Shown: positions 1-64,000 of the stretch, piece after piece
Position numbering within the stretch: the stretch's first letter is position 1
How the letters are laid out: each line of letters opens with the position of its first letter
Notes under the pieces: model-generated
Databases searched by the model: none
Told to the model about the DNA's origin: nothing
Seen by the model: the letters and a program-made list of their open reading frames with translations, nothing else
Assembly: GCA_023150835.1 (NCBI GenBank)
Contig: JAKLKB010000024.1
Location: 1-64,000, forward strand
Direction: 5' to 3'
DNA from: Myxococcota bacterium
GTDB lineage: Bacteria > Myxococcota_C > UBA6777
Length of the DNA stretch: 64,000 nucleotides
Program-made: the position numbers and the translations under genes

Positions 1-125
1 CGATTTCTGCAACCCAATTCTTTCTGAAGCCTCCGAAGCACCCGAAGCACCCGAAGCATTCGCTTTCATCTCCCACCAAGCCTGTTCGCTTCGCTCACAC
101 ACGCCTGTGGTGGGAGCCTTCCCGC
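1..125. repeat. Hairpin repeat at the break in the acyl-CoA synthetase gene
   Basis: An inverted repeat with arms CTCCCACCA (about 70-78) and TGGTGGGAG (about 108-116) surrounds a 29-base loop, and a short GAAGCACCC tandem lies at 30-60. Read on the minus strand, a second frame stays open from about 133 to the window edge and gives a low-complexity peptide (GASGASEASE) unlike any acyl-CoA synthetase. The stretch therefore looks like inserted or rearranged repeat DNA, not the missing half of the neighbouring enzyme. Confidence 0.5.
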
Positions 126-797
126 TCATCTTGTGGTAAATTGGATATTGATCGGATCATCCATATCGATGGATTGGCTGCGCGCACACAGGGCTTCTGG
201 TGAGACCGATGGGCCAAGCGCGAGAAAGTCTTGCCATGTCCAAAAGCCCGTATAGTCGGCTGTTGTTTGCATCGGCGATTCGGCTTGGTAGACGATCAAG
301 TATTTGAGCGCAGGCAAGCGCTGGCTTGCGAAGGTTTGGGGCGTAGCGACGGCGATCTCGGGGCAGATCGTGTGTACCATCTCGACGTAGCGGGCTTGGC
401 GGAAGTTTGGAATCAAGAACAGGGCTTGAACCTGCGCAAGTTCAAGCGCATACGCAAGCTCATCGGTGCGGTACGACGGATTGATATTGACCAAGACGAT
501 CCCTGTACGCGCCGTCGCCATCTGCAACAACAACCATTCGAGATTGTCTGTTGACCAGATACCGACACGCGCTCCGCGTTCAAGGCCCAATGCCATCAAA
601 GAACAAGCGACCTCGTCGATCGCTCGATCGAGTTGGGCGTAGGTGACGCGGCGTTGGTGAGGGATCGAGACGAAGGCGTCGTTGTCAGGATAACGCGCAA
701 CGATCTTTCGCAGATGCGCATCCACGGTGCTTCCGAGCAATCGTTCTGTTCCGCCTGTGTGAAGGTATGCGTGAGAAAGTGTCGGTGTATCGGCCAT
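126..797 (-). pseudogene. Acyl-CoA synthetase (AMP-binding family), 5' fragment
   Basis: The protein begins MADTPTLSHAYLHTGG at an ATG at 797 with an AAGGA ribosome site 8 bases upstream. About 220 residues are typical of the N-terminal domain of fatty-acid/AMP-forming acyl-CoA ligases (AHLRKIVARYPDNDAFV, RVGIWSTDNLEW, GIVLVNINPSYRT). It stops at DDPINIQFTTR, exactly where the family has the ATP/AMP-binding loop IQFTSGTTGxPK. The adenylation core and the C-terminal domain are absent, so it cannot be an active ligase; family members are usually about 550 residues. It runs away from the fatty-acid cluster to its right and may once have supplied activated acyl groups to it, which is inference. 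Confidence 0.8.
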
Positions 798-916
798 CTT
801 GGATGTTCCTTCGATCTGTATGGGAGTCTTTTGGATCTCGCGCAAAACGCTTGAGTGTGTTTTGATGCGCATCAAGCCTCTCACCGATCTACGCCCACGC
901 TGCAAGATGTAGAGGC

Positions 917-2017
917 GTGATCGAGAAGCCTTTGGGTACGAGAGAGCCTGTGGGATCGTTGTATCGCGTACATCGCAAGACAAAGCAAGGAGCTATCGTG
1001 ACGAAGAAGTCTTTTGGGGTCGGGTGTTTGTGGCTTGAACAAACCGTATCAAACGGGCGCCTGCCGTTGAAACAAGCTTTATCAAGCGGGCTTCTGGGAT
1101 CCAAGCGAGCCGCATCAGACGGGCTTCTGGGATCCAAGCGAGCCGCATCAGACGGGCTTCTGGGATCCAAGCGAGCCGCATCAGACGGGCCTTTGGGATC
1201 CAAGCGAGCCGCCTCAGACGGGCCTCTGGGATCGAAACAAGCTTTTGGGGCCAGATGGACATGGCTTGGGCGGGCTATCGGGGTGGGGTATCTGTGGCTT
1301 GGGCGGGCTATCGGGGTGGGATGTCTGTGGCTTGGGCTGTGGAGCAACGTACAAGGCGACACCAACGGTCCGTCCAAAAAGACCCCACAACCGCAGAAAG
1401 GTGTGGTGATCAAAGCTCTTTCGCCGCTTGAACAAAAAGCACGCAACGCACGAGCGCAAGCTACTTCGCGTCCGACTTCTCGGCCTATGGGGGCGATACG
1501 AGCGCCCCGTCCATCTCCGACCGTTGTGCGTGTCCCGCCGCTGTCTGTGGGGACGCGGTATTTTTTACGCCCTGTTCCTCGCGTGATCTTGTTTTCCAAA
1601 GGCAAAAAGCCTGAACACGCTTACAATATCGCGCTGTTGGCAGAGCGGTTGCAAAAAGCGCCTCACAGCTTGGTGAACAAGACGGTTGATATCGAAGGTT
1701 TGGTGATCCGCGATGTCAAGGCGCTCAACTGCACGTTGATGTTGTGCCTCAAAGGGTTTCCTTGTTGCAACCGTTGTTCGCAGCCGTTGATGTTGCGCGA
1801 TGCGTGGGGCCAACAAGGATTCGTCTTCGGTGGCCTCTACAAAGGCCGCTACGTCGGATGTTCAGGAACAGAGTGCTCGCAGATCTGCGCTCCGTTGGTG
1901 CAAAACAAGCGTTATCGACTGCGTGTGACGATCAAAAAACTCGATATCTGGAGCGCCACCAAGCTTTCTGTTTACGAGATGTATCACCTGCATCTTGTGT
2001 CCTTCCGCCCGTTGTGA
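917..2017 (+). CDS. Protein with 11-residue N-terminal repeats and a cysteine-rich C-terminal domain
   Basis: Not assigned to a family. Residues about 40-145 consist of 11-residue repeats, first of the type LLGSKRAASDG (about five copies), then WLGRAIGVGYL (two copies and a part). A basic, Pro/Arg-rich linker follows. The last 140 residues form what looks like a compact beta-rich domain, possibly OB-fold-like (KTVDIEGLVIRDVKALNC), with seven or more cysteines in clusters (CLKGFPCCNRC, CSGTECSQIC) that could bind metal or form disulfides. The hydrophobic repeats before SNVQGD may act as a signal or anchor segment. The start is uncertain because the repeats blur it. The C-terminal domain is the part most likely to be functional. 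Confidence 0.55.
   Translation: MIEKPLGTREPVGSLYRVHRKTKQGAIVTKKSFGVGCLWLEQTVSNGRLPLKQALSSGLLGSKRAASDGLLGSKRAASDGLLGSKRAASDGPLGSKRAASDGPLGSKQAFGARWTWLGRAIGVGYLWLGRAIGVGCLWLGLWSNVQGDTNGPSKKTPQPQKGVVIKALSPLEQKARNARAQATSRPTSRPMGAIRAPRPSPTVVRVPPLSVGTRYFLRPVPRVILFSKGKKPEHAYNIALLAERLQKAPHSLVNKTVDIEGLVIRDVKALNCTLMLCLKGFPCCNRCSQPLMLRDAWGQQGFVFGGLYKGRYVGCSGTECSQICAPLVQNKRYRLRVTIKKLDIWSATKLSVYEMYHLHLVSFRPL
1070..1350 (+). repeat. 33-bp in-frame tandem repeats (minisatellite)
   Basis: About five near-identical 33-bp units (CTTCTGGGATCCAAGCGAGC...) are followed by two to three units of a different 33-bp repeat (CTTGGGCGGGCTATCGGGGT...). All lie in frame in the gene at 917-2017 and encode 11-residue repeats. 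The low divergence between units suggests recent slippage or unequal recombination. Confidence 0.85.
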
Positions 2018-2089
2018 CGAGAGCTTCATCGGGCTTTGTGTGACATTGTTTGTCGAACAAAAAGTGCAAGTGTCGGCATCCAACAACAA

Positions 2090-2245
2090 CCAAGTGTTGT
2101 CGATCCGCAACAGATGGCAAAAACCCGTGTTCGCGGCATCTCGGACGGCGGCGCTGTAAGTTTGAAAACGCCTATTCGCCCGTCTATATGGGGTCAAGGG
2201 GGCAAAGCTCCCTTGCGGGGTATGGGGCCGCGCCCCACACAAAAC
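2090..2245 (+). repeat. Interspersed element B, copy 1
   Basis: Intergenic repeat with the landmarks CCCGTGTTCGCG, GGGGTCAAGGGGGC, a short hairpin around CCCTTGCGGGG, and GGGGCCGCGCCCCA. Other copies lie near 5960, 12720, 21070, 23075, 31750, 48245 and (partial) 62590. It fills the gap between the gene ending at 2017 and the ketosynthase start at 2296. Confidence 0.75.
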
Positions 2246-2295
2246 CATTCAAATGCGAAACTCTACCCAAAGAAGAGAGCGGTGATCTCGATGAG

Positions 2296-4992
2296 ATGGA
2301 GCGATGTGTGAGAAACAGAGAAGACATCGTAGTGGTTGGGATGGGCGTTTTTTGCGCGATCGGATCGGATGTATCGGCGTTTTGGTCCTCTTTGGTGGCG
2401 GGGCGAGACGGGATGCGCGAAGTGGCGTCGCTTGAGCCTGCTTTTTCTGCGCGGATCGCGGGCTTGATCCACGAAGAAGAACGTGCGCGTGTGATCGCCT
2501 CGGTCGAAGGGGTTGATCCGTGTGTGTCGTTTGCTTTGCAGGCTGCGCGTGAGGCCAATGCGATGGCGGGAGAGAGCGGGTTTCGCGCATCGCGGGTGGG
2601 TTTGGTGTTTGGAACGAGCATGGGCAGCCATGAAACACGGATGCGCTACAACGATCTGCACGAAGCAAAGGCAGCACGGATGTTGGCGCATCACACGTTT
2701 GCTGCGGCGCAATTTGGCGTCGAGACAGCGCTTGTTGCGGATGCACTCGGCATCCAAGGCCCGCGCTTGACGATCAGCACAGCGTGTACTTCTTCGACCC
2801 AAGCCATCGGGCTTGCGCGTGAGTTTTTGCACGAAGACTTGGCGGATCGGGTCTTTGTGATCGGGTCCGATCCTTTTGCGATGGAAGTGTTCGCGGGATT
2901 TTATACCTTAGGCGTGATGAGTGCTTCGCCGTGTGCGCCTTTTGGAGAGCCTGTGGGGATGAATGTCGGAGAAGGCGCAGGGGCTTTGGTGTTGGAGCGC
3001 CAGACGGATGCTGTGCGGCGTGGGGCAACGCTTTACGCTGCGTTGCGTGGCTACGGGATGTCTGTCGATGCCTTCCATCCAACCACGCCCGAACCCGCAG
3101 GAAAAGGTGTCGCGCAGTCGATCCGTGAGGCGCTTTGTGATGCCTCACTGGAGCCACAAGATATCGGCTACTATAACGCTCACGGGACGGGGACCGCGAG
3201 CAACGACGCTGCCGAATGGAAAGCCATCCAACAAGTCTTTGCAGAACGCGCTGCGATGTTGCCGATCAGCTCGACCAAAAGCTACCTCGGACACGCCCAA
3301 GGAGCCGCTGGAATCCTCGAAGCCATCGCAACGATCATGGCCTTGCGCGAACAAGTCTGCTTGCCTACGCTGCATCTTCACACCAAACGCCGACAAGCGC
3401 CCGATGATCCGATCGCTTCGGAGGTTCCGCGCCCTTGCTCGTACAACGCCGCGATCAGCCACAACTCGGCCTTTGGCGGCCTCAACGCAACGCTTGTGTT
3501 TTCGCACCCCACATCGCCCGACTTCGCTCTGGATGGGCGTGATGGGATGGACCACAAAGCCTCTACAGCGACCGTCGTTTCAGGACCGACGTTGTCTCTT
3601 GCTCGTTCGATCGCGAAGGATGCGCTCTCGATCTCGATCGCGGAGGATGCGCTCTCGGTGGTGTACGTCTTGGGGGTCGGATCGGTGACCGCGCATGGGA
3701 CGGGCGGGATCTTGGATGCGTTGCGCGAAGGCAAGCCGTTGAAGCGGTGGCCCGAAGAGACGCGCTGGTTGGCAAGCGAACACAAGCAAGCGGGCTTTGT
3801 CCCGAAGATCGAGACGGGTGGACTCTTGCGGCGCGGAGAGACACGTGGAATGGACGATATCTCTCGCTATTTGACGATGGCGAGTGCAGCAGCCCTTCAA
3901 GACGCAGGGATCGCCATACGTGGAGATCTGCGCGAGCGAACGGGCCTTTTTGCGGGAGTTTCGCGTATCCCTGCGGAAAGCTGCTGGCGATTTTTGCGGA
4001 TCGCACGAGAGCGCGGATGGCATCGTGCGCCTGCCCATGAGTTCGCACGCTTGGTTCTCAACGCACCTGCGGGGGCTTGTTCGTTGGCGCTGGCGTTGCG
4101 CGGTGCGGGGACGACCTTGGTCGGTGCGGGAAGTGGCCTGATGGCGGCGATCTACGGAGTTTGGTGGCTGCGATCGCGCCCCGATACAGAAGTGATGTTG
4201 GTCGCAGGATGCGATGAGTTGGGTGACGACGATCTGCGCGAACACGAGAACACCGAGACGGGGCCTTTTCTTTCCGAAGGAGCAGGTGTTGTGGTCTTGG
4301 CCAACGCGCAGATCTGCAAAAGAGAGGGCATCGTGCCTCAAATCGCCGTCCGTGCGGTCTCCGTGATCGGAACGCTCAAAAGTGCCGATGATGGGGCCAT
4401 TCGCGAGGCGCTTGGTTCTTGGATGCTGCGCGCAGGGCAGCCTGACGCGATCTTTTGGGCGGGTTCTTCGGATGCCAAAATCTCTCTGTTTCAAGAGATC
4501 ATGTCGCCGTTGTATGGCCCGCAGGTTGCGCGGATCCCTGTGTGGCAAACCCTTTCGGTGTTGGGATATGCGCGGGCTGCGTCGTCTTCGTGGGCTTTGG
4601 TCGGGGCTATCGAGAGTATGCGCCAAGCATACCCACAGACGACCAACACCACGCAAAACACGCTCGAAGCAAAGCCTCAGACGTCTGACGCCATGCAAAG
4701 CACGCCCGAAGCCAAGCCCCAGACGCCCGATGGCGACAAAAAAACACCCGACGCCACGATCACAGAAAAGAACAGGCCGAAAGAACATACCAACCAAGTT
4801 GCCCGAACCATCGGCCTTTTCAATGTATTATTGCCTTGGTGGGGTTGTGATGCGGAAGGAAAGCCGCCAAGATGCGTGTGGGTGATCACAGAAGATGCGT
4901 TGTGCGGCGTGGGCCTGTTGTCTTTGTTTCAATGCCCGCCTGCTCAAACGATCGATGCCGCAAATTTCTCATCTCGCGGCATCTTGCGATGA
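2296..4992 (+). CDS. Two-headed beta-ketoacyl synthase: active KS fused to a chain-length-factor-like KS
   Basis: Residues 1-430 form a complete ketosynthase that would condense malonyl-ACP with an acyl primer: nucleophile Cys164 in TACTSST, His296 in HGTGT and His333 in GHAQG. From about residue 455 (LGVGSVTAHG) a second ketosynthase fold follows, but its Cys is replaced by Ala611 (GAGSGLM), the HGTGT motif reads AGSSD, and the second His is Tyr (LGYARA). This is the pattern of KS-beta/chain-length factors of type II polyketide synthases, normally a separate protein. A Thr/Pro-rich repetitive linker (EAKPQT) and a short C-terminal segment end the 898-residue chain. The ATG at 2296 is preferred because the frame further upstream translates element B. 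It is the first gene of the fatty-acid/polyketide-like cluster. KS identity is certain; the product is unknown. Confidence 0.88.
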   Translation: MERCVRNREDIVVVGMGVFCAIGSDVSAFWSSLVAGRDGMREVASLEPAFSARIAGLIHEEERARVIASVEGVDPCVSFALQAAREANAMAGESGFRASRVGLVFGTSMGSHETRMRYNDLHEAKAARMLAHHTFAAAQFGVETALVADALGIQGPRLTISTACTSSTQAIGLAREFLHEDLADRVFVIGSDPFAMEVFAGFYTLGVMSASPCAPFGEPVGMNVGEGAGALVLERQTDAVRRGATLYAALRGYGMSVDAFHPTTPEPAGKGVAQSIREALCDASLEPQDIGYYNAHGTGTASNDAAEWKAIQQVFAERAAMLPISSTKSYLGHAQGAAGILEAIATIMALREQVCLPTLHLHTKRRQAPDDPIASEVPRPCSYNAAISHNSAFGGLNATLVFSHPTSPDFALDGRDGMDHKASTATVVSGPTLSLARSIAKDALSISIAEDALSVVYVLGVGSVTAHGTGGILDALREGKPLKRWPEETRWLASEHKQAGFVPKIETGGLLRRGETRGMDDISRYLTMASAAALQDAGIAIRGDLRERTGLFAGVSRIPAESCWRFLRIARERGWHRAPAHEFARLVLNAPAGACSLALALRGAGTTLVGAGSGLMAAIYGVWWLRSRPDTEVMLVAGCDELGDDDLREHENTETGPFLSEGAGVVVLANAQICKREGIVPQIAVRAVSVIGTLKSADDGAIREALGSWMLRAGQPDAIFWAGSSDAKISLFQEIMSPLYGPQVARIPVWQTLSVLGYARAASSSWALVGAIESMRQAYPQTTNTTQNTLEAKPQTSDAMQSTPEAKPQTPDGDKKTPDATITEKNRPKEHTNQVARTIGLFNVLLPWWGCDAEGKPPRCVWVITEDALCGVGLLSLFQCPPAQTIDAANFSSRGILR

Positions 4993-5025
4993 AAAAAGCT
5001 GGATACAGCCGTGAGGAGGGAAGTG

Positions 5026-5958
5026 ATGGAGCGTCGAGAATTTTTCGCCAAAGCAGGCGCGTTGATGATGACTTCGATGGTTGGGGCGTCGATGGATGGG
5101 TGTGTTCATCGCGGTGCAGGGGTGGGTGGGTTTGATGTACAAGGTTATCTGTCGCGATTGGACGCGGCGGATCAAAAGATGATGTCGTTGCCATCGGTGT
5201 TTCCGAAGGGTGAGAGCCACCAGAAACGCGATGCTTTTGTGCGGCAAGCCTTTTCATCGCTGTTGTTGGTGGGATCGTTGCACGATATCCCCGAAGCGGC
5301 ACGAAGCCATCCCGCGATCCAAGAGCGCCTGTTGCGTGCGGCTCCTGTGTTGGACAACAGCTTGTTCAAAGCGGCCACGTTGGTCGAGTCCATCCCCGCT
5401 GCTCAGCGCAAAGAGATCCAGCGCTTTTTGCAAAAAGAAGAACGCCAAGTCAAAGCGATGCGTTCGTTGATGCTGGATTATGGGGTGCAAGCGGGGGTTG
5501 CCAAGTCGCGGTTGATCCACGCGGATCGCTTGATGGATCATATCCAATGGCGGATGCAAAAGCAAAATCCGTCGCTGTTGTTGGACACGCACGTCGCCAA
5601 GGTCGATCGGGTGGCCGCTTCCTTGGGGATCTCGGTCGAACAACGCCGAACACAGGGGCAGTTGACTCTCGATCCGCTGAGTGCGTGCCGTGTCTCGTCG
5701 CTGCTTGATCCGTTGGCGCAAGAGCCTTCGCGGGAATCCTTGGAAAGAGACACGCCCCCTGTTCTGGAAGCCCCCAAAAAGAAGCGCGGAAATGTGGGGT
5801 TTATCTTGATGGGGATCGGCGGTGCGCTCACCGTTGGGGGAGTGGTCGCTTCGTTGGTCGGTGGAACCAACGGCATCATCTTTGGCGGAATCTTTGGTTG
5901 GACGCCCGGCTCGATCATGTTGTTGATCGGAATTCCCTTGGCGATTTTTGGGATTTAA
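5026..5958 (+). CDS. Membrane-anchored exported protein, function unknown
   Basis: 310 residues. The N-terminus MERREFFAKAGALMMTSMVG has a twin-Arg/FF pattern like a Tat signal and is followed by a Cys (MDGC) that could be a lipidation site, although the lipobox is imperfect. The middle is helical and charged. The last 50 residues are Gly-rich and hydrophobic (VGFILMGIGGALTVGGVV, then IMLLIGIPLAIFGI), most likely two membrane helices. A strong GAGGAGGG ribosome site precedes the ATG at 5026. It lies 33 bases after the ketosynthase gene on the same strand and probably belongs to the same operon, so it may anchor or export the cluster's product (inference). No family was recognised. Confidence 0.7.
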   Translation: MERREFFAKAGALMMTSMVGASMDGCVHRGAGVGGFDVQGYLSRLDAADQKMMSLPSVFPKGESHQKRDAFVRQAFSSLLLVGSLHDIPEAARSHPAIQERLLRAAPVLDNSLFKAATLVESIPAAQRKEIQRFLQKEERQVKAMRSLMLDYGVQAGVAKSRLIHADRLMDHIQWRMQKQNPSLLLDTHVAKVDRVAASLGISVEQRRTQGQLTLDPLSACRVSSLLDPLAQEPSRESLERDTPPVLEAPKKKRGNVGFILMGIGGALTVGGVVASLVGGTNGIIFGGIFGWTPGSIMLLIGIPLAIFGI

Positions 5959-5959
5959 G

Positions 5960-6095
5960 TCATGTTGTGGGGTTTCACCCCGCGCCCCACAAGGGACCGA
6001 TGGCCCCTTGACCCCGTATTGGCGAAGAGATCAGCGTTTTTCAGACAGACGACTCTGTTGCTTGAAACCTCGCGAACACGGCTTTTTTGGGAGCA
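5960..6095 (-). repeat. Interspersed element B, copy 2 (inverted)
   Basis: Starts immediately after the stop of the preceding gene: TGGGGTTTCACCCCGCGCCCCA, then CCCCTTGACCCCGTATTGGCG and CGCGAACACGG. It separates that gene from the acyl carrier protein gene. Confidence 0.75.
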
Positions 6096-6149
6096 TCTGT
6101 GTGGCTCAAGCCTATCAGAGAGAGGGTAGACAAACGGTGGAGTAACGGG

Positions 6150-6572
6150 ATGATCGGAAAGATGCGAGCGGTGGCTTTGGAAAGAGCAGCGGTGCTCGAA
6201 GAGTTGAAGGGCCTGTTGATCGACAATCTACATCTTTCACTACAGCCAGATGATATCGACCCTGACGCGGCGTTGTTTGGTTCGGGGCTGGGGTTGGATT
6301 CCGTCGATGCGGTGGAGTTGGTGGTTGCTGTCGAAGATCGTTTTGATCTGGATTTTTCGCGCCAGACAGCACCTTCGGAGCCTTCTTCGGCCAAAGCGAG
6401 CGATCAGGCCGAACGGACGGGGGCTTCCGCTGTGGGAGATGCTTTGAGTGGACGGCAGATCGAACAATCCATGCGGATCTTTATGCGAACGCTCAATGCT
6501 CTTGTCGACGTGATCTTGTGGGCACGCGCCCAAAGCCCGTTGGCGACGCCATCTGCGACTCGTTCTTTGTAG
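6150..6572 (+). CDS. Acyl carrier protein with a long C-terminal extension
   Basis: The first 75 residues match the acyl carrier protein fold. Ser51 in GLGLDSVDAVELV is the expected site for phosphopantetheine attachment, so the protein would carry the growing acyl chain of this cluster. At 140 residues it is much longer than the usual 80: after VEDRFDLDF comes a polar insert (PSEPSSAKASDQAERTG) and then a hydrophobic helix-like tail (MRIFMRTLNALVDVILWARA). The ATG at 6150 follows GGTGGAG; Met at 6162 is an alternative. The extension may replace helix 4 or give membrane or partner contact (inference). Confidence 0.85.
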   Translation: MIGKMRAVALERAAVLEELKGLLIDNLHLSLQPDDIDPDAALFGSGLGLDSVDAVELVVAVEDRFDLDFSRQTAPSEPSSAKASDQAERTGASAVGDALSGRQIEQSMRIFMRTLNALVDVILWARAQSPLATPSATRSL

Positions 6573-6617
6573 GCAAAAGAGACAGGCACAGAACAAAAAG
6601 ACGAAGGAGTGCTCGGG

Positions 6618-7781
6618 ATGGTATTGCGCGATCGGATGCAAGCAGATGTGGCGATCTGGCGAGAGGTCGATGGGGTCGAGGTTCCCGCACGCTACACGAC
6701 GTTAGAGCAAGAAGTCTCGGCTTTGCGGTTTGGTGTTGGATTGAGTGATCGCTCGTATGTTTGTGTTCTGCGTTTGCGGGGGGAGGATGCTTACGACCTG
6801 TTGGATCGGTGTTGTCCGTGCGCGATGTATCTCCGCGATGGAGAAGTCCGTCACACGGTGCTTTTGTCGGAACAAGGAACCCCGATCTTGGATCTTTATG
6901 TGGGCAACGACGATGAGTCTTTTTTTGTGTTCTCGGAGGGAAAACCCGCGCAAGAAGTGTTGGCGTATTGGCGCTCGATGATCCCCGAAGGAGCGGATAT
7001 CCAGATCGAGTCGTGGAATGAAACGCACGCATTGTTGGGACTCAATGGTCCCTTTGCTTGGGAGTTGCTGGCCGAGTTGGAAGGGCATCAAGTGATCGGG
7101 TTTCCATACGCGACCTTCTATCGATCTGAAGAAGAGAATCTGTTCTTTCGCCTCGGAAAGACGGGCGAGTATGGTTATGATATCTTGGTTCCGCGTGACA
7201 AGGTGGCGGCGTATTGGGCGCGTGTGTTCGAGGTTGGACGCTCTTTTGATATCTGCCCTGTCGGATTCGAGGCGTTGGAACACGCGGGGTTGGAAAACTT
7301 CTTTTTTTCGATCCGACGAGAAGGTGCGCTTGGCCTAACGCCTGTCGAGTTGCAGCTACAATGGCGTGTGTCTTACGAAAAAGACTTCTTGGGCCGTGCC
7401 GCTCTCGAAGCCGTCAAGACGAGCGATGCACGTCGCCGTGTGACGGGGATCCGCAGCGCGCATCCGTTGAGCGAGGGGGCAGCCTTGTACTGCGAAGGGG
7501 AGCGCGTTGGAGAAGTGGTGGTTGCGATGCGTTCGGTCACTTTGGGGGCGTGGATCGGCTTGGGGTTGTTGGCGTTGCCGTGGGCGCAAGCGGGTCTGGC
7601 GCTCTCGACCGAACGCGCTAAAAAGGCCGATATGTGGACTGTTTCGATGCCCTTTGTTCGCAACTTGAGTATGTTGATCAATCCGCAAAAGCACAGTTAT
7701 CGGGATGCTGCGTCTTTGGAAACGCTGCGCCGATCTTTAAGCCAACCTGATATGTGGGTGGAAACAGCGGATGGAGCGTGA
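6618..7781 (+). CDS. GcvT-fold (aminomethyltransferase-like) protein
   Basis: 387 residues with the layout of the folate-binding GcvT/YgfZ superfamily: RFGVGLSDRSYVCVLRLRGEDAYDLLDR at the N-terminus, GLNGPFAWELL in the middle, GEYGYDILVPRDKVAAYW, and CPVGFEALEHAGLENFFFSIRREG. An AAGGAG site lies 8 bases before the ATG at 6618. Classical members move one-carbon units to or from tetrahydrofolate. Its place between carrier protein and ketoreductase suggests a tailoring step such as methyl or formyl transfer, or a structural role. Substrate and activity cannot be read from the sequence. Its stop is two bases from the next start, so the two genes are probably co-translated. Confidence 0.8.
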   Translation: MVLRDRMQADVAIWREVDGVEVPARYTTLEQEVSALRFGVGLSDRSYVCVLRLRGEDAYDLLDRCCPCAMYLRDGEVRHTVLLSEQGTPILDLYVGNDDESFFVFSEGKPAQEVLAYWRSMIPEGADIQIESWNETHALLGLNGPFAWELLAELEGHQVIGFPYATFYRSEEENLFFRLGKTGEYGYDILVPRDKVAAYWARVFEVGRSFDICPVGFEALEHAGLENFFFSIRREGALGLTPVELQLQWRVSYEKDFLGRAALEAVKTSDARRRVTGIRSAHPLSEGAALYCEGERVGEVVVAMRSVTLGAWIGLGLLALPWAQAGLALSTERAKKADMWTVSMPFVRNLSMLINPQKHSYRDAASLETLRRSLSQPDMWVETADGA

Positions 7782-7783
7782 GG

Positions 7784-8530
7784 ATGGGGAAGTTTGACGG
7801 ACAAGTCGCCGTCGTGACGGGATCTTCACGGGGGATCGGTCGTGCGATCGCGATGGCGATGGCGGAAGAAGGGGCGTTTGTGTACGTGCATTATCAATCA
7901 CGCGAAGACAAAGCGCGTGAGACGTTGGCGATGATCGAAGAAGCAGGAGGGCAGGGGGCGATCTTTGGCGTAGATGTGCGCGATGCAAAGGCCGTCAACG
8001 CCGCCTTTACAGAGATATCGGCGCAGAAGGGGCCGATCGATATCTTGGTGAATAATGCGGGGATCTGTCGTGATCAGTTTTTTGCGATGATGGAAGAAGA
8101 AGATTGGCGCGACGTGTTGGAGGTGAATCTGGGCGGCGTCTACCATTGCAGCCGTGCGGTGGCGCGTTCGATGATGGCGCGTCGTCAAGGGGTGATCTTG
8201 CACGTCGCCTCGGTGGCGGGACTCCACGCAAGCTCGGGGCAGTCGAACTATGCTGCCTCGAAGGGTGCGATCTTGAGCTTGACGCGCACGATGGCTGCGG
8301 AACTCGCCCCCAAAGGTGTGCGTGTCAATGCCCTTGTTCCCGGTATGATCAACGCAGGCATGGCCGAGCGCATGGATCAGCGTATCGCACGACAAAAGCG
8401 CGAGATGATCCCTTTGCGGCGCTTTGGCGAAGCCCACGAAGTCGCCCGTGTCGCGGTGTTTTTGGCCTCGGAGGATGCCCGTTATATCGTCGGTCAGGCT
8501 TTGGTCGTGGATGGTGGCTTAACGCTGTAA
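7784..8530 (+). CDS. fabG: 3-oxoacyl-ACP reductase-like short-chain dehydrogenase
   Basis: A 248-residue classical short-chain dehydrogenase. NAD(P) motif TGSSRGIG at 12-19, NNAG at 90-93, catalytic Ser143, Tyr156 and Lys160 (SNYAASK), and the FabG-type C-terminus ARYIVGQALVVDGGLTL. It would reduce the 3-keto group made by the ketosynthase. The ATG at 7784 lies two bases after the preceding stop, with GGAG as ribosome site; the longer in-frame extension lies inside the previous gene. It is probably the dedicated ketoreductase of the cluster rather than the general fatty-acid enzyme, as no housekeeping fab genes are adjacent. Confidence 0.9.
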   Translation: MGKFDGQVAVVTGSSRGIGRAIAMAMAEEGAFVYVHYQSREDKARETLAMIEEAGGQGAIFGVDVRDAKAVNAAFTEISAQKGPIDILVNNAGICRDQFFAMMEEEDWRDVLEVNLGGVYHCSRAVARSMMARRQGVILHVASVAGLHASSGQSNYAASKGAILSLTRTMAAELAPKGVRVNALVPGMINAGMAERMDQRIARQKREMIPLRRFGEAHEVARVAVFLASEDARYIVGQALVVDGGLTL

Positions 8531-8546
8531 CCGAAGTCCTCCTCGG

Positions 8547-8660
8547 ATACGAGATCCGCCTGTTGCGTTATCGTAAAGAGGTCGGGACAGACACAGGGGT
8601 CTGCCTAATCATAGGGCGTCTATGTACTTTGCTACGATCACACATCATTCGGATATCGTC
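8547..8660 (+). repeat. MITE-like element A, copy 1
   Basis: Begins ATACGAGATCC and ends GGATATCGTC, an imperfect terminal inverted repeat. The core (ACAGACACAGGGGTCTGCC) is a diverged version of the GGGGCAGCC/GGCTGCCC hairpin seen in other copies. It lies 16 bases behind the reductase stop and fills the gap to the next gene. Confidence 0.7.
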
Positions 8661-8688
8661 TAAGCCGTTGTTTTGAGAGGTATGGGTG

Positions 8689-9702
8689 ATGGAACGTCGC
8701 ATCTTGTGGGCTTTTCCCGGGCAAGGAACGGAAGAAGCGGGAATGGGGGTTGCGTTGGCATCGGAGTATCCGCTTGTTCGGGCGTGTTTGGAGCGGGCGT
8801 CGGATTGTTTGGGGATGGATGTGCATCGGATGTTGTTGCGGGGGAATCGGAGGATTGGAGAGACGCAGATCTTGCAGCCAGCGATCACAGCGGTGAGTGT
8901 AGGGATTGGGCGGATCTTGGAGGCGCACGGGGTGGGGCGTGGGTGGACGATCGGACATTCTCTTGGGGAGATGGGAGCGGTGTGGGCGGCGGGTGGATGG
9001 GGCTGGTCTGAAGCGATCCATCTGTCGGCGGTGCGGGGGAGTTGGATGGCGGAGGCGGCTCGACAAGTGGAAGGCGGGATGCTTGCGCTTACGGATACTT
9101 CCGAAGAAGTCTGTCAAGAAGCCATCGCGTGGGGGCGGCAGTTTGGGGCGTTTGGTTTGGCGGCACAAAATGGGCCGAGGCTGTGGACATTGACGGGGGA
9201 TATCGAAGCGGTCGAAGCTGTCTTGAAGCGTTATCCGTCTCGTCGGCTGGTGGCTTCGGGAGCTTGGCATAGTCCTCGGATGGCGGAGGCGGTGGAGCCT
9301 TTTCGTGCGGTGATGGAGGAGGCTGTGTGTAAGCTCTTGGAACGAGGTGTGCGTGACGAGGCGGCAGAGCCTTTTCGTGCGACGGTGGCGCAGGTTCCAA
9401 AAGGGCATTGGAAAGCGCATTGGATCGCGAATGCGACGGGCGATATCTGCTCTGATATCGCAGAAGTCCCGAAGCTGTTGAGTATGCAGCTAACCCAGCC
9501 GATCCTGTGGATGCTGTCGATGCAGCATTTGGAAAAAGAAGAGCTCACCGATATCGTGATCTGCGGCCCACATCGGGTCTTACAGGGGTTGTTGCGCCGT
9601 CATCTTCCGCGTGCGCGTGTCCATGCAACCGAGCATCCGCGCTTGTTGCGTGAAACGCTCGATGCTTTGGGTGATCTGCGTTCGAGAGAGGCTGTTCGAT
9701 GA
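8689..9702 (+). CDS. fabD: Malonyl-CoA:ACP transacylase
   Basis: Loads malonate from CoA onto the carrier protein. The 337-residue protein starts with the FPGQGTE motif, has the nucleophile Ser91 in GHSLGE, the carboxylate-binding Arg116 (AVRGSWM) and the catalytic His194 in GAWHSPRM. GAGAGG lies 8 bases before the ATG; a GTG three bases earlier is an alternative. About 30 residues after His194 (RGVRDEAAEPFRA) look like an insertion repeating the preceding AVEPFRA segment. Its end overlaps the next start by four bases (ATGA), showing translational coupling with the dehydratase. Confidence 0.92.
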   Translation: MERRILWAFPGQGTEEAGMGVALASEYPLVRACLERASDCLGMDVHRMLLRGNRRIGETQILQPAITAVSVGIGRILEAHGVGRGWTIGHSLGEMGAVWAAGGWGWSEAIHLSAVRGSWMAEAARQVEGGMLALTDTSEEVCQEAIAWGRQFGAFGLAAQNGPRLWTLTGDIEAVEAVLKRYPSRRLVASGAWHSPRMAEAVEPFRAVMEEAVCKLLERGVRDEAAEPFRATVAQVPKGHWKAHWIANATGDICSDIAEVPKLLSMQLTQPILWMLSMQHLEKEELTDIVICGPHRVLQGLLRRHLPRARVHATEHPRLLRETLDALGDLRSREAVR

Positions 9703-10331
9703 AGCGAAAAAAAGATGTGTTGTCGTTGGGATCAGAAGTTGTGCAGTTGTTGGTGCCGCAAAGACGGCCTTTTTTGATGGTGGATCGCGTCGAAGCCTAC
9801 CAACGTGAGCCTCAAGGGTATGCGATCTGTAGTCGTTGTTTGTCGATCAACGACCCTTTTTTTGCGGGACACTTTCCTCAAATGGCCGTCTTCCCGGGCG
9901 CATTGATGTTGGAGGGGATGTGCCAAACCTCGCAGATCTTGTGTACGTTAACGATCTATCAGCGCTTCATGGAGGAACAAGGCGACGAGCCCGCGTCTCT
10001 GCTCGAAGCCTTGCGCAATCTCGAACGCGGCTTTCGCCTTGAACCCGGATACCAAGAAGAACAAGCCCGACTGTATCTTGAGCGAACACAGCAGGCCCGA
10101 CGCAACAACATCGGCATGACCGCAAGCACGCAAATGAAGTTCCTACATCCCGTCTTTGCGGGTGAACAGGTGTTTTACACTTCGCGTTTGCAGCGGCAGA
10201 TGGACGAGATGTGGCGCTTTGAGGTCGAGGCCGAAGTCAACGAGAAGATCGTCGCCAAAGGCGTGGTCACGTCGATGGTTGTCCAACATCCTGCGGTCTC
10301 TTCTCTGTTGGCTGCGGTGCTTCACGGGTGA
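9699..10331 (+). CDS. FabZ/FabA-like 3-hydroxyacyl-ACP dehydratase
   Basis: Hotdog-fold dehydratase that would remove water from the 3-hydroxyacyl chain. It begins with the FabZ-like segment LLVPQRRPFLMVDRV, then GHFPQMAVFPGALMLEGMCQ with catalytic His58 and Glu72. At 210 residues it is about 60 longer than FabZ. The extra part is a charged segment (about 90-140: EEQGDEPASLLEALRNLERG and beyond) before the second half of the fold (KFLHPVFAGEQVFYTSRL). Four-base overlap with fabD. FabZ-like without isomerase is the simplest reading, but a FabA-like double-bond isomerase cannot be excluded. Confidence 0.87.
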   Translation: MKRKKDVLSLGSEVVQLLVPQRRPFLMVDRVEAYQREPQGYAICSRCLSINDPFFAGHFPQMAVFPGALMLEGMCQTSQILCTLTIYQRFMEEQGDEPASLLEALRNLERGFRLEPGYQEEQARLYLERTQQARRNNIGMTASTQMKFLHPVFAGEQVFYTSRLQRQMDEMWRFEVEAEVNEKIVAKGVVTSMVVQHPAVSSLLAAVLHG

Positions 10332-10347
10332 GGGTGTTTTGAGTGCG

Positions 10348-12021
10348 ATGGCGATATCGATCCGAGAGATGGCTCGGAAGGACGGGAGGTTTCGAGTGAA
10401 AGAAGAGCGGGAGCGAAGTTATTGGGGATGGGGCTACGCAGATCAAGTGTTGCCTGAAAAGCTGTTGGCGCGGTTTCAAGGGACGTTGCAGATGGCGTTG
10501 GGGTTGGAGGCGTTGCGGCATCGCCAACCGTTGGGGCTTTCGGCGCTGCGGCTTCGTGTACCGCGCTTTGCATTACCCGCATCGTTGCGGGATATCTGCA
10601 CGCAGGAAACGCCCGAGCGTGCAAGACACAGCTACGGAAAAGCGTTTCGCGATGTGGTGCGCGGGCTGTACGGGCAATTCGACAACCCGCCCGATTATGT
10701 GGCCTATCCGCGAAGTGAGGCCGATATCGAGCGTTTGTTTGCGTTTTGTGGTGCATCCAACGTGGCGCTGATCCCGTTTGGTGGGGGAAGCAGCGTGGTG
10801 GGCGGTGTCGAACCTCCCCGAACAGCGGGGTATGCGGGGGCGATATCGTGTGATATGCGCTTTTTTGATCGGGTGATACGGGTGGATCGCGAAAGTCGAA
10901 CCGCAACCATCCAAGCGGGGATCTACGGCCCTGCCTTGGAGGCGGCCTTGAAGCCGCATGGCTTGACGTTGCGCCATTTTCCCCAAAGCTTCGAGTTTTC
11001 CACTTTGGGCGGGTGGATCGCAACCCGCTCTGGCGGCCATTATGCGACGGTTCAAACCCACATCGACGAATTTGTGCAGTCTGTACGGATGGTGACGCCC
11101 AAAGGTGTGTTGGAAACCCGCCCTTTACCCGGATCGGGGGCCGGCCCAGAGCCTTCGCGTTGGGTGATCGGCTCCGAAGGGATCTTTGGCATCCTTACCG
11201 AAGCCACCATGCGCTTGCAAGATATCCCGCAGTATCGGTCCAAAGCGACGGTGTCGTTTGCGTCTGAACCTGCGGGGTTTGCGGCGGTTCGCCAGATCAG
11301 CCAATCCGGACTCTCTCCCGCCAACTGTCGGCTGATCTCTTCGATGGAAGCTTTTAGCATGGGAGCGGGCGATGGTCGCGAGACGATCTTGTTGTTGGGG
11401 TTCGAGTCTCACGATCATCCGCAACAGCAGCGATTGGAGCGGGCCTTGGCGATCTGCGCACAGCACGACGGCTCGCCCAAAGTCTTGCAAGGTCGGGCCT
11501 TGGACGACGAAGAGGGCGATGCTTCGGAGCGTTGGAAACAGAGCTTTTTGTTGGCTCCGTACCTGCGCGATGCGATGCTTTGTTGTGGGATCTTGCTTGA
11601 AACCTTTGAAACCGCCGTCACATGGGATCGTTTTGCTGCGTTCCATCAAGCCGTGATCGCGGCTGCGACGGATGCTTTGCAAGCACACTGCGGCGGAGGG
11701 TTGATCACATGGCGTTTTACGCATGTCTATCCTGACGGGCCTGCGCCTTATTACTCGGTGGTGGCTCCTGCCCGAGAAGGCCAAGAAGTCGAACAATGGG
11801 ACGCCATCAAATCCGCTGTCTCTGACGCGATCCTCGCCTGTGGTGGCACGATTACACACCACCACGCCGTCGGCAAAGATCATCGACCTTGGTATACGCA
11901 ACAGATATCCCCTCTCTTCGGCGAGATCCTCCACCAAGCCAAACGCACCCTCGATCCCGCGTGGATACTCAACCCCGAAGTCCTCCTCCCTCCCGACCCT
12001 CCTCACTCACAACGCTCTTGA
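10348..12021 (+). CDS. FAD-linked oxidase, alkyl-DHAP-synthase-like
   Basis: 557 residues. The N-terminus RSYWGWGYADQ, the FAD-binding PCMH domain (PFGGGSSVVGGVEPP, then FSTLGGWIATRSGGHYATVQTHIDEFV) and the C-terminal motif THHHAVGKDHRPWY match alkyldihydroxyacetonephosphate synthases, which exchange the acyl group of acyl-DHAP for a fatty alcohol to form an ether bond. The histidine run is the family's active-site signature. Two starts are possible: ATG at 10348, 16 bases after the dehydratase stop, or GTG at 10396 with a good GGGAGG site. Being the last enzyme of the cluster, it suggests an ether-linked lipid product, though related FAD oxidases use other substrates. Confidence 0.8.
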   Translation: MAISIREMARKDGRFRVKEERERSYWGWGYADQVLPEKLLARFQGTLQMALGLEALRHRQPLGLSALRLRVPRFALPASLRDICTQETPERARHSYGKAFRDVVRGLYGQFDNPPDYVAYPRSEADIERLFAFCGASNVALIPFGGGSSVVGGVEPPRTAGYAGAISCDMRFFDRVIRVDRESRTATIQAGIYGPALEAALKPHGLTLRHFPQSFEFSTLGGWIATRSGGHYATVQTHIDEFVQSVRMVTPKGVLETRPLPGSGAGPEPSRWVIGSEGIFGILTEATMRLQDIPQYRSKATVSFASEPAGFAAVRQISQSGLSPANCRLISSMEAFSMGAGDGRETILLLGFESHDHPQQQRLERALAICAQHDGSPKVLQGRALDDEEGDASERWKQSFLLAPYLRDAMLCCGILLETFETAVTWDRFAAFHQAVIAAATDALQAHCGGGLITWRFTHVYPDGPAPYYSVVAPAREGQEVEQWDAIKSAVSDAILACGGTITHHHAVGKDHRPWYTQQISPLFGEILHQAKRTLDPAWILNPEVLLPPDPPHSQRS

Positions 12022-12162
12022 TGGACGCCTTTGCTACAAACCCACAACGCTCTTGACGGACGCCTTCGCTACAAACCAAAACGCTCTTGACAAATTCTCC
12101 GAACACGACGAACGATCGGTCCGCTGATCTTGTTTTGCCCTTCGACCGCAAAGGAGTTTGTC

Positions 12163-12597
12163 ATGGAGATCCCCAAGTTTCTACGCGAACGTGCTGTCCA
12201 AGCCATCGATTCATTGCTTACCATCCAAGAAGCCGCCGGCCTGATGCAGATACACAACGTCGGTGCTTTGCTGGTGATCGAAGATGGCCGACTTGTCGGC
12301 CTGATCTCGGAACGCGATATCGCTTGCAAAGTCGCCGCAGAAGGTCGTGATCCAAGCACCACCCTTGTCCAACAAGTTATGACCTCCGAAGTGATCTCCG
12401 TCGTCGAAACCGATTCCCTCGAATATGCGATGGAGCTGATGCAACGCCACCACATCCGTCACCTCCCGATGATGCGCGACGGCCAAGTCCTCGCCATGCT
12501 CGGCCTCCGTGACCTCTGTGAACTCCGCGTCAAGCTCCTTCACAGCGAAAACCGCAATCTCGCTTCCATCGTCGCTCTCCACGATCAAGACGCCTGA
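12163..12597 (+). CDS. CBS-domain pair protein
   Basis: 144 residues made up almost wholly of two CBS motifs (SLLTIQEAAGLMQIHNVGALLVIEDGRLVGLISERDI, then VISVVETDSLEYAMELMQRHHIRHLPMM). Such stand-alone pairs bind adenine nucleotides and act as energy sensors or regulators of partner proteins. AAGGAG lies 7 bases before the ATG. It follows the flavoenzyme by 140 bases on the same strand and might regulate the cluster, but CBS proteins are common and the link is only positional. Confidence 0.88.
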   Translation: MEIPKFLRERAVQAIDSLLTIQEAAGLMQIHNVGALLVIEDGRLVGLISERDIACKVAAEGRDPSTTLVQQVMTSEVISVVETDSLEYAMELMQRHHIRHLPMMRDGQVLAMLGLRDLCELRVKLLHSENRNLASIVALHDQDA

Positions 12598-12598
12598 T

Positions 12599-12692
12599 CC
12601 CGCCTCTCAAGCCCAACTACACCCCGCCTCTCAAGCCCAACTACACCCCGCCTCTCAAGCCCAGCCACACCCCGCCTCTCAAACCCAACTAG
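12599..12692 (+). repeat. 24-bp tandem repeat, four copies
   Basis: CCGCCTCTCAAGCCCAACTACACC repeats about 3.9 times directly after the CBS gene's stop codon, with one or two changes per unit. It is not within a supported reading frame. Confidence 0.85.
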
Positions 12693-12714
12693 GTACTCCT
12701 ATCCCATCGGATTG

Positions 12715-12855
12715 ACGCGGTTGCTAAAAAAAGCCGTGTTCGCGCTCCTTCAAGCGACAGAGCCGTTGGTTTGAAAGACTTGTGCTCTTTTCGCCCCTCA
12801 CGGGGTCAAGGGGCGGCAGTCTATGGCGGGGTTTGGGGCAACGCCCCACAAAAAT
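12715..12855 (+). repeat. Interspersed element B, copy 3
   Basis: GCCGTGTTCGCG, CTTCAAGCGACAGAGCCGTTGGTTTGAAA, ACGGGGTCAAGGGGC, then GGGGCAACGCCCCA. Same order of landmarks and orientation as copy 1. No gene is seen from here to 13185. Confidence 0.75.
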
Positions 12856-12951
12856 CATCGAACCGCATCACTCCTCCCCTCATCGAAAAAACACCTTGAG
12901 TCCCCTTCTTTTTTCGTTGCGATCTCCGCCGACTGTGTAGTTTTCGTAACA

Positions 12952-12988
12952 CTTGTACAAGAAAAAAGATCGTGGTATGACAGCCACG
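12952..12988 (+). promoter_or_regulatory. Candidate promoter/operator for the methyltransferase gene
   Basis: A weak -35 (TTGTAC, 12953-12958) and a -10 (TATGAC, 12976-12981) are 17 bases apart. The -35 lies inside the perfect palindrome CTTGTACAAG, and the -10 lies in the loop of CGTGG...CCACG (12971-12988). Symmetry of this kind is usual for repressor sites, but the promoter score is modest. Confidence 0.3.
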
Positions 12989-13184
12989 CGTTACGCCGCA
13001 ATGCCATTCAGTGCGTGACCAAGCAAGAGGAGGTGCTGGGTTTCGCAAGGATTCTTTTGGACTTGTTTGGTGCGCGTAGCGCTTGAATAACAAGCCATTG
13101 AGATGCCTTAGAACACATCATCTTGAGAAAAACATTGAAGAGGCGGAGGTGTCGCTGCGTTTTGCATGAGGGAGTTTTACATCG

Positions 13185-13844
13185 ATGAGGGCGTACGTCA
13201 TGAGTGGGTATGATCGTTTTTCTGTAGGAGATCGAGGAAGCCTGTGGGTGGAGTCGCTGGTTTCTCCTTATCGGCGCGAAACCATCGAGGCATTGGGGGA
13301 TTGTGCGGGAGGGGCTGTATTGGATCTCGCTTGTGGAGAAGGTGAGAACTTTGATCACTGGCGTTTGGGGTCGAAACATGCGCCCGCATGGGTGATCGGT
13401 GTGGACGCCTCGATCCGCAAGCTGCGCGAAGCCCACCAGCGCGTCCGTCAAGGCGGGTGGAAAAATGCAGTCCTTCTGCAAACCGAAGATTATGCTTTGG
13501 AACAGCCGTTGTTTTCGGAGTATTGGCGAAGCGATGGTTTTGATGGCGTGGTGTGTACGTTGGGGCTGACGGCTCTCCAAGATTGGGAACAAGTGTTCTC
13601 AAGATCTTTTTCCTTATTGAAGCCGGGTGGGCGATTCGCGATCTTGGATCGCTATACCAGCAAAGACGAATCCAATCCCGCTTCCGAAGGCACCAGTCCC
13701 GCGCCCGATTTTACACGCCGTGTCTGGGAATCCTTGGAACGTGCTTGCGATGACTTCCAGATGCGCTTTTTGGATGCTTCCCCCCGCGCTCTCGGCGGAA
13801 ACCTCTATCTCGCTTCGGGAAGACGCAAACTGATCGCCCACTAG
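13185..13844 (+). CDS. SAM-dependent class I methyltransferase
   Basis: 219 residues. Motif I is VLDLACGEGENFD, the acidic residue after beta 2 is in VIGVDASIRKLREAHQR, and the post-motif region FDGVVCTLGLTALQDWEQVFSRSFSLLKPGGRFAILD matches ubiquinone/menaquinone-type methyltransferases. The methyl acceptor cannot be told. GAGGGAG precedes the ATG at 13185 by 10 bases; a second ATG at 13200 is possible. It stands alone between repeat blocks. Confidence 0.82.
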   Translation: MRAYVMSGYDRFSVGDRGSLWVESLVSPYRRETIEALGDCAGGAVLDLACGEGENFDHWRLGSKHAPAWVIGVDASIRKLREAHQRVRQGGWKNAVLLQTEDYALEQPLFSEYWRSDGFDGVVCTLGLTALQDWEQVFSRSFSLLKPGGRFAILDRYTSKDESNPASEGTSPAPDFTRRVWESLERACDDFQMRFLDASPRALGGNLYLASGRRKLIAH

Positions 13845-13929
13845 ATCGCGCTTGCTTTTTTCTCCAATCGTTCCGCATCGACAGATATCGCCAAAACATC
13901 TTGATAGGGCCCGGGTATGGGGTTTTTGT

Positions 13930-14112
13930 CTACTGATCCGCCCGTTGTGTGCGACCTATGTAGGGGCAGCCCCCTGTGGCTGCCCAATAAAAGGGCGTCT
14001 GCGTAAAGATGTAGGGGCAGCCCTCTGTGGCTGCCCAATAAAAGGGCGTCTGTGTAAAGATGTAGGGGCAGCCCCCTGTGGCTGCCCAATAAAAGGGCGT
14101 CTACAGCAGATC
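13930..14112 (+). repeat. MITE-like element A core, three tandem copies
   Basis: GATCCGCCCGTTGTGTGCG is followed by three copies of a unit of about 55 bp: GTAGGGGCAGCC(C/T)CCTGTGGCTGCCC and AATAAAAGGGCGTCTGTGTAAAGAT. Each copy can fold into a GGGGCAGCC/GGCTGCCC hairpin. It lies between the methyltransferase and msrA genes. Confidence 0.8.
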
Positions 14113-14150
14113 GCACCTACCCTTCCCTATCAAAAGAAGGAGGCGTTTCG

Positions 14151-14849
14151 ATGCGTTTGTTTGTATTCGTGAGTTTGTTTGGCCTTTTGCTTGCCAAGGT
14201 GGAGATGTGTTCGACCCATCCATCGCTACCCGCTGAAGTGCGTGCGGAAACACCCGCCCAAGAAGACAAGTATGCGATCCCACCGCTGCCGCGTGTTCCA
14301 AACGGCGCAGAAGTGGCGATCTTTGCGGGCGGATGCTTTTGGTGCGTCCAACCTCCTTTTGACAAACAAAAAGGCGTGCTTGCCACAAGCGTCGGATTCA
14401 CGGGCGGCAGCGAAAAGAACCCCACCTACAAAGACGTTGCCTACGGGCGAACCAGCCACACCGAAGCCTTGTTTGTGGTGTACGATCCAAAGCAGGTCAC
14501 TTACGAAAAACTCTTGGATATCTTTTGGCGACAGATCCAACCCAACCAAAAAAACGGCCAATTTGCCGATATCGGGACGCAATATCGAACGGGGATTTTT
14601 TATACAAACGCGGCCCAACGCCGCGCCGCTGAAGCCTCGAAAAAAGCCATCGCTGCGAGCGGTTGCTTTCTTGCCGATATCGCCGTCGAGATCTCCAAGG
14701 CCACCCCGTTTTATCCCGCAGAAAATTACCATCAAAAGTATTATCAAAAAAATCCTTCACATTATCTGCGCTACAAGATCGGCTCGGGGCGAGCAGGTTA
14801 TCTCGCCGCTCGCTGGACAGAAAAAGGCTGTCGCCCCCTCCCCAAATAA
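14151..14849 (+). CDS. msrA: Peptide methionine sulfoxide reductase MsrA, exported
   Basis: Reduces methionine-S-sulfoxide in proteins. The catalytic Cys62 is in GCFWC, the catalytic Glu in the SHTEALFVVYDP segment is kept, and NYHQKYY near the end is typical. A hydrophobic N-terminus (MRLFVFVSLFGLLLAK) followed by a linker indicates export to the periplasm, where MsrA repairs envelope proteins. The motif GCFWCVQPPF has Gln where most MsrA proteins have Glu (GCFWxxE), a mild departure. AAGGAGG lies 7 bases before the ATG. It has no MsrB partner nearby. Confidence 0.92.
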   Translation: MRLFVFVSLFGLLLAKVEMCSTHPSLPAEVRAETPAQEDKYAIPPLPRVPNGAEVAIFAGGCFWCVQPPFDKQKGVLATSVGFTGGSEKNPTYKDVAYGRTSHTEALFVVYDPKQVTYEKLLDIFWRQIQPNQKNGQFADIGTQYRTGIFYTNAAQRRAAEASKKAIAASGCFLADIAVEISKATPFYPAENYHQKYYQKNPSHYLRYKIGSGRAGYLAARWTEKGCRPLPK

Positions 14850-15019
14850 GCACAGCGTCGGCGCTCGTTTCGACAGATGGGGCGTTTCTTTGGGGTGATA
14901 CGATATCCTGATGTTGCGAGATCGAGTTCGGGGATGCTCGCGAATCGATCAAGTCCAATCATCGGGGGTTTATACCGATCCGCTTGATCATGTATTGAGC
15001 GGATTTCGTAGGATGTCGT

Positions 15020-17341
15020 TCAGCGCTTGGCAGGTTGTGGCAAAGCCCGATGTTCCGAATGGGTGGCTGGGTCTGCGGCTTTGGCTACCACAAGCCGCTT
15101 GAGAGCCAACGCCGCGCTAACGCGTACTTCGTTATCTGTGTCCTCAAGAACCTCCTTCAACGCGGAAAGCACTTCTTTGGAACCCACCCCCACCTCGCCC
15201 AAGGCTTTTGCTGCGTTCTTGCGAACCAAACCATCTACGTCGCTGAGGGCGAAGATCAGCGCAGGGATCGCCGCACGAGCTTCTCCCTTCATCTTGCCCA
15301 GCGCCACGGCTGTATCGTGGCGCAGTTTGTTCTCCGCGTCCTTGAGGAACCGAACCAAGGTCGGGATCGCTACACGAGCTTCCACACCTATCCCACCCAA
15401 TGCCTGCACAGCATTTCTGCGAACCTCCCCGCCCTTGCGTCGAAGAGTTGAAAGAAGCAACGGCACCGCCGCCACCCCCATCTTCCCCAAGGCCCACACG
15501 ATATCTCGGTGAACCCAACTTTCCCCGTCCTCAAGCCCCCGAATCAAGGCTGGAATCGCTTCTTTGGCTCCCACTCCCATCTTCCCCAAGGCCAAGGCCG
15601 CTCCCTTACGAGCGAAACTCTTTTTGTATTTGAGCGTCCGAATCAAGGCTGGGAGCGCGGCTTTTGCTTTTCCTCCCATCTTACCCAAAGCTAGGGCCGC
15701 ATGATAGGAGACGACGCCATCTTTATCCTTGAGAGTTCGAATCAAGGCAGGGATCGCAGAAGTGGCCTCAACGCTCATTTCCCCCAAGGCTTCGGCCACA
15801 TCCTTACGAACCCCGCTATCCTTGTCTTTGAGTAACCGAATCAATGTAGGGATCGCGGCTTTGGCTTCCGCCCCCATCTTCCCCAAAGCCCTTGCCGCGC
15901 TCCTGCGAACCCAGTAATCCCCATCACCGAGCGCCCGAATCAAGGCCGAGAGCGCAGCACGAGCCTCCGCTCCCATCCCAACTAACGCCTTCGCTGCATT
16001 CCAACGAACATCGCTATCCGTGTCTTGTAGGGCTGCGATCAACGTCGGAACCGCCAACCCGCCGATCATTCCTAACGCCGATGCCGCGTACAAGCGAACG
16101 AAGCGATCTCTGTCCTTGATCGCCTGAGCCAGAGCAGGGATCGCCACATGGGCCTCCCTTCCGATCCTTCCCAACGCCTGTGATGCACTCAAACGAACGT
16201 TGTTATCCTTGTCTTGGAGAGCCTGAATCAGCGCAGGGAGCGCCGATCGAGCCTTCCTTCTCATACCCCCCAACGCAAAGATCGCAGCGTCACGAACATC
16301 GCTCTCCGTCTCGTTCAGCAGTCGCAACAGCAACGGCATCGCTGCATCGGCCTCTGCCTCCACCCCGATTTGCCCCAACGCAAAGGCTGCTTTTTTTTGG
16401 ACATCCTTCTCTTTGTCTTGGAGAGCACGGAGCAGGGCTGGAATGGCTGCCTTCGCTCTTGCTTTCATCTCGCCTAGAGCCTCCGCTGCACCAACACGAA
16501 CCTTTTTGTCCTTGTGTTGGAGGGCCTTGATCAGCGGCGCAACCGCTTCCTCGCCCATCAAACCCAAGGCCCAAACACCTCCCCTGTGATCGTCGCTGTT
16601 TGGGCTTTGAAGGAGTTCGATCAACAGCGGTATCATCCACTCGCCCATCTTCCGCAAGGCCAAGGCTCCACGAACGCGGATCTCGCGATGCTTTCCTCTA
16701 ATTTGATCAAGGAGGACAGGCAGCGCACCTTTGGCCGCCACACCCATCTTCGCTAACGCCTCCGCTGCCTCCAAGCCCACGTCGCGTTCTGGATCATCAA
16801 GAGCCGTGATCAGGGATGGGATCGCCTTCGTTCCTATTCGGCCCAAAGCATAGACCGCGCCCTTACGGACCAGACGTTCATGGTTCTTGAGTGATTCGAC
16901 CAAGACAGGGAGTGCCGCATCTGCCGACTCTCCCATCAAACCCAAGGCCCACACAACACGAGCGCGAACCTCCCCGTCTTTGTCCTTGACTGCTTGAACG
17001 AGCGCTGGGAACGCTGCACGAGCCTTCGGCCCGATCTTTCCCAACGCCCATGCTGCATACGAACGCACAGAGCGATCCCTGTCCTTGAGCGCCCGAATCA
17101 GCGCTGGGATCGCCGCTTTCGCCTCTTTTCCCATCCTCCCCAAGGCCCACGCTGCGTTTACGCGGGCTGAACTCTTCTTGCTCTGAAGTTGTTTTTGTAG
17201 GCCGATAATTCGGTCGGTATTGCCCGCGTGAACTTTGGGGGAGAGGATAGTCAAGAGCCAGACAGCCACAAAAATTCGCCATCCTTGCTCCTGCATCCTC
17301 TTCCATCGTCTCGTAAAAATCCGATGCGTCGTGCTTTCCAT
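15020..17341 (-). CDS. Secreted HEAT-repeat (PBS-lyase type) protein
   Basis: 773 residues. A signal peptide (MQEQGWRIFVAVWLLTILSPKVHAG) is followed by roughly 19-20 HEAT-like repeats of 36-38 residues, consensus AAxALGKMGxEAKAAIPALIRALKDKDxxVR. Such solenoids bind other proteins; no catalytic domain is present. The ATG at 17341 has AAAGGAG 9 bases upstream; the frame extends further but without a good site. Repeats are close in sequence along the whole gene, suggesting growth by duplication. The last repeats end ALALKRLVVAKAADPATHSEH. The binding partner is unknown. Confidence 0.87.
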   Translation of the reverse strand: MESTTHRIFTRRWKRMQEQGWRIFVAVWLLTILSPKVHAGNTDRIIGLQKQLQSKKSSARVNAAWALGRMGKEAKAAIPALIRALKDRDRSVRSYAAWALGKIGPKARAAFPALVQAVKDKDGEVRARVVWALGLMGESADAALPVLVESLKNHERLVRKGAVYALGRIGTKAIPSLITALDDPERDVGLEAAEALAKMGVAAKGALPVLLDQIRGKHREIRVRGALALRKMGEWMIPLLIELLQSPNSDDHRGGVWALGLMGEEAVAPLIKALQHKDKKVRVGAAEALGEMKARAKAAIPALLRALQDKEKDVQKKAAFALGQIGVEAEADAAMPLLLRLLNETESDVRDAAIFALGGMRRKARSALPALIQALQDKDNNVRLSASQALGRIGREAHVAIPALAQAIKDRDRFVRLYAASALGMIGGLAVPTLIAALQDTDSDVRWNAAKALVGMGAEARAALSALIRALGDGDYWVRRSAARALGKMGAEAKAAIPTLIRLLKDKDSGVRKDVAEALGEMSVEATSAIPALIRTLKDKDGVVSYHAALALGKMGGKAKAALPALIRTLKYKKSFARKGAALALGKMGVGAKEAIPALIRGLEDGESWVHRDIVWALGKMGVAAVPLLLSTLRRKGGEVRRNAVQALGGIGVEARVAIPTLVRFLKDAENKLRHDTAVALGKMKGEARAAIPALIFALSDVDGLVRKNAAKALGEVGVGSKEVLSALKEVLEDTDNEVRVSAALALKRLVVAKAADPATHSEHRALPQPAKR

Positions 17342-17394
17342 CGAATGTTTCTCCTTTGGTAGGCGAACCCTGATTAGAAACCTCACGGCTTGGC

Positions 17395-18876
17395 CTAAAT
17401 CGGTGTGATCCAAAGGGCAGAAGTGGGATGGTGGCCTTCAACGATATCGCGGGTGAGCGTCAGGGTGCGGATGCCTTCTCGCGAAGGGATCTCATAGAGG
17501 ATATCGAGCATGAGCTCTTCGAGGATCATGCGCAATCCGCGTGCGCCGACTTTTTGGCGCAAGGCTTTTTCCGCGATGGCATCAAGGGCTGCCGGTTCAA
17601 AGACAAGCTGGACGCCTTCAAAGGACAACATCTGCTTGTATTGGGCGACGAGGCTGTTTTTGGGTTCCGTCAAGATCCGCACCAGCGCCGCATGATCGAG
17701 CGGATCGAGTGTTGCGCATACAGGCAACCGCCCGATCAACTCGGGCAACATCCCGTAGCGAACGAGGTCTTCGGGCAAGACTTGTCGGAGTAGATCGTCG
17801 GTGGATACGACCGATGCAAGCAGATCGCCGATCGCTTGTTCTTGCCCTGCAAGGCGGCGAGCGATGATCTCTTCAATGCCTACGAAGGCTCCACCACAGA
17901 TGAAAAGGATGTTGGATGTATCGATCTGTACGCCCTCATCGCCTGATTGGCTGCGCCCCCGTGTACCCGGCAGGATGGCGCTTGTACCTTCGAGCAGTTT
18001 GAGCAGAGATTGTTGGACGCCTTCACCGGAGATATCCCGTGTGGCCGAAGCGGAGGGCTTTCGAGCGATCTTGTCGATCTCGTCGATGTAGAGGATCCCC
18101 CGTTCGGTTCTTTGCTTGTCGCCTTCTGCCGCTTGGTAAAGCCGCGTCAACATCTGTTCGACATCTTGGCCGACGTAGCCCGCTTCGGTCAGCGATGTCG
18201 CGTCGGCCATCGCAAACGGAACATGCAGACTGCGCGCAAGAGATTGTGCCAACAGCGTCTTTCCTGTGCCGCTTGGCCCGATCAACAGCACATTCGATTT
18301 GTGCAGTTCAACCCCGTAAGCAGGGCGCTTTTGCATGTATTCCACACGGTGATAATGGCTGTACACGGCCACCGCAAGTTTCTTTTTGGCCTGTTCTTGG
18401 GCGATTACATACCGATCCAGAAACTCCTTGATGGCGCGTGGGGTCGGAGCGTAGCCACAAGGGCGCTTTGGCAACGGAGGCGCGGAACGCACAGACGAAG
18501 AAGGCTCCTCGTGTATCGGTTGCGAAAGCGGCGTAGGCTCCTCGTGTATCGGTTGCGAAAGCGGCGTAGGCTCCTCGTGTATCGGTTGCGAAAGCGGCGT
18601 AGGCTCCGCGTGCATCGGTTGCGAAAGCGGCGTAGGCTCCGCGTGTATCGGTTGCGAAGGCGGCGTAGGCTCCGCGTGTATCGGTTGCGAAGGCGGCGTA
18701 GGCTCCGCGTGTATCGGTTGCGAAGGGGAGGGATGGAGGGGGGGGCCATCGTCGGGGGTCAAAGAGCGAAGGGTGAGCGGGTGGTTGTCCGCATCTTGCG
18801 CGATGAAGGGTTGGATCGATCGGGCTTCGGAAGATGCAGGAAAATGCACGCGTCGATGAGGGGCGATATCCTTCAA
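17395..18876 (-). CDS. Divergent ClpX-type AAA+ unfoldase lacking zinc domain and IGF loop
   Basis: The C-terminal 370 residues are clearly ClpX: Walker A GPSGTGKT, pore loop EAGYVGQDVE, Walker [28 protein letters not shown], and GARGLRMILEELMLDILYE. Several hallmarks are missing. There is no N-terminal Cys4 zinc domain; the RKH loop reads GRSQSGDE; and the IGF loop that docks on ClpP reads AIGDLLA. It therefore probably unfolds or remodels proteins without ClpP. The N-terminus instead has seven repeats of SQPIHAEPTPP/L. The start is uncertain: TTG at 18876 has an AAAGG site, while frame further upstream (to 19083) is repeat DNA. A normal clpX lies at 46846. Confidence 0.85.
   Translation of the reverse strand: MKDIAPHRRVHFPASSEARSIQPFIAQDADNHPLTLRSLTPDDGPPLHPSPSQPIHAEPTPPSQPIHAEPTPPSQPIHAEPTPLSQPMHAEPTPLSQPIHEEPTPLSQPIHEEPTPLSQPIHEEPSSSVRSAPPLPKRPCGYAPTPRAIKEFLDRYVIAQEQAKKKLAVAVYSHYHRVEYMQKRPAYGVELHKSNVLLIGPSGTGKTLLAQSLARSLHVPFAMADATSLTEAGYVGQDVEQMLTRLYQAAEGDKQRTERGILYIDEIDKIARKPSASATRDISGEGVQQSLLKLLEGTSAILPGTRGRSQSGDEGVQIDTSNILFICGGAFVGIEEIIARRLAGQEQAIGDLLASVVSTDDLLRQVLPEDLVRYGMLPELIGRLPVCATLDPLDHAALVRILTEPKNSLVAQYKQMLSFEGVQLVFEPAALDAIAEKALRQKVGARGLRMILEELMLDILYEIPSREGIRTLTLTRDIVEGHHPTSALWITPI
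18505..18730 (-). repeat. 33-bp in-frame tandem repeat in the clpX-like gene
   Basis: Seven units of TCGGTTGCGAAAGCGGCGTA plus GGCTCC(T/G)CGTGTA (plus-strand reading), coding SQPIHAEPTPP on the minus strand. The 11-residue period matches the one in the gene at 917-2017 although the sequences differ. Confidence 0.88.
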
Positions 18877-18900
18877 TGTTCGGAGCCTTTCGTTTGGGTG

Positions 18901-19081
18901 GGGTGGTGGGCGATTTGATCCGTTGCCGATCCCGAATGTACGACAGTAGGTGGTTTGAGCCGAGTGTACGACAGTGGGCGATTTGAGCCGTTGTCGAACC
19001 CGATCGTACGATAGTGGGTGGTTTGGGCCGTTGTCGAACCCGATCGTACGATAGTGGGTGGTTTGGGCCGTTGTCGAACCC
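18901..19081. repeat. 40-bp tandem repeat upstream of the clpX-like gene
   Basis: Two exact copies and two to three degenerate ones of a 40-bp unit beginning CGTTGTCGAACCCGATCGTA and ending GTGGGTGGTTTGGGC. Each contains the palindrome ATCGTACGAT. The block sits between the pyruvate kinase stop and the likely start of the clpX-like gene and could hold its promoter or operator. Confidence 0.8.
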
Positions 19082-19085
19082 AAGG

Positions 19086-20564
19086 CTACAACATCAGCGG
19101 CGACAAGACAGGGACGGTGTGGGGTTGTTCGGGGGGGCCGCCTGTGACGTAGAGCAAGAATTCCCCTTCGGTGGAGATGTGGTGTTTTTGGGCGAGGGTG
19201 GCGGTCAGTTGATAAGGGTCGTCAAATTGTTCGGGTGAGACCTGTGTGGTTTGGACGCCCCAACACAACGCAAGACGGCGACAGATCGCGGGATCGGTTG
19301 CGGCGGCAAGGATGGGAGCGGCGGGGCGTTCACAAGAGATCATCACAGCGGTTTGTCCTGTGTGGGCGGGGACGATGATCGCACGAACGGAAAGCTCGCG
19401 AGAGAGTTGTGCGGTTCCACGGGCGATGGCTTCGCTGATCTGGAGGTCGCGGGTTTTTTGGCTGGTGGCGGGGGTGGGGTGCTTGACAAGGTCGCCGAAC
19501 TGGCTTTGTTGCCATTGATGCCCTTCGACCATACGCAGCACACGGCCCATCGTCTGGACGGTTTCGATGGGGTAGAGTCCCGAGGCGGTTTCTGCGGACA
19601 ACATCACCGCGTCGGAACCCGCCATCGCAGCGGCTGCAACGTCCGTCACTTCAGCACGAGTCGGGCGAGGGCTTTGGATCATCGACTCCATCATCTGTGT
19701 TGCGACGATGACTTGGCGGTTGGCTTCGATGGCTAGGCGGATCATGCCTTCTTGGAGTAGGGGGACTTCTTCGGCGGGCATCTCTACGCCCAGATCGCCG
19801 CGTGCGATCATGATGCCTTGCGAAACTTCGAGGATCGGACCGAGGTTTTTGACCGCCTCAGGCTTTTCGATCTTGGCGATAATCGGGATATCCACCCCTT
19901 CTTCTTTTAATAGAGCTTGCAGATCAAAGATATCTTCAGGGCGGCGAACAAATGACAACGCAAAGTAATCCACCCCCAGCCGAGCCGCAAAACGAGCATC
20001 TTCTCGATCTTTTTCTGTGAGCGCTGGCGTAGAAAGCGAAACTCCCGGAAGATTCAACCCTTTGCGATTGGTCAACCTCCCTCCCACCCGCACCACGCAA
20101 TGGATCTCGGTCCCTTCGACCTCGCGGACTTCCAGCATCATCTTTCCGTCGTCCAACAGCATCTTGTCGCCCCGCCCAACATCTCCCGCAAGTGCCGCAT
20201 ACTCCGAAGGAATCAGCCCTCTTTCACCTTCAACGGGCCGCACCGTCACAGTCACCGCTTCGCCTTTTATCAGATCGATCCCCCCCTCTACAAAATGCCC
20301 AACGCGGATCTTGGGACCGCACAGATCCGCCAAGATCGCAACATGGCAGCCTTTTTGCGCGCTGATCTCTCGGATCCGATGCAACACTTCGGCGTGCTGT
20401 TCGTGCGTTCCATGCGAAAAGTTCAGGCGAAACACATCCACCCCCGCCTCCACAAGCTCCGCAAGGACCGCTGCTTCGCGGGATGACGGACCGACCGTTG
20501 CGATGATCTTGGTGCGGCGATGGATCAACGCTGTGCGCGATAAATCGAGTGCAAGAGGTCTCAT
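19086..20564 (-). CDS. pyk: Pyruvate kinase
   Basis: Converts phosphoenolpyruvate and ADP to pyruvate and ATP, the last step of glycolysis. Residues RRTKIIATVGPSS, VFRLNFSHGTHEQH, the active-site region PIIAKIEKPEAVKN, MIARGDLGVEMP and the signature ATQMMESMIQSPRPTRAEVTDVAAA are all intact. A C-terminal allosteric domain is present. 492 residues, normal length. The ATG at 20564 has AAAGGAGT 8 bases upstream; the frame further upstream translates the 20590-21035 repeats and is not coding. Confidence 0.96.
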   Translation of the reverse strand: MRPLALDLSRTALIHRRTKIIATVGPSSREAAVLAELVEAGVDVFRLNFSHGTHEQHAEVLHRIREISAQKGCHVAILADLCGPKIRVGHFVEGGIDLIKGEAVTVTVRPVEGERGLIPSEYAALAGDVGRGDKMLLDDGKMMLEVREVEGTEIHCVVRVGGRLTNRKGLNLPGVSLSTPALTEKDREDARFAARLGVDYFALSFVRRPEDIFDLQALLKEEGVDIPIIAKIEKPEAVKNLGPILEVSQGIMIARGDLGVEMPAEEVPLLQEGMIRLAIEANRQVIVATQMMESMIQSPRPTRAEVTDVAAAAMAGSDAVMLSAETASGLYPIETVQTMGRVLRMVEGHQWQQSQFGDLVKHPTPATSQKTRDLQISEAIARGTAQLSRELSVRAIIVPAHTGQTAVMISCERPAAPILAAATDPAICRRLALCWGVQTTQVSPEQFDDPYQLTATLAQKHHISTEGEFLLYVTGGPPEQPHTVPVLSPLML

Positions 20565-20589
20565 CCGAATGACTCCTTTGGTTGAAGAG

Positions 20590-21060
20590 GCCAACCGTTG
20601 ATAAGGCGCGTATGGGGGCCTGCCCCTACGAAACACCGTGTGATTTCCAATACGTAGGGGCAACCATGTGTGGTTGCCCTGTTGCTGGGGTTCGTTCAAA
20701 ACGTGTGATTCCCAACACGTAGGGGCAACCCCCTGTGGTTGCCCTGTTGTTGGGGTTCGTTCAAAACAGACGGCGATGAAGAGGTCACCGACGCAACAGA
20801 TCGAGGGCAGGCACACCTGTCTGCCCCTACGAAGCACCGTGCGATTTCCAATACGTAGGGGCAACCATGTGTGGCTGCCCTGTTGTTGGGGTTCGTTCAA
20901 AACAGACGGCGATGAAGAGGTCACCGACGCAACAGATCGAGGGCAGGCACACCTGTCTGCCCCTACGAAACACCGTGCGATTTCCAACACGTAGGGGCAA
21001 CCAGGTGTGGCTGCCCTGTTGTTGGGGTTCGTTCAAAACAGATTCCTCGACCCTCCGGTG
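20590..21060. repeat. Block of element A variants (GTAGGGGCAACC / GGTTGCCC type)
   Basis: Four copies of the hairpin core GTAGGGGCAACC...GTGTGGTTGCCC are joined by TGTTG(T/C)TGGGGTTCGTTCAAAAC. Two of them are part of a longer repeat of about 135 bp (containing AGACGGCGATGAAGAGGTCA and CAACAGATCGAGGGCAGGCA) present twice in tandem. It lies upstream of pyk and may carry its promoter. Confidence 0.8.
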
Positions 21061-21069
21061 TTTCCGCCT

Positions 21070-21212
21070 TAACAAGGCGCGTATGGGGTCTCACCCCACG
21101 CCCCACCATAGAGCTTTGCCCCCTTGACCCCGTATCGGCGAAGCGAGCATCGTTCTTCACACAAACGACTCGGTCGCTTGAAACAGCGCGAACACGGGGG
21201 TTTTACCCCACC
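21070..21212 (-). repeat. Interspersed element B, copy 4 (inverted)
   Basis: TGGGGTCTCACCCCACGCCCCA, CCCCCTTGACCCCGTATCGGCGAAG, GTCGCTTGAAACAGCGCGAACACGGGGG. It directly abuts the element A block. Confidence 0.75.
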
Positions 21213-21256
21213 GCGTGACACTTATCCAACACAGGAAATGAGGACGGGAATCTGAT

Positions 21257-21703
21257 ATGGCGATCTACTTTTACGCAACACGCGGAAAATACGGCTGTTT
21301 CTCCAACTTTTCGCGTCACCCGATCCAGATCGACGGAAAGGTCTGGCCCACAACCGAACACTACTTCCAATCACAGAAGTTCGCTGGAACCGCGTATGTC
21401 GAGCGCATCCGCCAAGCCAAGACGCCCACCGAAGCCAAAAAACTCGCGTGGAAAAGTACAGCTCCTTTCCGCGCAGATTGGGATGCGATCCGTGACGAAG
21501 TGATGCGGCGTGCCGTGTTTTGCAAGTTTTCCTCCCACCCCGATCTGCGCGAGATCTTGTTGTCCACAGGTGACGAAGTGCTGATCGAAAATGCGCCCGA
21601 GGATGCTTATTGGGGCTGTGGAGCCGATGGCAACGGTGAAAACCGACTCGGCAAGATCTTGATGGAAGTTCGTGAAGCACTACGCGCCGAAACCATCGAC
21701 TGA
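21257..21703 (+). CDS. NADAR/YbiA-like family protein
   Basis: 148 residues with the family pattern FYATRGKYGCFSNFSRHPI, WPTTEHYFQSQKF and the C-terminal DAYWGCGADGNGENRLGKILMEVR. Members cleave N-glycosidic bonds, for example early riboflavin-pathway intermediates or ADP-ribose-linked groups, so a metabolite-repair or NAD-related role is likely. The protein is full length with all conserved blocks. Its stop codon TGA is the first base triplet of the following element A end (TGATACGAAATCC). Confidence 0.88.
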   Translation: MAIYFYATRGKYGCFSNFSRHPIQIDGKVWPTTEHYFQSQKFAGTAYVERIRQAKTPTEAKKLAWKSTAPFRADWDAIRDEVMRRAVFCKFSSHPDLREILLSTGDEVLIENAPEDAYWGCGADGNGENRLGKILMEVREALRAETID

Positions 21704-21805
21704 TACGAAATCCGCAGGGCGCGTGACCGCAAAACGTAGGGGCAGAACCCCGTATCTAACACTCAGTTAGAACCCCGTACTTGCCCAACGATAGGGCGTC
21801 TTCAT
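21701..21805 (+). repeat. MITE-like element A, degenerate copy
   Basis: Left end TGATACGAAATCCGC overlaps the NADAR stop. The core reads GTAGGGGCAG...AGAACCCCGTA twice, followed by TTGCCCAACGATAGGGCGTCTTC. The right inverted end is not recognisable. Confidence 0.6.
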
Positions 21806-21833
21806 CGTTTCGAGCAGGGTTTTTGCGCCAAGT

Positions 21834-22613
21834 CTAGGGGGCGGAGAAGCGGACTTTTGCGCCCCAAGACCAATCGTTGTGGTAGCCTGCGATCGGGCGG
21901 AAGGTCGCACGGGGAAGATGTTTGGCGAGGTTTTGGGCATGCTCGAAAGGGATCACTTCGTCTCGTTGCGCGGCAAATATCTCGATCGGACCGCGATAAT
22001 CTCGAAGTGATGCGATATTGTCCCAATCATCGCGCAACAACCAGCGCACAGGCAAAAACGGCAAGCGTCGTGCGGCCACGTCTGCAAGCCGATCATACGG
22101 CACCACCAGCGTGATCTTGTCCGGCGGAGGCGATTGCGCCGCAAGGAAGGAGGCTGCGCCGCTACCGATCGATTCGCCCACCACACAGATCGGGTGTTTG
22201 GGATAAGTGCTGCGCAACAGCTTGTAAGCTTCGATCGCGGCTTGATCAAAGGCGGTGCGTGAGGGACTTCCTTTGCGTTGACCATAGCCGGGATATTCGA
22301 GCAAGTAGACCGTGTCTTCCGCAGGAAACGAGGGCATCGCATACACCCGATCTGCTGCTTGGCCTGCATTGCCGTGCATCATCAACCAGATCGCTTTTGG
22401 GGCGGGGCGTTGACGCACAAACCCGATCACCTCTTCGCCGTTCTTCCAAGGCATCAGCGCGTGGGTTTGGGTGTGGTGCGATGGGAAAAACAACAGCTTT
22501 CGTTGAATTGCGGTGATCATCAGCAACAAAGCTCCATACACACCGACCGTCACAATGAGACTGCGAACAAGCCAATGTTTGGTTTGAGGGGACTGCACAG
22601 ACGACTCTTGCAT
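21834..22613 (-). CDS. Membrane-anchored alpha/beta hydrolase
   Basis: 259 residues of the BAHD/BEM46-like hydrolase type. An N-terminal helix (residues 15-36) anchors it. The oxyanion motif is HGNAG (80-84), the nucleophile Ser148 is in GESIGSG, and Asp218 (AQRDEVIP) and His245 (GYHND) complete the triad. The substrate is unknown; family members are esterases or peptidase-like. The start at 22613 follows AAGGGA. It is probably active on the outer face of the inner membrane (inference from the single N-terminal helix). Confidence 0.86.
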   Translation of the reverse strand: MQESSVQSPQTKHWLVRSLIVTVGVYGALLLMITAIQRKLLFFPSHHTQTHALMPWKNGEEVIGFVRQRPAPKAIWLMMHGNAGQAADRVYAMPSFPAEDTVYLLEYPGYGQRKGSPSRTAFDQAAIEAYKLLRSTYPKHPICVVGESIGSGAASFLAAQSPPPDKITLVVPYDRLADVAARRLPFLPVRWLLRDDWDNIASLRDYRGPIEIFAAQRDEVIPFEHAQNLAKHLPRATFRPIAGYHNDWSWGAKVRFSAP

Positions 22614-22835
22614 GGGTGTTCCCTTGGGTTGGGAGCGTTGGTGGAACAAGTGCGATGGTTCTTTGATGGGGCGCGACGCCATACTCCGCAAGGTCTTCTT
22701 TTGTGGGAAGTGCTCTTTTACAGAGAGCTACGCCCTTAATCCCCCCTCGCCTCCGCAGCGCAGCGTCGCGGGGAGAGGGGCAGGGGGTGAGGGGTAAGAA
22801 GAGCGCGAATCCTCTTTTGATCAGGCTGCTTCTTG
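22614..22835. other. Intergenic stretch with a C/G-rich boilerplate repeat
   Basis: No gene is supported. At 22742-22800 lies CCTCGCCTCCGCAGCGCAGC followed by a CGGGGAGAGGGGCAGGGGGTGAGGGG tract, a kind of repetitive stretch often seen between genes. The rest shows no promoter I would defend. Confidence 0.5.
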
Positions 22836-23046
22836 GCAAAGTAGGATGCGAGCATCCTCTCAGGTACGTTCCTTCGTGCAAAGTAGGATGCGGGCGTCCT
22901 CTCAAGCACGTTCCTTCGTGCAAAGAAGGATGCGGGCATCCTCTCAGGTACGTTCCTTCGTGCAAAGTAGGACGTGGGCATCCTCTCAGGTACGTTCCTT
23001 CGTGCAAAGTAGGACGTGGGCATCCTCCCGAGTACATTCCTTGCCT
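22836..23046. repeat. 42-bp tandem repeat with internal palindrome, five copies
   Basis: Unit: GCAAAGTAGGATGCGGGCAT followed by CCTCTCAGGTACGTTCCTTCGT. Each copy contains a GGATGC/GCATCC (or GGACGT variant) inverted repeat. Although open frames run through it, they only translate the repeat. Confidence 0.88.
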
Positions 23047-23072
23047 ACAAGCCAAACAGCACGGACTTGTAG

Positions 23073-23205
23073 GCAAAAACCCCGTGTTCGTGCTGCTTCA
23101 AGCGAGAGAGTCGTTGGTTTGAAACCCCTGTGCTCTGTTCGCCAACAAGGGGTCAAGGGGCGATAGTCCCTTGCGGGGTGTGGGGCAGCGCCCCATCAAC
23201 ACTAT
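23073..23205 (+). repeat. Interspersed element B, copy 5
   Basis: CCCCGTGTTCGTGCTGCTTCAAGCGAGAGAGTCGTTGGTTTGAAA, CAAGGGGTCAAGGGGC, CCCTTGCGGGGTGTGGGGCAGCGCCCCA. It has the same orientation as copies 1 and 3. Confidence 0.75.
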
Positions 23206-23248
23206 CCAACCACGTAAGTCCGATACACACAAAGAAAAAAACAGTGCG

Positions 23249-24070
23249 TTATGGGGTGGGTTTGTTGGGAGTTGTGGGGGGGGGCTGCGTGGGGTTGCGT
23301 TCGGGGTTGATCTTGGGGAAGAGTTCTTCGGCGTTGGGTGGGCTGCCGAGCAGGAAGCGTCCTAAGTCGGCGATGGTGTTGTAGTGTTGGCTCCAAAGCG
23401 TAAAGCTGCGCCACCAAAGATCGCGGGGGCTATTTTGGGCGGGGGCTTTGCCGTCGTCGGAGAGCAAGACGATCAATTCGTGGGCTTCTTGTTGTGCTTT
23501 TTTGATCTGGGCTTCTTGGAGATAGGGGATCGCGAAGGCTTGTGTGGGGTATTGGAGGAAGAGATCGCCCCACCACAGGACGTCTTCGGCATCGTCGCGA
23601 GAGCCTGTGCCTTTGGTGATCTTCTCGATCTGTTTTTGGAAGGCGTCACGTTGTTCTTGGGAGAAGATGGTTTCGTCGAAGAAGAGTGCTTGTGCCCAGC
23701 GGGTGAAGCGGCGGTCGTGAGATCGGACGATCTGGCTGAGTTCTTGGCGTCGTGCGAGCTGCTTGGGGGTCCAAGGCTTTTCTTGATCGAGATCGGCTTT
23801 GTAGTACACAAAGGTACATTCAGGAAGCTGATTCCATGCGCGCTCGTATTCTTGGAGGGTGTCGCCGTGGAAGCGGCGTTTGGCTTCGGCTTGGAGGGGA
23901 TGGAAGTTTTGCAGCGTTTGCCGAGTGAGAGCGAGCGCACGGGTTCGTGAAACGCGAGGCCGCAAACGTTCTTTTTCTTGGATCTGGGCGAGTTTTGCTT
24001 GGTAGCGAGAGGACAGTTCAGAGAGGGTTTCGTCGTTGGGAAGGGGCAAGAATTCGTCTTGCAAAGTCAT
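23249..24070 (-). CDS. Hypothetical cytoplasmic protein, charged and helical
   Basis: 273 residues, not recognised. No signal peptide or membrane helix. It is rich in Arg, Glu and Gln with long predicted helices (SRYQAKLAQIQEKERLRPR, RTRALALTRQTLQNFHPLQAEAKRR) and ends in a Pro/Thr-rich tail. The ATG at 24070 has AAAGGAG 8 bases upstream and a plausible sigma70 promoter at 24120-24148. It is a single gene between repeat blocks. Confidence 0.7.
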   Translation of the reverse strand: MTLQDEFLPLPNDETLSELSSRYQAKLAQIQEKERLRPRVSRTRALALTRQTLQNFHPLQAEAKRRFHGDTLQEYERAWNQLPECTFVYYKADLDQEKPWTPKQLARRQELSQIVRSHDRRFTRWAQALFFDETIFSQEQRDAFQKQIEKITKGTGSRDDAEDVLWWGDLFLQYPTQAFAIPYLQEAQIKKAQQEAHELIVLLSDDGKAPAQNSPRDLWWRSFTLWSQHYNTIADLGRFLLGSPPNAEELFPKINPERNPTQPPPTTPNKPTP

Positions 24071-24119
24071 CGATCCGACTCCTTTCGTGGTTTGGGTTTG
24101 TTTGACAAGGACGGCAACC

Positions 24120-24148
24120 ATTAAGACGAAATCTTTGGTTGAAGTCAA
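24120..24148 (-). promoter_or_regulatory. Sigma70-type promoter for the gene at 24070
   Basis: On the minus strand: -35 TTGACT (24148-24143), a 17-base spacer, and -10 CTTAAT (24125-24120). It lies about 50 bases upstream of the start codon. Confidence 0.5.
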
Positions 24149-24150
24149 TC

Positions 24151-24322
24151 CCATAGGTAATAGGGCAGCCACAGGGGGCTGCCCCTACATCTTTACGCAG
24201 ACGCCCTGTAATAGGGCAGCCACAGGGGGCTGCCCCTACATCTTTACGCAGACGCCCTGTAATAGGGCAGCCACAGGGGGCTGCCCCTACATCTTTACGC
24301 AGACAACGGGCGGATCTCGTAT
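24151..24322 (-). repeat. MITE-like element A, inverted, with triple core
   Basis: Three copies of a unit of about 50 bp (GGGCAGCCACAGGGGGCTGCCCCTAC and ATCTTTACGCAGACGCCCTGTAAT). The right edge GGGCGGATCTCGTAT (ending 24322) is the standard left end of element A in reverse. Confidence 0.82.
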
Positions 24323-24542
24323 GAGGCTCCCTTTTGTGCTTTGCGAAGTGTGAGACTCCCTTCTGTCGTTTTCCGTGTTTTCCGTGTTTTTCGTGGACTT
24401 GTCTTGTGGGGAGGAGAGGGATGGGGCTAAGATAGGGACACACCTTGCCGAAGTGAGGTTGTTGTTGAGGTCGTCTGTGTCGTCGAACAGGACAGGCCCG
24501 TTGACGGAAAGCCTGTTCTCCATCCCAACCGATTGAGGCGTT

Positions 24543-27500
24543 ATGTACAACCATCTTCCAATCTACCAAGCCCCGTATCCGAAAGATATCTTGCGTTCGC
24601 CTGATCCGCATGTGTTTTTTGCTTCGTTTGATTTCTTGCTTGAAAGCGACCCGAGCTTTGGCGGTTTGGGGGCATCGTTGACGATGCTTCACGCGATGAT
24701 GACGAGGCCCCAGTATCTCGTTTTAGTCAAAAAGCTCCCGCTGGCATCGCAGGATCCGAAAGCTTTTTTGGCGTATGTTGTTTGTGTGCTGTACGACGCC
24801 GAGAGGGTGGAGGCGTTGCCATCGGAGGTTGCAGAAGGCTTCGCCCGATTTCTTTCCAAAGCGGAGGGGGGCGCGCTTGAGCGGGCAGCGGAACGCTTGG
24901 CGCGTTATTTGTTGATCTTTGGGCCTCAACAACTGGTGTCGGGCCATTCGGCCTTTTCGCAGCGTTTGGGGCTGTTGCGCGAAGCGTTGTTGGTATGGAT
25001 CGGGACTTTTCCTGTGGAACACCCGCCAGACGATCAAGCGATCCGGGATCAGTTGTGGGCGATCGTGCCGCATTATTTTCCTGAGCATTTTCCGCATCTC
25101 TTCCCAAAAAACGAGCGTGTCGAGGATACGGATTCGTGGAAAGATACGTTGGTGACGGGGGTGGATCTGCGGGGCAGACTTTCGACCTCTGTTGAACCGC
25201 CAGCCTCCTTTGAACCCCTTGAACGGCCAGCCCCGCTTGATCCGCTTGATCCGCTTGCATGGAGAGGGGAGCGATGGGAGCGTTTGAGCGCAGCGGAAGA
25301 CGATTTGGATACAACGATCACGACGGGAGGATGGACCGTTGGGGAGGCATCCGACGAAGGAGCCATGTTTGGGGAGAGTCCTGACGAAGACAAGCCGAGC
25401 GGTGCGGTGCTTCCTGTGTTGTCCCGTTCGCCTGTCGTGAAGCCCGAAGCCGAAATACGCGAGGCGGGCTACGGTTTGCGCCGAGGTCAGCCGTTGGTGG
25501 AGGAACGCCCAGCGGATGCACAAAAATCCGAAGATTGGGGAGAGGACAGCGATGATCTCCGTGTGGATGAGCTTGTTGAGTACGACGAGGAAGAAGCGGA
25601 GGAGACCTCAGAGGCCGTTCCTGCCGATGAAGTGATTCTTACGGGTCTGCCGAAACCTGCCCCGCGCCCTGCCGACGATATCCTGAGCCGCTCGATGCCT
25701 TCTGGTGCGAAACCCAAGCCCGCTCCGCCGCCTTCGTATGAAGTGGGACGTTTGAGTTTGGAATCCAAGCCCGTTCCCCCCTCTGTTGTCGAGAAGCCGC
25801 CGTTGCCCGAAGAACCTCCGTCGATGCAGCCGTTTGATTACACCAGTACGACGCGAGCGGGGGTGCTTCCTCCGACGACCTTCCCCATCCCACCCGGTGC
25901 GCCGCCGCTTCCACCGCAAACTTCGGCAGCGCCGCTTCCACCGCAAACTTCGGCAGCGCCGCCTCCCCCCCCGAAAACCTCGCAGTTGCCCCCTGCTCCG
26001 CAGAAACCCTCGGCAGCGCCGGCAGCACGTGGAGGAGTCGCACCTGTCCCGATGCGTTTCGAGCGTGACGAACACACCGTGCTATCAAGCACAGGTCAAT
26101 TCGATGCTTTTCAAGGCACACCAGTGGAGGATCGTTCGACGACAACGAAGACGGAAACCGCGAAGGCCCCGCCGCTTCCCTCTGGGGGAGCGCCCGCTGC
26201 TCCGTTCGGTGGACTTCCTGCCAGCACACCACCGCTTGAACCTTCGGGATATGCGGCCCCGATGCCTCCCACCTCCCGCTCTTCGGGATATGCGGCTCCG
26301 ATGCCTCCCCCTCCGCCACCTCCTCCGATCTCTTCGGCAGATGCGGCTCCGCCCGCTGTGTCTGCACCTGCTGGACCACCTGCCTTTCGTGGACCCGCAG
26401 CACCCGCGCCTGCGCCCGCAGCACTCGCGCCTGCGCCCGCAGCACCCGCGCCTGCGCCCGCAGCACCCGCACCTGCGCCCGCAGCACCCGCACCCGCACC
26501 TGCGCCTGCGTCCGATGCACCTGCCTCTGTCGCAGCGCCTGCACCCGCAGCACCTGCGAGACGGAGTGGTGGGGCGGCTCCGTCGTTGGGCAAAGGGGCG
26601 TCTTCTTTGGGTCCACAAAGCGGAGAAGTCGCACCAGAACTGGACGATTCGAGGGACTTGGGCGGAATATCCGATCGTGAACGCAACCGCGCTCCGATGA
26701 GAGCAGCGGCGAAGCGCAGCGACGAAGCTCGCGGTGAGGCCTCGTCCAAAGATGGAGCAAAGCGTAGCGACGAAGCTTTGTTGAAAGACGCGCTGTCGAC
26801 GGAGGAGGGTGCGGGAACGGGCTTTGAAGAAAAAGCGAAAAAGAAAAGAAAGGCCGCAGACAAGTACTCCGAAGAGATGGAGAAAGAGCAAGCCGAGGCA
26901 CCTCGCCCCGTAGAAGAGGGCGGCGAACAAGAGATCACGCGCAGCCAACAAGAGCTTCGCCTTGAAGAACAAAAGGCGACACTCAGCGAGCAAGACGGCC
27001 AACAAAAGCTGATCCGCAGAGAACGAGAGATCGAGCGAGCGCCCGCCAAAGAAGCCAAAGCGGAATTCGCGCAGCTTCCCGATGAAGAAGTCGCTTCTTC
27101 CGTTCTCGAAGAAGATGCTCCGTCGATGAAAGCGGATCTGGCGCAGTTTTCCGATGGAGAAGCGGCCTCTCCCGTTCTCGAAGAAGCGAGAGAGCCGAGG
27201 GCGCCCGACAAAAAATCTCTTTCGGGTGCTGCGGGTGGAGACGCCGATCTTGGCCCATCTGCGGAAGTTTCTGAACCATCGCCGATGCGTTCGTCCTTGC
27301 CGATGCCGCCAGCCCCGTCGATGCCGCCAGCCGAGATACCTCCGATCGCGTTGGGAAAAGCTCCCTATCCCCAACAAGCTCCGATCGAGGCTCCTGCGCG
27401 TTCCAAGTCAGCGTTTTCTGCGTTGGGTCGGATCATCTCGACGATCTTGATGTTCCCATTGATCGTGTTGGCTGCGCCGTTTGCGGCGTTGTACTGGGTG

Positions 27501-28748
27501 GGAAAGCAGATCAAACGTGGCGTGGGATGGATGTTTTCACGCAGTCGGGCAGCGTTGGAGAAGAAAGCCCAAGAAAAGGGCGTCAAACTGTACGAGTTGT
27601 TTTTGAGTGAAGAAGCCACAAAGCCCGGGCCGATCGAACGAACCATCGCACAATCGAAAGTGCTATTGCGTGTGGTCTCGGCGTTTTTTGGGTTGTGGAC
27701 GGTGGCGCTGTTGTGCTTTGTGGATGCGGTGTTGTCGGTGTTTACGCAATATGCGCACAAGCTGTTGGGTTATTGGAAGACGTTGAAATCCAAAGGCAAG
27801 ACCTTTTTGCGCAAACGCAATCGCACGCTGCATCAAGGAATGGCCGAAGATCTGATGAAGTTGCGTTTGCAGCTTTCGCAGCTACTGCTGATGCCGGGGT
27901 TTTCGCCGCAAGAATGTGCGGCGTCGATCTCGAAAGAAGAACTCAAAGCGTTGGTGCTTTCGCCAACATTTCCGTTGCATCAAGTCCTTGAAGCGCGATG
28001 CCGCCTCGATGAAGTGAAGACCGATATCGGAGGGCTTTCGAGCTTTCATCTCCAGACATTTCTGAAAAAAGCGGTAAAAGGTGGGATCTTGCAGGTTGGC
28101 GAAAAGATCCTTGATCTGTTTAAGCACATCGTCCCCAATCCTTTTTTGTTTGTGCGTGGGTGGAAGGATCTGTATCTGATGTGGCGTTATATGCGCTATT
28201 CTCGGCGCGAGTTGCTTGAGATGTATGCGCGTCTTGTGGATGACTTTCAGACCTTGCTTGCGATGTCGCTTGAATCCGCCAACGCCAAAGACGCCGAAAA
28301 GGATGTCGCCCCCGAAACCATCGAACCTGTCTTGATGGCGCTGTTTCCGTATGAAGAAGCGTTGTTTGAGCGGCTGGGTTTGCAGAGAAACAGCTTGTTG
28401 CAAAAAAGCGAGATGAACCAGCGTCTTGCTGTCGAAGCGACACAGCGGGATATGCAGCGGTTGTTGCAGGTGATGTGTCTTGCAGGGCGCTTTTTGTTGC
28501 CGCAGCGTTGGTCGCGGGCTGAACTGCTGCTCGAATACCAAGCGATGTCCGCCAACAACCGTTTTTCGCCGCAAGTTGCCCTCGAAGTCGAGGCTTGGCT
28601 CGATCAAGAAGTCAAGCAGATCATCGACTCCACCAAGATCCTCGCCCCCCATGAAGAATTCGAAGCACAGCTCCAAGAAGAGGCCCTCCGAAAGTCTCGA
28701 CAACGCGCCCTGCGTAAGATCGTCAAACAACGTGGCTTTTGGGTCTGA
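24543..28748 (+). CDS. Large membrane protein with Pro/Ala-rich linker, function unknown
   Basis: 1401 residues, no family recognised. Residues 1-200 form a globular-looking domain (PDPHVFFASFDFLLESDPSFGG). Residues about 200-700 are acidic, then Pro/Ala-rich low complexity with PPQTSAAPLPPQTSAAP and APAPAPA repeats. Residues 700-950 are highly charged and probably coiled (EEKAKKKRKAADKYSEEMEKEQ). Two membrane helices follow at about 957-985 (IISTILMFPLIVLAAPFAALYWV) and 1040-1070 (VVSAFFGLWTVALLCFVDAVL). The last 330 residues are a helical cytosolic domain. No signal peptide, so both ends probably face the cytoplasm. It is flanked by repeats on both sides and appears monocistronic. The long disordered linker suggests a scaffold (inference). 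Confidence 0.75.
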   Translation: MYNHLPIYQAPYPKDILRSPDPHVFFASFDFLLESDPSFGGLGASLTMLHAMMTRPQYLVLVKKLPLASQDPKAFLAYVVCVLYDAERVEALPSEVAEGFARFLSKAEGGALERAAERLARYLLIFGPQQLVSGHSAFSQRLGLLREALLVWIGTFPVEHPPDDQAIRDQLWAIVPHYFPEHFPHLFPKNERVEDTDSWKDTLVTGVDLRGRLSTSVEPPASFEPLERPAPLDPLDPLAWRGERWERLSAAEDDLDTTITTGGWTVGEASDEGAMFGESPDEDKPSGAVLPVLSRSPVVKPEAEIREAGYGLRRGQPLVEERPADAQKSEDWGEDSDDLRVDELVEYDEEEAEETSEAVPADEVILTGLPKPAPRPADDILSRSMPSGAKPKPAPPPSYEVGRLSLESKPVPPSVVEKPPLPEEPPSMQPFDYTSTTRAGVLPPTTFPIPPGAPPLPPQTSAAPLPPQTSAAPPPPPKTSQLPPAPQKPSAAPAARGGVAPVPMRFERDEHTVLSSTGQFDAFQGTPVEDRSTTTKTETAKAPPLPSGGAPAAPFGGLPASTPPLEPSGYAAPMPPTSRSSGYAAPMPPPPPPPPISSADAAPPAVSAPAGPPAFRGPAAPAPAPAALAPAPAAPAPAPAAPAPAPAAPAPAPAPASDAPASVAAPAPAAPARRSGGAAPSLGKGASSLGPQSGEVAPELDDSRDLGGISDRERNRAPMRAAAKRSDEARGEASSKDGAKRSDEALLKDALSTEEGAGTGFEEKAKKKRKAADKYSEEMEKEQAEAPRPVEEGGEQEITRSQQELRLEEQKATLSEQDGQQKLIRREREIERAPAKEAKAEFAQLPDEEVASSVLEEDAPSMKADLAQFSDGEAASPVLEEAREPRAPDKKSLSGAAGGDADLGPSAEVSEPSPMRSSLPMPPAPSMPPAEIPPIALGKAPYPQQAPIEAPARSKSAFSALGRIISTILMFPLIVLAAPFAALYWVGKQIKRGVGWMFSRSRAALEKKAQEKGVKLYELFLSEEATKPGPIERTIAQSKVLLRVVSAFFGLWTVALLCFVDAVLSVFTQYAHKLLGYWKTLKSKGKTFLRKRNRTLHQGMAEDLMKLRLQLSQLLLMPGFSPQECAASISKEELKALVLSPTFPLHQVLEARCRLDEVKTDIGGLSSFHLQTFLKKAVKGGILQVGEKILDLFKHIVPNPFLFVRGWKDLYLMWRYMRYSRRELLEMYARLVDDFQTLLAMSLESANAKDAEKDVAPETIEPVLMALFPYEEALFERLGLQRNSLLQKSEMNQRLAVEATQRDMQRLLQVMCLAGRFLLPQRWSRAELLLEYQAMSANNRFSPQVALEVEAWLDQEVKQIIDSTKILAPHEEFEAQLQEEALRKSRQRALRKIVKQRGFWV

Positions 28749-28763
28749 TTCTGCTTAGGGGTT

Positions 28764-28878
28764 ATACGAGATCCGCCCGCTGCGTGATCGTAAAAAAGTA
28801 GGGGCAGCCCCCTGTGGCTGCCCAAGCACAGGGCGTCTTCGCGCTCTCCTTCGATCACAGATCACTTGGATATCGTAT
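28764..28878 (+). repeat. MITE-like element A, complete copy
   Basis: Left end ATACGAGATCC (28764-28774) and right end GGATATCGTAT (28868-28878) are inverted repeats with one mismatch, bordered by TT and TA. The core hairpin is GGGGCAGCCCCCTGTGGCTGCCC. This 115-bp copy is the cleanest in the window and defines the element. Confidence 0.85.
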
Positions 28879-29410
28879 TATCGTCGGAGGGTGGGGGATT
28901 GCGGGGGAGGATTTGGTAGCCACAGCCTTTGAGAAGGTGGGGGCGGCTGGTGAATTCGATGCGGGGCCATTGGCGGCAGATGGCGGGCCGAAGGGGATAT
29001 TGCCCGCAGCGTCCGTCTTTTTGGAGGTATCGGCAACTCATGACTTTGACGACTTCGCCGTTGGGGCCTTCGGCATCGAAGCCGCGAGAATAAAAGCCGT
29101 GTATATCTGTATGCCACCACAGCCAGAACGCCCGAAACCAAGGCCATTTGTCCAAGATCGGAGGCCATTGCATCAGGATGTAGTGGCAGCAATGACCGCG
29201 TTGTTTGCAGCCGCCTGTGATCTTGTAAGGGGGAGGGGAGAGGGTTTGGATGATTTTTTGGACGACCAGATCGAGCAGCATAAAAGGCAGGACAAGGGCT
29301 TTGAGAGCGAAGCGAAGGGGCGCGGGGGTGCGTTGTGGGGGGATGCCTTCGGGTGGAGGGCCGGGCTGTTGAGAGGATTCGGTGCGCCAGTGATGCGAAC
29401 GGGCAGGCAT
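28862..29410 (-). CDS. YkgJ-type cysteine-cluster protein
   Basis: 182 residues. The cysteine pattern CKQRGHCC followed about 60 residues later by SCRYLQKDGRCGQYPLRPAICRQWP is that of the YkgJ/zinc- or iron-chelating family, thought to bind a metal or Fe-S cluster. The preceding segment (FALKALVLPFMLLDLVVQKII) may be amphipathic or membrane-associated. AAAGGA lies upstream of the ATG. The last residues (TISK) and the stop are encoded by the right end of the adjoining element A, so the C-terminus has been altered by it. The cellular role is not known. Confidence 0.85.
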   Translation of the reverse strand: MPARSHHWRTESSQQPGPPPEGIPPQRTPAPLRFALKALVLPFMLLDLVVQKIIQTLSPPPYKITGGCKQRGHCCHYILMQWPPILDKWPWFRAFWLWWHTDIHGFYSRGFDAEGPNGEVVKVMSCRYLQKDGRCGQYPLRPAICRQWPRIEFTSRPHLLKGCGYQILPRNPPPSDDNTISK

Positions 29411-29471
29411 GGGGGTTCCTTTACAGGGGCGGTTGGTGGGGCAGAAGATCGCTCATCGATCTTTTAATTTT

Positions 29472-29639
29472 TCAAAATGGAGCAAGCATAGCAAAAAGGC
29501 GTCTGTGTCGGGTTGGCTTGTGAAAGAGTGCGTAGTAAGCTGCCGATACAGCGCGACGAAGGCTTGCTTGTTTGGGGCGTCTGGGTTCGTTTTGTGCGAG
29601 TCTTTTGGCTTGTGAAAGAAGATCTTCTGCGTACCCCAC
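29472..29639 (-). pseudogene. Truncated HEPN-domain protein
   Basis: 55 residues from a GTG at 29639, which follows AAAGGAG placed on the stop of the upstream gene. The text AEDLLSQAKRL...PRRPKQASLRRAVSAAYYALFH is the typical first half of HEPN-domain proteins (toxin-like RNases and their relatives, usually about 130 residues). After ALFH it runs into an unrelated short tail and stops. The second half, which carries the RxxxxH motif in active members, is missing, so this is probably an inactivated remnant. Confidence 0.65.
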
Positions 29640-29652
29640 TTGATGCGCTCCT

Positions 29653-29958
29653 TTAGGATACAACGAGGCGTTCGAGGTGTGCTTGTTCTTGGAGTTCGGC
29701 TTCCGTTTTGAAGTGGATATAGGGCCACGCATCCAAAAAGAAGGGCTGCCATATTTCTTCGATCTTTTGCCGTAGGGTTGTGCGTGTTTGCTTGGATTGT
29801 GCGTTGGTGGTGGCTTTGAGGACGATCCAAAGCCACAACGCATGGTCGCCTGTCGAGTCAAGCGCGTATTCGTACTGGATTTCTTTGACTGCGTTGGTAG
29901 GCATCGCTTGTTGGATCTCTTTGAGCGCTTTCTCTAAGGAATTTTTTTGTTTTGGCAT
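29653..29958 (-). CDS. Small protein paired with the HEPN remnant
   Basis: 101 residues with the block YEYALDSTGDHALWLWIVLKATTN and, later, PFFLDAWPYIHFKTEAE. I recall proteins with a DxTGDxAxWxWVVL block and a WPYxxFxTxxE end lying upstream of HEPN genes, which suggests the partner (possible antitoxin) of a two-gene module, but this is from memory of gene order rather than a named family. GAGAGG precedes the ATG. It is followed directly by the truncated HEPN gene, with the ribosome site of that gene overlapping this stop. Confidence 0.6.
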   Translation of the reverse strand: MPKQKNSLEKALKEIQQAMPTNAVKEIQYEYALDSTGDHALWLWIVLKATTNAQSKQTRTTLRQKIEEIWQPFFLDAWPYIHFKTEAELQEQAHLERLVVS

Positions 29959-29984
29959 GAAAACCTCTCTGTTAACTAGTATTT

Positions 29985-30005
29985 ACTCCGATCTCGGTCC
30001 GAGAA
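29985..30005. promoter_or_regulatory. Inverted repeat upstream of the HEPN-type module
   Basis: TCTCGG-T-CCGAGA (about 29992-30004) is a perfect inverted repeat about 35 bases upstream of the module's first ATG. Such symmetric sites are common operators for self-repressing two-gene modules. No clear -10/-35 pair was found beside it. Confidence 0.35.
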
Positions 30006-30066
30006 GACATGGGTTCGAGCAAGTTAGAGCAGCGGGTGCGTTTTGTCACGGTGGCTTGGGGGCCGT

Positions 30067-31089
30067 TTAGCGGGGAGTGAAGCGAGGTTGGCCGTAGAAA
30101 GGGAAGTAGACGTTGTAAGTAATGTATCCATCGGGCTTGGGGGTGGGTAAGGCCCCGAGTCCGACTTTGAGGAGAGAGTCGGGTTTGAGGGAGTTGATGA
30201 AGTCTTTTTCGATCTTGAAGCGGATATCGCCGCGAAAGATGCTGTAGCGGAAGTTGGGGTTGAGTTGGATCTTGCCTGTCACTTGGAGGTCGATATCGCC
30301 GCCAAATGCGCGAACATTGGAGAGATCGGCGATAGCTTTTTCCATTTTGATCTCGATATTGAGGGTGCCGAGGTTGAGGCGTGGGACGGGGAGTTCACCC
30401 ATCTGGCCGGCGGGGAAGTAGCCCGGGCCGATCGAGAAGTTGCGGATCGTGAGTTTGATCTTGCCGGTGCTACGGTTGAGATCGATGGCGTTGGGAGGTG
30501 GGCGAAAGGTGGGGCGTTTGTTTTTGCCTTGTGGAGCGGGGGCGTTGGTGGGAGGGAGTAGATCGAGGTTGATATCGCCGCGAACGGCACCGAATACAGG
30601 GGCAAAAAGGATCTCAAGCAGCGGCTTGGCGTCGGGGTTTTTGAGCATCTTTCCGCTGGTGGGGCCGAGAAGGGCGAGTTGTAAGCCGTCGAGGTTGGCT
30701 TGGACGGAGATCTCGTTTTTTCGGGAGCGAGAGAACGAGCCGTTGAGTTCGCCGCTGGCGATCTCGGCAAAGAAGGAAGCCGAGAGACTGCCCCAGAGTA
30801 AGGGGAAGATGGAGAGTCGAGCGCGGACTTGCGGGATCTGAACTTCGGCGATGCCCTTGGGGACGAGACGTTGGAGGTTGAGGTCTTGGATGTGTACGCC
30901 CGTGAGGTAATAGGGGCGAAGGTCGTTCATTTGGATGCGGGTTTGGGTGGCGCGTTGGACGGGAACGGAAAAAGCGTCAAAAAGCCGTCTGTAGGGGAAA
31001 GTTTGGTAGAGGAAGAACAGAAAGGAAAAGAAAGCGAGGGCAGCATAAGCTGTCCAACGGAGGAGCTTTTGGAGACGTTCTCTTTGCAT
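30067..31089 (-). CDS. gspN: Type II secretion protein GspN
   Basis: 340 residues. An N-terminal membrane helix (WTAYAALAFFSFLFFLYQTF) is followed by a long periplasmic beta-rich domain (VQIPQVRARLSIFPLLWGSLSASFFAEIASGELNGSF) like GspN and AsmA-type proteins. It is the last gene of the gsp operon, 7 bases after gspM. GspN is an accessory, non-universal component of the inner-membrane platform. The final segment DGYITYNVYFPFYGQPRFTPR is polar. Confidence 0.82.
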   Translation of the reverse strand: MQRERLQKLLRWTAYAALAFFSFLFFLYQTFPYRRLFDAFSVPVQRATQTRIQMNDLRPYYLTGVHIQDLNLQRLVPKGIAEVQIPQVRARLSIFPLLWGSLSASFFAEIASGELNGSFSRSRKNEISVQANLDGLQLALLGPTSGKMLKNPDAKPLLEILFAPVFGAVRGDINLDLLPPTNAPAPQGKNKRPTFRPPPNAIDLNRSTGKIKLTIRNFSIGPGYFPAGQMGELPVPRLNLGTLNIEIKMEKAIADLSNVRAFGGDIDLQVTGKIQLNPNFRYSIFRGDIRFKIEKDFINSLKPDSLLKVGLGALPTPKPDGYITYNVYFPFYGQPRFTPR

Positions 31090-31096
31090 GACGGCC

Positions 31097-31672
31097 TCAG
31101 TTTTGGGCGAGATCGTAAGTGGAGACAGTGGCGTTAAAGTCGGGCTTTGCGGGTTCAGAGAAGTTGGGACTCATGCGAAGCTCGCGGACTTTGACGATCT
31201 GGCCGGAGTTTTCGATGCCATCGAGAAAGCGAGCCAGAGCGCCCAGATCGGCAGCGGTGATACTGATACGGACGGAGCGTTCGCGTAGGCGAGAGGCGTT
31301 GGGGGCGGCGGAAGGTGCATCGGAGACGGGATTCATGGAGGAGATATTGATGCTGTGTTTTTGGCTGAGTTGATCGAGAAAGGTGATGAGGTTGAGGCGT
31401 CCGGCTTGTTTGATGCGCTGTTCGAGGCGTTCGACTTTGCGTTTGGCGACTTCAAAGCGGCTTTGGAGTTGGGCGATCTGAGCCAGTTGTTTGACGAGTT
31501 CTTGGTTGCTGCTTTCGCGGCTTTTGAAGCTACCGCCGATCACAAGGTCGCCGATGTAAAGGAGCAAGAGCAGGCCGACGACACCGATGATCAGGGCCAA
31601 GACACGATCACGCGGAGATTGTTGTTCGAGATAAGCGGTGACTTGATCAACCTTTTCTTCAAAGAAAGCCAT
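31097..31672 (-). CDS. gspM: Type II secretion protein GspM
   Basis: 191 residues: short cytosolic N-terminus, one membrane helix (VLALIIGVVGLLLLLYIGDLVI), a coiled coil (SNQELVKQLAQIAQLQSRFEVAKRK...), then a ferredoxin-like periplasmic domain. GspM is part of the inner-membrane assembly platform with GspL, C and F. It normally follows gspL closely; here 221 bases containing element B intervene, which may uncouple or weaken its expression. Confidence 0.85.
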   Translation of the reverse strand: MAFFEEKVDQVTAYLEQQSPRDRVLALIIGVVGLLLLLYIGDLVIGGSFKSRESSNQELVKQLAQIAQLQSRFEVAKRKVERLEQRIKQAGRLNLITFLDQLSQKHSINISSMNPVSDAPSAAPNASRLRERSVRISITAADLGALARFLDGIENSGQIVKVRELRMSPNFSEPAKPDFNATVSTYDLAQN

Positions 31673-31714
31673 AATGCTTGCATTCCTTGTGGTATAGGGC
31701 AGTTTGCAGGTGTC

Positions 31715-31913
31715 TCAGCAGTCAAGGGGGCTGCATTGTTCGGTCGAGGTTGTGGGGCTTTGCCCAACGCCCCGCGCCCTTAGCGCGGCTGCCTTGACCC
31801 CGTATTGGCGCGGTGTTCCTTGGTTTTTCAATCGAACAGCCTTGCCGCTTGAAGTGGCGCGAACACGGGGGGTTTTGTCCACAGCCCATTGTTTCAGCAG
31901 TCAAGGGGGCTGC
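31715..31913 (-). repeat. Element B (copy 6) flanked by a 20-bp direct repeat at the gspL 3' end
   Basis: The sequence TCAGCAGTCAAGGGGGCTGC occurs at 31715-31734 and again, perfectly, at 31894-31913. The second copy contains the gspL stop codon and its last five codons. Between them lies an inverted element B (CCTTGACCCCGTATTGGCG, GCCGCTTGAAGTGGCGCGAACACGGGG). The arrangement resembles an insertion with duplication of the gspL end. Confidence 0.75.
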
Positions 31914-33522
31914 GCAGGCGGAATTCGTATTTGTTTTGTTTGCCAGCGGCGCGTTGGACGACACCTTCGGGCATCTTGGCGAAACATTTGTATTCTTTGA
32001 GATTTTGTTGGATCTGTGAAGCCGCAGCATACGAATCGGTTTCGCCTTCAAGCTCGAAGTTTCGGGCGTTGATGTTGAGGCGTGTGATCTCGATCTTGAG
32101 CTTTTTGTCTTTGGCGAGGCGAGAGACGCGGTCGTAGATCTCGAGGAACATATCATAAGCGCTAATGGTAGGGATGACGGCTTGTTCGCCGGTGCCTTTG
32201 GCTTTTTGGATCTCTTCGAGCATGATGTTGATGCAGCGGGTGGGATCGGAGATGGGCTGTCCAAGGATCTGCTGACAGCGGCGTTCGACTTCACGTTGGA
32301 GTTGTGTGTTTTCTTTGGAGAGTGCGTAAAAGCCGGTAAAGACGGAGGTCATCAGCAAGACCAACAAGATGGCGGAGCCGATCACAAGGCTAGGGATGCG
32401 ATCTTTGAGGAATTGGAGATCGCCTTTGTAGGCGAATTCACGTGTGCGGAAGTTGATCTGGGCAAATCGAGAGCGAGAAAGGCCGCGAAGGGCGAGAGCA
32501 AGGGCTTTATGGAGTGGGGCGTCTTGTTGGGGCCAAGCCAAGCCTTCGGCGGTGGGGATGTGTTTGGGTTGGAGCGGTAAGACGCGGAGATTGAGGCGCT
32601 GGGCGAGAAATGTAGCGATGCCTCGGAGCATGGCTCCGCCGCCTGTGATGTAGAGGGTTTGGAGTTGCTGGCTTGCGCGGCGTTGGAGGGCCGCAAAGGA
32701 GCGGCGAAGTTCGGTGAGGATGGGAGTAAAAGCGCGTTGGACGGATTGGGTTTCGGGGGAGTCGATAGCGCCGGGTGGAGCGGCGAGATCGATCTGATTC
32801 CATAGCGTCTCGTGGGCTTGGTGTGGATGGATCTGGTGGGTGGTGATGAGGGCTTGGCGAAGTTGGCGGGTGCCGCGTTGGATCGAGCGGACAAGCTCGG
32901 CGCGAACGGGTTCTTTGGGATCTTGGGGGTAGCGGCGGAACAGGGTGAGTGTGGTGTGTCGGAAACCAAGGTCGAGGACACCCCATGTTTCTTCGTCAGG
33001 TCCGGGTTCACAATCGGGAAAGAGATGGGTGTAAGGCAGTCCGTCAAGCATCAAGACGCGGGGATCGACAGCGGCTTCTTGGAGGCTGCGGAGGTAGGAG
33101 CCGACTTCTTCGATGGGGGCGTTGCCGACGAGTACACGGGAGCCTTCTTTGGTGGATTCGATGAATTGGTAGTCATAGATCAGGTCTTCGATCTCGAAGG
33201 GCGACATCTCATCGAGTTGGAAGCTGAGGACTTGCTCGATCTTTGCGGTGTCAGAAAAGGGCAGATCGATCACGGCGCTTGCGCCGATGGATCCCGGGAG
33301 AGAGGTGATGATCTGTTCGACAGGTCCGATGGTTTGGAGCGTTTGTGCGATCGCTTGTTTGCGAGCGTTTTGGATGGATTCGGCCTCGGTTTCGGGGCCG
33401 TCGTCGAGGGGTATCGCTTCGAGGTGGTAGGCTTCGACGTTGTATTGACGGCCCGTCTGTTGAAGAACCACAGCTTTGATGGAAGCCTTACCGATATCGA
33501 GTCCGAGGATGCGTTGGGCCAT
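31894..33522 (-). CDS. gspL: Type II secretion protein GspL
   Basis: 542 residues. An actin-like cytosolic domain (ILGLDIGKASIKAVVLQQ; WGVLDLGFRHTTLTLF; LYITGGGAML) as in GspL/PilM binds the ATPase GspE. One membrane helix lies near 380-405 (IPSLVIGSAILLVLLMTSVF), followed by a periplasmic domain that pairs with GspM. It transmits the motor's action to the pseudopilus. The C-terminus (RLRSPLDC) is encoded by the 20-bp repeat described at 31715-31913 and may not be ancestral. Confidence 0.9.
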   Translation of the reverse strand: MAQRILGLDIGKASIKAVVLQQTGRQYNVEAYHLEAIPLDDGPETEAESIQNARKQAIAQTLQTIGPVEQIITSLPGSIGASAVIDLPFSDTAKIEQVLSFQLDEMSPFEIEDLIYDYQFIESTKEGSRVLVGNAPIEEVGSYLRSLQEAAVDPRVLMLDGLPYTHLFPDCEPGPDEETWGVLDLGFRHTTLTLFRRYPQDPKEPVRAELVRSIQRGTRQLRQALITTHQIHPHQAHETLWNQIDLAAPPGAIDSPETQSVQRAFTPILTELRRSFAALQRRASQQLQTLYITGGGAMLRGIATFLAQRLNLRVLPLQPKHIPTAEGLAWPQQDAPLHKALALALRGLSRSRFAQINFRTREFAYKGDLQFLKDRIPSLVIGSAILLVLLMTSVFTGFYALSKENTQLQREVERRCQQILGQPISDPTRCINIMLEEIQKAKGTGEQAVIPTISAYDMFLEIYDRVSRLAKDKKLKIEITRLNINARNFELEGETDSYAAASQIQQNLKEYKCFAKMPEGVVQRAAGKQNKYEFRLRSPLDC

Positions 33523-33552
33523 AGGAGATTCCTTACAAGCGAGAGCATGGGG

Positions 33553-35331
33553 CTATTGGAGTTGCCAGAAGTAGACTTTGCGAGCGCCGCGAGGCTCCAT
33601 AAAGATCACGGCTTGGATGCGGCGTTGGACACGACCGACTTGTCCGACGGCTTCGACGCGAAAGAGGTCGGTGTCGGTGGTGAGGGTGATACCTGTATTG
33701 CGGTTCATTGTAAAGCGCGGAAGCTGTTGAGGGTTGATCTGCTGCTGCATGTTGGTGGCCCCGAGTCCTTGGGTGAGGTTGGAGGGGAGGACGTTGGGAT
33801 TTTCGCACCAGTTGAAGAAAGCGTTGTCGTCCTCGAAGCCGAGGTAGTTTCGCCATGTCTCCATTGCTTGGACGAATTGGAGGAAGGCAGGTTGTAGAAA
33901 GATGCTTCGATCGAAGGGGGGTTTGGGGACACCGTGAGCCATGACAAGACCGCGCAGGATGTTGATGTCGGCTTGTTGGATGTTGATCCGCAAGGGGCCG
34001 TAAACGGTGAAGAGATGGCCGAAGGTTTGGAAGAAGATATCGTCCACGCCGTAGATCAAGCGAAGCTCTTTGACCGAGTCGAGATAAGAGTTTTTGGTGT
34101 AATAGCCTTTTTCATCGTAGCGGTATTTGGAGTCTTCGGTGTTGCTGTCTTCGCCAGCGACGCGGTTGTCTGGGTCGATCCAGTCTTGTATGGCGGAGAT
34201 CTGTTCTTGTCGTGTGATGCGAGTGCCGTCGGCGCGAGGGTTTTCAAACAGGGGATTGTAGCGTGGTGGGGCAAAGATGGCTTCTAATTGTTTGCGCAAG
34301 ACCAAGGCTTCACGGGCGCTGTAGAAGTGGTTGAGATTGAGTTTGGCGCTTTCATCGGTGAGCGTTGCGGAAAAGCGGCCACTAAAATCTCCGAAGGGAT
34401 AGAGTTGGCCTTGGTCGGTGGTACGGCCTTTGTCTTTGTCTTCGTCTTTGTTGCGTTTGGCTCGACCAAAAGCACCGCCCGCGATGGACTTGATTAGGTC
34501 GGAGTTGACGGGGACGATGCTCCAAAGCTGAAAGCGATTGAGCAACATGGCGAGTTCGGGGCGTCCACCAAGCATCTGTTTGATGCCTGCTTTGAAGGTG
34601 GACTTGATCTTGCGGAACTTGTGTTCAAAGGACAGCAAGAGGTGGGTGAATTCGAGGGAGGATCGGGCGAGGTATTCGGCACGCAAGGCATCACGGGAGT
34701 TTGCGGCCATTTGAAGTTGGACACGCGCATCGAATTGGAGTTCGAGCGTCAGGGAGGTGGCGAGCATCAACAAGCTGAGAACAAGCAAAAGAGCGAGGCC
34801 TCGGCTGCGCTTGGCTTGCAAGCCGATCGGCGCGGAGGGGATCGTGGTTGGGGTGGTGTTGTCGTCATAGGCGGAGGGATGGGGTGTGGAAAGACGGGGG
34901 AGAGTGGTTGAAGTGGCCGAAGTGGCGGAGGGATGAGTGAGCGTGGTCGAAGTGGCCGAAGTGGCGGAGGGATGAGTGAGCGTGGTCGAAGTGGCGGAGT
35001 GATGGGGCGTTGTCGCACGAGCGATGTTGCGAAGGCGAGGCGAAGGAGCGATGGGGATGCCCCAGAGATGGGTGCGGCGGCGTGGTGGGCGCGTTGTGGA
35101 GGCGGAAGCTGTAGGGAGAACGGTGTTTGTTGTGGAGGCGGAAGCTGTAGGGAGAAAGGCGGTTGTTGTGGAGGCGGAAGCTGTAGGGAGAACGGTGTTT
35201 GTTATCGAGGCGGAAGCTGTAGGGAGAACGGTGTTTGTTATCGAGGCGGAAGCTGTAGGGAGAACGGTGTTTGTTGTGGAGGCGGATATCGTGGGTGGGT
35301 GGGTGGGGGAGGTGTATTTGTTTTGGGGCAT
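33553..35331 (-). CDS. gspK: Minor pseudopilin GspK with a 178-residue N-terminal extension
   Basis: From residue 172 onward (KRSRG then LALLLVLSLLMLATSLTLE) this is GspK, the large tip pseudopilin. It has the prepilin-peptidase cleavage site after Gly178, no Glu at mature position 5 (normal for GspK), and the conserved LNLNHFYSAREAL and ISAIQDWIDPDN segments. Normal leaders are 6-25 residues. Here the leader is 178 residues of Ser/Thr/Ala-rich repeats (LPTASASTTNTV about six times; THPSATSATSTTL twice). The ATG at 35331, with GAGG 9 bases upstream and 15 bases after the gspJ stop, looks genuine; no closer start codon with a ribosome site was found. Confidence 0.85.
   Translation of the reverse strand: MPQNKYTSPTHPPTISASTTNTVLPTASASITNTVLPTASASITNTVLPTASASTTTAFLPTASASTTNTVLPTASASTTRPPRRRTHLWGIPIAPSPRLRNIARATTPHHSATSTTLTHPSATSATSTTLTHPSATSATSTTLPRLSTPHPSAYDDNTTPTTIPSAPIGLQAKRSRGLALLLVLSLLMLATSLTLELQFDARVQLQMAANSRDALRAEYLARSSLEFTHLLLSFEHKFRKIKSTFKAGIKQMLGGRPELAMLLNRFQLWSIVPVNSDLIKSIAGGAFGRAKRNKDEDKDKGRTTDQGQLYPFGDFSGRFSATLTDESAKLNLNHFYSAREALVLRKQLEAIFAPPRYNPLFENPRADGTRITRQEQISAIQDWIDPDNRVAGEDSNTEDSKYRYDEKGYYTKNSYLDSVKELRLIYGVDDIFFQTFGHLFTVYGPLRINIQQADINILRGLVMAHGVPKPPFDRSIFLQPAFLQFVQAMETWRNYLGFEDDNAFFNWCENPNVLPSNLTQGLGATNMQQQINPQQLPRFTMNRNTGITLTTDTDLFRVEAVGQVGRVQRRIQAVIFMEPRGARKVYFWQLQ
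34895..35290 (-). repeat. In-frame minisatellites in the gspK leader
   Basis: 35094-35290 holds about six 36-bp units (GGCGGAAGCTGTAGGGAGAA with CGGTGTTTGTT, plus-strand reading). 34900-35000 holds two to three 39-bp units (GTGAGCGTGGTCGAAGTGGC). Unit sequences are nearly identical, pointing to recent expansion. Confidence 0.85.
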
Positions 35332-35346
35332 GGTGTGGGCCTCGTT

Positions 35347-36114
35347 TTATTGGCGTTGAAGTGCGCCTTGCATCACGACGCGGGTACGGGTGAGGAAGGT
35401 GGTTTCTTCGCCGCTGGGGTCGGCGACGGTGAGTTTGATCTCGATGAGGGAGGGCATGATCACACGTCCGACGTTGTTTCCGATGCGTCCGCCGAACTCG
35501 ACTTTTGTGGTGTCCCAGTTGTCGATCCAGTCATTTTTGCGTTTGTCCCAAAAGCGGAAGGTCAAGCGTTTGACGCGCTCAAGCATGACATAAGCGACAC
35601 CGCCGCGTTCGGGTTCGTGGTTGATGACGGGGTTGACGCGGCGCAGGAGCAGGTGGACTTTGGGGTCTTTGGGGCTGGGTTTGCCGTAATACTCGACGAT
35701 GGCTTGGTCGGACTCACGGGCATTTCGGACCATGCGGACATGGGAGAAGGTGGAGAACAAGAGTCGGCTGACGGGGGCGTCGGGAGTGCTGCGAACGAGG
35801 GTGAGGGGGATGCGGCTGAGGTCGGTGACGGCGCTCCCGGGGATGCTGACATAGGTCATGGCGATCTCACGGGCCATACGGTCGAGGACGACGCGAGCGC
35901 CGTGGTAGCGGTCGTTGATCTCGCCGATGGTTTCGCGGGCATTTTGAGTGCGAGCGATCACGCCGATGGTCGCGACGCCAAGCATACCGATCAGAAAGAC
36001 GCTGATCATGATCTCCAACAAAGTCATCCCGGCTTGGGCGCGATAGAGTCGGAGGGATGGCCGAGATCGGTGAGGGATCAAGGGGTGGATTGTTGGTTGT
36101 TTTTGTCGGGGCAT
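35347..36114 (-). CDS. gspJ: Minor pseudopilin GspJ
   Basis: 255 residues. Prepilin signal AQAG followed by MTLLEIMISVFLIGMLGVATIGV with Glu at mature position 5. The body matches GspJ (RMAREIAMTYVS; FTFRFWDKRKNDWIDNW-like segment). It helps form the pseudopilus tip with GspI, GspK and GspH. Its start overlaps the gspI end by 37 bases, so the two are translationally coupled. Confidence 0.9.
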   Translation of the reverse strand: MPRQKQPTIHPLIPHRSRPSLRLYRAQAGMTLLEIMISVFLIGMLGVATIGVIARTQNARETIGEINDRYHGARVVLDRMAREIAMTYVSIPGSAVTDLSRIPLTLVRSTPDAPVSRLLFSTFSHVRMVRNARESDQAIVEYYGKPSPKDPKVHLLLRRVNPVINHEPERGGVAYVMLERVKRLTFRFWDKRKNDWIDNWDTTKVEFGGRIGNNVGRVIMPSLIEIKLTVADPSGEETTFLTRTRVVMQGALQRQ

Positions 36115-36740
36115 GTTCCGGGATTCCCTGTCTGCTCGTCAAAGCAGAAAAAGTGTGTGACCACACGGACATCTTGGTTTTGTTTGCCATCTTGCCATTT
36201 GACGACGACTTCGAGTTCGCGGAGGGCTTCTTGGAGTTGCTCGAAGATCACCTTCATTTGGGACTGGATCATGCCGGAAAAGGGGCCGAGCATACCTGCG
36301 ATACCGGAGGGATCGGCATTTTGCATCGGTACACCGAGGCTTCCCATCAGAGAAGAGGCTTGTTTGGCTTTGGCTTCGGGGTCGTCGTCGGGACTGCCGC
36401 CAAGTCCGGGGATATCGTTGGGGGTGGCGAACTCCACGCGCTTGATGCAGTAGCGCCAAGTGAAGCGGCGAAACTCTTTGCCTTCTTTTTCGAAGTCCCC
36501 GTCTTTGCAGGAGCTTTTGGAGAGTCCAAAGTTGGTGCGTCCATCTTCGATCTCTTGGATCAGTTCGGCCATGCGAGCGCGGGCAAGCTGTGTGGCGGAG
36601 GTGAGATCGCGTGCGTAGACGGTCATCAAGGAGCTTCCGCCTTGGGAGTCAAGGATCACCATCATGCCCATCGAAAGGATCGCGACGGCGATCATGACTT
36701 CGAGGAGGGAGAAGCCCGCTTGTTTACTTGCGGATATCAT
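36078..36740 (-). CDS. gspI: Minor pseudopilin GspI
   Basis: 220 residues. Prepilin signal MISASKQAG followed by FSLLEVMIAVAILSMGMMVIL (Glu at position 5). The body is longer than typical GspI (about 125): residues about 110-170 form an insert with several Met/Gly-rich stretches (LMGSLGVPMQNADPSG). Cys pairs (SSCKDG, RYCIKR, FFCFDE, GTCPDK) may form disulfides. Overlaps gspH by 17 bases. Confidence 0.88.
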   Translation of the reverse strand: MISASKQAGFSLLEVMIAVAILSMGMMVILDSQGGSSLMTVYARDLTSATQLARARMAELIQEIEDGRTNFGLSKSSCKDGDFEKEGKEFRRFTWRYCIKRVEFATPNDIPGLGGSPDDDPEAKAKQASSLMGSLGVPMQNADPSGIAGMLGPFSGMIQSQMKVIFEQLQEALRELEVVVKWQDGKQNQDVRVVTHFFCFDEQTGNPGTCPDKNNQQSTP

Positions 36741-37494
36741 CGTCGTCTCCTTTGTTCATGCGTGCGTAGGAGTCGCGCAGATCGAGTTTTTTGTTGTGGA
36801 CGGTGACGTGACCCGTCAGGGGTTTGACTTCGAGGGAAAAGACGGTTTTGCCGGAGTCTTGGAGGTAGATCACGGCGCGTTCGCAGTATCCGAGTGGAAA
36901 GCAGTGGAGATAGACGTAGCGGGGGCCTTGTTTTTTGGAGTACGGCTCTTTTTGGTGGGCGACATAGATCGACTCAAAGGACACGTCGGTGGGGAGTTTT
37001 CGGGTTTTAAGCAAGCTACCATTGAATTCGGCGAAGGTGGCTTTTTTGACTTCGAGAGAGATGGGGGGTTCTTCGCCCCAAAAGCTTTGTTGGACGGTGG
37101 GAGTGGGCGTTTGTTGTTTGGCCTCGTCTTGGCGCTTTTTTTCGGCGTCGTCTTCTTTCTTTTTGGCCTGTCTTGCGGTGGATTGCTCGCTATCGATCAG
37201 GCATTCGCCATCGGTGGAGGCTTCGACTTTGTAGGTGTCTTTGTGGAGGTCGAAGACAAGGCGCATACACAAGCCTTTGAGGGTGGCTTGGTGGTGGAGG
37301 TAGCGCAGGGTGCCAGAGAGTTTGGTGGAGGCTTCGCGGAGGCGCATGTGCGTTAGGTTGTTGTAGGCAGGGATAGAGACGCCCATGATCAAGCCGATGA
37401 TGACGAGGGTGATCATGATCTCCATGAGTGTCATCCCACGCATCGTCCGAAGAGATGGTCGAAGTGTGTTTGGAAGAAGTGTGGGCTGTTGCAT
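36724..37494 (-). CDS. gspH: Minor pseudopilin GspH
   Basis: 256 residues from the ATG at 37494 (AAGGA 6 bases upstream). Prepilin site RTMRG followed by MTLMEIMITLVIIGLIMGVSIPAY. After the helix comes a beta domain interrupted by a charged segment of about 40 residues (ARQAKKKEDDAEKKRQDEAKQ) not present in short homologues. A longer in-frame start would overlap gspG and lacks a ribosome site. Confidence 0.86.
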   Translation of the reverse strand: MQQPTLLPNTLRPSLRTMRGMTLMEIMITLVIIGLIMGVSIPAYNNLTHMRLREASTKLSGTLRYLHHQATLKGLCMRLVFDLHKDTYKVEASTDGECLIDSEQSTARQAKKKEDDAEKKRQDEAKQQTPTPTVQQSFWGEEPPISLEVKKATFAEFNGSLLKTRKLPTDVSFESIYVAHQKEPYSKKQGPRYVYLHCFPLGYCERAVIYLQDSGKTVFSLEVKPLTGHVTVHNKKLDLRDSYARMNKGDDDDIRK

Positions 37495-37537
37495 GGGGCG
37501 TCCTTGGGTGCGGAGGTTTGGAGTGAAGGGAGGCGGA

Positions 37538-37984
37538 TCACTCTTTTTCGCAGCGGATATCTTTGGTGTTGTACTCGGTGCCACCTTCTTTTCCATCGGA
37601 GCCGAGGGAAAGCACGTCGGGGGAGTTGGGGTTGGTGAGGCTCGGGTTGCGGTAGAAGTAGTCGAAGTTCCAAGGATCTTTGGGGATCTTGCGACCAGCC
37701 CACGTTCCCGAAGTGACGAGGGCGTTGAGTCCTTCGCTGTTGGAGGGGTACGATCCTTTTTTCAAACGGTAGAGTTGAAGGGCTTTTTCGATGTTGCAGA
37801 CTTGGGAGCGTGCGATCTCGATCTTGCTTTCTTCAAAGTAGCGGATCAAGCGGACACCTGCGAGGGTTCCGATCAATCCGATGATCACAACAACAACCAT
37901 GATCTCGATCAAGGTCATCCCGCGCTGTGTGCGGCGTTTTTGGAGGTTTTGGGGTTGGGGCTTTGGCATGGGCATCGGTTTCAT
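37538..37984 (-). CDS. gspG: Major pseudopilin GspG
   Basis: 148 residues from the ATG at 37984 with AAAGGAG 10 bases upstream. Prepilin site KRRTQRG followed by MTLIEIMVVVVIIGLIGTLAGV. The mature part has the GspG signature LYRLKKGSYPSNSEGLNALV, KDPWNFDYFYRNP and VLSLGSDGKEGG. It polymerises into the pseudopilus that pushes substrates through the secretin. Maturation needs a prepilin peptidase, whose gene is not in this window. Confidence 0.95.
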   Translation of the reverse strand: MKPMPMPKPQPQNLQKRRTQRGMTLIEIMVVVVIIGLIGTLAGVRLIRYFEESKIEIARSQVCNIEKALQLYRLKKGSYPSNSEGLNALVTSGTWAGRKIPKDPWNFDYFYRNPSLTNPNSPDVLSLGSDGKEGGTEYNTKDIRCEKE

Positions 37985-38084
37985 TCGAGGAGCGCTCCTT
38001 TCGGAAGGTTGGACTCGCACGGTGTGGCGAGGTTCGCCGAGGTCGGCATATCGGAGGACATAGGCCAAAGGGCTGAACGGTGTG

Positions 38085-38188
38085 GAGGATCAGCCTCGGA
38101 TGGCGTATTTGAGAACAGGGACCAAATGGCCGATGTATGGGGCTGCTCATCCATGTGTGGGGATGGTCAGCCATGTGTGTTGTGGTCG
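38085..38188. other. gspF-gspG spacer with short degenerate repeats
   Basis: The gap between gspF and gspG is 205 bases, wider than others in the operon. It carries repeated CATCCATGTGTGGGGATGGTC-like words (about 38145-38205). No gene, terminator or promoter is clear. Confidence 0.4.
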
Positions 38189-38189
38189 A

Positions 38190-39458
38190 TCATCCACGTA
38201 TGGCGTTATTGAGCTGCATAATGGGCATCATGATACTCATGATGATAAAGCCGACGACAACGGCCATGGCGACGAGGATCAAAGGTTCGAGCAAAGAAGT
38301 GAGTTGTTGGACACGGGTTTCGACTTGGGATTCGTAGGCGACGGCGACGTGACCGAGCATCTCTTCGAGGTGTCCGCTGCGTTCGCCGATGGTGATCATA
38401 TGCCCGACGATCGGGTCAAATTCGCCGCTGCGTTTGAGAGGGACAGCGAGGGATTCGCCTTCGCGGACGTTGTCACGGGCGTCTTCGATGACTTTGGCGA
38501 GGACGGTGTTTCCGACGATGGTCTTGACGATATCCATCGCGGCAAGCATCGGAACACCGGAGGAAAGCAAGGTGGCCATGGTACTGGCAAAGCGGGAAGT
38601 GGCGACCATGCGGACAAGGCCACCAAAGATCGGGACACGCAAGACAAATCGGTCATAAGCGGCGATGCCTTTATCGGTCTTGAGGTAGCGTCGTAAGGAG
38701 TAGATGCCAAAGCCGATCAAGGGAAAGACGATAAACCAGTACGAGCTCATCAGGTTGCTGACGGTGATCAGGGCTTGGGTGTAGACGGGGAGTGTGGCGT
38801 TGATATCTTCGAATAGCTTGGTGATCTTGGGGACGACGAAGGTCATCAGGATGATGACGATCAAGACGCCAACGCCCGACATGACGGCAGGATAGACGAG
38901 AGCGCCCGAGACTTGGCGGCGCAGAGCCATCTGTTTTTCGTTGAATTCGGCGAGGCGATAGAGGACTTTTTCGAGAGCGCCAGCGGATTCACCAGCGCGG
39001 ACCATGTTGACATAGAGGTTATCGAAGGCAGCGGGATGTTCTCGCAAGGCTTCGGCGAGTGGGGTGCCTTCGTTGACGCGCTCTTTGATCTGGGAAAGGA
39101 TGCGTTTGAATTTTTCGTTGTCGGTCTGATCGGTGAGTGCGGTCAGGCTTTCGACGAGGGGGATGCCTGCGTTGGTCAGGGTCGCAAGTTGCCGAGTGAA
39201 GAGGGCGATCTCTTGGAGGGTGACGCGCTGGAAATACTTGGCGAAGTCGATCTCTTTGTTGAGCAGGCCATCGGATTTTTTTTCATTGCCGACCAGCTTC
39301 TTTTTGTCGACGGTGCCCGCTTTGCTTTCGTAGAGGTCGGTAAGAAAGATGCCTTCTTTGCGCAAGAGGGTTTTGAGCATACGGGGGTTGTCGGCTTCTT
39401 TGACGCCCTTGACCGTCTTTCCTTGCTGATTCAGTCCTTTGTACTCATAAGCGGGCAT
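38190..39458 (-). CDS. gspF: Type II secretion inner-membrane protein GspF
   Basis: 422 residues with the two duplicated GspF domains (LFTRQLATLTNAGIPLVESLTAL; RFASTMATLLSSGVPMLAAMDIV) and three membrane helices (around 210-235, 260-280 and 390-415). It is the polytopic platform core that contacts the ATPase GspE. The N-terminal MPAYEYKGLNQQGKTVKGV is standard. Full length and intact. Confidence 0.96.
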   Translation of the reverse strand: MPAYEYKGLNQQGKTVKGVKEADNPRMLKTLLRKEGIFLTDLYESKAGTVDKKKLVGNEKKSDGLLNKEIDFAKYFQRVTLQEIALFTRQLATLTNAGIPLVESLTALTDQTDNEKFKRILSQIKERVNEGTPLAEALREHPAAFDNLYVNMVRAGESAGALEKVLYRLAEFNEKQMALRRQVSGALVYPAVMSGVGVLIVIILMTFVVPKITKLFEDINATLPVYTQALITVSNLMSSYWFIVFPLIGFGIYSLRRYLKTDKGIAAYDRFVLRVPIFGGLVRMVATSRFASTMATLLSSGVPMLAAMDIVKTIVGNTVLAKVIEDARDNVREGESLAVPLKRSGEFDPIVGHMITIGERSGHLEEMLGHVAVAYESQVETRVQQLTSLLEPLILVAMAVVVGFIIMSIMMPIMQLNNAIRG

Positions 39459-39541
39459 AATCCAAACCTTTGTGATGGCGAGGAGATCGTTTTGTCGCCT
39501 TTGTGTGTGCGCAGGTCACGGGAGATCGGGTGGTTTTGAGA

Positions 39542-41335
39542 TCAGTCGCGGTCTTCGGAGGTGACGCGGCTGATCTCTTCGATGCTGGTGATGCCTTGGA
39601 GAACTTTGCGAGCGCCGTCATCGCGGAGGGTGAGCATACCTTTTTGGACGGCGACTTGTTTGATGCGGCCGGAGGGTTCGCTGCGCATGACAAGAGAGCG
39701 GATATCGTCATCCATGAGCAAGAGTTCGTAGATGCCTGAACGACCGCGATATCCTTTGTGGTTACATTCAGAGCATCCGTTTTCTTTGGGCTGATAGACG
39801 GTGTGGTGAGCGAGATCTTGGGGTCGGATGCCGATCTGTGCAAGCTCCGAAGGAGTGGGGGTGTAAGGTTGTCGACAATGCTTGCAGAGTCGGCGCACGA
39901 GACGTTGAGCGAGGACACCGATGACAGCGGAGGAAACGAGGAAGGGTTCGATCTGCATATCGATCAGTCGGGTGAAGGCGGTGGCGGCGTCGTTGGTGTG
40001 GAGGGTGGTAAAGACCAAGTGTCCTGTGAGAGAGGCTTGGATGGCGATCTCGGCGGTTTCGCGGTCACGGGTTTCACCGATCAAGATGACATCGGGGTCT
40101 TGGCGCAAGAAGGCGCGTAGTCCTGTGGCGAAGGTGAGTCCGATCTTGCTGCTGACTTGCATCTGTCCGATGCCTTGGAGTTGGTATTCGACGGGATCTT
40201 CGACGGTGAGGATGTTTTTGTCGGGGGAGTTGATCTTGCTGAGCGCAGAATAGAGGGTGGTGGTTTTTCCTGAGCCGGTGGGGCCTGTGACGAGGATGAT
40301 GCCGTGGCTGCGGTAGAGCAGGCGTTCAAAGCCTTCGCGCATATCTTCGGAGAAGCCGATCTGATCGAGGTCAAGGAGGACGTTGGATTTGTCGAGGAGT
40401 CGGAGGACAGCGCGTTCACCGTGTCCGGTGGGGATGGTGGAGACACGCAGGTCGATATCTTTGCCTGCGCTTTTGAGGCGGATGCGTCCGTCTTGAGGGA
40501 GGCGTTTTTCGGCGATATCGAGTTTTGCCATGATCTTGATACGGGCGGCGATATGGGCTTGTGCGCGTTTGGGGACGGAGGCGACTTCTTGGAGAACGCC
40601 ATCGATGCGAAAGCGGACTTTGACTTCTTTTTCAAAGGGTTCGATATGGATATCGGAGGCTTTTTCTTTGATGGCGCGGTAGATCAGGGTGTTGACGAGG
40701 CGGATCACAGGGGCTTCGTCATCGGATGCGTCCAAGAGGTCCATCGCTTCGTCAAGATCGTCAAGTTCGTCTTTTTGTTTTCCGACGTCTTCGAGTTCTT
40801 CTTGAGCGCCGTCAAGTCCGAAGTTTCCACGTGCGATATCGTAGGCTTGGTTGATGACGTTGAGGAGTTTTTGTTTGGGGTAAAGCAGGGGGATGGGTTC
40901 GGCGTGGAAAAGAAGCTGGATCTGGTCGAAGGTTTCGAGGTCATAGGGGTCAGCGCAGGCGAGGGTGATACAGCCGTCTTCGAGTGAAAGAGGGAGGACA
41001 CAGGCTTGTTTCGCGAAGGCGATGGAGATGCGTTCAAGTAGCGAAACGTCGATTTGTCGGGGATCGATGTGTGTGGCGTAGGGGATATCGAGTTGTTCGC
41101 TGCGAGCGATCAAGAGTTCTTCTTCGGAGACGGCTTTGAGGGAGATCAAGATATCTTCGAGAGGCTCGCCGCGTTCGAGGACGAGGGCTTCGGCTTGGGC
41201 GAGCTTTTCGGGGTCGAGCACTCCACGACGCACAAGGATCAGCTCGAAGGGGAGGTTGACGAGCGCGCCCATCGGAAGGGAAGACATCTGCGTGTGTTCG
41301 CCGAAAGAAGAGGGGGTTTGCGATGTCGAAGTCAT
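39542..41335 (-). CDS. gspE: Type II secretion ATPase GspE
   Basis: 597 residues. N-terminal N1E domains bind GspL. The catalytic part has ASDIHIEPFEKEVKVRFRIDG, Walker [11 protein letters not shown], Asp box ILTVEDPVEY, Walker B RQDPDVILIGETRD and His box HLVFTTLHTND. The zinc-binding four-Cys motif (CKHC...CSEC) typical of GspE is present. AAAGGAG precedes the ATG by 5 bases. It powers pseudopilus assembly at the inner membrane. Confidence 0.97.
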   Translation of the reverse strand: MTSTSQTPSSFGEHTQMSSLPMGALVNLPFELILVRRGVLDPEKLAQAEALVLERGEPLEDILISLKAVSEEELLIARSEQLDIPYATHIDPRQIDVSLLERISIAFAKQACVLPLSLEDGCITLACADPYDLETFDQIQLLFHAEPIPLLYPKQKLLNVINQAYDIARGNFGLDGAQEELEDVGKQKDELDDLDEAMDLLDASDDEAPVIRLVNTLIYRAIKEKASDIHIEPFEKEVKVRFRIDGVLQEVASVPKRAQAHIAARIKIMAKLDIAEKRLPQDGRIRLKSAGKDIDLRVSTIPTGHGERAVLRLLDKSNVLLDLDQIGFSEDMREGFERLLYRSHGIILVTGPTGSGKTTTLYSALSKINSPDKNILTVEDPVEYQLQGIGQMQVSSKIGLTFATGLRAFLRQDPDVILIGETRDRETAEIAIQASLTGHLVFTTLHTNDAATAFTRLIDMQIEPFLVSSAVIGVLAQRLVRRLCKHCRQPYTPTPSELAQIGIRPQDLAHHTVYQPKENGCSECNHKGYRGRSGIYELLLMDDDIRSLVMRSEPSGRIKQVAVQKGMLTLRDDGARKVLQGITSIEEISRVTSEDRD

Positions 41336-41385
41336 GGGGGCTCCTTTGTAAGCAACGGAGAAAGATATCCACGAGTGCAGCAGCG

Positions 41386-43860
41386 TTAAGGGGCTGTGGT
41401 CTTGGGTGAAGAGTTTGCGTTGTTTTTCTTTTCGTTGTTGTCGTTTTGAGCGGGGGAGAGGCCTTTGTTTTGCATCTCTTTGGCATCGGCATCGGCTTGT
41501 TTGAGACGGGCATCGACGCGCTCAAAGATGCCGGGTACACGGTCTTCACGGACATAAGGTTTGACGTTTGCGCGGGTGTAGGCGTAAAACCGCTCAAGGA
41601 ACTGTTGTCGTTCTTCCATTTTTTTGCGAAAGATCTCGCGGAAGTCGTGCATACTGGTGATGACGTAGGGGGTCATAAAGACGAGTAGATTGCGCTTTTC
41701 GACGACGCGGTTTTGGACGCGAAACAGCGCGCCAAGTAGCGGGATATCGCCGAGTACAGGGACTTTGGAAGAGCCGTTGGTGAGTTTGTCGCGGATCAGG
41801 CCACCGATGACGATGGTTTGTCGGTCTTTGGCGAGGACAACGGTTTTGATCTTGCGCTTTGCGGTGGTGGGTCCGAGTTCGGGGTCTTGGGCGGCGAGTT
41901 CGGTGAGTTCTTGTTCAAAGTCGATGCGGATGTAGGAACCTGCGTCGATCTGGGGTTTGAGTTTGAGTGTGAGAGCGACGTCTTGGCGTTGGATGTTTCG
42001 GATGGCTGGGACGCCAGCGACGCCACCTGTAAAGGTGGTTCCTGCGATGAAAGGGACGTTTTGGCCGACTTGGAGGGTGGCTTCTTCGTTGGCGGTGGTG
42101 AGGATGTGTGGGGTCGAGATCACGTCGACATCGCTGTTGCTTTGGAGGGCGCGTAGGAGGACGCTAAAAGAAGGGAGGCCGATGGCGCTATTGCCAAAGA
42201 GTCCGGCAGTTCCGGGGACTTGAGCGCCTTGGAGTCCAAAGGCAAGGCCGGTGAGGGCGGAGGGGTCGAGGACGAGGCTGTTTTGCCCGCCGAGTTGTGT
42301 ACCGAGCAGGCCGACGGTGGGTTGGGCGGTATCGCCTGTGAGGTTGTTTCCGAGGCTAAAGGTCAGTCCGAGATCGCGACTTTTGTCGACGCTGACTTCG
42401 AGGATGACGATCTCGACGAAGACTTGTTTGCGAGCGATATCAAGTTGTTGGATGATGCGGCTAAGGCTTTCATAATCGCGGCGACTGGCAACGATCACAA
42501 GGGAGTTGGTGGCTTTGTCGGCGGTGATCTTGACTTCGCCTTCAAAGAGCTCGGAGGCTTTCTTTTGTCCGATAGAACGGCGGGGAGTGCGTGCGCGGTT
42601 GGCGGTGCCTTGGGTGAGTTGGGAGAGCGTTTGAGCGAGTTCGTCAGCGGTGGCGAACTTGAGGTTGTAGACGCGGATCTGTCCGTCGTCAGGGATGGCG
42701 ATATCGAGGTCGTTGACGAGTTTGGTGACGCGCTTGAGTGCGCGGGGATTGCAGAGGACGATGATCTGGTTGGTGCGTTCGTCGGCGACGATCTTGGTGA
42801 TGCGGTTGGGATCGCCAGAGTCGTCGGCGGAAGTTGCGGGAGAGACGGGGCTTGAGGGTCTGGGAGAGCGGATGGTTCGGACGATGCGAACGGGGCGGAT
42901 GTGGGCGGGTTGAGCGCCGACTTGGAAGAGTTGTTGGACGCGAGAGGCGATCTCTTGGGCTTGGGCATAGCGGACTTGGAGGATGTAGAGTTGGTCTTTG
43001 GTGGCGGCTTGTTCGATATCAAGAGAGCGCAGTAGCGCAACAACACGCCGGATGTTGGGGCCGTAGTCGGTGATGATCAGAACGTTGCTTCCTTGGTAGG
43101 GGAAGACAGAGCCAGCGGTGACGAGTTGGCGGATCAGGCCGGAGATCTGGTTGGGATCGAGGAACTTGAGTCGATAAAGATAAGTGACCATCTCGTCGCG
43201 GGTGGGGACAGATCGGAGGTTTTCGTTGGTGATGGTGGTGATGGGGCTTTGTCGGGCGGTGGTGTCGGGGATGATCTTCCAGAAGCGGCCTACACGCAGG
43301 GCGATCATTTGATTTTCGCGCAGGGCGGTAAAGAAGGCTCGGTAGGCATCGCTGAGAGGGACCTTGGATGGGGAGATGATGTGGAGCGGGCGGCCTCGGA
43401 CTCTGTCGCTGACGATAAAGTTTTGGCAGGTTTGTTTGGCGATCAGTTTCACGACATCAAGAACAGAACCGGCCTTTAAGTTGAATGCGACTGGGTGTTT
43501 CCATTTGGGTTTTAGGCAGTTGTCGTCGCTGGTTACGCGGGTGGTTCCGGCGTTGTCGTTGCCGCCGAAGAGCGGAGAGGGGGCAGGTCCACCGAGGCGG
43601 AGGTTGCCGGGGCGAAAGCGGCGAGGGCGGCGGGGCTTGCGTTGTGCAACGCGGTATCGGCGAGGTGTGAGCGCAGAGCGATATCGTTGTGTGAGGGGGG
43701 GGTTGCGTGGAGTGTTGGTAGAGCGTGGGTGAGGCAAGGGAGCGCCGAGGGCCGAGGGAGAGCCGATCCCTGATAAGCCGACGGAGAGGCAAAAGGACAC
43801 CGCGATCCAACGGGTGAAGGGGCGAGTGAAAAGTTGAGGGAGAACACGAGCGATAAACAT
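41386..43860 (-). CDS. gspD: Type II secretion secretin GspD
   Basis: 824 residues. Signal peptide from the Met at 43860 (FTRWIAVSFCLSVGLSGIGSPSALGA). Periplasmic N0-N3 domains follow (FNLKAGSVLDVVKLIAKQTCQNFIVSD; RLKFLDPNQISGLIRQL; ILQVRYAQAQEIASRVQQL), then the secretin core (EIVILEVSVDKSRDLGL; DVISTPHILTTANEEATLQVGQNVPF; RKIKTVVLAKDRQTIVIGGLIRDK). It forms the outer-membrane gate. A charged tail ends in Lys/Asn-rich sequence. gspC ends 45 bases upstream. Confidence 0.96.
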   Translation of the reverse strand: MFIARVLPQLFTRPFTRWIAVSFCLSVGLSGIGSPSALGAPLPHPRSTNTPRNPPLTQRYRSALTPRRYRVAQRKPRRPRRFRPGNLRLGGPAPSPLFGGNDNAGTTRVTSDDNCLKPKWKHPVAFNLKAGSVLDVVKLIAKQTCQNFIVSDRVRGRPLHIISPSKVPLSDAYRAFFTALRENQMIALRVGRFWKIIPDTTARQSPITTITNENLRSVPTRDEMVTYLYRLKFLDPNQISGLIRQLVTAGSVFPYQGSNVLIITDYGPNIRRVVALLRSLDIEQAATKDQLYILQVRYAQAQEIASRVQQLFQVGAQPAHIRPVRIVRTIRSPRPSSPVSPATSADDSGDPNRITKIVADERTNQIIVLCNPRALKRVTKLVNDLDIAIPDDGQIRVYNLKFATADELAQTLSQLTQGTANRARTPRRSIGQKKASELFEGEVKITADKATNSLVIVASRRDYESLSRIIQQLDIARKQVFVEIVILEVSVDKSRDLGLTFSLGNNLTGDTAQPTVGLLGTQLGGQNSLVLDPSALTGLAFGLQGAQVPGTAGLFGNSAIGLPSFSVLLRALQSNSDVDVISTPHILTTANEEATLQVGQNVPFIAGTTFTGGVAGVPAIRNIQRQDVALTLKLKPQIDAGSYIRIDFEQELTELAAQDPELGPTTAKRKIKTVVLAKDRQTIVIGGLIRDKLTNGSSKVPVLGDIPLLGALFRVQNRVVEKRNLLVFMTPYVITSMHDFREIFRKKMEERQQFLERFYAYTRANVKPYVREDRVPGIFERVDARLKQADADAKEMQNKGLSPAQNDNNEKKNNANSSPKTTAP

Positions 43861-43905
43861 CCGATCTCTCTTTTCTCGGGGTTGGTGTCTTCTCGGCAAA
43901 GGGGC

Positions 43906-44868
43906 TTATTCTTTGATCTCGTAGCGCATATCCACGACTTTTCCGCCGCGTTGGACGGAGACGTTCAACGAGGAAGCGGACATCAGGTTGCTGTAGGCTT
44001 CGAGGGCTTTTTGGGGGCTGTTGAACTGGTAGCCGTTGATCTGGCGGATCACGTCGTCGTTCTTGATACCGATCTTTTCGTAGAGTGATCCGGGTCGGAT
44101 GCTGTAAATGCGAAAGCCAACGGGCTGTCCTTTTTCAAAGAACGGAACGATCGCGGCTTTGGAGGCGAGGAGGTCGAGTCGTTCGGTGACTTTGGAGATA
44201 AAGTCGCGGGGGATCTGGTAGCGGCCATTTTCGACTTGTCGGACTTTGCTGGTGTCAAAGTCGGTATCGCGGAGTTTTCGGTATGTATTGTAGTAGTTGT
44301 CTTGGTAGTTGTTGCCGAGCTGTCCGGCTTTTTTACCGATTTCGATAAATTCGAGTCGGCCTGAGCCGCGATCGACTTTGAGGAAGCGCGGTTCGATCTT
44401 GCAGATGCGGATGCCTTTGTAGACCTCGTCCGTTCGGACGACGATCACTTGTCGATCGATCGCGTCGTAGAGGGCGGCGACGCTGAGTGTTGGATCTGTT
44501 GCGGCGACGGTGCCTTTGAGTTCGAGAGGAAGGGTTTTGGATTCGCGGTATCCGCCAGCGGGACAGGTCGCTGTTTTGGGATCGTTGGGTTTTTCTTTCA
44601 TTTTGTCTGGTTCTTGGCGTGGGGGGGGCGGTTGGAGGGGGGCTTGGTTGGGATCGAACAGGTTGGCTTGGTTGAGGACGGCGAATTGGGCGGTCTTCTT
44701 TTGAAGAGGCGACTCCATCGGGCCGTCGGAGACGACGATGTAAGGGATGGCAGGGGGAAGGGAGGCGCGTACGGCTTGGCTGACGGTCGCAGCGAGAAAG
44801 TAGCTGCTGCTCAAGACAAAGAGCAGCTTAAAGCTCCAAAAGTGTGTCTTAAACAACAGTTCAAACAT
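43906..44868 (-). CDS. gspC: Type II secretion protein GspC
   Basis: 320 residues. One N-terminal membrane helix (WSFKLLFVLSSSYFLAATVS), a Pro-rich linker, a homology region (KTLPLELKGTVAATDPTLSVAALYD) that binds the secretin N0 domain, and a C-terminal PDZ domain (GFRIYSIRPGSLYEKIGIKNDDVIRQINGYQF). It couples platform to secretin and may help select substrates. It is the first gene of the operon; GAGGTGAAAG precedes the ATG. Confidence 0.94.
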   Translation of the reverse strand: MFELLFKTHFWSFKLLFVLSSSYFLAATVSQAVRASLPPAIPYIVVSDGPMESPLQKKTAQFAVLNQANLFDPNQAPLQPPPPRQEPDKMKEKPNDPKTATCPAGGYRESKTLPLELKGTVAATDPTLSVAALYDAIDRQVIVVRTDEVYKGIRICKIEPRFLKVDRGSGRLEFIEIGKKAGQLGNNYQDNYYNTYRKLRDTDFDTSKVRQVENGRYQIPRDFISKVTERLDLLASKAAIVPFFEKGQPVGFRIYSIRPGSLYEKIGIKNDDVIRQINGYQFNSPQKALEAYSNLMSASSLNVSVQRGGKVVDMRYEIKE

Positions 44869-44907
44869 CTTTCACCTCGGACGGTAGGGGAGATTCGGCG
44901 AACAAGC

Positions 44908-45011
44908 CTCTCACTTGAGAGCAGCGAAGGGACAATGCCTTCGGCTTGGCTGCTTTTTGGGAAGGCCGCGCACCAAGCAAGAAAACGGCGTCTGGCAAAA
45001 AGCAAGCCAAT
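44908..45011 (-). promoter_or_regulatory. Candidate sigma54 promoter and inverted repeats upstream of gspC
   Basis: On the minus strand, 45010-44994 reads TTGGCTTGCTTTTTGCC, which fits the -24 GG / -12 GC spacing of sigma54 promoters (five of five in TTGGC, and TTGC at -12, but the middle AC is TT). It lies about 126 bases before gspC and downstream of a sigma54-activator gene. The same word in inverted form occurs at about 44945-44960 (TTGGCTGCTTTTTGG), making a large hairpin. A small palindrome CTCTCA-CT-TGAGAG lies near 44908-44921. Confidence 0.35.
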
Positions 45012-45154
45012 CACAAGATACAAGTGATTTTTGTTGTGTGTTCCAGAGAGAGAAAGCGAGGCGTGGTGGTGATGTGGAGGCCACAGCGCTGGCGCGGTCT
45101 GTTTTCTGGAGGGCGCGGCGTAGCATAGGATGCCTTGGGGCGGGATGCAAATGT

Positions 45155-45169
45155 TTGACATCTTGTCAA
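45155..45169. promoter_or_regulatory. Perfect inverted repeat TTGACA-TCT-TGTCAA
   Basis: A 15-bp symmetric site in the spacer between the sigma54 activator gene and gspC. It could be an operator or activator site. On either strand it contains a perfect -35 hexamer but no good -10 follows at 16-18 bases. Confidence 0.35.
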
Positions 45170-45183
45170 CGTGGTGGGGAGGG

Positions 45184-46671
45184 CTATGGCAAAGAAGCAT
45201 CTGGAGCGTCGTTGGGGTGGATGGGCCGTTCGGTGCCTTCGGAACCGTCGATTGGTAGGGGTTTTTCGTCTTCGGTTTTTTCATCTTCGGGTTTTTTGTC
45301 GCTCTCTTTGTCGCCGTCTTGAAAGGCTTCAATCTTGCGATAGATGGTGCGGGTGGCGACGCCAAGGAGTTGGGCGGTGAGTTTTTTGTCGCCCTCAGTG
45401 CGGCGGAGAGTTTCGCTGATGACGTGGCGTTCGATCTCATCGAGCGGAGTCCCAAAGGGGATAATAAAGTAGTTCCCATCGGTGTTGGTTTGATGGACTT
45501 CGGGCGGGAGATCGGAGGGTTTGATGTGTGTGCTGGGAGCGAGGACGACAGCGCGTTCGATCACATTTTCGAGTTGGCGGACGTTGCCGGGCCAAGCGTA
45601 TTGCTTGAGGATCTCGATGGTTTCTTTTTCGAGATGCAAAAGGGGCTTGCGGTTTTTTTGGGCGTATTTGTCGAGGAAATGTTGAGCGAGCAGGGGGATA
45701 TCGTCGGGGCGTTCGCGCAGAGGGGGGATATGGATCTCGATCACATGGAGTCGATAGTAGAGGTCTTCGCGAAAACGGCCTTGTTTGACTTCTTGGCGGA
45801 GGTTTTTGTTGGTTGCGGCGATCAGGCGGATATCGATGGGGGTGGAGAGTGTACCGCCGAGCCGCTCAATCCGACGGCTTTGGAGGACACGCAGAAGCTT
45901 AACTTGTACGCTGGGCACGATCTCGCCGATCTCATCGAGGAAAAGGGTTCCTGCGTGGGCCAGCTCAAATCGACCGGGCTTTGCGTTGTTTGCGCCCGTG
46001 AATGCGCCTTTTTCGTAGCCAAAGAGTTCGCTATCAAGGAGGGTTTCAGGAAAGGCCGCGCAGTTGAGGGCGATGAACTTTTGATGGCCTCGGTGACTCA
46101 GGCGATGGATCTCGCGGGCGATGAGTTCTTTTCCTGTGCCGGACTCGCCTTGGATCAAGACGGTTGCGTCGGTGGGAGCGGCTTGTTTGACGATATCCAT
46201 CGTGCGTCGGAGGGCTGGGCTTTGGCCGACGATCAAGGGGGTTTCTTCGATATCTTGGAGGCGTTGTCGGAGATGTTGGTTTTCTTGGAGCAAAGAGGAG
46301 CGGTCAAGGGCTTTTTCGACGAGTTTGAGGATATCGCGGCGTTTGAGTGGTTTGGTGATAAAGTCGTACGCGCCTTGTTTGATCGCTTCGACAGCGCGCT
46401 CGATGCTGCCGTAGGCGGTCATGGTGATAACTTCGGTGTGTGTGGAGATAGCTTTGATCGCTTTGAGCAAGGATAGCCCGTCCATTTGGGGCATCATGAT
46501 ATCGCACAACACCACATCGATCGGATGTTGGCGAACGAGATCCAAGCCTTCTCTCCCGTTTGCTGCGGTGAGTACGTTGTAGCCTTCGCGTTGAAAGATA
46601 CGGCTCAACGATTCGACGTTTCCGGGTTCGTCATCGACGATTAGGACGGTGTAGCTGTGTGCGTTTTGCAA
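45184..46671 (-). CDS. NtrC-family sigma54 response regulator
   Basis: 495 residues. The receiver domain has phospho-acceptor Asp57 (VVLCDIMMPQMDG) and the acidic pair DDE at 13-15. The AAA+ domain has Walker A GESGTGKE, the sigma54-contact loop GAFTGA and Walker B GTLFLDEIGEI. A Fis-type helix-turn-helix (LTAQLLGVATRTIYRKIEAF) follows, then an unusual acidic/Lys tail of about 40 residues (SDKKPEDEKTEDEKP). Being immediately upstream of gspC on the same strand, it may activate the secretion operon, with the sensor kinase elsewhere. Confidence 0.93.
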   Translation of the reverse strand: MQNAHSYTVLIVDDEPGNVESLSRIFQREGYNVLTAANGREGLDLVRQHPIDVVLCDIMMPQMDGLSLLKAIKAISTHTEVITMTAYGSIERAVEAIKQGAYDFITKPLKRRDILKLVEKALDRSSLLQENQHLRQRLQDIEETPLIVGQSPALRRTMDIVKQAAPTDATVLIQGESGTGKELIAREIHRLSHRGHQKFIALNCAAFPETLLDSELFGYEKGAFTGANNAKPGRFELAHAGTLFLDEIGEIVPSVQVKLLRVLQSRRIERLGGTLSTPIDIRLIAATNKNLRQEVKQGRFREDLYYRLHVIEIHIPPLRERPDDIPLLAQHFLDKYAQKNRKPLLHLEKETIEILKQYAWPGNVRQLENVIERAVVLAPSTHIKPSDLPPEVHQTNTDGNYFIIPFGTPLDEIERHVISETLRRTEGDKKLTAQLLGVATRTIYRKIEAFQDGDKESDKKPEDEKTEDEKPLPIDGSEGTERPIHPNDAPDASLP

Positions 46672-46745
46672 GGGGTCCTCGCGATTGTTTTTGGAGAGAT
46701 TTGCGCTTTTTCTCAGAGATCAGGCATCCTAAGGATGGATCGTGC

Positions 46746-46774
46746 TTGACAAGCACGGTGGAAAGACCGAAAAC
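46746..46774 (+). promoter_or_regulatory. Possible clpX promoter (weak)
   Basis: A perfect -35 TTGACA at 46746-46751 is followed at 17 bases by GAAAAC, a poor -10. It lies about 70 bases upstream of the clpX start. Confidence 0.25.
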
Positions 46775-46845
46775 CACAAGATCGACGCTGTTTCCCGTTT
46801 TGATCTTTTCATCTGATCGGGCAAACCCGATCCATTGAGGCTCCG

Positions 46846-48096
46846 ATGTCCAAACAGAAAGGCCAATCGAACAAGCGACTTAGCTGTTCGTTTTGTCACA
46901 AGAACCAACATGAAGTACGAAAGCTGATCGCTGGACCCAACGTATACATCTGCGATGAGTGTGTGCAACTGTGCAACGACATCATCGCCAACGCATTTGA
47001 CCCCGAAGAAGCACGCCCGTCACTGGATATCCCCAAGCCGATCGAGATCAAAGAATTTTTGGATCAGTACGTCATTGGTCAAGATCTTGCGAAAAAAGTC
47101 CTGTCTGTCGCGGTGTATAACCATTACAAGCGGGTCGAATGCCGGCCTCGTACGGGGGAAGTCGAACTTCAAAAGTCGAATATCTTGTTGGTGGGACCGA
47201 CAGGTTCAGGGAAAACGTTGCTTGCACAAAGCCTCGCACGTTTTCTGGACGTGCCTTTTGCGATGGCCGATGCAACGACCTTGACCGAGGCCGGTTATGT
47301 CGGCGAAGACGTCGAGAATGTGTTGGTGAGCCTATTACAAGCCTCGGATTACAAGCTGGAGCGAGCCGAGCGAGGCATCGTATACATCGACGAGATCGAC
47401 AAGATCGCTCGAAAAAGTGAATCCGCTTCGATCACTCGCGATGTTTCTGGCGAAGGCGTTCAACAAGCCTTGTTGCGGATGCTGGAGGGGACGGTTGCCA
47501 ATGTCCCCGCCAAAGGGGGCCGCAAACATCCCCACCAAGAGTTTATCCAGCTCGACACCACGAATATCTTGTTTGTGGTGGGCGGAGCTTTTCACGGCAT
47601 CGAGAAGATGATCGAAAAGCGGATCGCAGGAAGTCAGATCGGATTCCATGCGACTGTCCGTAGCAAGAAAGACTTTCGACTGGGTGAGCTTCTGCATCAA
47701 AGCGAACCCGAGGACCTAATTAAGTTTGGTTTGATCCCCGAGTTTGTTGGACGCTTGCCTGTGGTGGCCACGATGGATGATCTCGACGAAGCCTCTTTGC
47801 TTCGTATCCTCAAAGAGCCTAAAAATGCGCTGGTTCGGCAGTACGAAAAACTCTTTATGATGGAAGGCGTCGCGCTACACTTCACCGAAGAAGCGCTCAA
47901 GGCGATCGCCAAAAAATGCATGGAACGCCAAAGCGGCGCACGCGGCTTGCGCGCCATCATGGAATCCGTCATGCTCGACGTGATGTACGATCTCCCCTCC
48001 CTTGAAGGCGTCAAAGAGTGCATCATCGACGCCGACGTCGTTCTCCATAGCGCCCCACCCACCATGATCTACAAAGAACACAAAAAATCCGCTTGA
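46846..48096 (+). CDS. clpX: ATP-dependent Clp protease ATP-binding subunit ClpX
   Basis: 416 residues, canonical. An N-terminal zinc domain (CSFC...CDEC), Walker A GPTGSGKT, pore loop GYVGEDVE, Walker [18 protein letters not shown] loop in [10 protein letters not shown], and the ClpP-docking IGF loop in [12 protein letters not shown] are all present. It unfolds substrates for ClpP; no clpP, tig or lon gene is adjacent, unlike the common order. It serves as the reference for the divergent paralogue at 17395. Confidence 0.97.
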
Positions 48097-48120
48097 ACGT
48101 TGCCGAACGCTTTGCTCTGT

Positions 48121-48157
48121 GGGAGAGCTTTGCTCTGTGAAAGAGCCTTGCTCTCCC
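48121..48157 (+). terminator. Nested hairpin after clpX
   Basis: GGGAGAGC (48121-48128) pairs with GCTCTCCC (48150-48157), with an inner stem GCTCT/AGAGC. There is no T-run, so it is not a classical intrinsic terminator but may protect or end the clpX transcript. Confidence 0.35.
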
Positions 48158-48239
48158 CCTCGCGGCAGCAGCGAGGCTTTGCGATTTTTTGGATCTTGGG
48201 TAAAAAGGTGGGAGAACGCAGAAGAAACGGAGGTGGGAG

Positions 48240-48385
48240 TGGCGCGGTGGGGAAAAACCCCCGTGTTCGCGGTGCTTCAAGCGACAGAGCTTTTCGGGTG
48301 AAAAACGTTGTTCTCTTCGCCGATACGGGGTCAAGGGGGCTGGGACCCCTTGCGGGGTATGGGGCAGCGCCCCATCAGAGCGATG
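48240..48385 (+). repeat. Interspersed element B, copy 7
   Basis: GGGGAAAAACCCCCGTGTTCGCGGTGCTTCAAGCGACAGAG, CTCTTCGCCGATACGGGGTCAAGGGGGC, CCCTTGCGGGGTATGGGGCAGCGCCCCA. It is probably the best preserved copy and lies between the convergent clpX and rpsI genes. Confidence 0.8.
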
Positions 48386-48464
48386 GTGGCCTATCCGAGC
48401 GATGATAGCGCACCATCCGAACGGGGTAGGGCTTGATCCAATCGAGCGATCGCGTTTGAGAGGA

Positions 48465-49079
48465 TTAACGCTTGGAGTACTGGAAGCGTTTGCGGGCTGC
48501 GGGGCGACCGTATTTTTTACGTTCTTTGACGCGGGCATCGCGGGTGAGGAGTCCAGCGCGTTTGAGGGCGAGGCGGATCGGGCCGCTGTTGACGTTGCCG
48601 GCTTCGTCGAGCTTGCCGTATTGGGGATTTTTGGCGAGTTCGAAACGGGCCAAAGCACGTGCGATGCCGTGACGGATGGCACCTGCTTGACCGCTGTGAC
48701 CGCCGCCGCTGACGTTGACGAACACATCGAATTGTTCGAGCATTTTGGCGGCTTCAAAGGGTTGTTGCACGATCATACGGAGGGTTTGACGGCCAAAGTA
48801 CTCGTCGAGTGGGGTGTAGCGGAAGGCTTTTTTGCCGGTGCGAGCGGTGCGGGGGACGCCGAATTCGCCCTCTTGGAGTTTGGGGGAGAAGATGGCTTTT
48901 TCTTCGACGGTTTCGCCGCTACGGGGATCGGTGTAAGAGACAGTAAGATCGGCGCTTTTGGGCATGACGCGCCATTTGCGGATATGGATCTTGCCCGAGC
49001 CGGGGACAAGGATCACGCGAGCCACGGAGGTTTTGCGTTTTCCGGTGGCTTGCCAACGCTCGCCTTTTACGATCATCAT
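48465..49079 (-). CDS. rpsI: 30S ribosomal protein S9 with two insertions
   Basis: Clearly S9: [73 protein letters not shown] and the terminal YSKR, whose tail reaches the P-site tRNA. Length is 204 against about 130. One insert of about 57 residues sits between GKIHI and PLDEYF ([27 protein letters not shown] and beyond), another of about 16 before [12 protein letters not shown] ([16 protein letters not shown]). The core motifs are intact. AGGAG lies 10 bases upstream. It is co-transcribed with rplM. Confidence 0.95.
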
Positions 49080-49094
49080 GACGGTGTACTCCTA

Positions 49095-49535
49095 TTAGCC
49101 TTTGATTTCAAGATTTTGAGGTTGTTGCGCTTGGTGAGGATGCTCGGGGCCGGTATAGACTTTGAGTTTGCGGATCATCTGGCGCCCGATCGAGTTTTTG
49201 GGGAGCATCCCTTTGATGGCGAGGAGGAGCACGTCTTCGGGTTTGGTTTCGAGCATTTGGCGTGCGGTGCGTGTGCGGAGTCCACCCGGGCGACCCGTGT
49301 GTTTGCGGTACAGTTTGCGGTCGAGTTTGCGGCCCGTCAGTTTGAGGTGTTCGACGTTGATCACGACGACAAAGTCGCCGCAGTCGATAAAGGGAGTGAA
49401 CTCGGGTTTATTTTTGCCCCGTAGGACAGAAGCGATATGAGCGGCGGCGCGTCCGAGGACTTGGTCTTTCATATCGACGACATACCACTTGCGCTCTTGT
49501 TGCGCGTTTTGTTCGTTCGGCATAAACGTTTTCAT
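49095..49535 (-). CDS. rplM: 50S ribosomal protein L13
   Basis: 146 residues from the ATG at 49535. WYVVDMKDQVLGRAAAHIASVLRGKNKPEFTPFIDCGDFVVVIN, KLYRKHTGRPGGL, and MLPKNSIGRQMIRKLKVYTGPEHPHQAQQP are the conserved L13 blocks. It precedes rpsI as in most bacteria. The ribosome site is weak (CAGG). A clear promoter lies 330 bases upstream, leaving a long leader. Confidence 0.97.
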   Translation of the reverse strand: MKTFMPNEQNAQQERKWYVVDMKDQVLGRAAAHIASVLRGKNKPEFTPFIDCGDFVVVINVEHLKLTGRKLDRKLYRKHTGRPGGLRTRTARQMLETKPEDVLLLAIKGMLPKNSIGRQMIRKLKVYTGPEHPHQAQQPQNLEIKG

Positions 49536-49866
49536 GTTAAAAACCTGTGTTCTTGTGCTTGTCTGCGCCAAATTTTCGAGGTTCGTTCGCCGCGAAGGAC
49601 GGACGTTACCCAAAAGGAATCGGTTGTAGGACAGGCATTTGGCTAAGGGATAGAGAAAAGAGGCTTCCGTCCTTTGGGTCAGGAAGGGTGCGAAAACAGA
49701 ACGTGATCTTGTTTGAACCGAGCGAGAGAGGTCACCAGCGTCTCAAAGTGGTGTAACGGGGCTTCGAGGCGGGATCGATTCGATCTCGCGAGCGTTGCTT
49801 TGGGGGGAGGTGATCGCGTTGGCGGTGAAAAGGCTCGCCAAACACCTGTTTTCAAAGCGAGGGAAG
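49536..49866 (-). other. Long 5' leader of rplM-rpsI
   Basis: About 330 bases lie between the -10 box and the rplM start without a supported gene. A leader of this length is in keeping with feedback control by a ribosomal protein, but I could not identify a known L13 leader fold by eye. Confidence 0.4.
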
Positions 49867-49895
49867 GTTCTAACCGAAAGCATCGATCTTGTCAA
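49867..49895 (-). promoter_or_regulatory. Sigma70 promoter for rplM-rpsI
   Basis: Minus strand: perfect -35 TTGACA (49895-49890), 17-base spacer, -10 TAGAAC (49872-49867, four of six). It is the best sigma70-type promoter found in the window and points to the ribosomal-protein genes. Confidence 0.6.
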
Positions 49896-50129
49896 GACGA
49901 TTTGCGAAGTTATTGCAGTTTATGGACAAAGATCGCGTAAAGGATGATAAAAACGCTCAGAGATCCGAGCCAAAGCATCAAGAAACCGGTGGGGTCTTTA
50001 CGTGGCGCGGTGGTGGTGGTTTGATGGGCGTCCGTTTTTTTGGGGGTGCTACTCAAGGCGAGACTCCTTTGTGGTACGTTTGTGCGTTGTGCGTGTCAGC
50101 GGGTATGGCAAAGACGCGCTTGGACAAAG

Positions 50130-50831
50130 ATGGGAGATCATGTGTTTTTGGTTCGTCTTGTCAAGTGTGGTGTTGTTTTTTGGCAGGTGTGGTGGGGTGT
50201 GGCGTGGGTGTGGCTTGTTGGTGCGGGCTGTGTTCCGCGAGTACGCTTGCCCGAGCCTAGGCCCTTTGTGGAAGATCGAAATAGCGGCGATGCGGCGTAT
50301 CGTGCGTTGTTGTCGCGTGGTTATGCGCAGGCTCAAGCGGAGGCTTGGGAGCAGGTTGCGGCGTGTTGGGATGTTCGTGGAGCGTGGGGAAAGTTGTTGT
50401 ACCAAGTGGAGTTGATATCGGGGCAGATCCCGCGTTGTCGTTTGGTGCGGATGACGTTGCATTATCAAGAGCACCGTCCGACGGCGAGTTGGAGGCGGTT
50501 GTTTGCGTTGCAACGCGATCGCTTGTTTACGGCGCAAGATGCGTACACTTTTTCGGCGCAAGTCGCACAAGAGCGAAAGGTCTTGCGTCGGCAGTGCGCA
50601 GAGGCGTGTCCGTTTGCTTTGCCTGCCTACATCGGAGCGTATCGAGGGCCGATGATGTGGCTGATGACGCGAGAACAATCCGAGCTACCGCCCGATACTC
50701 GCACTCCCCCACTGCCGCGCAGCGTACCACCGCAGCGCAGCGCACCACCGCAGCGCAGCGTACCACCGCAGCGCAGCGTACCGCCACCGCGTGATCTGCC
50801 CACCACTCGGCAGGTTCGGCCTTCGCCGTAA
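50130..50831 (+). CDS. Putative lipoprotein with Pro/Arg-rich repeat tail
   Basis: 233 residues. Signal MGDHVFLVRLVKCGVVFWQVWWGVAWVWLVGAGC gives a lipobox-like GAGC with Cys34. The middle part is helical (DAAYRALLSRGYAQAQAEAWEQVAACW) and has several Cys. The end has RSVPPQ repeats encoded by four 18-bp units (50715-50790). No family recognised. Upstream starts in the same frame (50040) are possible but would bury the signal. It lies 20 bases before corA. Confidence 0.65.
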   Translation: MGDHVFLVRLVKCGVVFWQVWWGVAWVWLVGAGCVPRVRLPEPRPFVEDRNSGDAAYRALLSRGYAQAQAEAWEQVAACWDVRGAWGKLLYQVELISGQIPRCRLVRMTLHYQEHRPTASWRRLFALQRDRLFTAQDAYTFSAQVAQERKVLRRQCAEACPFALPAYIGAYRGPMMWLMTREQSELPPDTRTPPLPRSVPPQRSAPPQRSVPPQRSVPPPRDLPTTRQVRPSP

Positions 50832-50851
50832 ACAACCAAGAGGATCGTGAT

Positions 50852-52132
50852 GTGAAAGATCAAAACAAACGAAACAAGCCAAGGAAGCGGGATTCTCACA
50901 CGGGTATCACGGCACTTGCGCAAGGCGGAGGGCATCGGCACTCGAAAGAGGTCGAGGCGTTTTCTTCGCAGACGAGCGCACAGGGGCAGGCTGCTGTGGT
51001 CGGCGAGAGAGTGATGACGTCGGTCGGTGAGGCCCACGTCGCGCAGGTCGAGGGCCATCTTGTGTTGGACCCGAAAGAACACGGTGGGGGGGATATCCAT
51101 CCGTTGAATGATCCGCAGGACGTGCGGTTTTATGGGATCGCCTATTGTTCGGCTTGGATAGAGGAGCGGGCATTTGAGGACGAAGGAGCTTTTTTTGCGT
51201 GGAAGCAAGAACTGAGCAAGCGTGCGCCGAGCGAAGAGGTGATCTTTTGGTTTAACATCAACGACAACATGGACAAGGAGATGCTTGCGCGTGTGCAGCG
51301 GCGTTTTGATCTGCATCCTTTGGTACGCGAAGATATCTCGGATGTGCGCCAACGCCCGAAGTTCGAGGAGTACGAGCAAAGCTTATATATCTTGTTGAAG
51401 ATGTTGACGTACAGCGAAACGAAAGAGGCGATGGAACGCGAGCAGATCAGCATCTTTTGGGGGCGGGATTGGGTGTTGACGATCCAAGAGCGCGAGGGGG
51501 ATGTGTTTCAGCATCTGCGCCGCCGTTTGCGCGAAGGGATCGGGCTTTTGCGCAAAAAAGGCTCGGATTATCTGGTGTACGGTTTGTTTAGTGCGATCTT
51601 GGATCAGTACTTTGTGGTCTTGGATCGTTTGAACGATCGGATCGAAGAGTTGGAAGATGCGTTGTTGGAACAGACGGGGCATCGGGAGCTTTTAGAAGAT
51701 CTGTATCTGTTGCGCCGCCAGTTGATGCGTGTTCGCAAGGCGGTGTGGCCGGTGCGTGAGATCGTGCGCGGGATGCAGGAGTGCGAGAGTCCCATCATCC
51801 AAGAAGCGATGTCTGCGTATCTGCGGAATCTCTTGGATGAGTCGATGCAGATTGGGGATATGGTCGAAAACGCTCGTGAATTGGCAGCGAGCTTAATGGA
51901 TCTGCACTTGTCTACGGTGAATGCGCGGATGGGAGTGGCGATGCGTTGGTTGGCGATGGTGTCGTTGACCTTCGTTCCGCTGAATTTGATCGCGGCGATC
52001 TATGGGATGAACTTTAAGTATATGCCTGAGTTGCAGTGGAGATACGGATATTTTGGGATCTTGGGTTTGATGGTGTTCATCGCGTCGGGTTTGACGTGGT
52101 TGTTTTATTCGAGGGGGTGGTTTCGCTCTTGA
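50852..52132 (+). CDS. corA: CorA-type magnesium/cobalt transporter
   Basis: 426 residues. A cytosolic domain (DLHPLVREDISDVRQRPKFEEYEQSLYILLKML) typical of CorA, a long helix, and two C-terminal membrane segments (WLAMVSLTFVPLNLIAAIYGMNF and YFGILGLMVFIASGLTWLFY) with the YGMNF selectivity motif. The charged end WFRS is short. The N-terminus (first 90 residues) is longer and more polar than usual. Start codon GTG with GAGG 8 bases upstream. Confidence 0.93.
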   Translation: MKDQNKRNKPRKRDSHTGITALAQGGGHRHSKEVEAFSSQTSAQGQAAVVGERVMTSVGEAHVAQVEGHLVLDPKEHGGGDIHPLNDPQDVRFYGIAYCSAWIEERAFEDEGAFFAWKQELSKRAPSEEVIFWFNINDNMDKEMLARVQRRFDLHPLVREDISDVRQRPKFEEYEQSLYILLKMLTYSETKEAMEREQISIFWGRDWVLTIQEREGDVFQHLRRRLREGIGLLRKKGSDYLVYGLFSAILDQYFVVLDRLNDRIEELEDALLEQTGHRELLEDLYLLRRQLMRVRKAVWPVREIVRGMQECESPIIQEAMSAYLRNLLDESMQIGDMVENARELAASLMDLHLSTVNARMGVAMRWLAMVSLTFVPLNLIAAIYGMNFKYMPELQWRYGYFGILGLMVFIASGLTWLFYSRGWFRS

Positions 52133-53931
52133 AGCAGGTATGGGCGTTGTCGAGCGTGCGTTGGTGGCGAGACGTGGCGGGTGGACGTGTCGAGATCGTC
52201 TTGAGCGAATGGGGCGGAGAAGCCTTGGAAGAGGAGGACGTGATCTCTTTGAGGGAAGGCATGATCTTGTGTGGAGGACCGATCCCTTCGGAAGAATCGA
52301 CATCGTATGGGTTGATCTACGATGGCCGAGAGGCTCCGTTGGCGATCGCATCGGTGCAATTGCAGGAGCAGCGTGATTATGTGCTGGAGGTCTTGTGGGA
52401 GGGGGAGGGCGAGGCTCCGCAGTTTGCGTGTTTTCCGCAGTTTTCGTCTGCGGTCTTTCATGCGCATCGGACTCGTCGCAAGGGCGTGATCGCGGGGGGA
52501 AAGTTGAACTTTCGGGATTATGTGGGAGGGGCTTGGTTTGAGGTGGATTGGGGCGGTCGGGCGATGTGGCGGGAATCGGTCGAGGTGCGCTCGAAAAAGT
52601 TGGATTATTTGCAGGAGTATGTGGTGTTGATGGAGGACTTGGCTGCACAGGCAACAGCGCTGTTGTTTCAAGTCAAAAGCCCCGTGTATGCGGTCTTTCA
52701 ACAAGCCCGTGCGGGTCGTGCGCGGGCGGGCTTAGAACACTTTTTGTTGCTGCGCCATGTGTTGCTCGATCCTTCGATGGATGCGGCTTTTTGGGAGATC
52801 GCGCAATCGCCCATCCAAGCCCTTCGCCAAGAACAGCGTTGGCGACCTACTGCACAGGTCTCTTCAATCGATCCGCGCTCTTGGTTGCGAGGGTTGCACA
52901 AAGGTGGCGTGTATCGGTCTTTTCCAGAGAATGCGGCGACGGGCGCTAACGATCGATGCCTCGAACCTCGCCGAAAACTGGGGCATCACGGAACATCGGA
53001 GCGTCACGATATCTTGCCGACTCAAGTCGTGCCGGCGCGGTTGCCTGTTTGGGCCAAGACGTGGACTTCGGATACCTCGGAAAACCGCTTTGTGTTGTGG
53101 CTGCTCGATTCGTTGTCGCGGATATTGGAGGAGATGAGACAGGTGTTTCGTCGGGCTGGGGAAGTCGGTTATGTGGGGGAGTTGGAGCGGTTGGGTCGTT
53201 TGTGTGAAGTGTGGCGTACGCGATTGCCCTTTGCAGGGGAGGTTCCGTCGGAGTGGCCGCGTGTGTTTCCATTTGCGCATCTGCGGGGGCGGGCAGGTTA
53301 TCGCGAGGTGCTGGCTTGTTCGGAGCGGATGTCTTCGATCTTGCAGCTTTCATGGGAAGAGGGGGCGCAAGCGATCGCAGGGCCGCTGCGGGATATGGCG
53401 AAACTTTACGAATACTGGGCTTTTTTTGAGATATGGCGGGCATTGAACAAGATCGCAACGCCGACGGGACCTGTGTTTCCACAGACGGTCGAGGAATCAC
53501 AGGGGCTTGTGTTGCGGCTCAAGCGCGGCGCGGACAGTGCGCTGCATTTTGTCTCTGGGGACTTGGTGTTGGTGTTGTACTACCAACTGCGTTTTGAGGT
53601 GGGAGGCGGGATCTTACAATCATACTCTGTGCCGATGACACCCGACTTTTCGATCGTGTTGCGGCGGAAAGAACAGGTGTTGGGCGTTTTGTGTTTTGAT
53701 GCAAAGTATCGGCCTGAAGGGTCGCTCGAAAAGATGCACGCCTATCGGGACGCGTTGCGGGGTGCGTTGGGGGTTTATTTGCTGTACCCGGGAGATCCCC
53801 AAGAACCTGTGATCTTTACGCAAGATCCGAATCGTCCGCTGTTGGGGGTTGGCGCATTCCCCTTGCGTCCGCAACCCTCGGCTCGCCAATGGCTTCCTGC
53901 CTTTTTGTCGGTGATCTTGGAACAAGTTTAG
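52129..53931 (+). CDS. DUF2357-type protein with a PD-(D/E)XK nuclease domain
   Basis: 600 residues. The N-terminal two thirds match the arrangement of DUF2357/McrC-like proteins (DYLQEYVVLMEDLAAQATALLF; TSENRFVLWLLDSLSRIL; LYEYWAFFEIWRAL). The C-terminus holds a nuclease core TPDFSIVLRR...LGVLCFDAKYR (D...DxK), as in restriction-related McrC relatives. Such proteins usually pair with an McrB-like GTPase/AAA+ protein, which is absent here, so the gene may be an orphan or an unrecognised defence factor. The start is probably TTG at 52129, overlapping the corA stop by four bases; GTG at 52117 is the alternative. Confidence 0.75.
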   Translation: MKQVWALSSVRWWRDVAGGRVEIVLSEWGGEALEEEDVISLREGMILCGGPIPSEESTSYGLIYDGREAPLAIASVQLQEQRDYVLEVLWEGEGEAPQFACFPQFSSAVFHAHRTRRKGVIAGGKLNFRDYVGGAWFEVDWGGRAMWRESVEVRSKKLDYLQEYVVLMEDLAAQATALLFQVKSPVYAVFQQARAGRARAGLEHFLLLRHVLLDPSMDAAFWEIAQSPIQALRQEQRWRPTAQVSSIDPRSWLRGLHKGGVYRSFPENAATGANDRCLEPRRKLGHHGTSERHDILPTQVVPARLPVWAKTWTSDTSENRFVLWLLDSLSRILEEMRQVFRRAGEVGYVGELERLGRLCEVWRTRLPFAGEVPSEWPRVFPFAHLRGRAGYREVLACSERMSSILQLSWEEGAQAIAGPLRDMAKLYEYWAFFEIWRALNKIATPTGPVFPQTVEESQGLVLRLKRGADSALHFVSGDLVLVLYYQLRFEVGGGILQSYSVPMTPDFSIVLRRKEQVLGVLCFDAKYRPEGSLEKMHAYRDALRGALGVYLLYPGDPQEPVIFTQDPNRPLLGVGAFPLRPQPSARQWLPAFLSVILEQV

Positions 53932-53960
53932 GCGTTGCAAGGGGATGAGCGTGGCTTGGA

Positions 53961-54129
53961 TTGACAGATTTGATTTTTCGCTTGTATGTACATCGTACCA
54001 TCCGAGAGATAGGCAGGTTTGGTTTTGTCCTGCGAGGCTTGACCTGTTGCTTGGAGCTTGGCAGGCAGAGCGCTGTCGCCCGTGATGCAGGCCAAGGGGC
54101 TTGACCCGTTGAGCGGAGCTTGGGAGGCG
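53961..54129 (+). promoter_or_regulatory. Candidate promoter and 33-bp direct repeat before the gene at 54134
   Basis: A perfect -35 TTGACA (53961-53966), an 18-base spacer and TATGTA (53985-53990, weak -10). Downstream, GGCTTGACCTGTTGCTTGGA and the related GGCTTGACCCGTTGAGCGGA occur about 60 bases apart, each followed by GCTTGG-AGGC, an imperfect direct repeat of 33 bp that ends at the ribosome site. Confidence 0.35.
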
Positions 54130-54133
54130 TTGG

Positions 54134-55465
54134 ATGATCAAATGGTTCGCGCTATTGGGATGTTCGGTGATCGCCTTTGCGTTGTTGGGGGGGGCTTATG
54201 CGTATTGGCGGGCCAATCCACCGCTGCCCGTCGAGGCCGAACGCTACAAGAAGGTGAGTTTGTTTGTGCCGCCCAACCCGCCTTCTTCCGCCGAGATGGA
54301 AGAGTACCTTCGACAGAGCGGTGATATGGAGATGCGCAATATGCGCAACCTCGATCACATCCGCACCAAGATCCAATCGGGGCGTTGGCCTGCTGAGATG
54401 GAGTTGTTGTCGTGGGTTCAAGCCACCGATCTAGATCTCAAACGCTTTGAAGCGGCCTTGCGTTCGAAGGGCTGTTTTCCGCAAGAAAAAACCACACGCA
54501 GCGCGAGCGAACAGGGCGATACGCGGCGTTTTCGGTACTCGCGCTTTGTCTGGGGGGTCGAGTTGATCACGTACCAATCGTTGCTGTTTTTTCGGCGTGG
54601 TGCGGCTCCAGAGGCGATCAAACGGCTGGAGATGTTGCACGAGAACTTGTTGCGCTACGAGATGGCGTGTGGGGCTTCGCTGTTGGTGGTCAATGTGATC
54701 TCGGCTTCTGTACAGGTGTTTTTGGATGGCGTGCTGTTTTCGCTGCGGGCTGATGGACTGACGCAAGAAGAGCATGGGCGTCTGTTGGATATCTTGTTTG
54801 CGTGGGCGACGCGCCCGCCGTTGTCTTTTGCGATGGCGCTGCGTCAAGAAGCCCATCAGGCCAAGAAGATCATCGATCTCTTTCGCCAACAGATCAAAAA
54901 CAAGATCCAACAAGCACAGCACGACGAGCAGGCGATCCCGAAAGAGGTCGGCGATGAATTTATGGATCAAATCCATGTCATTGATTTTGCCCAAACCAAG
55001 GACTTGATCGAACAAAAGTATCGTTGCTTGGTCGCCAAAGTCGAGCAACCTTTGTCGCCTGATACCTTTCAACCTTGTCCTGTCGAGCGTTATCTCCGTC
55101 GGCTGCGCAAGAAAAAGAAAGGGGAGATGTTGCTGATGTTGCGCCGCAACGTCGTGGGGCATTTTTTGCTGGCGCAGATGACGCCACGTTATCGGACGTA
55201 TCTGTTGAACTGGTATGCGTCGAGATGTCGGGCCGCAGCGCATCTGGCGTTGTGGTATCGGTCTTTGAGAGCGCAGGACAAAAAGCTCGCTCCTTCGCGT
55301 TATTTGTTTGAGCCAGAGAATCCTTACACGCGGGAGCCTTTTGGCGCTTCGCTGGAACAGGTGTGCGCCTTGCCTTTGTGGATCGCGCAGGTGTATCCAC
55401 AGGCCGAAGGGATCGCCGAGCGCAGCCGCCCACCGCTACCTGCGCGATTAAAGCGCGTCGAATAG
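54134..55465 (+). CDS. Membrane-anchored protein of unknown function
   Basis: 443 residues, not recognised. One N-terminal helix (WFALLGCSVIAFALLGGAYAYW) anchors a long helical, Arg-rich periplasmic domain (LAHLALWYRSLRAQDKKL-like segments; KIIDLFRQQIKNKIQQAQHDEQ). GGGAGG lies 6 bases before the ATG. No repeats or catalytic motif. It is flanked by the nuclease gene and a separate exported protein and seems to be transcribed on its own. Confidence 0.72.
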   Translation: MIKWFALLGCSVIAFALLGGAYAYWRANPPLPVEAERYKKVSLFVPPNPPSSAEMEEYLRQSGDMEMRNMRNLDHIRTKIQSGRWPAEMELLSWVQATDLDLKRFEAALRSKGCFPQEKTTRSASEQGDTRRFRYSRFVWGVELITYQSLLFFRRGAAPEAIKRLEMLHENLLRYEMACGASLLVVNVISASVQVFLDGVLFSLRADGLTQEEHGRLLDILFAWATRPPLSFAMALRQEAHQAKKIIDLFRQQIKNKIQQAQHDEQAIPKEVGDEFMDQIHVIDFAQTKDLIEQKYRCLVAKVEQPLSPDTFQPCPVERYLRRLRKKKKGEMLLMLRRNVVGHFLLAQMTPRYRTYLLNWYASRCRAAAHLALWYRSLRAQDKKLAPSRYLFEPENPYTREPFGASLEQVCALPLWIAQVYPQAEGIAERSRPPLPARLKRVE

Positions 55466-55564
55466 AAGGGGCTTGGCGACGATGTTCTCTCTTGTGGGGG
55501 TTGGGCGCTGGTCTTGGCTGTGTTAGGGTCGCCTTCTTTGTTTGTGTGCATGGGCTACACGATT

Positions 55565-55679
55565 ATACGAGATCCGCCTGTTGTGTGATCGTAAAGATGT
55601 AGGGGCCGACCCCTGTGTCTGCCCAAGAATAGGGCGTCTACATACTCTCCTTTGTGTACACATTACTCGGAGATTGTAT
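55565..55679 (+). repeat. MITE-like element A, copy with both ends
   Basis: Left end ATACGAGATCC (55565-55575), right end GGAGATTGTAT (55669-55679), core GTAGGGGCCGACCCCTGTGTCTGCCC. It is 115 bp long like the copy at 28764 and lies just upstream of the gene at 55710. Confidence 0.8.
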
Positions 55680-55709
55680 AACGCGTTCATTTGGAAAAAG
55701 GAGCTTTGG

Positions 55710-56402
55710 ATGTTTGGCTACACACGGTGGTTGATCGGTCTGATCGGTTTGGGGGGCGGTTGGTTTGGGGCCGCCGCAACAGTTCACGCGGATGAGTTGA
55801 GTTTGCGTATCAAAGTCCCTTCGGGCATCTCGGATCGGGGTGGGATGCAAAAATTACTCACCAAGGAGTTGCGCAAAAACTTGCTTGAGCAGGGGTTTGT
55901 GATCCGACCAAGCGCCAAGTTTTTGTTGGCGATTACCGCTGATGTCGAAGAATCGGGCGGAGAAAGCGACCCACCTTCGTGTGTGGTTGCCTTGCGCTTG
56001 CAGATGGTGTTGATGCCCCAAAATCGAGAAGTGTTTACAGCCTCTGCCAACGGGCGTTCGGGCTTTAATCGCCCCACCCCGATGGATCGCGCAAAACGCA
56101 TGACTTTGCGTACACAATCCACCGCTTACGCTGCGCGCTCTTTGATCAAGCCCTTGCGCGGTTATATGGAACAAGTCAAAGAAAAGATGAGTAGTCTTGA
56201 AAAAGGCCAAGTCCTCGGTCGTGCCTTGGGTAAACCCGGACGGCGCTCGGCAGGTGGCACAGGCAGCGCCTCCGCAACCCCCGCACGGCCCGGAAAGCCC
56301 TTGCCGGGACGTCCACCCCTCCGAAAGCTCCTCCCTGCCGGCATGGACAACGACGGCAACAAACCTCCCCTCGCGATCGATTCTGAACCCTCCAAGCCTT
56401 GA
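55710..56402 (+). CDS. Exported protein of unknown function
   Basis: 230 residues. Signal peptide MFGYTRWLIGLIGLGGGWFGAAATVHA with cleavage before DELSL. The mature part starts with a segment resembling secreted DUF-type proteins (LSLRIKVPSGISDRGGMQKLLTKELRKNLLEQGFVI) and ends in a Pro/Gly/Arg-rich tail. AAGGAG lies 6 bases before the ATG. It faces the TldD-like gene tail to tail, so the two are not one operon. Confidence 0.72.
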   Translation: MFGYTRWLIGLIGLGGGWFGAAATVHADELSLRIKVPSGISDRGGMQKLLTKELRKNLLEQGFVIRPSAKFLLAITADVEESGGESDPPSCVVALRLQMVLMPQNREVFTASANGRSGFNRPTPMDRAKRMTLRTQSTAYAARSLIKPLRGYMEQVKEKMSSLEKGQVLGRALGKPGRRSAGGTGSASATPARPGKPLPGRPPLRKLLPAGMDNDGNKPPLAIDSEPSKP

Positions 56403-56412
56403 GCTTCTTTGG

Positions 56413-58269
56413 TTAGGGCTTTGCGGGGGCGGATTTTCTCGGCGGGGCAGGCTTTGTGGCGAAGGGGAAGGGCAGTTCAAAAGCTTTCTTTTCGGTGACT
56501 TTTTTGCGGAGAAGGCTGATGCGTTGGATCAGCAGGCTCGGCGAAACAACGGCGATGTTGATATTGCCCGAGTCTTCGCCATCTGCGCCATTAAACACAC
56601 CATCGTCGTTGCCTGTCGCCACGATCCCGCGCATGAGTTGCATCGCATCCATCCGCAGGGTCAGCCCTTTGAGGGGCTTTTCTTGGCCCGTTTGTACATC
56701 GATCTGGAGCACTTCGTCGGGATTGGCGCTGTAAAGTGTGCCGCTGACTTGGCTGTAGCCGCTGAAACGCTTGAGGATATAAGCGTACCGCTGGCCTTGT
56801 TGTTTGGCTTGTTCGAGCAGTTGTTTGCGCAACACGCTCAAGGGAAAGGCGCGCTTGCTTTTGACAAAGGTGGTTCCGGGGCGGCTAATCGGTTGTTCAC
56901 CAAAGGCGGCGCGTCCATGCCCGTTCGAGCGCTTGCGATCCTTGTAGGGTTTTCGGGACATATAGAGCTCTTTGAGTACGCCGTCTTGGATCATCGTAAG
57001 AGGGCGCGCCTTTACCCACTCGTCGTCGTAGAGATAGTGGCTGTTGAGGGGGGTTTTTCCCCAGTAGGTCTGTGTGGGATCGTCGATCACGCTCAAAAAT
57101 GACGGGATGATCGGCTTACCCAGTTTCTTTTCAAAAAATCGCGCATCATTCGGTCGCAAGAATCGGCCTGTTGAAAGCCGCGCCATCAAGATATCGAAAA
57201 ACATCGCGCCACTCAACATCGGGTCCACGATCGCTGGGCCTTCGTCTGGATCGCCTTCTTCGCTTTGAACGCGGCGCTTGAGTTCTGCCAAGATCTCGTC
57301 GTAGGTGGCTTGAAGCTGCTGTTCTGTCGGTAGCTCCGCCTCGGTGCGCACAAAGCCGTTGCGCGAAGCGGTGAAGTATTCGTTGTTTTTGCCCAGATAC
57401 GCCAGTGATATCGACCACAAAAGGCCGTAGTGACGCAGCAACACACGCGAGCCATCGTTGCCCACGCCCAACAGAACGTTGTCTTCTCCGTCGATATGTA
57501 CTTTGCTTTCGATCACACGGGGGTTTTGGCGCTGCGATCCCGAGATGCGGCGCACGATGCCTTTCCATTTCTTTTTGTCGAATTGCAGCAGCGGATCGAG
57601 CGGCGCTTCGTAGCGTGTCGGCGGCTCTTTGGTCAAGTCGCCCGCTTTGTCGAGTTGTTTGGGCTTGATGCTTCGGACGTAGCGTTTGCGCCAATAACGT
57701 GCGGTCGATACGCGGTAGGCGTGATCGGTTTGTTGCCACAGCAGCTTTTTCAGATTTGGGGCCGATGTATCCGTAAAGATCACATCACCCGAAGGCAGCA
57801 GCGTTCGGGTAATGCTCCAATCATATCCGTCCGAACCCGTCTGATCGAAGGCGTGATCGCCCACACGCATCTCTACACGCACTTGATGCGAAGGCTTGTT
57901 TCGGTTGTCGGCTGTGTTGGTCAGCACGCCCTCCGCTGCATGGATCACCAAACCCCGACGCTGAAGCATCCGATAACGCAGCGAGTACACTTTGGGGATC
58001 GCCCGCTTCGCGAAAAACCCCATGTAGCGCTTTTGTTCGCTCTCCATCAGATCCAACAGTTGCTTGGTTTGGGCTTTTCGTTGTGCAAGATCAACGTATG
58101 GCTTCGGCTTTTTGGCCTTGGATGCGGCCTTGGGGGTCTCTGCCTTCGGGGCGGCTCGGTGGCTCGGGCGGGAAGCGGGGGTGGCTTGCGTGGGTTGGCT
58201 GATCAGCACACCAGCCAAGCCGAGAAGCAGAAAAACACTGCGCGCTGCGCTCTTGCGTCGCTTCAACAT
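56413..58269 (-). CDS. Exported TldD/PmbA-like protein lacking the zinc motif
   Basis: 618 residues. Signal peptide from the Met at 58269 (SVFLLLGLAGVLISQPTQA). The body follows the TldD/PmbA layout: RGLVIHAAEGVLTNTADN, ...VIDDPTQTYWGKTPLNSHYLYDDEW..., LTMIQDGVLKELYMSRKPYKDRKRSNGHGR, and GLTLRMDAMQLMRGI near the end. Where TldD has the zinc site HExxxH, this protein reads FFDILMARLS, so it is probably not a protease of the usual kind. Cytosolic TldD/TldE act on peptides; this one is periplasmic. CAGGAG lies 5 bases before the ATG. Confidence 0.82.
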   Translation of the reverse strand: MLKRRKSAARSVFLLLGLAGVLISQPTQATPASRPSHRAAPKAETPKAASKAKKPKPYVDLAQRKAQTKQLLDLMESEQKRYMGFFAKRAIPKVYSLRYRMLQRRGLVIHAAEGVLTNTADNRNKPSHQVRVEMRVGDHAFDQTGSDGYDWSITRTLLPSGDVIFTDTSAPNLKKLLWQQTDHAYRVSTARYWRKRYVRSIKPKQLDKAGDLTKEPPTRYEAPLDPLLQFDKKKWKGIVRRISGSQRQNPRVIESKVHIDGEDNVLLGVGNDGSRVLLRHYGLLWSISLAYLGKNNEYFTASRNGFVRTEAELPTEQQLQATYDEILAELKRRVQSEEGDPDEGPAIVDPMLSGAMFFDILMARLSTGRFLRPNDARFFEKKLGKPIIPSFLSVIDDPTQTYWGKTPLNSHYLYDDEWVKARPLTMIQDGVLKELYMSRKPYKDRKRSNGHGRAAFGEQPISRPGTTFVKSKRAFPLSVLRKQLLEQAKQQGQRYAYILKRFSGYSQVSGTLYSANPDEVLQIDVQTGQEKPLKGLTLRMDAMQLMRGIVATGNDDGVFNGADGEDSGNINIAVVSPSLLIQRISLLRKKVTEKKAFELPFPFATKPAPPRKSAPAKP

Positions 58270-58473
58270 GCGGACTCCTGTCGATTGTGGGTCTTGTCGT
58301 CGCATTGATCCTAGGAAAAGGCCGATATCGCGGGAAACCATAAGCAGACATCTTTTCGGCTTGCGTTTGCAGAGTCCTACGCAGCGCCTCCGATGTCAAG
58401 GTGGGGGTGATGCCGCCTCAGAAGGGCGACAGACACGGCTTTTGCGAACTCCTCAGGTGTCAAGACGGATGTG

Positions 58474-58622
58474 ATACGATATCCAGTTGATGTGTGATCG
58501 CGATGTTGATGCGATCCGCTGTAATTGCCCTATTGGGGGGCAGCCACAGGGGGCTGCATTTGAGGGCAGCCACAGGGGGCTGCCCCTACGTTTTATGACC
58601 GCGCTGTGGGCGGATTTCGTAT
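58474..58622 (+). repeat. MITE-like element A with double core
   Basis: Left end GTGATACGATATCC and right end GGATTTCGTATCAC are 14-bp inverted repeats with one mismatch. Two hairpin cores (GGGCAGCCACAGGGGGCTGC) lie inside. The right end supplies the stop codon of the lipoprotein gene that follows on the minus strand. Confidence 0.82.
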
Positions 58623-58954
58623 CACTTCGGCGTATAAACGCAGGTCTTGGCGTTGATCATGACCTGATATTCGGCCTGACAGGTGATTACTGCACCTTCG
58701 TCAGCGCGGCGGATGCACAACAGCTTGGCGTCTTGATCGGGGTTTCCGTTCCCCGCCGGTACTTGATCGCAACACTCGCGCAACGCCACGCAACATTGGC
58801 TGTTGTCCGAACCTGCATCCGCTTCGGGGTTGCTTGGTACAGGCCGACAACGCGGATCATACGGGTCTTGGCAGCCCATCGACACCCAACAGCCCACAAA
58901 CACACTCCATAAACCCCAAAAGATCATCCCGCGCAGCGCTCCAAACTTACGCAT
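58622..58954 (-). CDS. Small cysteine-rich lipoprotein
   Basis: 110 residues from the ATG at 58954 (GGAGG 6 bases upstream). Signal MRKFGALRGMIFWGLWSVFVGCWVSMGC; either Cys22 or Cys28 could be lipidated. The mature part has ten or so Cys (DPRCRPV, SQCCVALRECCDQV, LLCIRRAD, VITCQAEY, KTCVYTPK), probably disulfide bonded. No family recognised. The stop codon lies in the end of element A. It is divergent from the serine acetyltransferase gene. Confidence 0.72.
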   Translation of the reverse strand: MRKFGALRGMIFWGLWSVFVGCWVSMGCQDPYDPRCRPVPSNPEADAGSDNSQCCVALRECCDQVPAGNGNPDQDAKLLCIRRADEGAVITCQAEYQVMINAKTCVYTPK

Positions 58955-59039
58955 CAAAAACCTCCATCGCTTGTCGTGCAGCATCCTGTTGATTCTGTAC
59001 ACACAAGCACCTCAAACGCACGGACTTTTTTCGGGACTG

Positions 59040-59095
59040 TTGCCTCTTGTGATCGCAAAGACCTATGATGCCGCGACACGCGGCCCAAAAGGGCC
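59040..59095 (+). promoter_or_regulatory. Promoter and overlapping leader hairpins of the serine acetyltransferase gene
   Basis: -35 TTGCCT (59040-59045), 18-base spacer, -10 TATGAT (59064-59069, five of six). Directly after it are two hairpins that share bases: GCCGCG-ACA-CGCGGC (59070-59084) and GGCCC-AAAA-GGGCC (59082-59095). They cannot form together. The -10 includes the ATG at 59065, so that codon is unlikely to be the start. Confidence 0.5.
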
Positions 59096-59127
59096 ATCTT
59101 GAGTTTAGAAAAGAAAGGTACACGATC

Positions 59128-60156
59128 TTGAGTGCCACAAAAACCTCCGTTCCATCGAGTCGAAACGCAGTCCACCTGAGCGTTGTCTCCGCAGATACCG
59201 ACCCTTCCACTCACTCGCACGAAAGCGAAGATGCGCCCCTTGATCTGCGCGAACTCGTCGATGCTTTGTGGGTCGCAGATCGCTGCACCCAAAGCCCTCT
59301 TCCTTACACCCATCCTGCCGTGCGCGGTGTCGCTTTGCCTTCCCGACAAGCCGTCTTTGAGATGATGGATCTGATGCTCGCCGTGTTTTTCCCCGGCCAC
59401 TTTGGGCGCTCTGATCTGTCCGAGTCGACCATGCCTTTTTATCTTGGCTCCACCCTCGATCGCCTGCTCCAGCTTTTACAAGAACAGATGAAACGCGGCT
59501 TGTACTTTGTGTGTTCCCACCACGACCAAGAAACCTTGTGCGCTTGTGACGGCAAAGCCGAACACTTGACACGGCGTTTTGCTCGCCAACTCCCCACCAT
59601 CCGACGCTTTCTTTGCTCTGATGTCCACGCTGCCTACATCGGCGATCCTGCCGCCTTGTCCAGCGATGAAGTGATCTTCTGTTATCCCGGACTCTTCGCC
59701 ATCGCACACCAACGTGTCGCACACCAATTCTACCAAATGGGCGTCCCCATCTTGCCCCGCATGATCACCGAACGCGCACACTCCCTGACAGGGATCGATA
59801 TCCATCCCGGGGCCTCCATCGCCGAAGGGCTGTTTATCGATCACGGAACGGGCGTTGTCATCGGTGAAACTGCTGTCATCGGAAAGCGTGTCCGCCTCTA
59901 TCAAGGTGTCACCCTCGGCGCAAAAAGTTTCCCCCTCGACGAACACGGCAACCCCATCAAAGGCGTCAAACGACACCCCAACCTCGAAGACGAAGTTATC
60001 GTCTACTCTGGCGCCACCATCCTCGGTGATATCACCATCGGCGCTGGTTCCGTCATCGGCGGAAACGTCTGGGTCACCCACAGCGTCCCTCCCCACAGCC
60101 GTATCACCCAATCTTCCCATCGTTCCGAGTTGTTTGAGTCGGGTGGCGGCATCTGA
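59128..60156 (+). CDS. cysE: Serine O-acetyltransferase
   Basis: Makes O-acetylserine for cysteine synthesis. The 342-residue protein has the family's helical N-terminal part and the left-handed beta-helix (GIDIHPGASIAEGLFIDHGTGVVIGETAVIGKRVRLYQGVTLGAKSFP) with the catalytic Asp/His pair, then IYSGATILGDITIGAGSVIGGN. It is longer than E. coli CysE (273) and resembles the EpsC-like/SAT forms with a long N-terminus. The start is taken as TTG at 59128 (GAAAGG 9 bases upstream) because the upstream ATGs lie inside the promoter -10 box. The cysteine synthase gene is not in the window. Confidence 0.88.
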   Translation: MSATKTSVPSSRNAVHLSVVSADTDPSTHSHESEDAPLDLRELVDALWVADRCTQSPLPYTHPAVRGVALPSRQAVFEMMDLMLAVFFPGHFGRSDLSESTMPFYLGSTLDRLLQLLQEQMKRGLYFVCSHHDQETLCACDGKAEHLTRRFARQLPTIRRFLCSDVHAAYIGDPAALSSDEVIFCYPGLFAIAHQRVAHQFYQMGVPILPRMITERAHSLTGIDIHPGASIAEGLFIDHGTGVVIGETAVIGKRVRLYQGVTLGAKSFPLDEHGNPIKGVKRHPNLEDEVIVYSGATILGDITIGAGSVIGGNVWVTHSVPPHSRITQSSHRSELFESGGGI

Positions 60157-60237
60157 TACAAAACCATCGCTCACGAAAAGCACGCAAAAGAGGGATATGG
60201 GGCAGTGTCCTGCAAGACCAAGGAAAGAGGAGGAGGA

Positions 60238-60608
60238 GGGAGATGCGAAATCCGCTTATCGTGTGCGTCAAAATGTAGGGGCAGCCCCCTGTGGCTGCCC
60301 GACCACAGGGCGTCTACAGCGGATCGCTCCTATCCTTCGAACACACATTTCTAGGATATCGCATGATCCGAAATCCGCCTATCGTGTGCAATATGTAGGG
60401 GCAGCCCTCTGTGGCTGCCCGACCACAGGGCGTCTACAGCGGATCGCTCCTATCCTTCGAACACACATTTCTAGGATATCGCATGATCCGAAATCCGCCT
60501 ATCGTGTGCGCCAATATGTAGGGGCAGCCCTCTGTGGCTGCCCGACCACAGGGCGTCTACAGCGGATCGCTCCTATCCTTCGAATACACATTTCTAGGAT
60601 ATCGCATG
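60238..60608 (+). repeat. Three tandem copies of MITE-like element A (120-bp period)
   Basis: Units start near 60241, 60361 and 60481 with (G)ATCCGAAATCCGCCTATCG, have the core GTAGGGGCAGCC(C/T)TCTGTGGCTGCCC and end in TTTCTAGGATATCGCATGA. Copies differ at a few bases only. The joined ends form near-palindromes (GGATATCGCATGATCCGAAATCC). Confidence 0.88.
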
Positions 60609-60611
60609 AGA

Positions 60612-62444
60612 TCAGCTATGGCGGGAGGTGTGTTCAAAGACTTCGAGTTTGAATTCGCCGATGGGGTCTTCGGAGAGTTCGAGGATGCTGTGGTAGCTGA
60701 GATGATCGGATTTGAGTTCGGGTTCTTCGGGGAGTTGTCGAGCGACTTCGTAGGCGAAGTGTTCGAGTTTTTGTTCGTCGGTATCGGGGGAACTGATGGC
60801 GAGGATACCGTTGAAGGGGGCGAAGATACGGACGCGATCACCGAAGCGGATCTTGAGTTTGGACAGAGCGCCTTTGAGCAGGGCGGGGTGAGCGGCGATG
60901 GAGGCGGCGTCACGGCCCATCAGAGCGACCATTTGGATACCACGCAAGAAAGAGCGGCGGGTGGTGTAGCGCAGTTTGTAGTGGTGTAGGGCAAGATCGC
61001 GTTGGAACAGGGCTTCGGCGCGATCGATATCGCCGTTGACCATGCGCAGACCGTAGATGGTGTCGTGTTCGCATTCGTCGGTAAAGATCTCGAATAGGCC
61101 ATCTTTGCGTTCGCGAAACAAGAAGGCTTCGGGTTCTTGCATCATCTCGGCATAGCAAGATTGGAAGCGTTCGCGGGACATCAAGCGTTTGCCGACGTAG
61201 CGCAGAGATTCCGAGGTCTTGTTCGAGACCAACCAACTCACCAGCCGCGAAAGGGCTTGATCGTCGGTCGGGTCGATATGATCGGCGATATGAGCGAAGG
61301 TCAATAACTCCAACGGATTTTCGTTGCGAAACACCATCAGCTTGCCAAAGTCAGCCCATTGTGTCGAAAAGCCGGGTGGAAGCCGATTGAGGAAGCGTTC
61401 GTAGACGCGCTCTTCTTTTTGTAGGGCTTTGACGATGCGTTCCATCGTGAGCCAGATCTGATCGCTGATCAGCCGGCCTTTGTAGATGGCGAGCAGTTGG
61501 AGCAATTCGAGTGGTGGAAAGCGACGAGATAACCCCGTTGTGGTGCTGATCCACCACGCGGGTTCGCTGTCGTCTTGGCCGTAGACTTCGTTGATCTCGA
61601 CTTGGAAGTGCGCCGCTGCGTTTGCAAAGTGTTGCATCGCGAGGCTGTCGATGGAAAACACGATGGCTTGGAGTTTTCCTTCGCGCAGAGACTCCGCAAG
61701 GCGTGGGTCGAGCCAGTCCGCATAGATGCCGTGATCGAGGCCCACCGCTTTGCGTTGATCGAGCGGCCAGCGGTCGATCCCGACGAGGCGACGGCGAGGG
61801 ATGCTTTCTTTTTGAAAGAACTGCCAAAAGTCTTCGCTTGCGAGTTCGCGCATTTGACATTCAACTTGTACGCTGTCCTTTTCTTGGGTCGCAAACAAGA
61901 AATGTCCTTCATCCACGCGCAAGAACGCCGCTCCGTGTTCTTCGGCATCCAACAGCACTTGTCGCCATGATGAACGCACCGAAAGAACCCGCCCGATCTC
62001 TTCGAGGCAAAGCGCATCATCTAAAAAGATCGGCGCTGTATCGGGTGGACGGGTGCGGAAGTAGTCTGGATGATCGCGGAAAAATTGGATCGGATCGGGT
62101 GTCGCATCAAAACGAAAGCGGATGCGTTGGACTTCGCCTTGATCGAAGGTGAAGTCGCACAAGATACATCCCGAATGATCGGGCATTCCGACACCGAGCA
62201 CTGCGCGGCGGGCATCATTGGGTGATGAGGCACGACCGCACTTGGTGCAATGAGTGTCGATGTGCCGCGTGATCTGGTGGATCTCTTCGATCAGCTTCTC
62301 GGGTTGCAGATCATCGATCTCGATCTGCCGTCGTGATGGATAGTAATAGCTATGTTCGCAGGTGCATTGCATCACAACGTAAAATACATACGAAACAAAA
62401 TACGGCTGCTCGGGGCTTGGGATGATCGAGGATGGTTGGGCCAT
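60612..62444 (-). CDS. Large protein with N-terminal Cys motifs, function unknown
   Basis: 610 residues from the ATG at 62444 (GAGG 8 bases upstream). Not recognised. The N-terminus has Cys pairs (QCTCEH, HCTKCGR, GCILC) that could form a zinc site. It is rich in aromatic residues and Arg, with many short alpha/beta-like stretches. There is no signal peptide or membrane helix, so it is cytosolic. The end (about 560-610) contains AISSPDTDEQKLEHFAYEVARQL. It stands alone between element A and the RCC1 gene. Confidence 0.72.
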   Translation of the reverse strand: MAQPSSIIPSPEQPYFVSYVFYVVMQCTCEHSYYYPSRRQIEIDDLQPEKLIEEIHQITRHIDTHCTKCGRASSPNDARRAVLGVGMPDHSGCILCDFTFDQGEVQRIRFRFDATPDPIQFFRDHPDYFRTRPPDTAPIFLDDALCLEEIGRVLSVRSSWRQVLLDAEEHGAAFLRVDEGHFLFATQEKDSVQVECQMRELASEDFWQFFQKESIPRRRLVGIDRWPLDQRKAVGLDHGIYADWLDPRLAESLREGKLQAIVFSIDSLAMQHFANAAAHFQVEINEVYGQDDSEPAWWISTTTGLSRRFPPLELLQLLAIYKGRLISDQIWLTMERIVKALQKEERVYERFLNRLPPGFSTQWADFGKLMVFRNENPLELLTFAHIADHIDPTDDQALSRLVSWLVSNKTSESLRYVGKRLMSRERFQSCYAEMMQEPEAFLFRERKDGLFEIFTDECEHDTIYGLRMVNGDIDRAEALFQRDLALHHYKLRYTTRRSFLRGIQMVALMGRDAASIAAHPALLKGALSKLKIRFGDRVRIFAPFNGILAISSPDTDEQKLEHFAYEVARQLPEEPELKSDHLSYHSILELSEDPIGEFKLEVFEHTSRHS

Positions 62445-62587
62445 ATCGTGATCCTCTTTGGGCAAAGGAGGGACGGGGGACGCATCGGACTTCAACACCA
62501 TCTTAGAAGCAGGCCGTAGGATCGCAAATTTTTCACCCTTCTGCTTTTCGTAAAACGACAGGGTTGTTTTCTTGGATGGTGCGCTGC

Positions 62588-62645
62588 CCTAAACCCCACG
62601 CCCTTTGTTCGGCCCCCTAGACCCCGCATTGGCGAAGGGTGAATA
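62588..62645 (-). repeat. Interspersed element B, partial copy 8
   Basis: AAACCCCACGCCC, CCCCCTAGACCCCGCATTGGCGAAG. Only one half of the element is recognisable. Confidence 0.5.
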
Positions 62646-62680
62646 CACAGTCGATTGTTCGTACAGGTGGAATCTTTGCA

Positions 62681-64000
62681 TCATTCGGGGTATTGGACTT
62701 TGGCAGGGGTTGAGATCGAGTCCGAGGAGCCATCTCCGAGAAAGCCGTTGCCTCGGTATCCCCAGCAGTGAGTCGTGTTGTTTTTCAACACGGCGCAAGT
62801 GTGGAATTTGCCAGCGGAGATCTGCTGAACATCGGACAAGGAGGCGAGCTTGGTGGGGCTGTTGAGGAGGGGGGTTGATCCCTCGCTGGCTTGATTTTGG
62901 TCGTTTTTGCCCCAGCAATAGGCTGTGCCATCTTTGACAACGGCGCACGTGTGTTCGTTTCCGCCCGATACCTGCACGACACCGGTCAAGTTTGGAACTT
63001 GGACGAGTTTGCGTGGCTCCGTGTCAGCTTTGCCGAGTTGTCCTGAAGAGTTGTCTCCCCAACAGGTGACCGTTCCGTCTTGGCGGACTGCGCAGGTGTG
63101 CGCAGTCCCAGAGGAGATCTGTTTGACGTTTTCGATGCCTTGGATTTTTTTCGGGGCTTCACCACAAGAAACGAAACTGTCGCAGAATTTCTGCATGGCC
63201 TGTCCTTCACGGTTCTCTCCCCAACAATACACACTTCCATTGTTATCAAGAGCGCAGGTGTGTTTCGAACCAGCCGAGATTTGCAGGATGTTGTTGAGAT
63301 AAGGCACACGGACGGGGTGAGCGATGTGTGGGTTGATGTGTACGGTGTCGGGTTCGAGCCCGATGCCGAGCCGCATATCGGACTGAGCGCCCCAACAAGC
63401 CACATATCCGTCGTTGAGGACAGCGCAAGTATGTTGGCCGCCTGTTGATATCTGTTTGACGTTCGCGAGCTGGACGACAGGTATGGGGGCCAAGCGCTTT
63501 TCTTGCGTGTTGTCTCCAAGTTGTCCAAATTCGTTATCCCCCCAACAATGGGCCGTTCCGTCGTTGAGGACAGCGCAGGTTTGAGCCGCACCTACGGAGA
63601 CTTGTTTCACGTTGGCGAGAGTCGCGACTTGTGTGGGGGCTCCTCCCTGTTGTGATGTGCTGCCGAGTTGCCCAAAATCGTTGTTTCCCCAGCAGTGTGC
63701 GGTGTTGTCTTCGAGAACGGCGCAAGAGTGAGAGGAGCCAGCGGAGACGCTTTTGGTCTTTGTAGAAAGTTGCGCTTGGATCGGCTTTTTAGCGTTTTGG
63801 TGGGTGCCGTTGCCCAATTTCCCTAAACCGACTTCTCCCCAACATCGGGTGGTTCCGTCTTTGAGTGCGACGCAGGTATAACAGCCTCCTGCGGAGGCGT
63901 ATTGCACTTCGGACAGCTCACCGATCTGCACAGGGCTTGTTTGATGGCGGGACGAGGTGCGATCAAGCTGCTTACAGGTGTTGTCTCCCCAGCAATGGAG
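62681..64000 (-). CDS. RCC1-repeat protein, 5' end beyond the window
   Basis: The frame is open up to the window edge, so the gene is partial. The visible 440 residues contain eight complete RCC1-type repeats of about 50 residues with the pattern QISAGxxHTCAVLxDGTxxCWGxNxxGQLG, plus the end of a ninth at the edge (LHCWGDN). Each has a Cys pair as in extracellular RCC1 proteins of deltaproteobacteria. The fold is a seven-bladed or larger beta-propeller that binds other proteins. The C-terminus is short (KVQYPE). Function is unknown. Confidence 0.9.
   Translation of the reverse strand, partial: LHCWGDNTCKQLDRTSSRHQTSPVQIGELSEVQYASAGGCYTCVALKDGTTRCWGEVGLGKLGNGTHQNAKKPIQAQLSTKTKSVSAGSSHSCAVLEDNTAHCWGNNDFGQLGSTSQQGGAPTQVATLANVKQVSVGAAQTCAVLNDGTAHCWGDNEFGQLGDNTQEKRLAPIPVVQLANVKQISTGGQHTCAVLNDGYVACWGAQSDMRLGIGLEPDTVHINPHIAHPVRVPYLNNILQISAGSKHTCALDNNGSVYCWGENREGQAMQKFCDSFVSCGEAPKKIQGIENVKQISSGTAHTCAVRQDGTVTCWGDNSSGQLGKADTEPRKLVQVPNLTGVVQVSGGNEHTCAVVKDGTAYCWGKNDQNQASEGSTPLLNSPTKLASLSDVQQISAGKFHTCAVLKNNTTHCWGYRGNGFLGDGSSDSISTPAKVQYPE

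Follow-up and report, generated by a model that had tools for sequence, protein, structure and literature searches.

A conserved ketosynthase-fusion cassette, a candidate polyene type II polyketide synthase, and its alkyl-DHAP-synthase-like neighbour in an uncultured bacterial lineage

The aryl polyene (APE) type II polyketide synthase (PKS) of Escherichia coli CFT073 comprises a ketosynthase (KS) with a chain-length factor (CLF) partner, a ketoreductase (KR), a FabZ-like dehydratase (DH) and an acyl carrier protein (ACP), with no enoyl reductase (ER), and is accompanied by a second KS and by thioesterase, glycosyltransferase, methyltransferase, acyltransferase, LolA and MMPL genes. Streptomyces plasmid type II PKS loci (L102 and L103) encode KS/CLF-like fusions of 789 and 788 aa together with FabD and ACP, with KR and DH in L102, and carry three KS genes, KSIII, an aldo/keto reductase and an ester cyclase. 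Cispentacin and coronafacic acid synthesis leads to cyclic or short products by way of a KS with a non-catalytic partner, an ACP and a decarboxylating hot-dog enzyme. Part of the CLF secondary structure is missing from the cispentacin protein AmcG (PMC10698177). In the M. xanthus ether-lipid loci (MXAN_1676-1674 and the elb operons), the neighbours of AGPS are a FAR/GNPAT-like protein and an epimerase rather than a PKS (PMC9131029).

The locus described here shares the KS with CLF partner, KR, FabZ-like DH, ACP and absence of an ER with the CFT073 system, but has KS and CLF fused, its own malonyl transferase (MAT), a GcvT paralogue and a Tat lipoprotein-like gene, and lacks the accompanying genes named above. 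It lies in a window of 64,000 nucleotides (the whole stretch of DNA analysed) at the start of contig C160 of the source genome (G000), a 7.56-Mb draft in 239 contigs. Comparison genomes were same-family relatives, which with G000 make up a family set of five (G001 of the same genus, G003 of another genus, and G002 and G004), followed directly by genomes at the level of the same domain, and the wider sample consisted of 386 diverse genomes. Eight genes follow one another at the locus:

2296..4992, + strand: KS/CLF fusion (Pfam PF00109/PF02801; FabF-type models matched in NCBIfam at scores well short of the FabF cut-off; KS tree; orthologue alignment, n=2)
5011..5958, + strand: probable Tat-exported lipoprotein of a family without a name (no Pfam/NCBIfam match; positional orthologues in both G001 and G003)
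6087..6572, + strand: acyl carrier protein with DSV motif and extended C-terminus (PF00550; closest in NCBIfam, though below cut-off, is PRK09184 phosphopantetheine-binding protein)
6609..7781, + strand: GcvT-like paralogue with altered folate-site residues (PF01571/PF08669)
7784..8530, + strand: FabG-type ketoreductase with YAASK motif (TIGR01830, 276 bits; 70 % identity to the G003 copy)
8686..9702, + strand: malonyl-CoA:ACP transacylase with GHSLG motif (PF00698, TIGR00128)
9699..10331, + strand: FabZ-type hot-dog dehydratase that carries an insertion and retains the His of GHFP and the Glu of LEGMCQ (PF07977, FabZ families)
10348..12021, + strand: alkyl-DHAP-synthase-like flavoprotein, outside the conserved cassette (2uuu, E 2.6e-70; 4bby, E 2.2e-56; structure matches)

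The intergenic gaps along the eight genes are, 5' to 3', 18, 128, 36, 2, 155, -4 and 16 bases. The initial annotation had named seven of these genes, and all seven were recovered on the + strand with strong Pfam/NCBIfam matches; its description of several as overlapping or within 20 bases agrees with the gaps of 18, 2, -4 and 16 among the seven junctions, while its total of seven has to be raised to eight with the missed gene at 5011-5958 (315 aa). As it had also stated, neither an ER nor a thioesterase gene was found in 2296-12021. The active-site motifs of KS, ACP, KR, MAT and DH are all intact, and the genes are real and, judged by sequence, catalytically intact.

The chain-making set is a conserved unit of a small group of uncultured bacteria, and the ether-lipid enzyme is an optional neighbour. 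The conserved block consists, in order, of KS/CLF, lipoprotein, ACP, GcvT paralogue, KR, MAT and DH. All seven genes recur in G003 with their order unchanged and approximately 35-70 % protein identity, and such synteny in a second genus rules out chance; the next gene in G003 is SelO, not the flavoprotein. The unit of G001 is divided between two contigs, the first of which carries it up to the DH, and the second of which starts inside the DH and runs into the flavoprotein gene with a short spacing similar to that in G000. The cassette is absent from two of the five family genomes (G002 and G004), and no further copy of the GcvT-like and lipoprotein-like genes was found among the 386 diverse genomes, where one weak partial lipoprotein match was obtained. 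A scan of 84,980 species gave matches in two family members only, recorded as 'Myxococcota bacterium' KLAP109 and 'Deltaproteobacteria bacterium' NP119, and absence elsewhere is not strict since the scan relied on two short motifs as query. Literature searches on KS/CLF together with aminomethyltransferase or GcvT yielded nothing, and a search on 9S5H gave nothing useful.

The block at 2296-10331 is probably a divergent, lineage-specific highly-reducing (polyene) type II PKS. The features sought for a polyene PKS were a catalytic KS with a non-catalytic CLF partner, KR and DH without an ER, and a KS placed inside the polyene KS clade rather than with FabF. The N-terminal KS half of the fusion has an intact Cys-His-His triad (TACTSS, HGTGT, GHAQGAA), and the C-terminal CLF-like half, which gives a weak FabF match, has lost the active-site Cys position in an alignment with two orthologues. 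In a tree of 24 sequences with a weak deep backbone (61/48), the cassette KS falls inside the polyene clade, where it joins the KS that elongates the APE chain and the fused KS from Streptomyces (95/88; 94/91 with the APE group), as sister of the APE KS group, and E. coli FabF is placed apart from it. KR and DH are present, and beyond the absence of an ER gene from the locus, neither G000 nor G003 gave a FabI homologue at E<=1e-15; G001 gave only an SDR match at 27 % identity, and both G002 and G004, which are without the cassette, have clear FabI. The search covered FabI, and FabK, FabL, FabV or the ER domain of a type I fatty acid synthase (FAS) may be partners of the system. The earlier proposal, that a KS/CLF system lacking an ER assembles an acyl chain and leaves it unsaturated, finds support in the protein families, the FabI search and the KS tree, and a polyene is the product that we somewhat favour. 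MAT would load malonate onto the ACP, KS/CLF would extend the chain, KR and DH would convert each beta-keto group to a double bond and, with no ER acting, the acyl chain that builds up on the ACP would be a conjugated polyene or unsaturated in some other way. It counts against the polyene reading that the conserved block has no starter-loading, release or transfer enzyme, and the reading leaves the GcvT paralogue without explanation.

Membership of the APE clusters was rejected, since second KS, thioesterase, acyl-CoA ligase, glycosyltransferase, LolA and MMPL genes are all absent from the cassette and from its G003 copy. The Streptomyces plasmid fusions are 32 % identical to the cassette fusion over approximately 600 residues, and FabD and ACP are shared by both loci with the cassette, as are the KR and DH of L102; the multiple KS genes, KSIII, aldo/keto reductase and ester cyclase are unlike the cassette, and no GcvT-like match was found in the L102 and L103 loci. 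Similarity of KS, ACP and DH to the cispentacin AmcB/E/F/G set (PMC10698177) is below threshold: the NCBIfam models of AmcF (231 bits), AmcB and AmcE, and weakly that of AmcG, were matched without reaching the cut-off, and these matches would suit a cyclic or short product like those of the cispentacin and coronafacic acid routes. We regard such a product as very unlikely, because the cassette has a ketoreductase and no AmcH-like ligase in the block, its partner half is of full CLF length, unlike AmcG (PMC10698177), and its DH retains the FabZ His and Glu.

Bulk fatty acids appear to be made by a type I FAS in this lineage. A 3409-aa type I FAS of the fungal/actinobacterial type is encoded on contig C139 of G000 (L116:1126-11352), neither FabF nor FabH passed the NCBIfam thresholds in the family, and together these observations imply that the cassette is not a housekeeping type II FAS, which was rejected on the same grounds. 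A role in lipid A supply was likewise rejected because none of the five family genomes has LpxC. The presence of the type I FAS without canonical FabF/FabH, and a GcvT paralogue reminiscent of lipoate/glycine cleavage, would also be compatible with a dedicated type II FAS that supplies acyl-ACP beside the type I enzyme, for lipid A 3-hydroxyacyl or lipoate octanoyl chains; against the missing LpxC, a block without ER in genomes (G000 and G003) without FabI, the two family genomes that do without the cassette, and the fusion of KS and CLF, which is a polyketide feature, this explanation has only a slim chance. A 4'-phosphopantetheinyl transferase gene adjoins the type I FAS gene. Elsewhere in G000, a 2592-aa protein with KS, AT and FabA-like domains resembles a PUFA synthase, and on contig C99 (L078) malonyl transferase, KS, KR, HMG-CoA-synthase-like and enoyl-CoA-hydratase-like genes lie beside an AONS-like gene and look like a beta-branching PKS-type set.

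The lipoprotein-like protein and the GcvT paralogue are among the features that set the conserved block apart from the APE system. The protein encoded at 5011-5958 shows an RR motif and a lipobox-like Cys near its N-terminus, the latter clearest in the G003 member of the family (SQLAAC), and a hydrophobic pair at its C-terminus; its structure model is all-helical and of low confidence (pLDDT 47). It is probably a Tat-exported lipoprotein, and its gene suggests an envelope destination. The GcvT-like protein scores 98 bits, against a gcvT family cut-off of 235.85, and the true GcvT of the source genome is encoded on contig C109 (393 bits), and on these grounds a glycine-cleavage T-protein was rejected. 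At the positions of the Thermotoga folate-site residues Y83, D96, Y188 and R227 the cassette copy reads H, D, K and L, with E in place of D in G003; the folate site as a whole is not retained. The substrate of the paralogue is probably not glycine but the chain or the ACP, which it would bind or modify.

The flavoprotein at the downstream end is a convincing alkyl-DHAP-synthase (ADPS) homologue by both sequence and structure model. Its best PDB sequence matches are the Dictyostelium (2uuu) and guinea-pig (4bby) enzymes, and a HMMER alignment shows that H300, T309, S367, R419, R515, Y578 and HHH615-617 (guinea-pig numbering), presumably the catalytic residues, are all conserved. Its AlphaFold model (pLDDT 71) has a PCMH-type FAD fold closest to ADPS, the first 37 Foldseek rows are all ADPS (E 1e-34, with the next fold following at 6e-22), a further structural comparison gave Z 31 against 24, and the solved ADPS structures precede every other flavoprotein. 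The ADPS-type features previously ascribed to the protein thus hold both in its residues and in structural comparison with known ADPS, and a D-lactate/glycolate dehydrogenase was rejected as ADPS matches far better at both levels. The protein shares the ADPS (AGPS) fold and catalytic residues, and is approximately 27 % identical to mammalian AGPS in a structural alignment, against approximately 42 % reported for MXAN_1676 and human AGPS (PMC9131029).

The flavoprotein had also been read as the end of the pathway, and this is not supported, as the G003 cassette is without it (no homologue in G003 at E<=1e-30) and its relatives elsewhere are not beside PKS genes. Matches at E<=1e-80 occur in 30 of 386 genomes; the surroundings were read for the relatives in eight genomes, G004 and G024 among them, and all lie away from PKS genes, one of them adjoining a gene with sequence resemblance to glycerol-3-phosphate dehydrogenase. 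In the genus to which the window belongs, an ADPS homologue appears to have been added at the operon's end. It would exchange the acyl group of acyl-DHAP for a fatty alcohol and, whatever the source of that alcohol, would work with an ElbD-like protein encoded elsewhere. Such FAR-ACS-ACP-acyltransferase proteins, whose domain order resembles that of the ether-lipid enzyme of M. xanthus (PMC9131029), are encoded at L114:8225-13012 (G000 contig C29) and L115:4779-9509 (G003), each with an adjoining epimerase gene, and FAR-domain matches of ElbD-like size were found in G000, G001 and G003, all of which have the cassette, and in neither G002 nor G004. A second ADPS homologue of G000 (L024:8969-10681), with HQH replacing HHH, lies beside a GlpD-like gene. 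Ether lipids are plausible in this organism, because its genome encodes ADPS homologues and an ElbD-like protein.

The suggested link between the cassette and ether lipids comes from adjacency in one genus. In a single integrated pathway, the ElbD-like FAR would turn the unsaturated cassette chain into an alcohol by reduction, and the adjacent ADPS would build this into a glycerol ether, giving polyene ether lipids. The 16-base spacing on the same strand in G000 and the similar spacing in G001, the full ADPS catalytic set of the flavoprotein, and the FAR-ACS-ACP-acyltransferase protein in G000 and G003 with the FAR-domain match in G001 speak for such a pathway. We nevertheless consider it unlikely, as G003 has the cassette and the ElbD-like protein but no flavoprotein, flavoprotein relatives in other genomes do not adjoin PKS genes, FAR and acyltransferase lie outside the operon, and the second ADPS homologue adjoins a GlpD-like gene. 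A polyene ether lipid as the cassette product is accordingly rated as rather improbable. Still broader, and quite improbable, would be a novel class of envelope lipids with polyene chains from the fused KS/CLF, processing by a GcvT-derived folate-fold protein in a non-glycine role, and ether linkage by the operon ADPS, in bacteria seemingly without lipid A and with a type I FAS.

The compact type II PKS architecture of KS/CLF fusion, GcvT paralogue and lipoprotein would be a new one, in an uncultured lineage that appears to use type I FAS for bulk fatty acids and is without LpxC. If the adjacent ADPS does use the cassette product, polyketide chains would be linked to ether lipids, for which we know of no described pathway.

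Other features of the window were noted beside the cassette. An AMP-binding ligase fragment on the minus strand (126-983), the frame of which ends near the contig edge, may be an assembly-edge artefact; this truncation, its divergence and its absence from the G003 locus are the reasons why it was left out of the cassette. Component genes of type II secretion (Gsp) were read by eye from the translations of the minus strand at 30070-44868. A dispersed, locally tandem repeat around TAGGGGCAGCCCCCTGTGGCTGCCC occurs on both strands with small variations (13958-14102, 24157-24304, 20637-21042 and 60242-60609).
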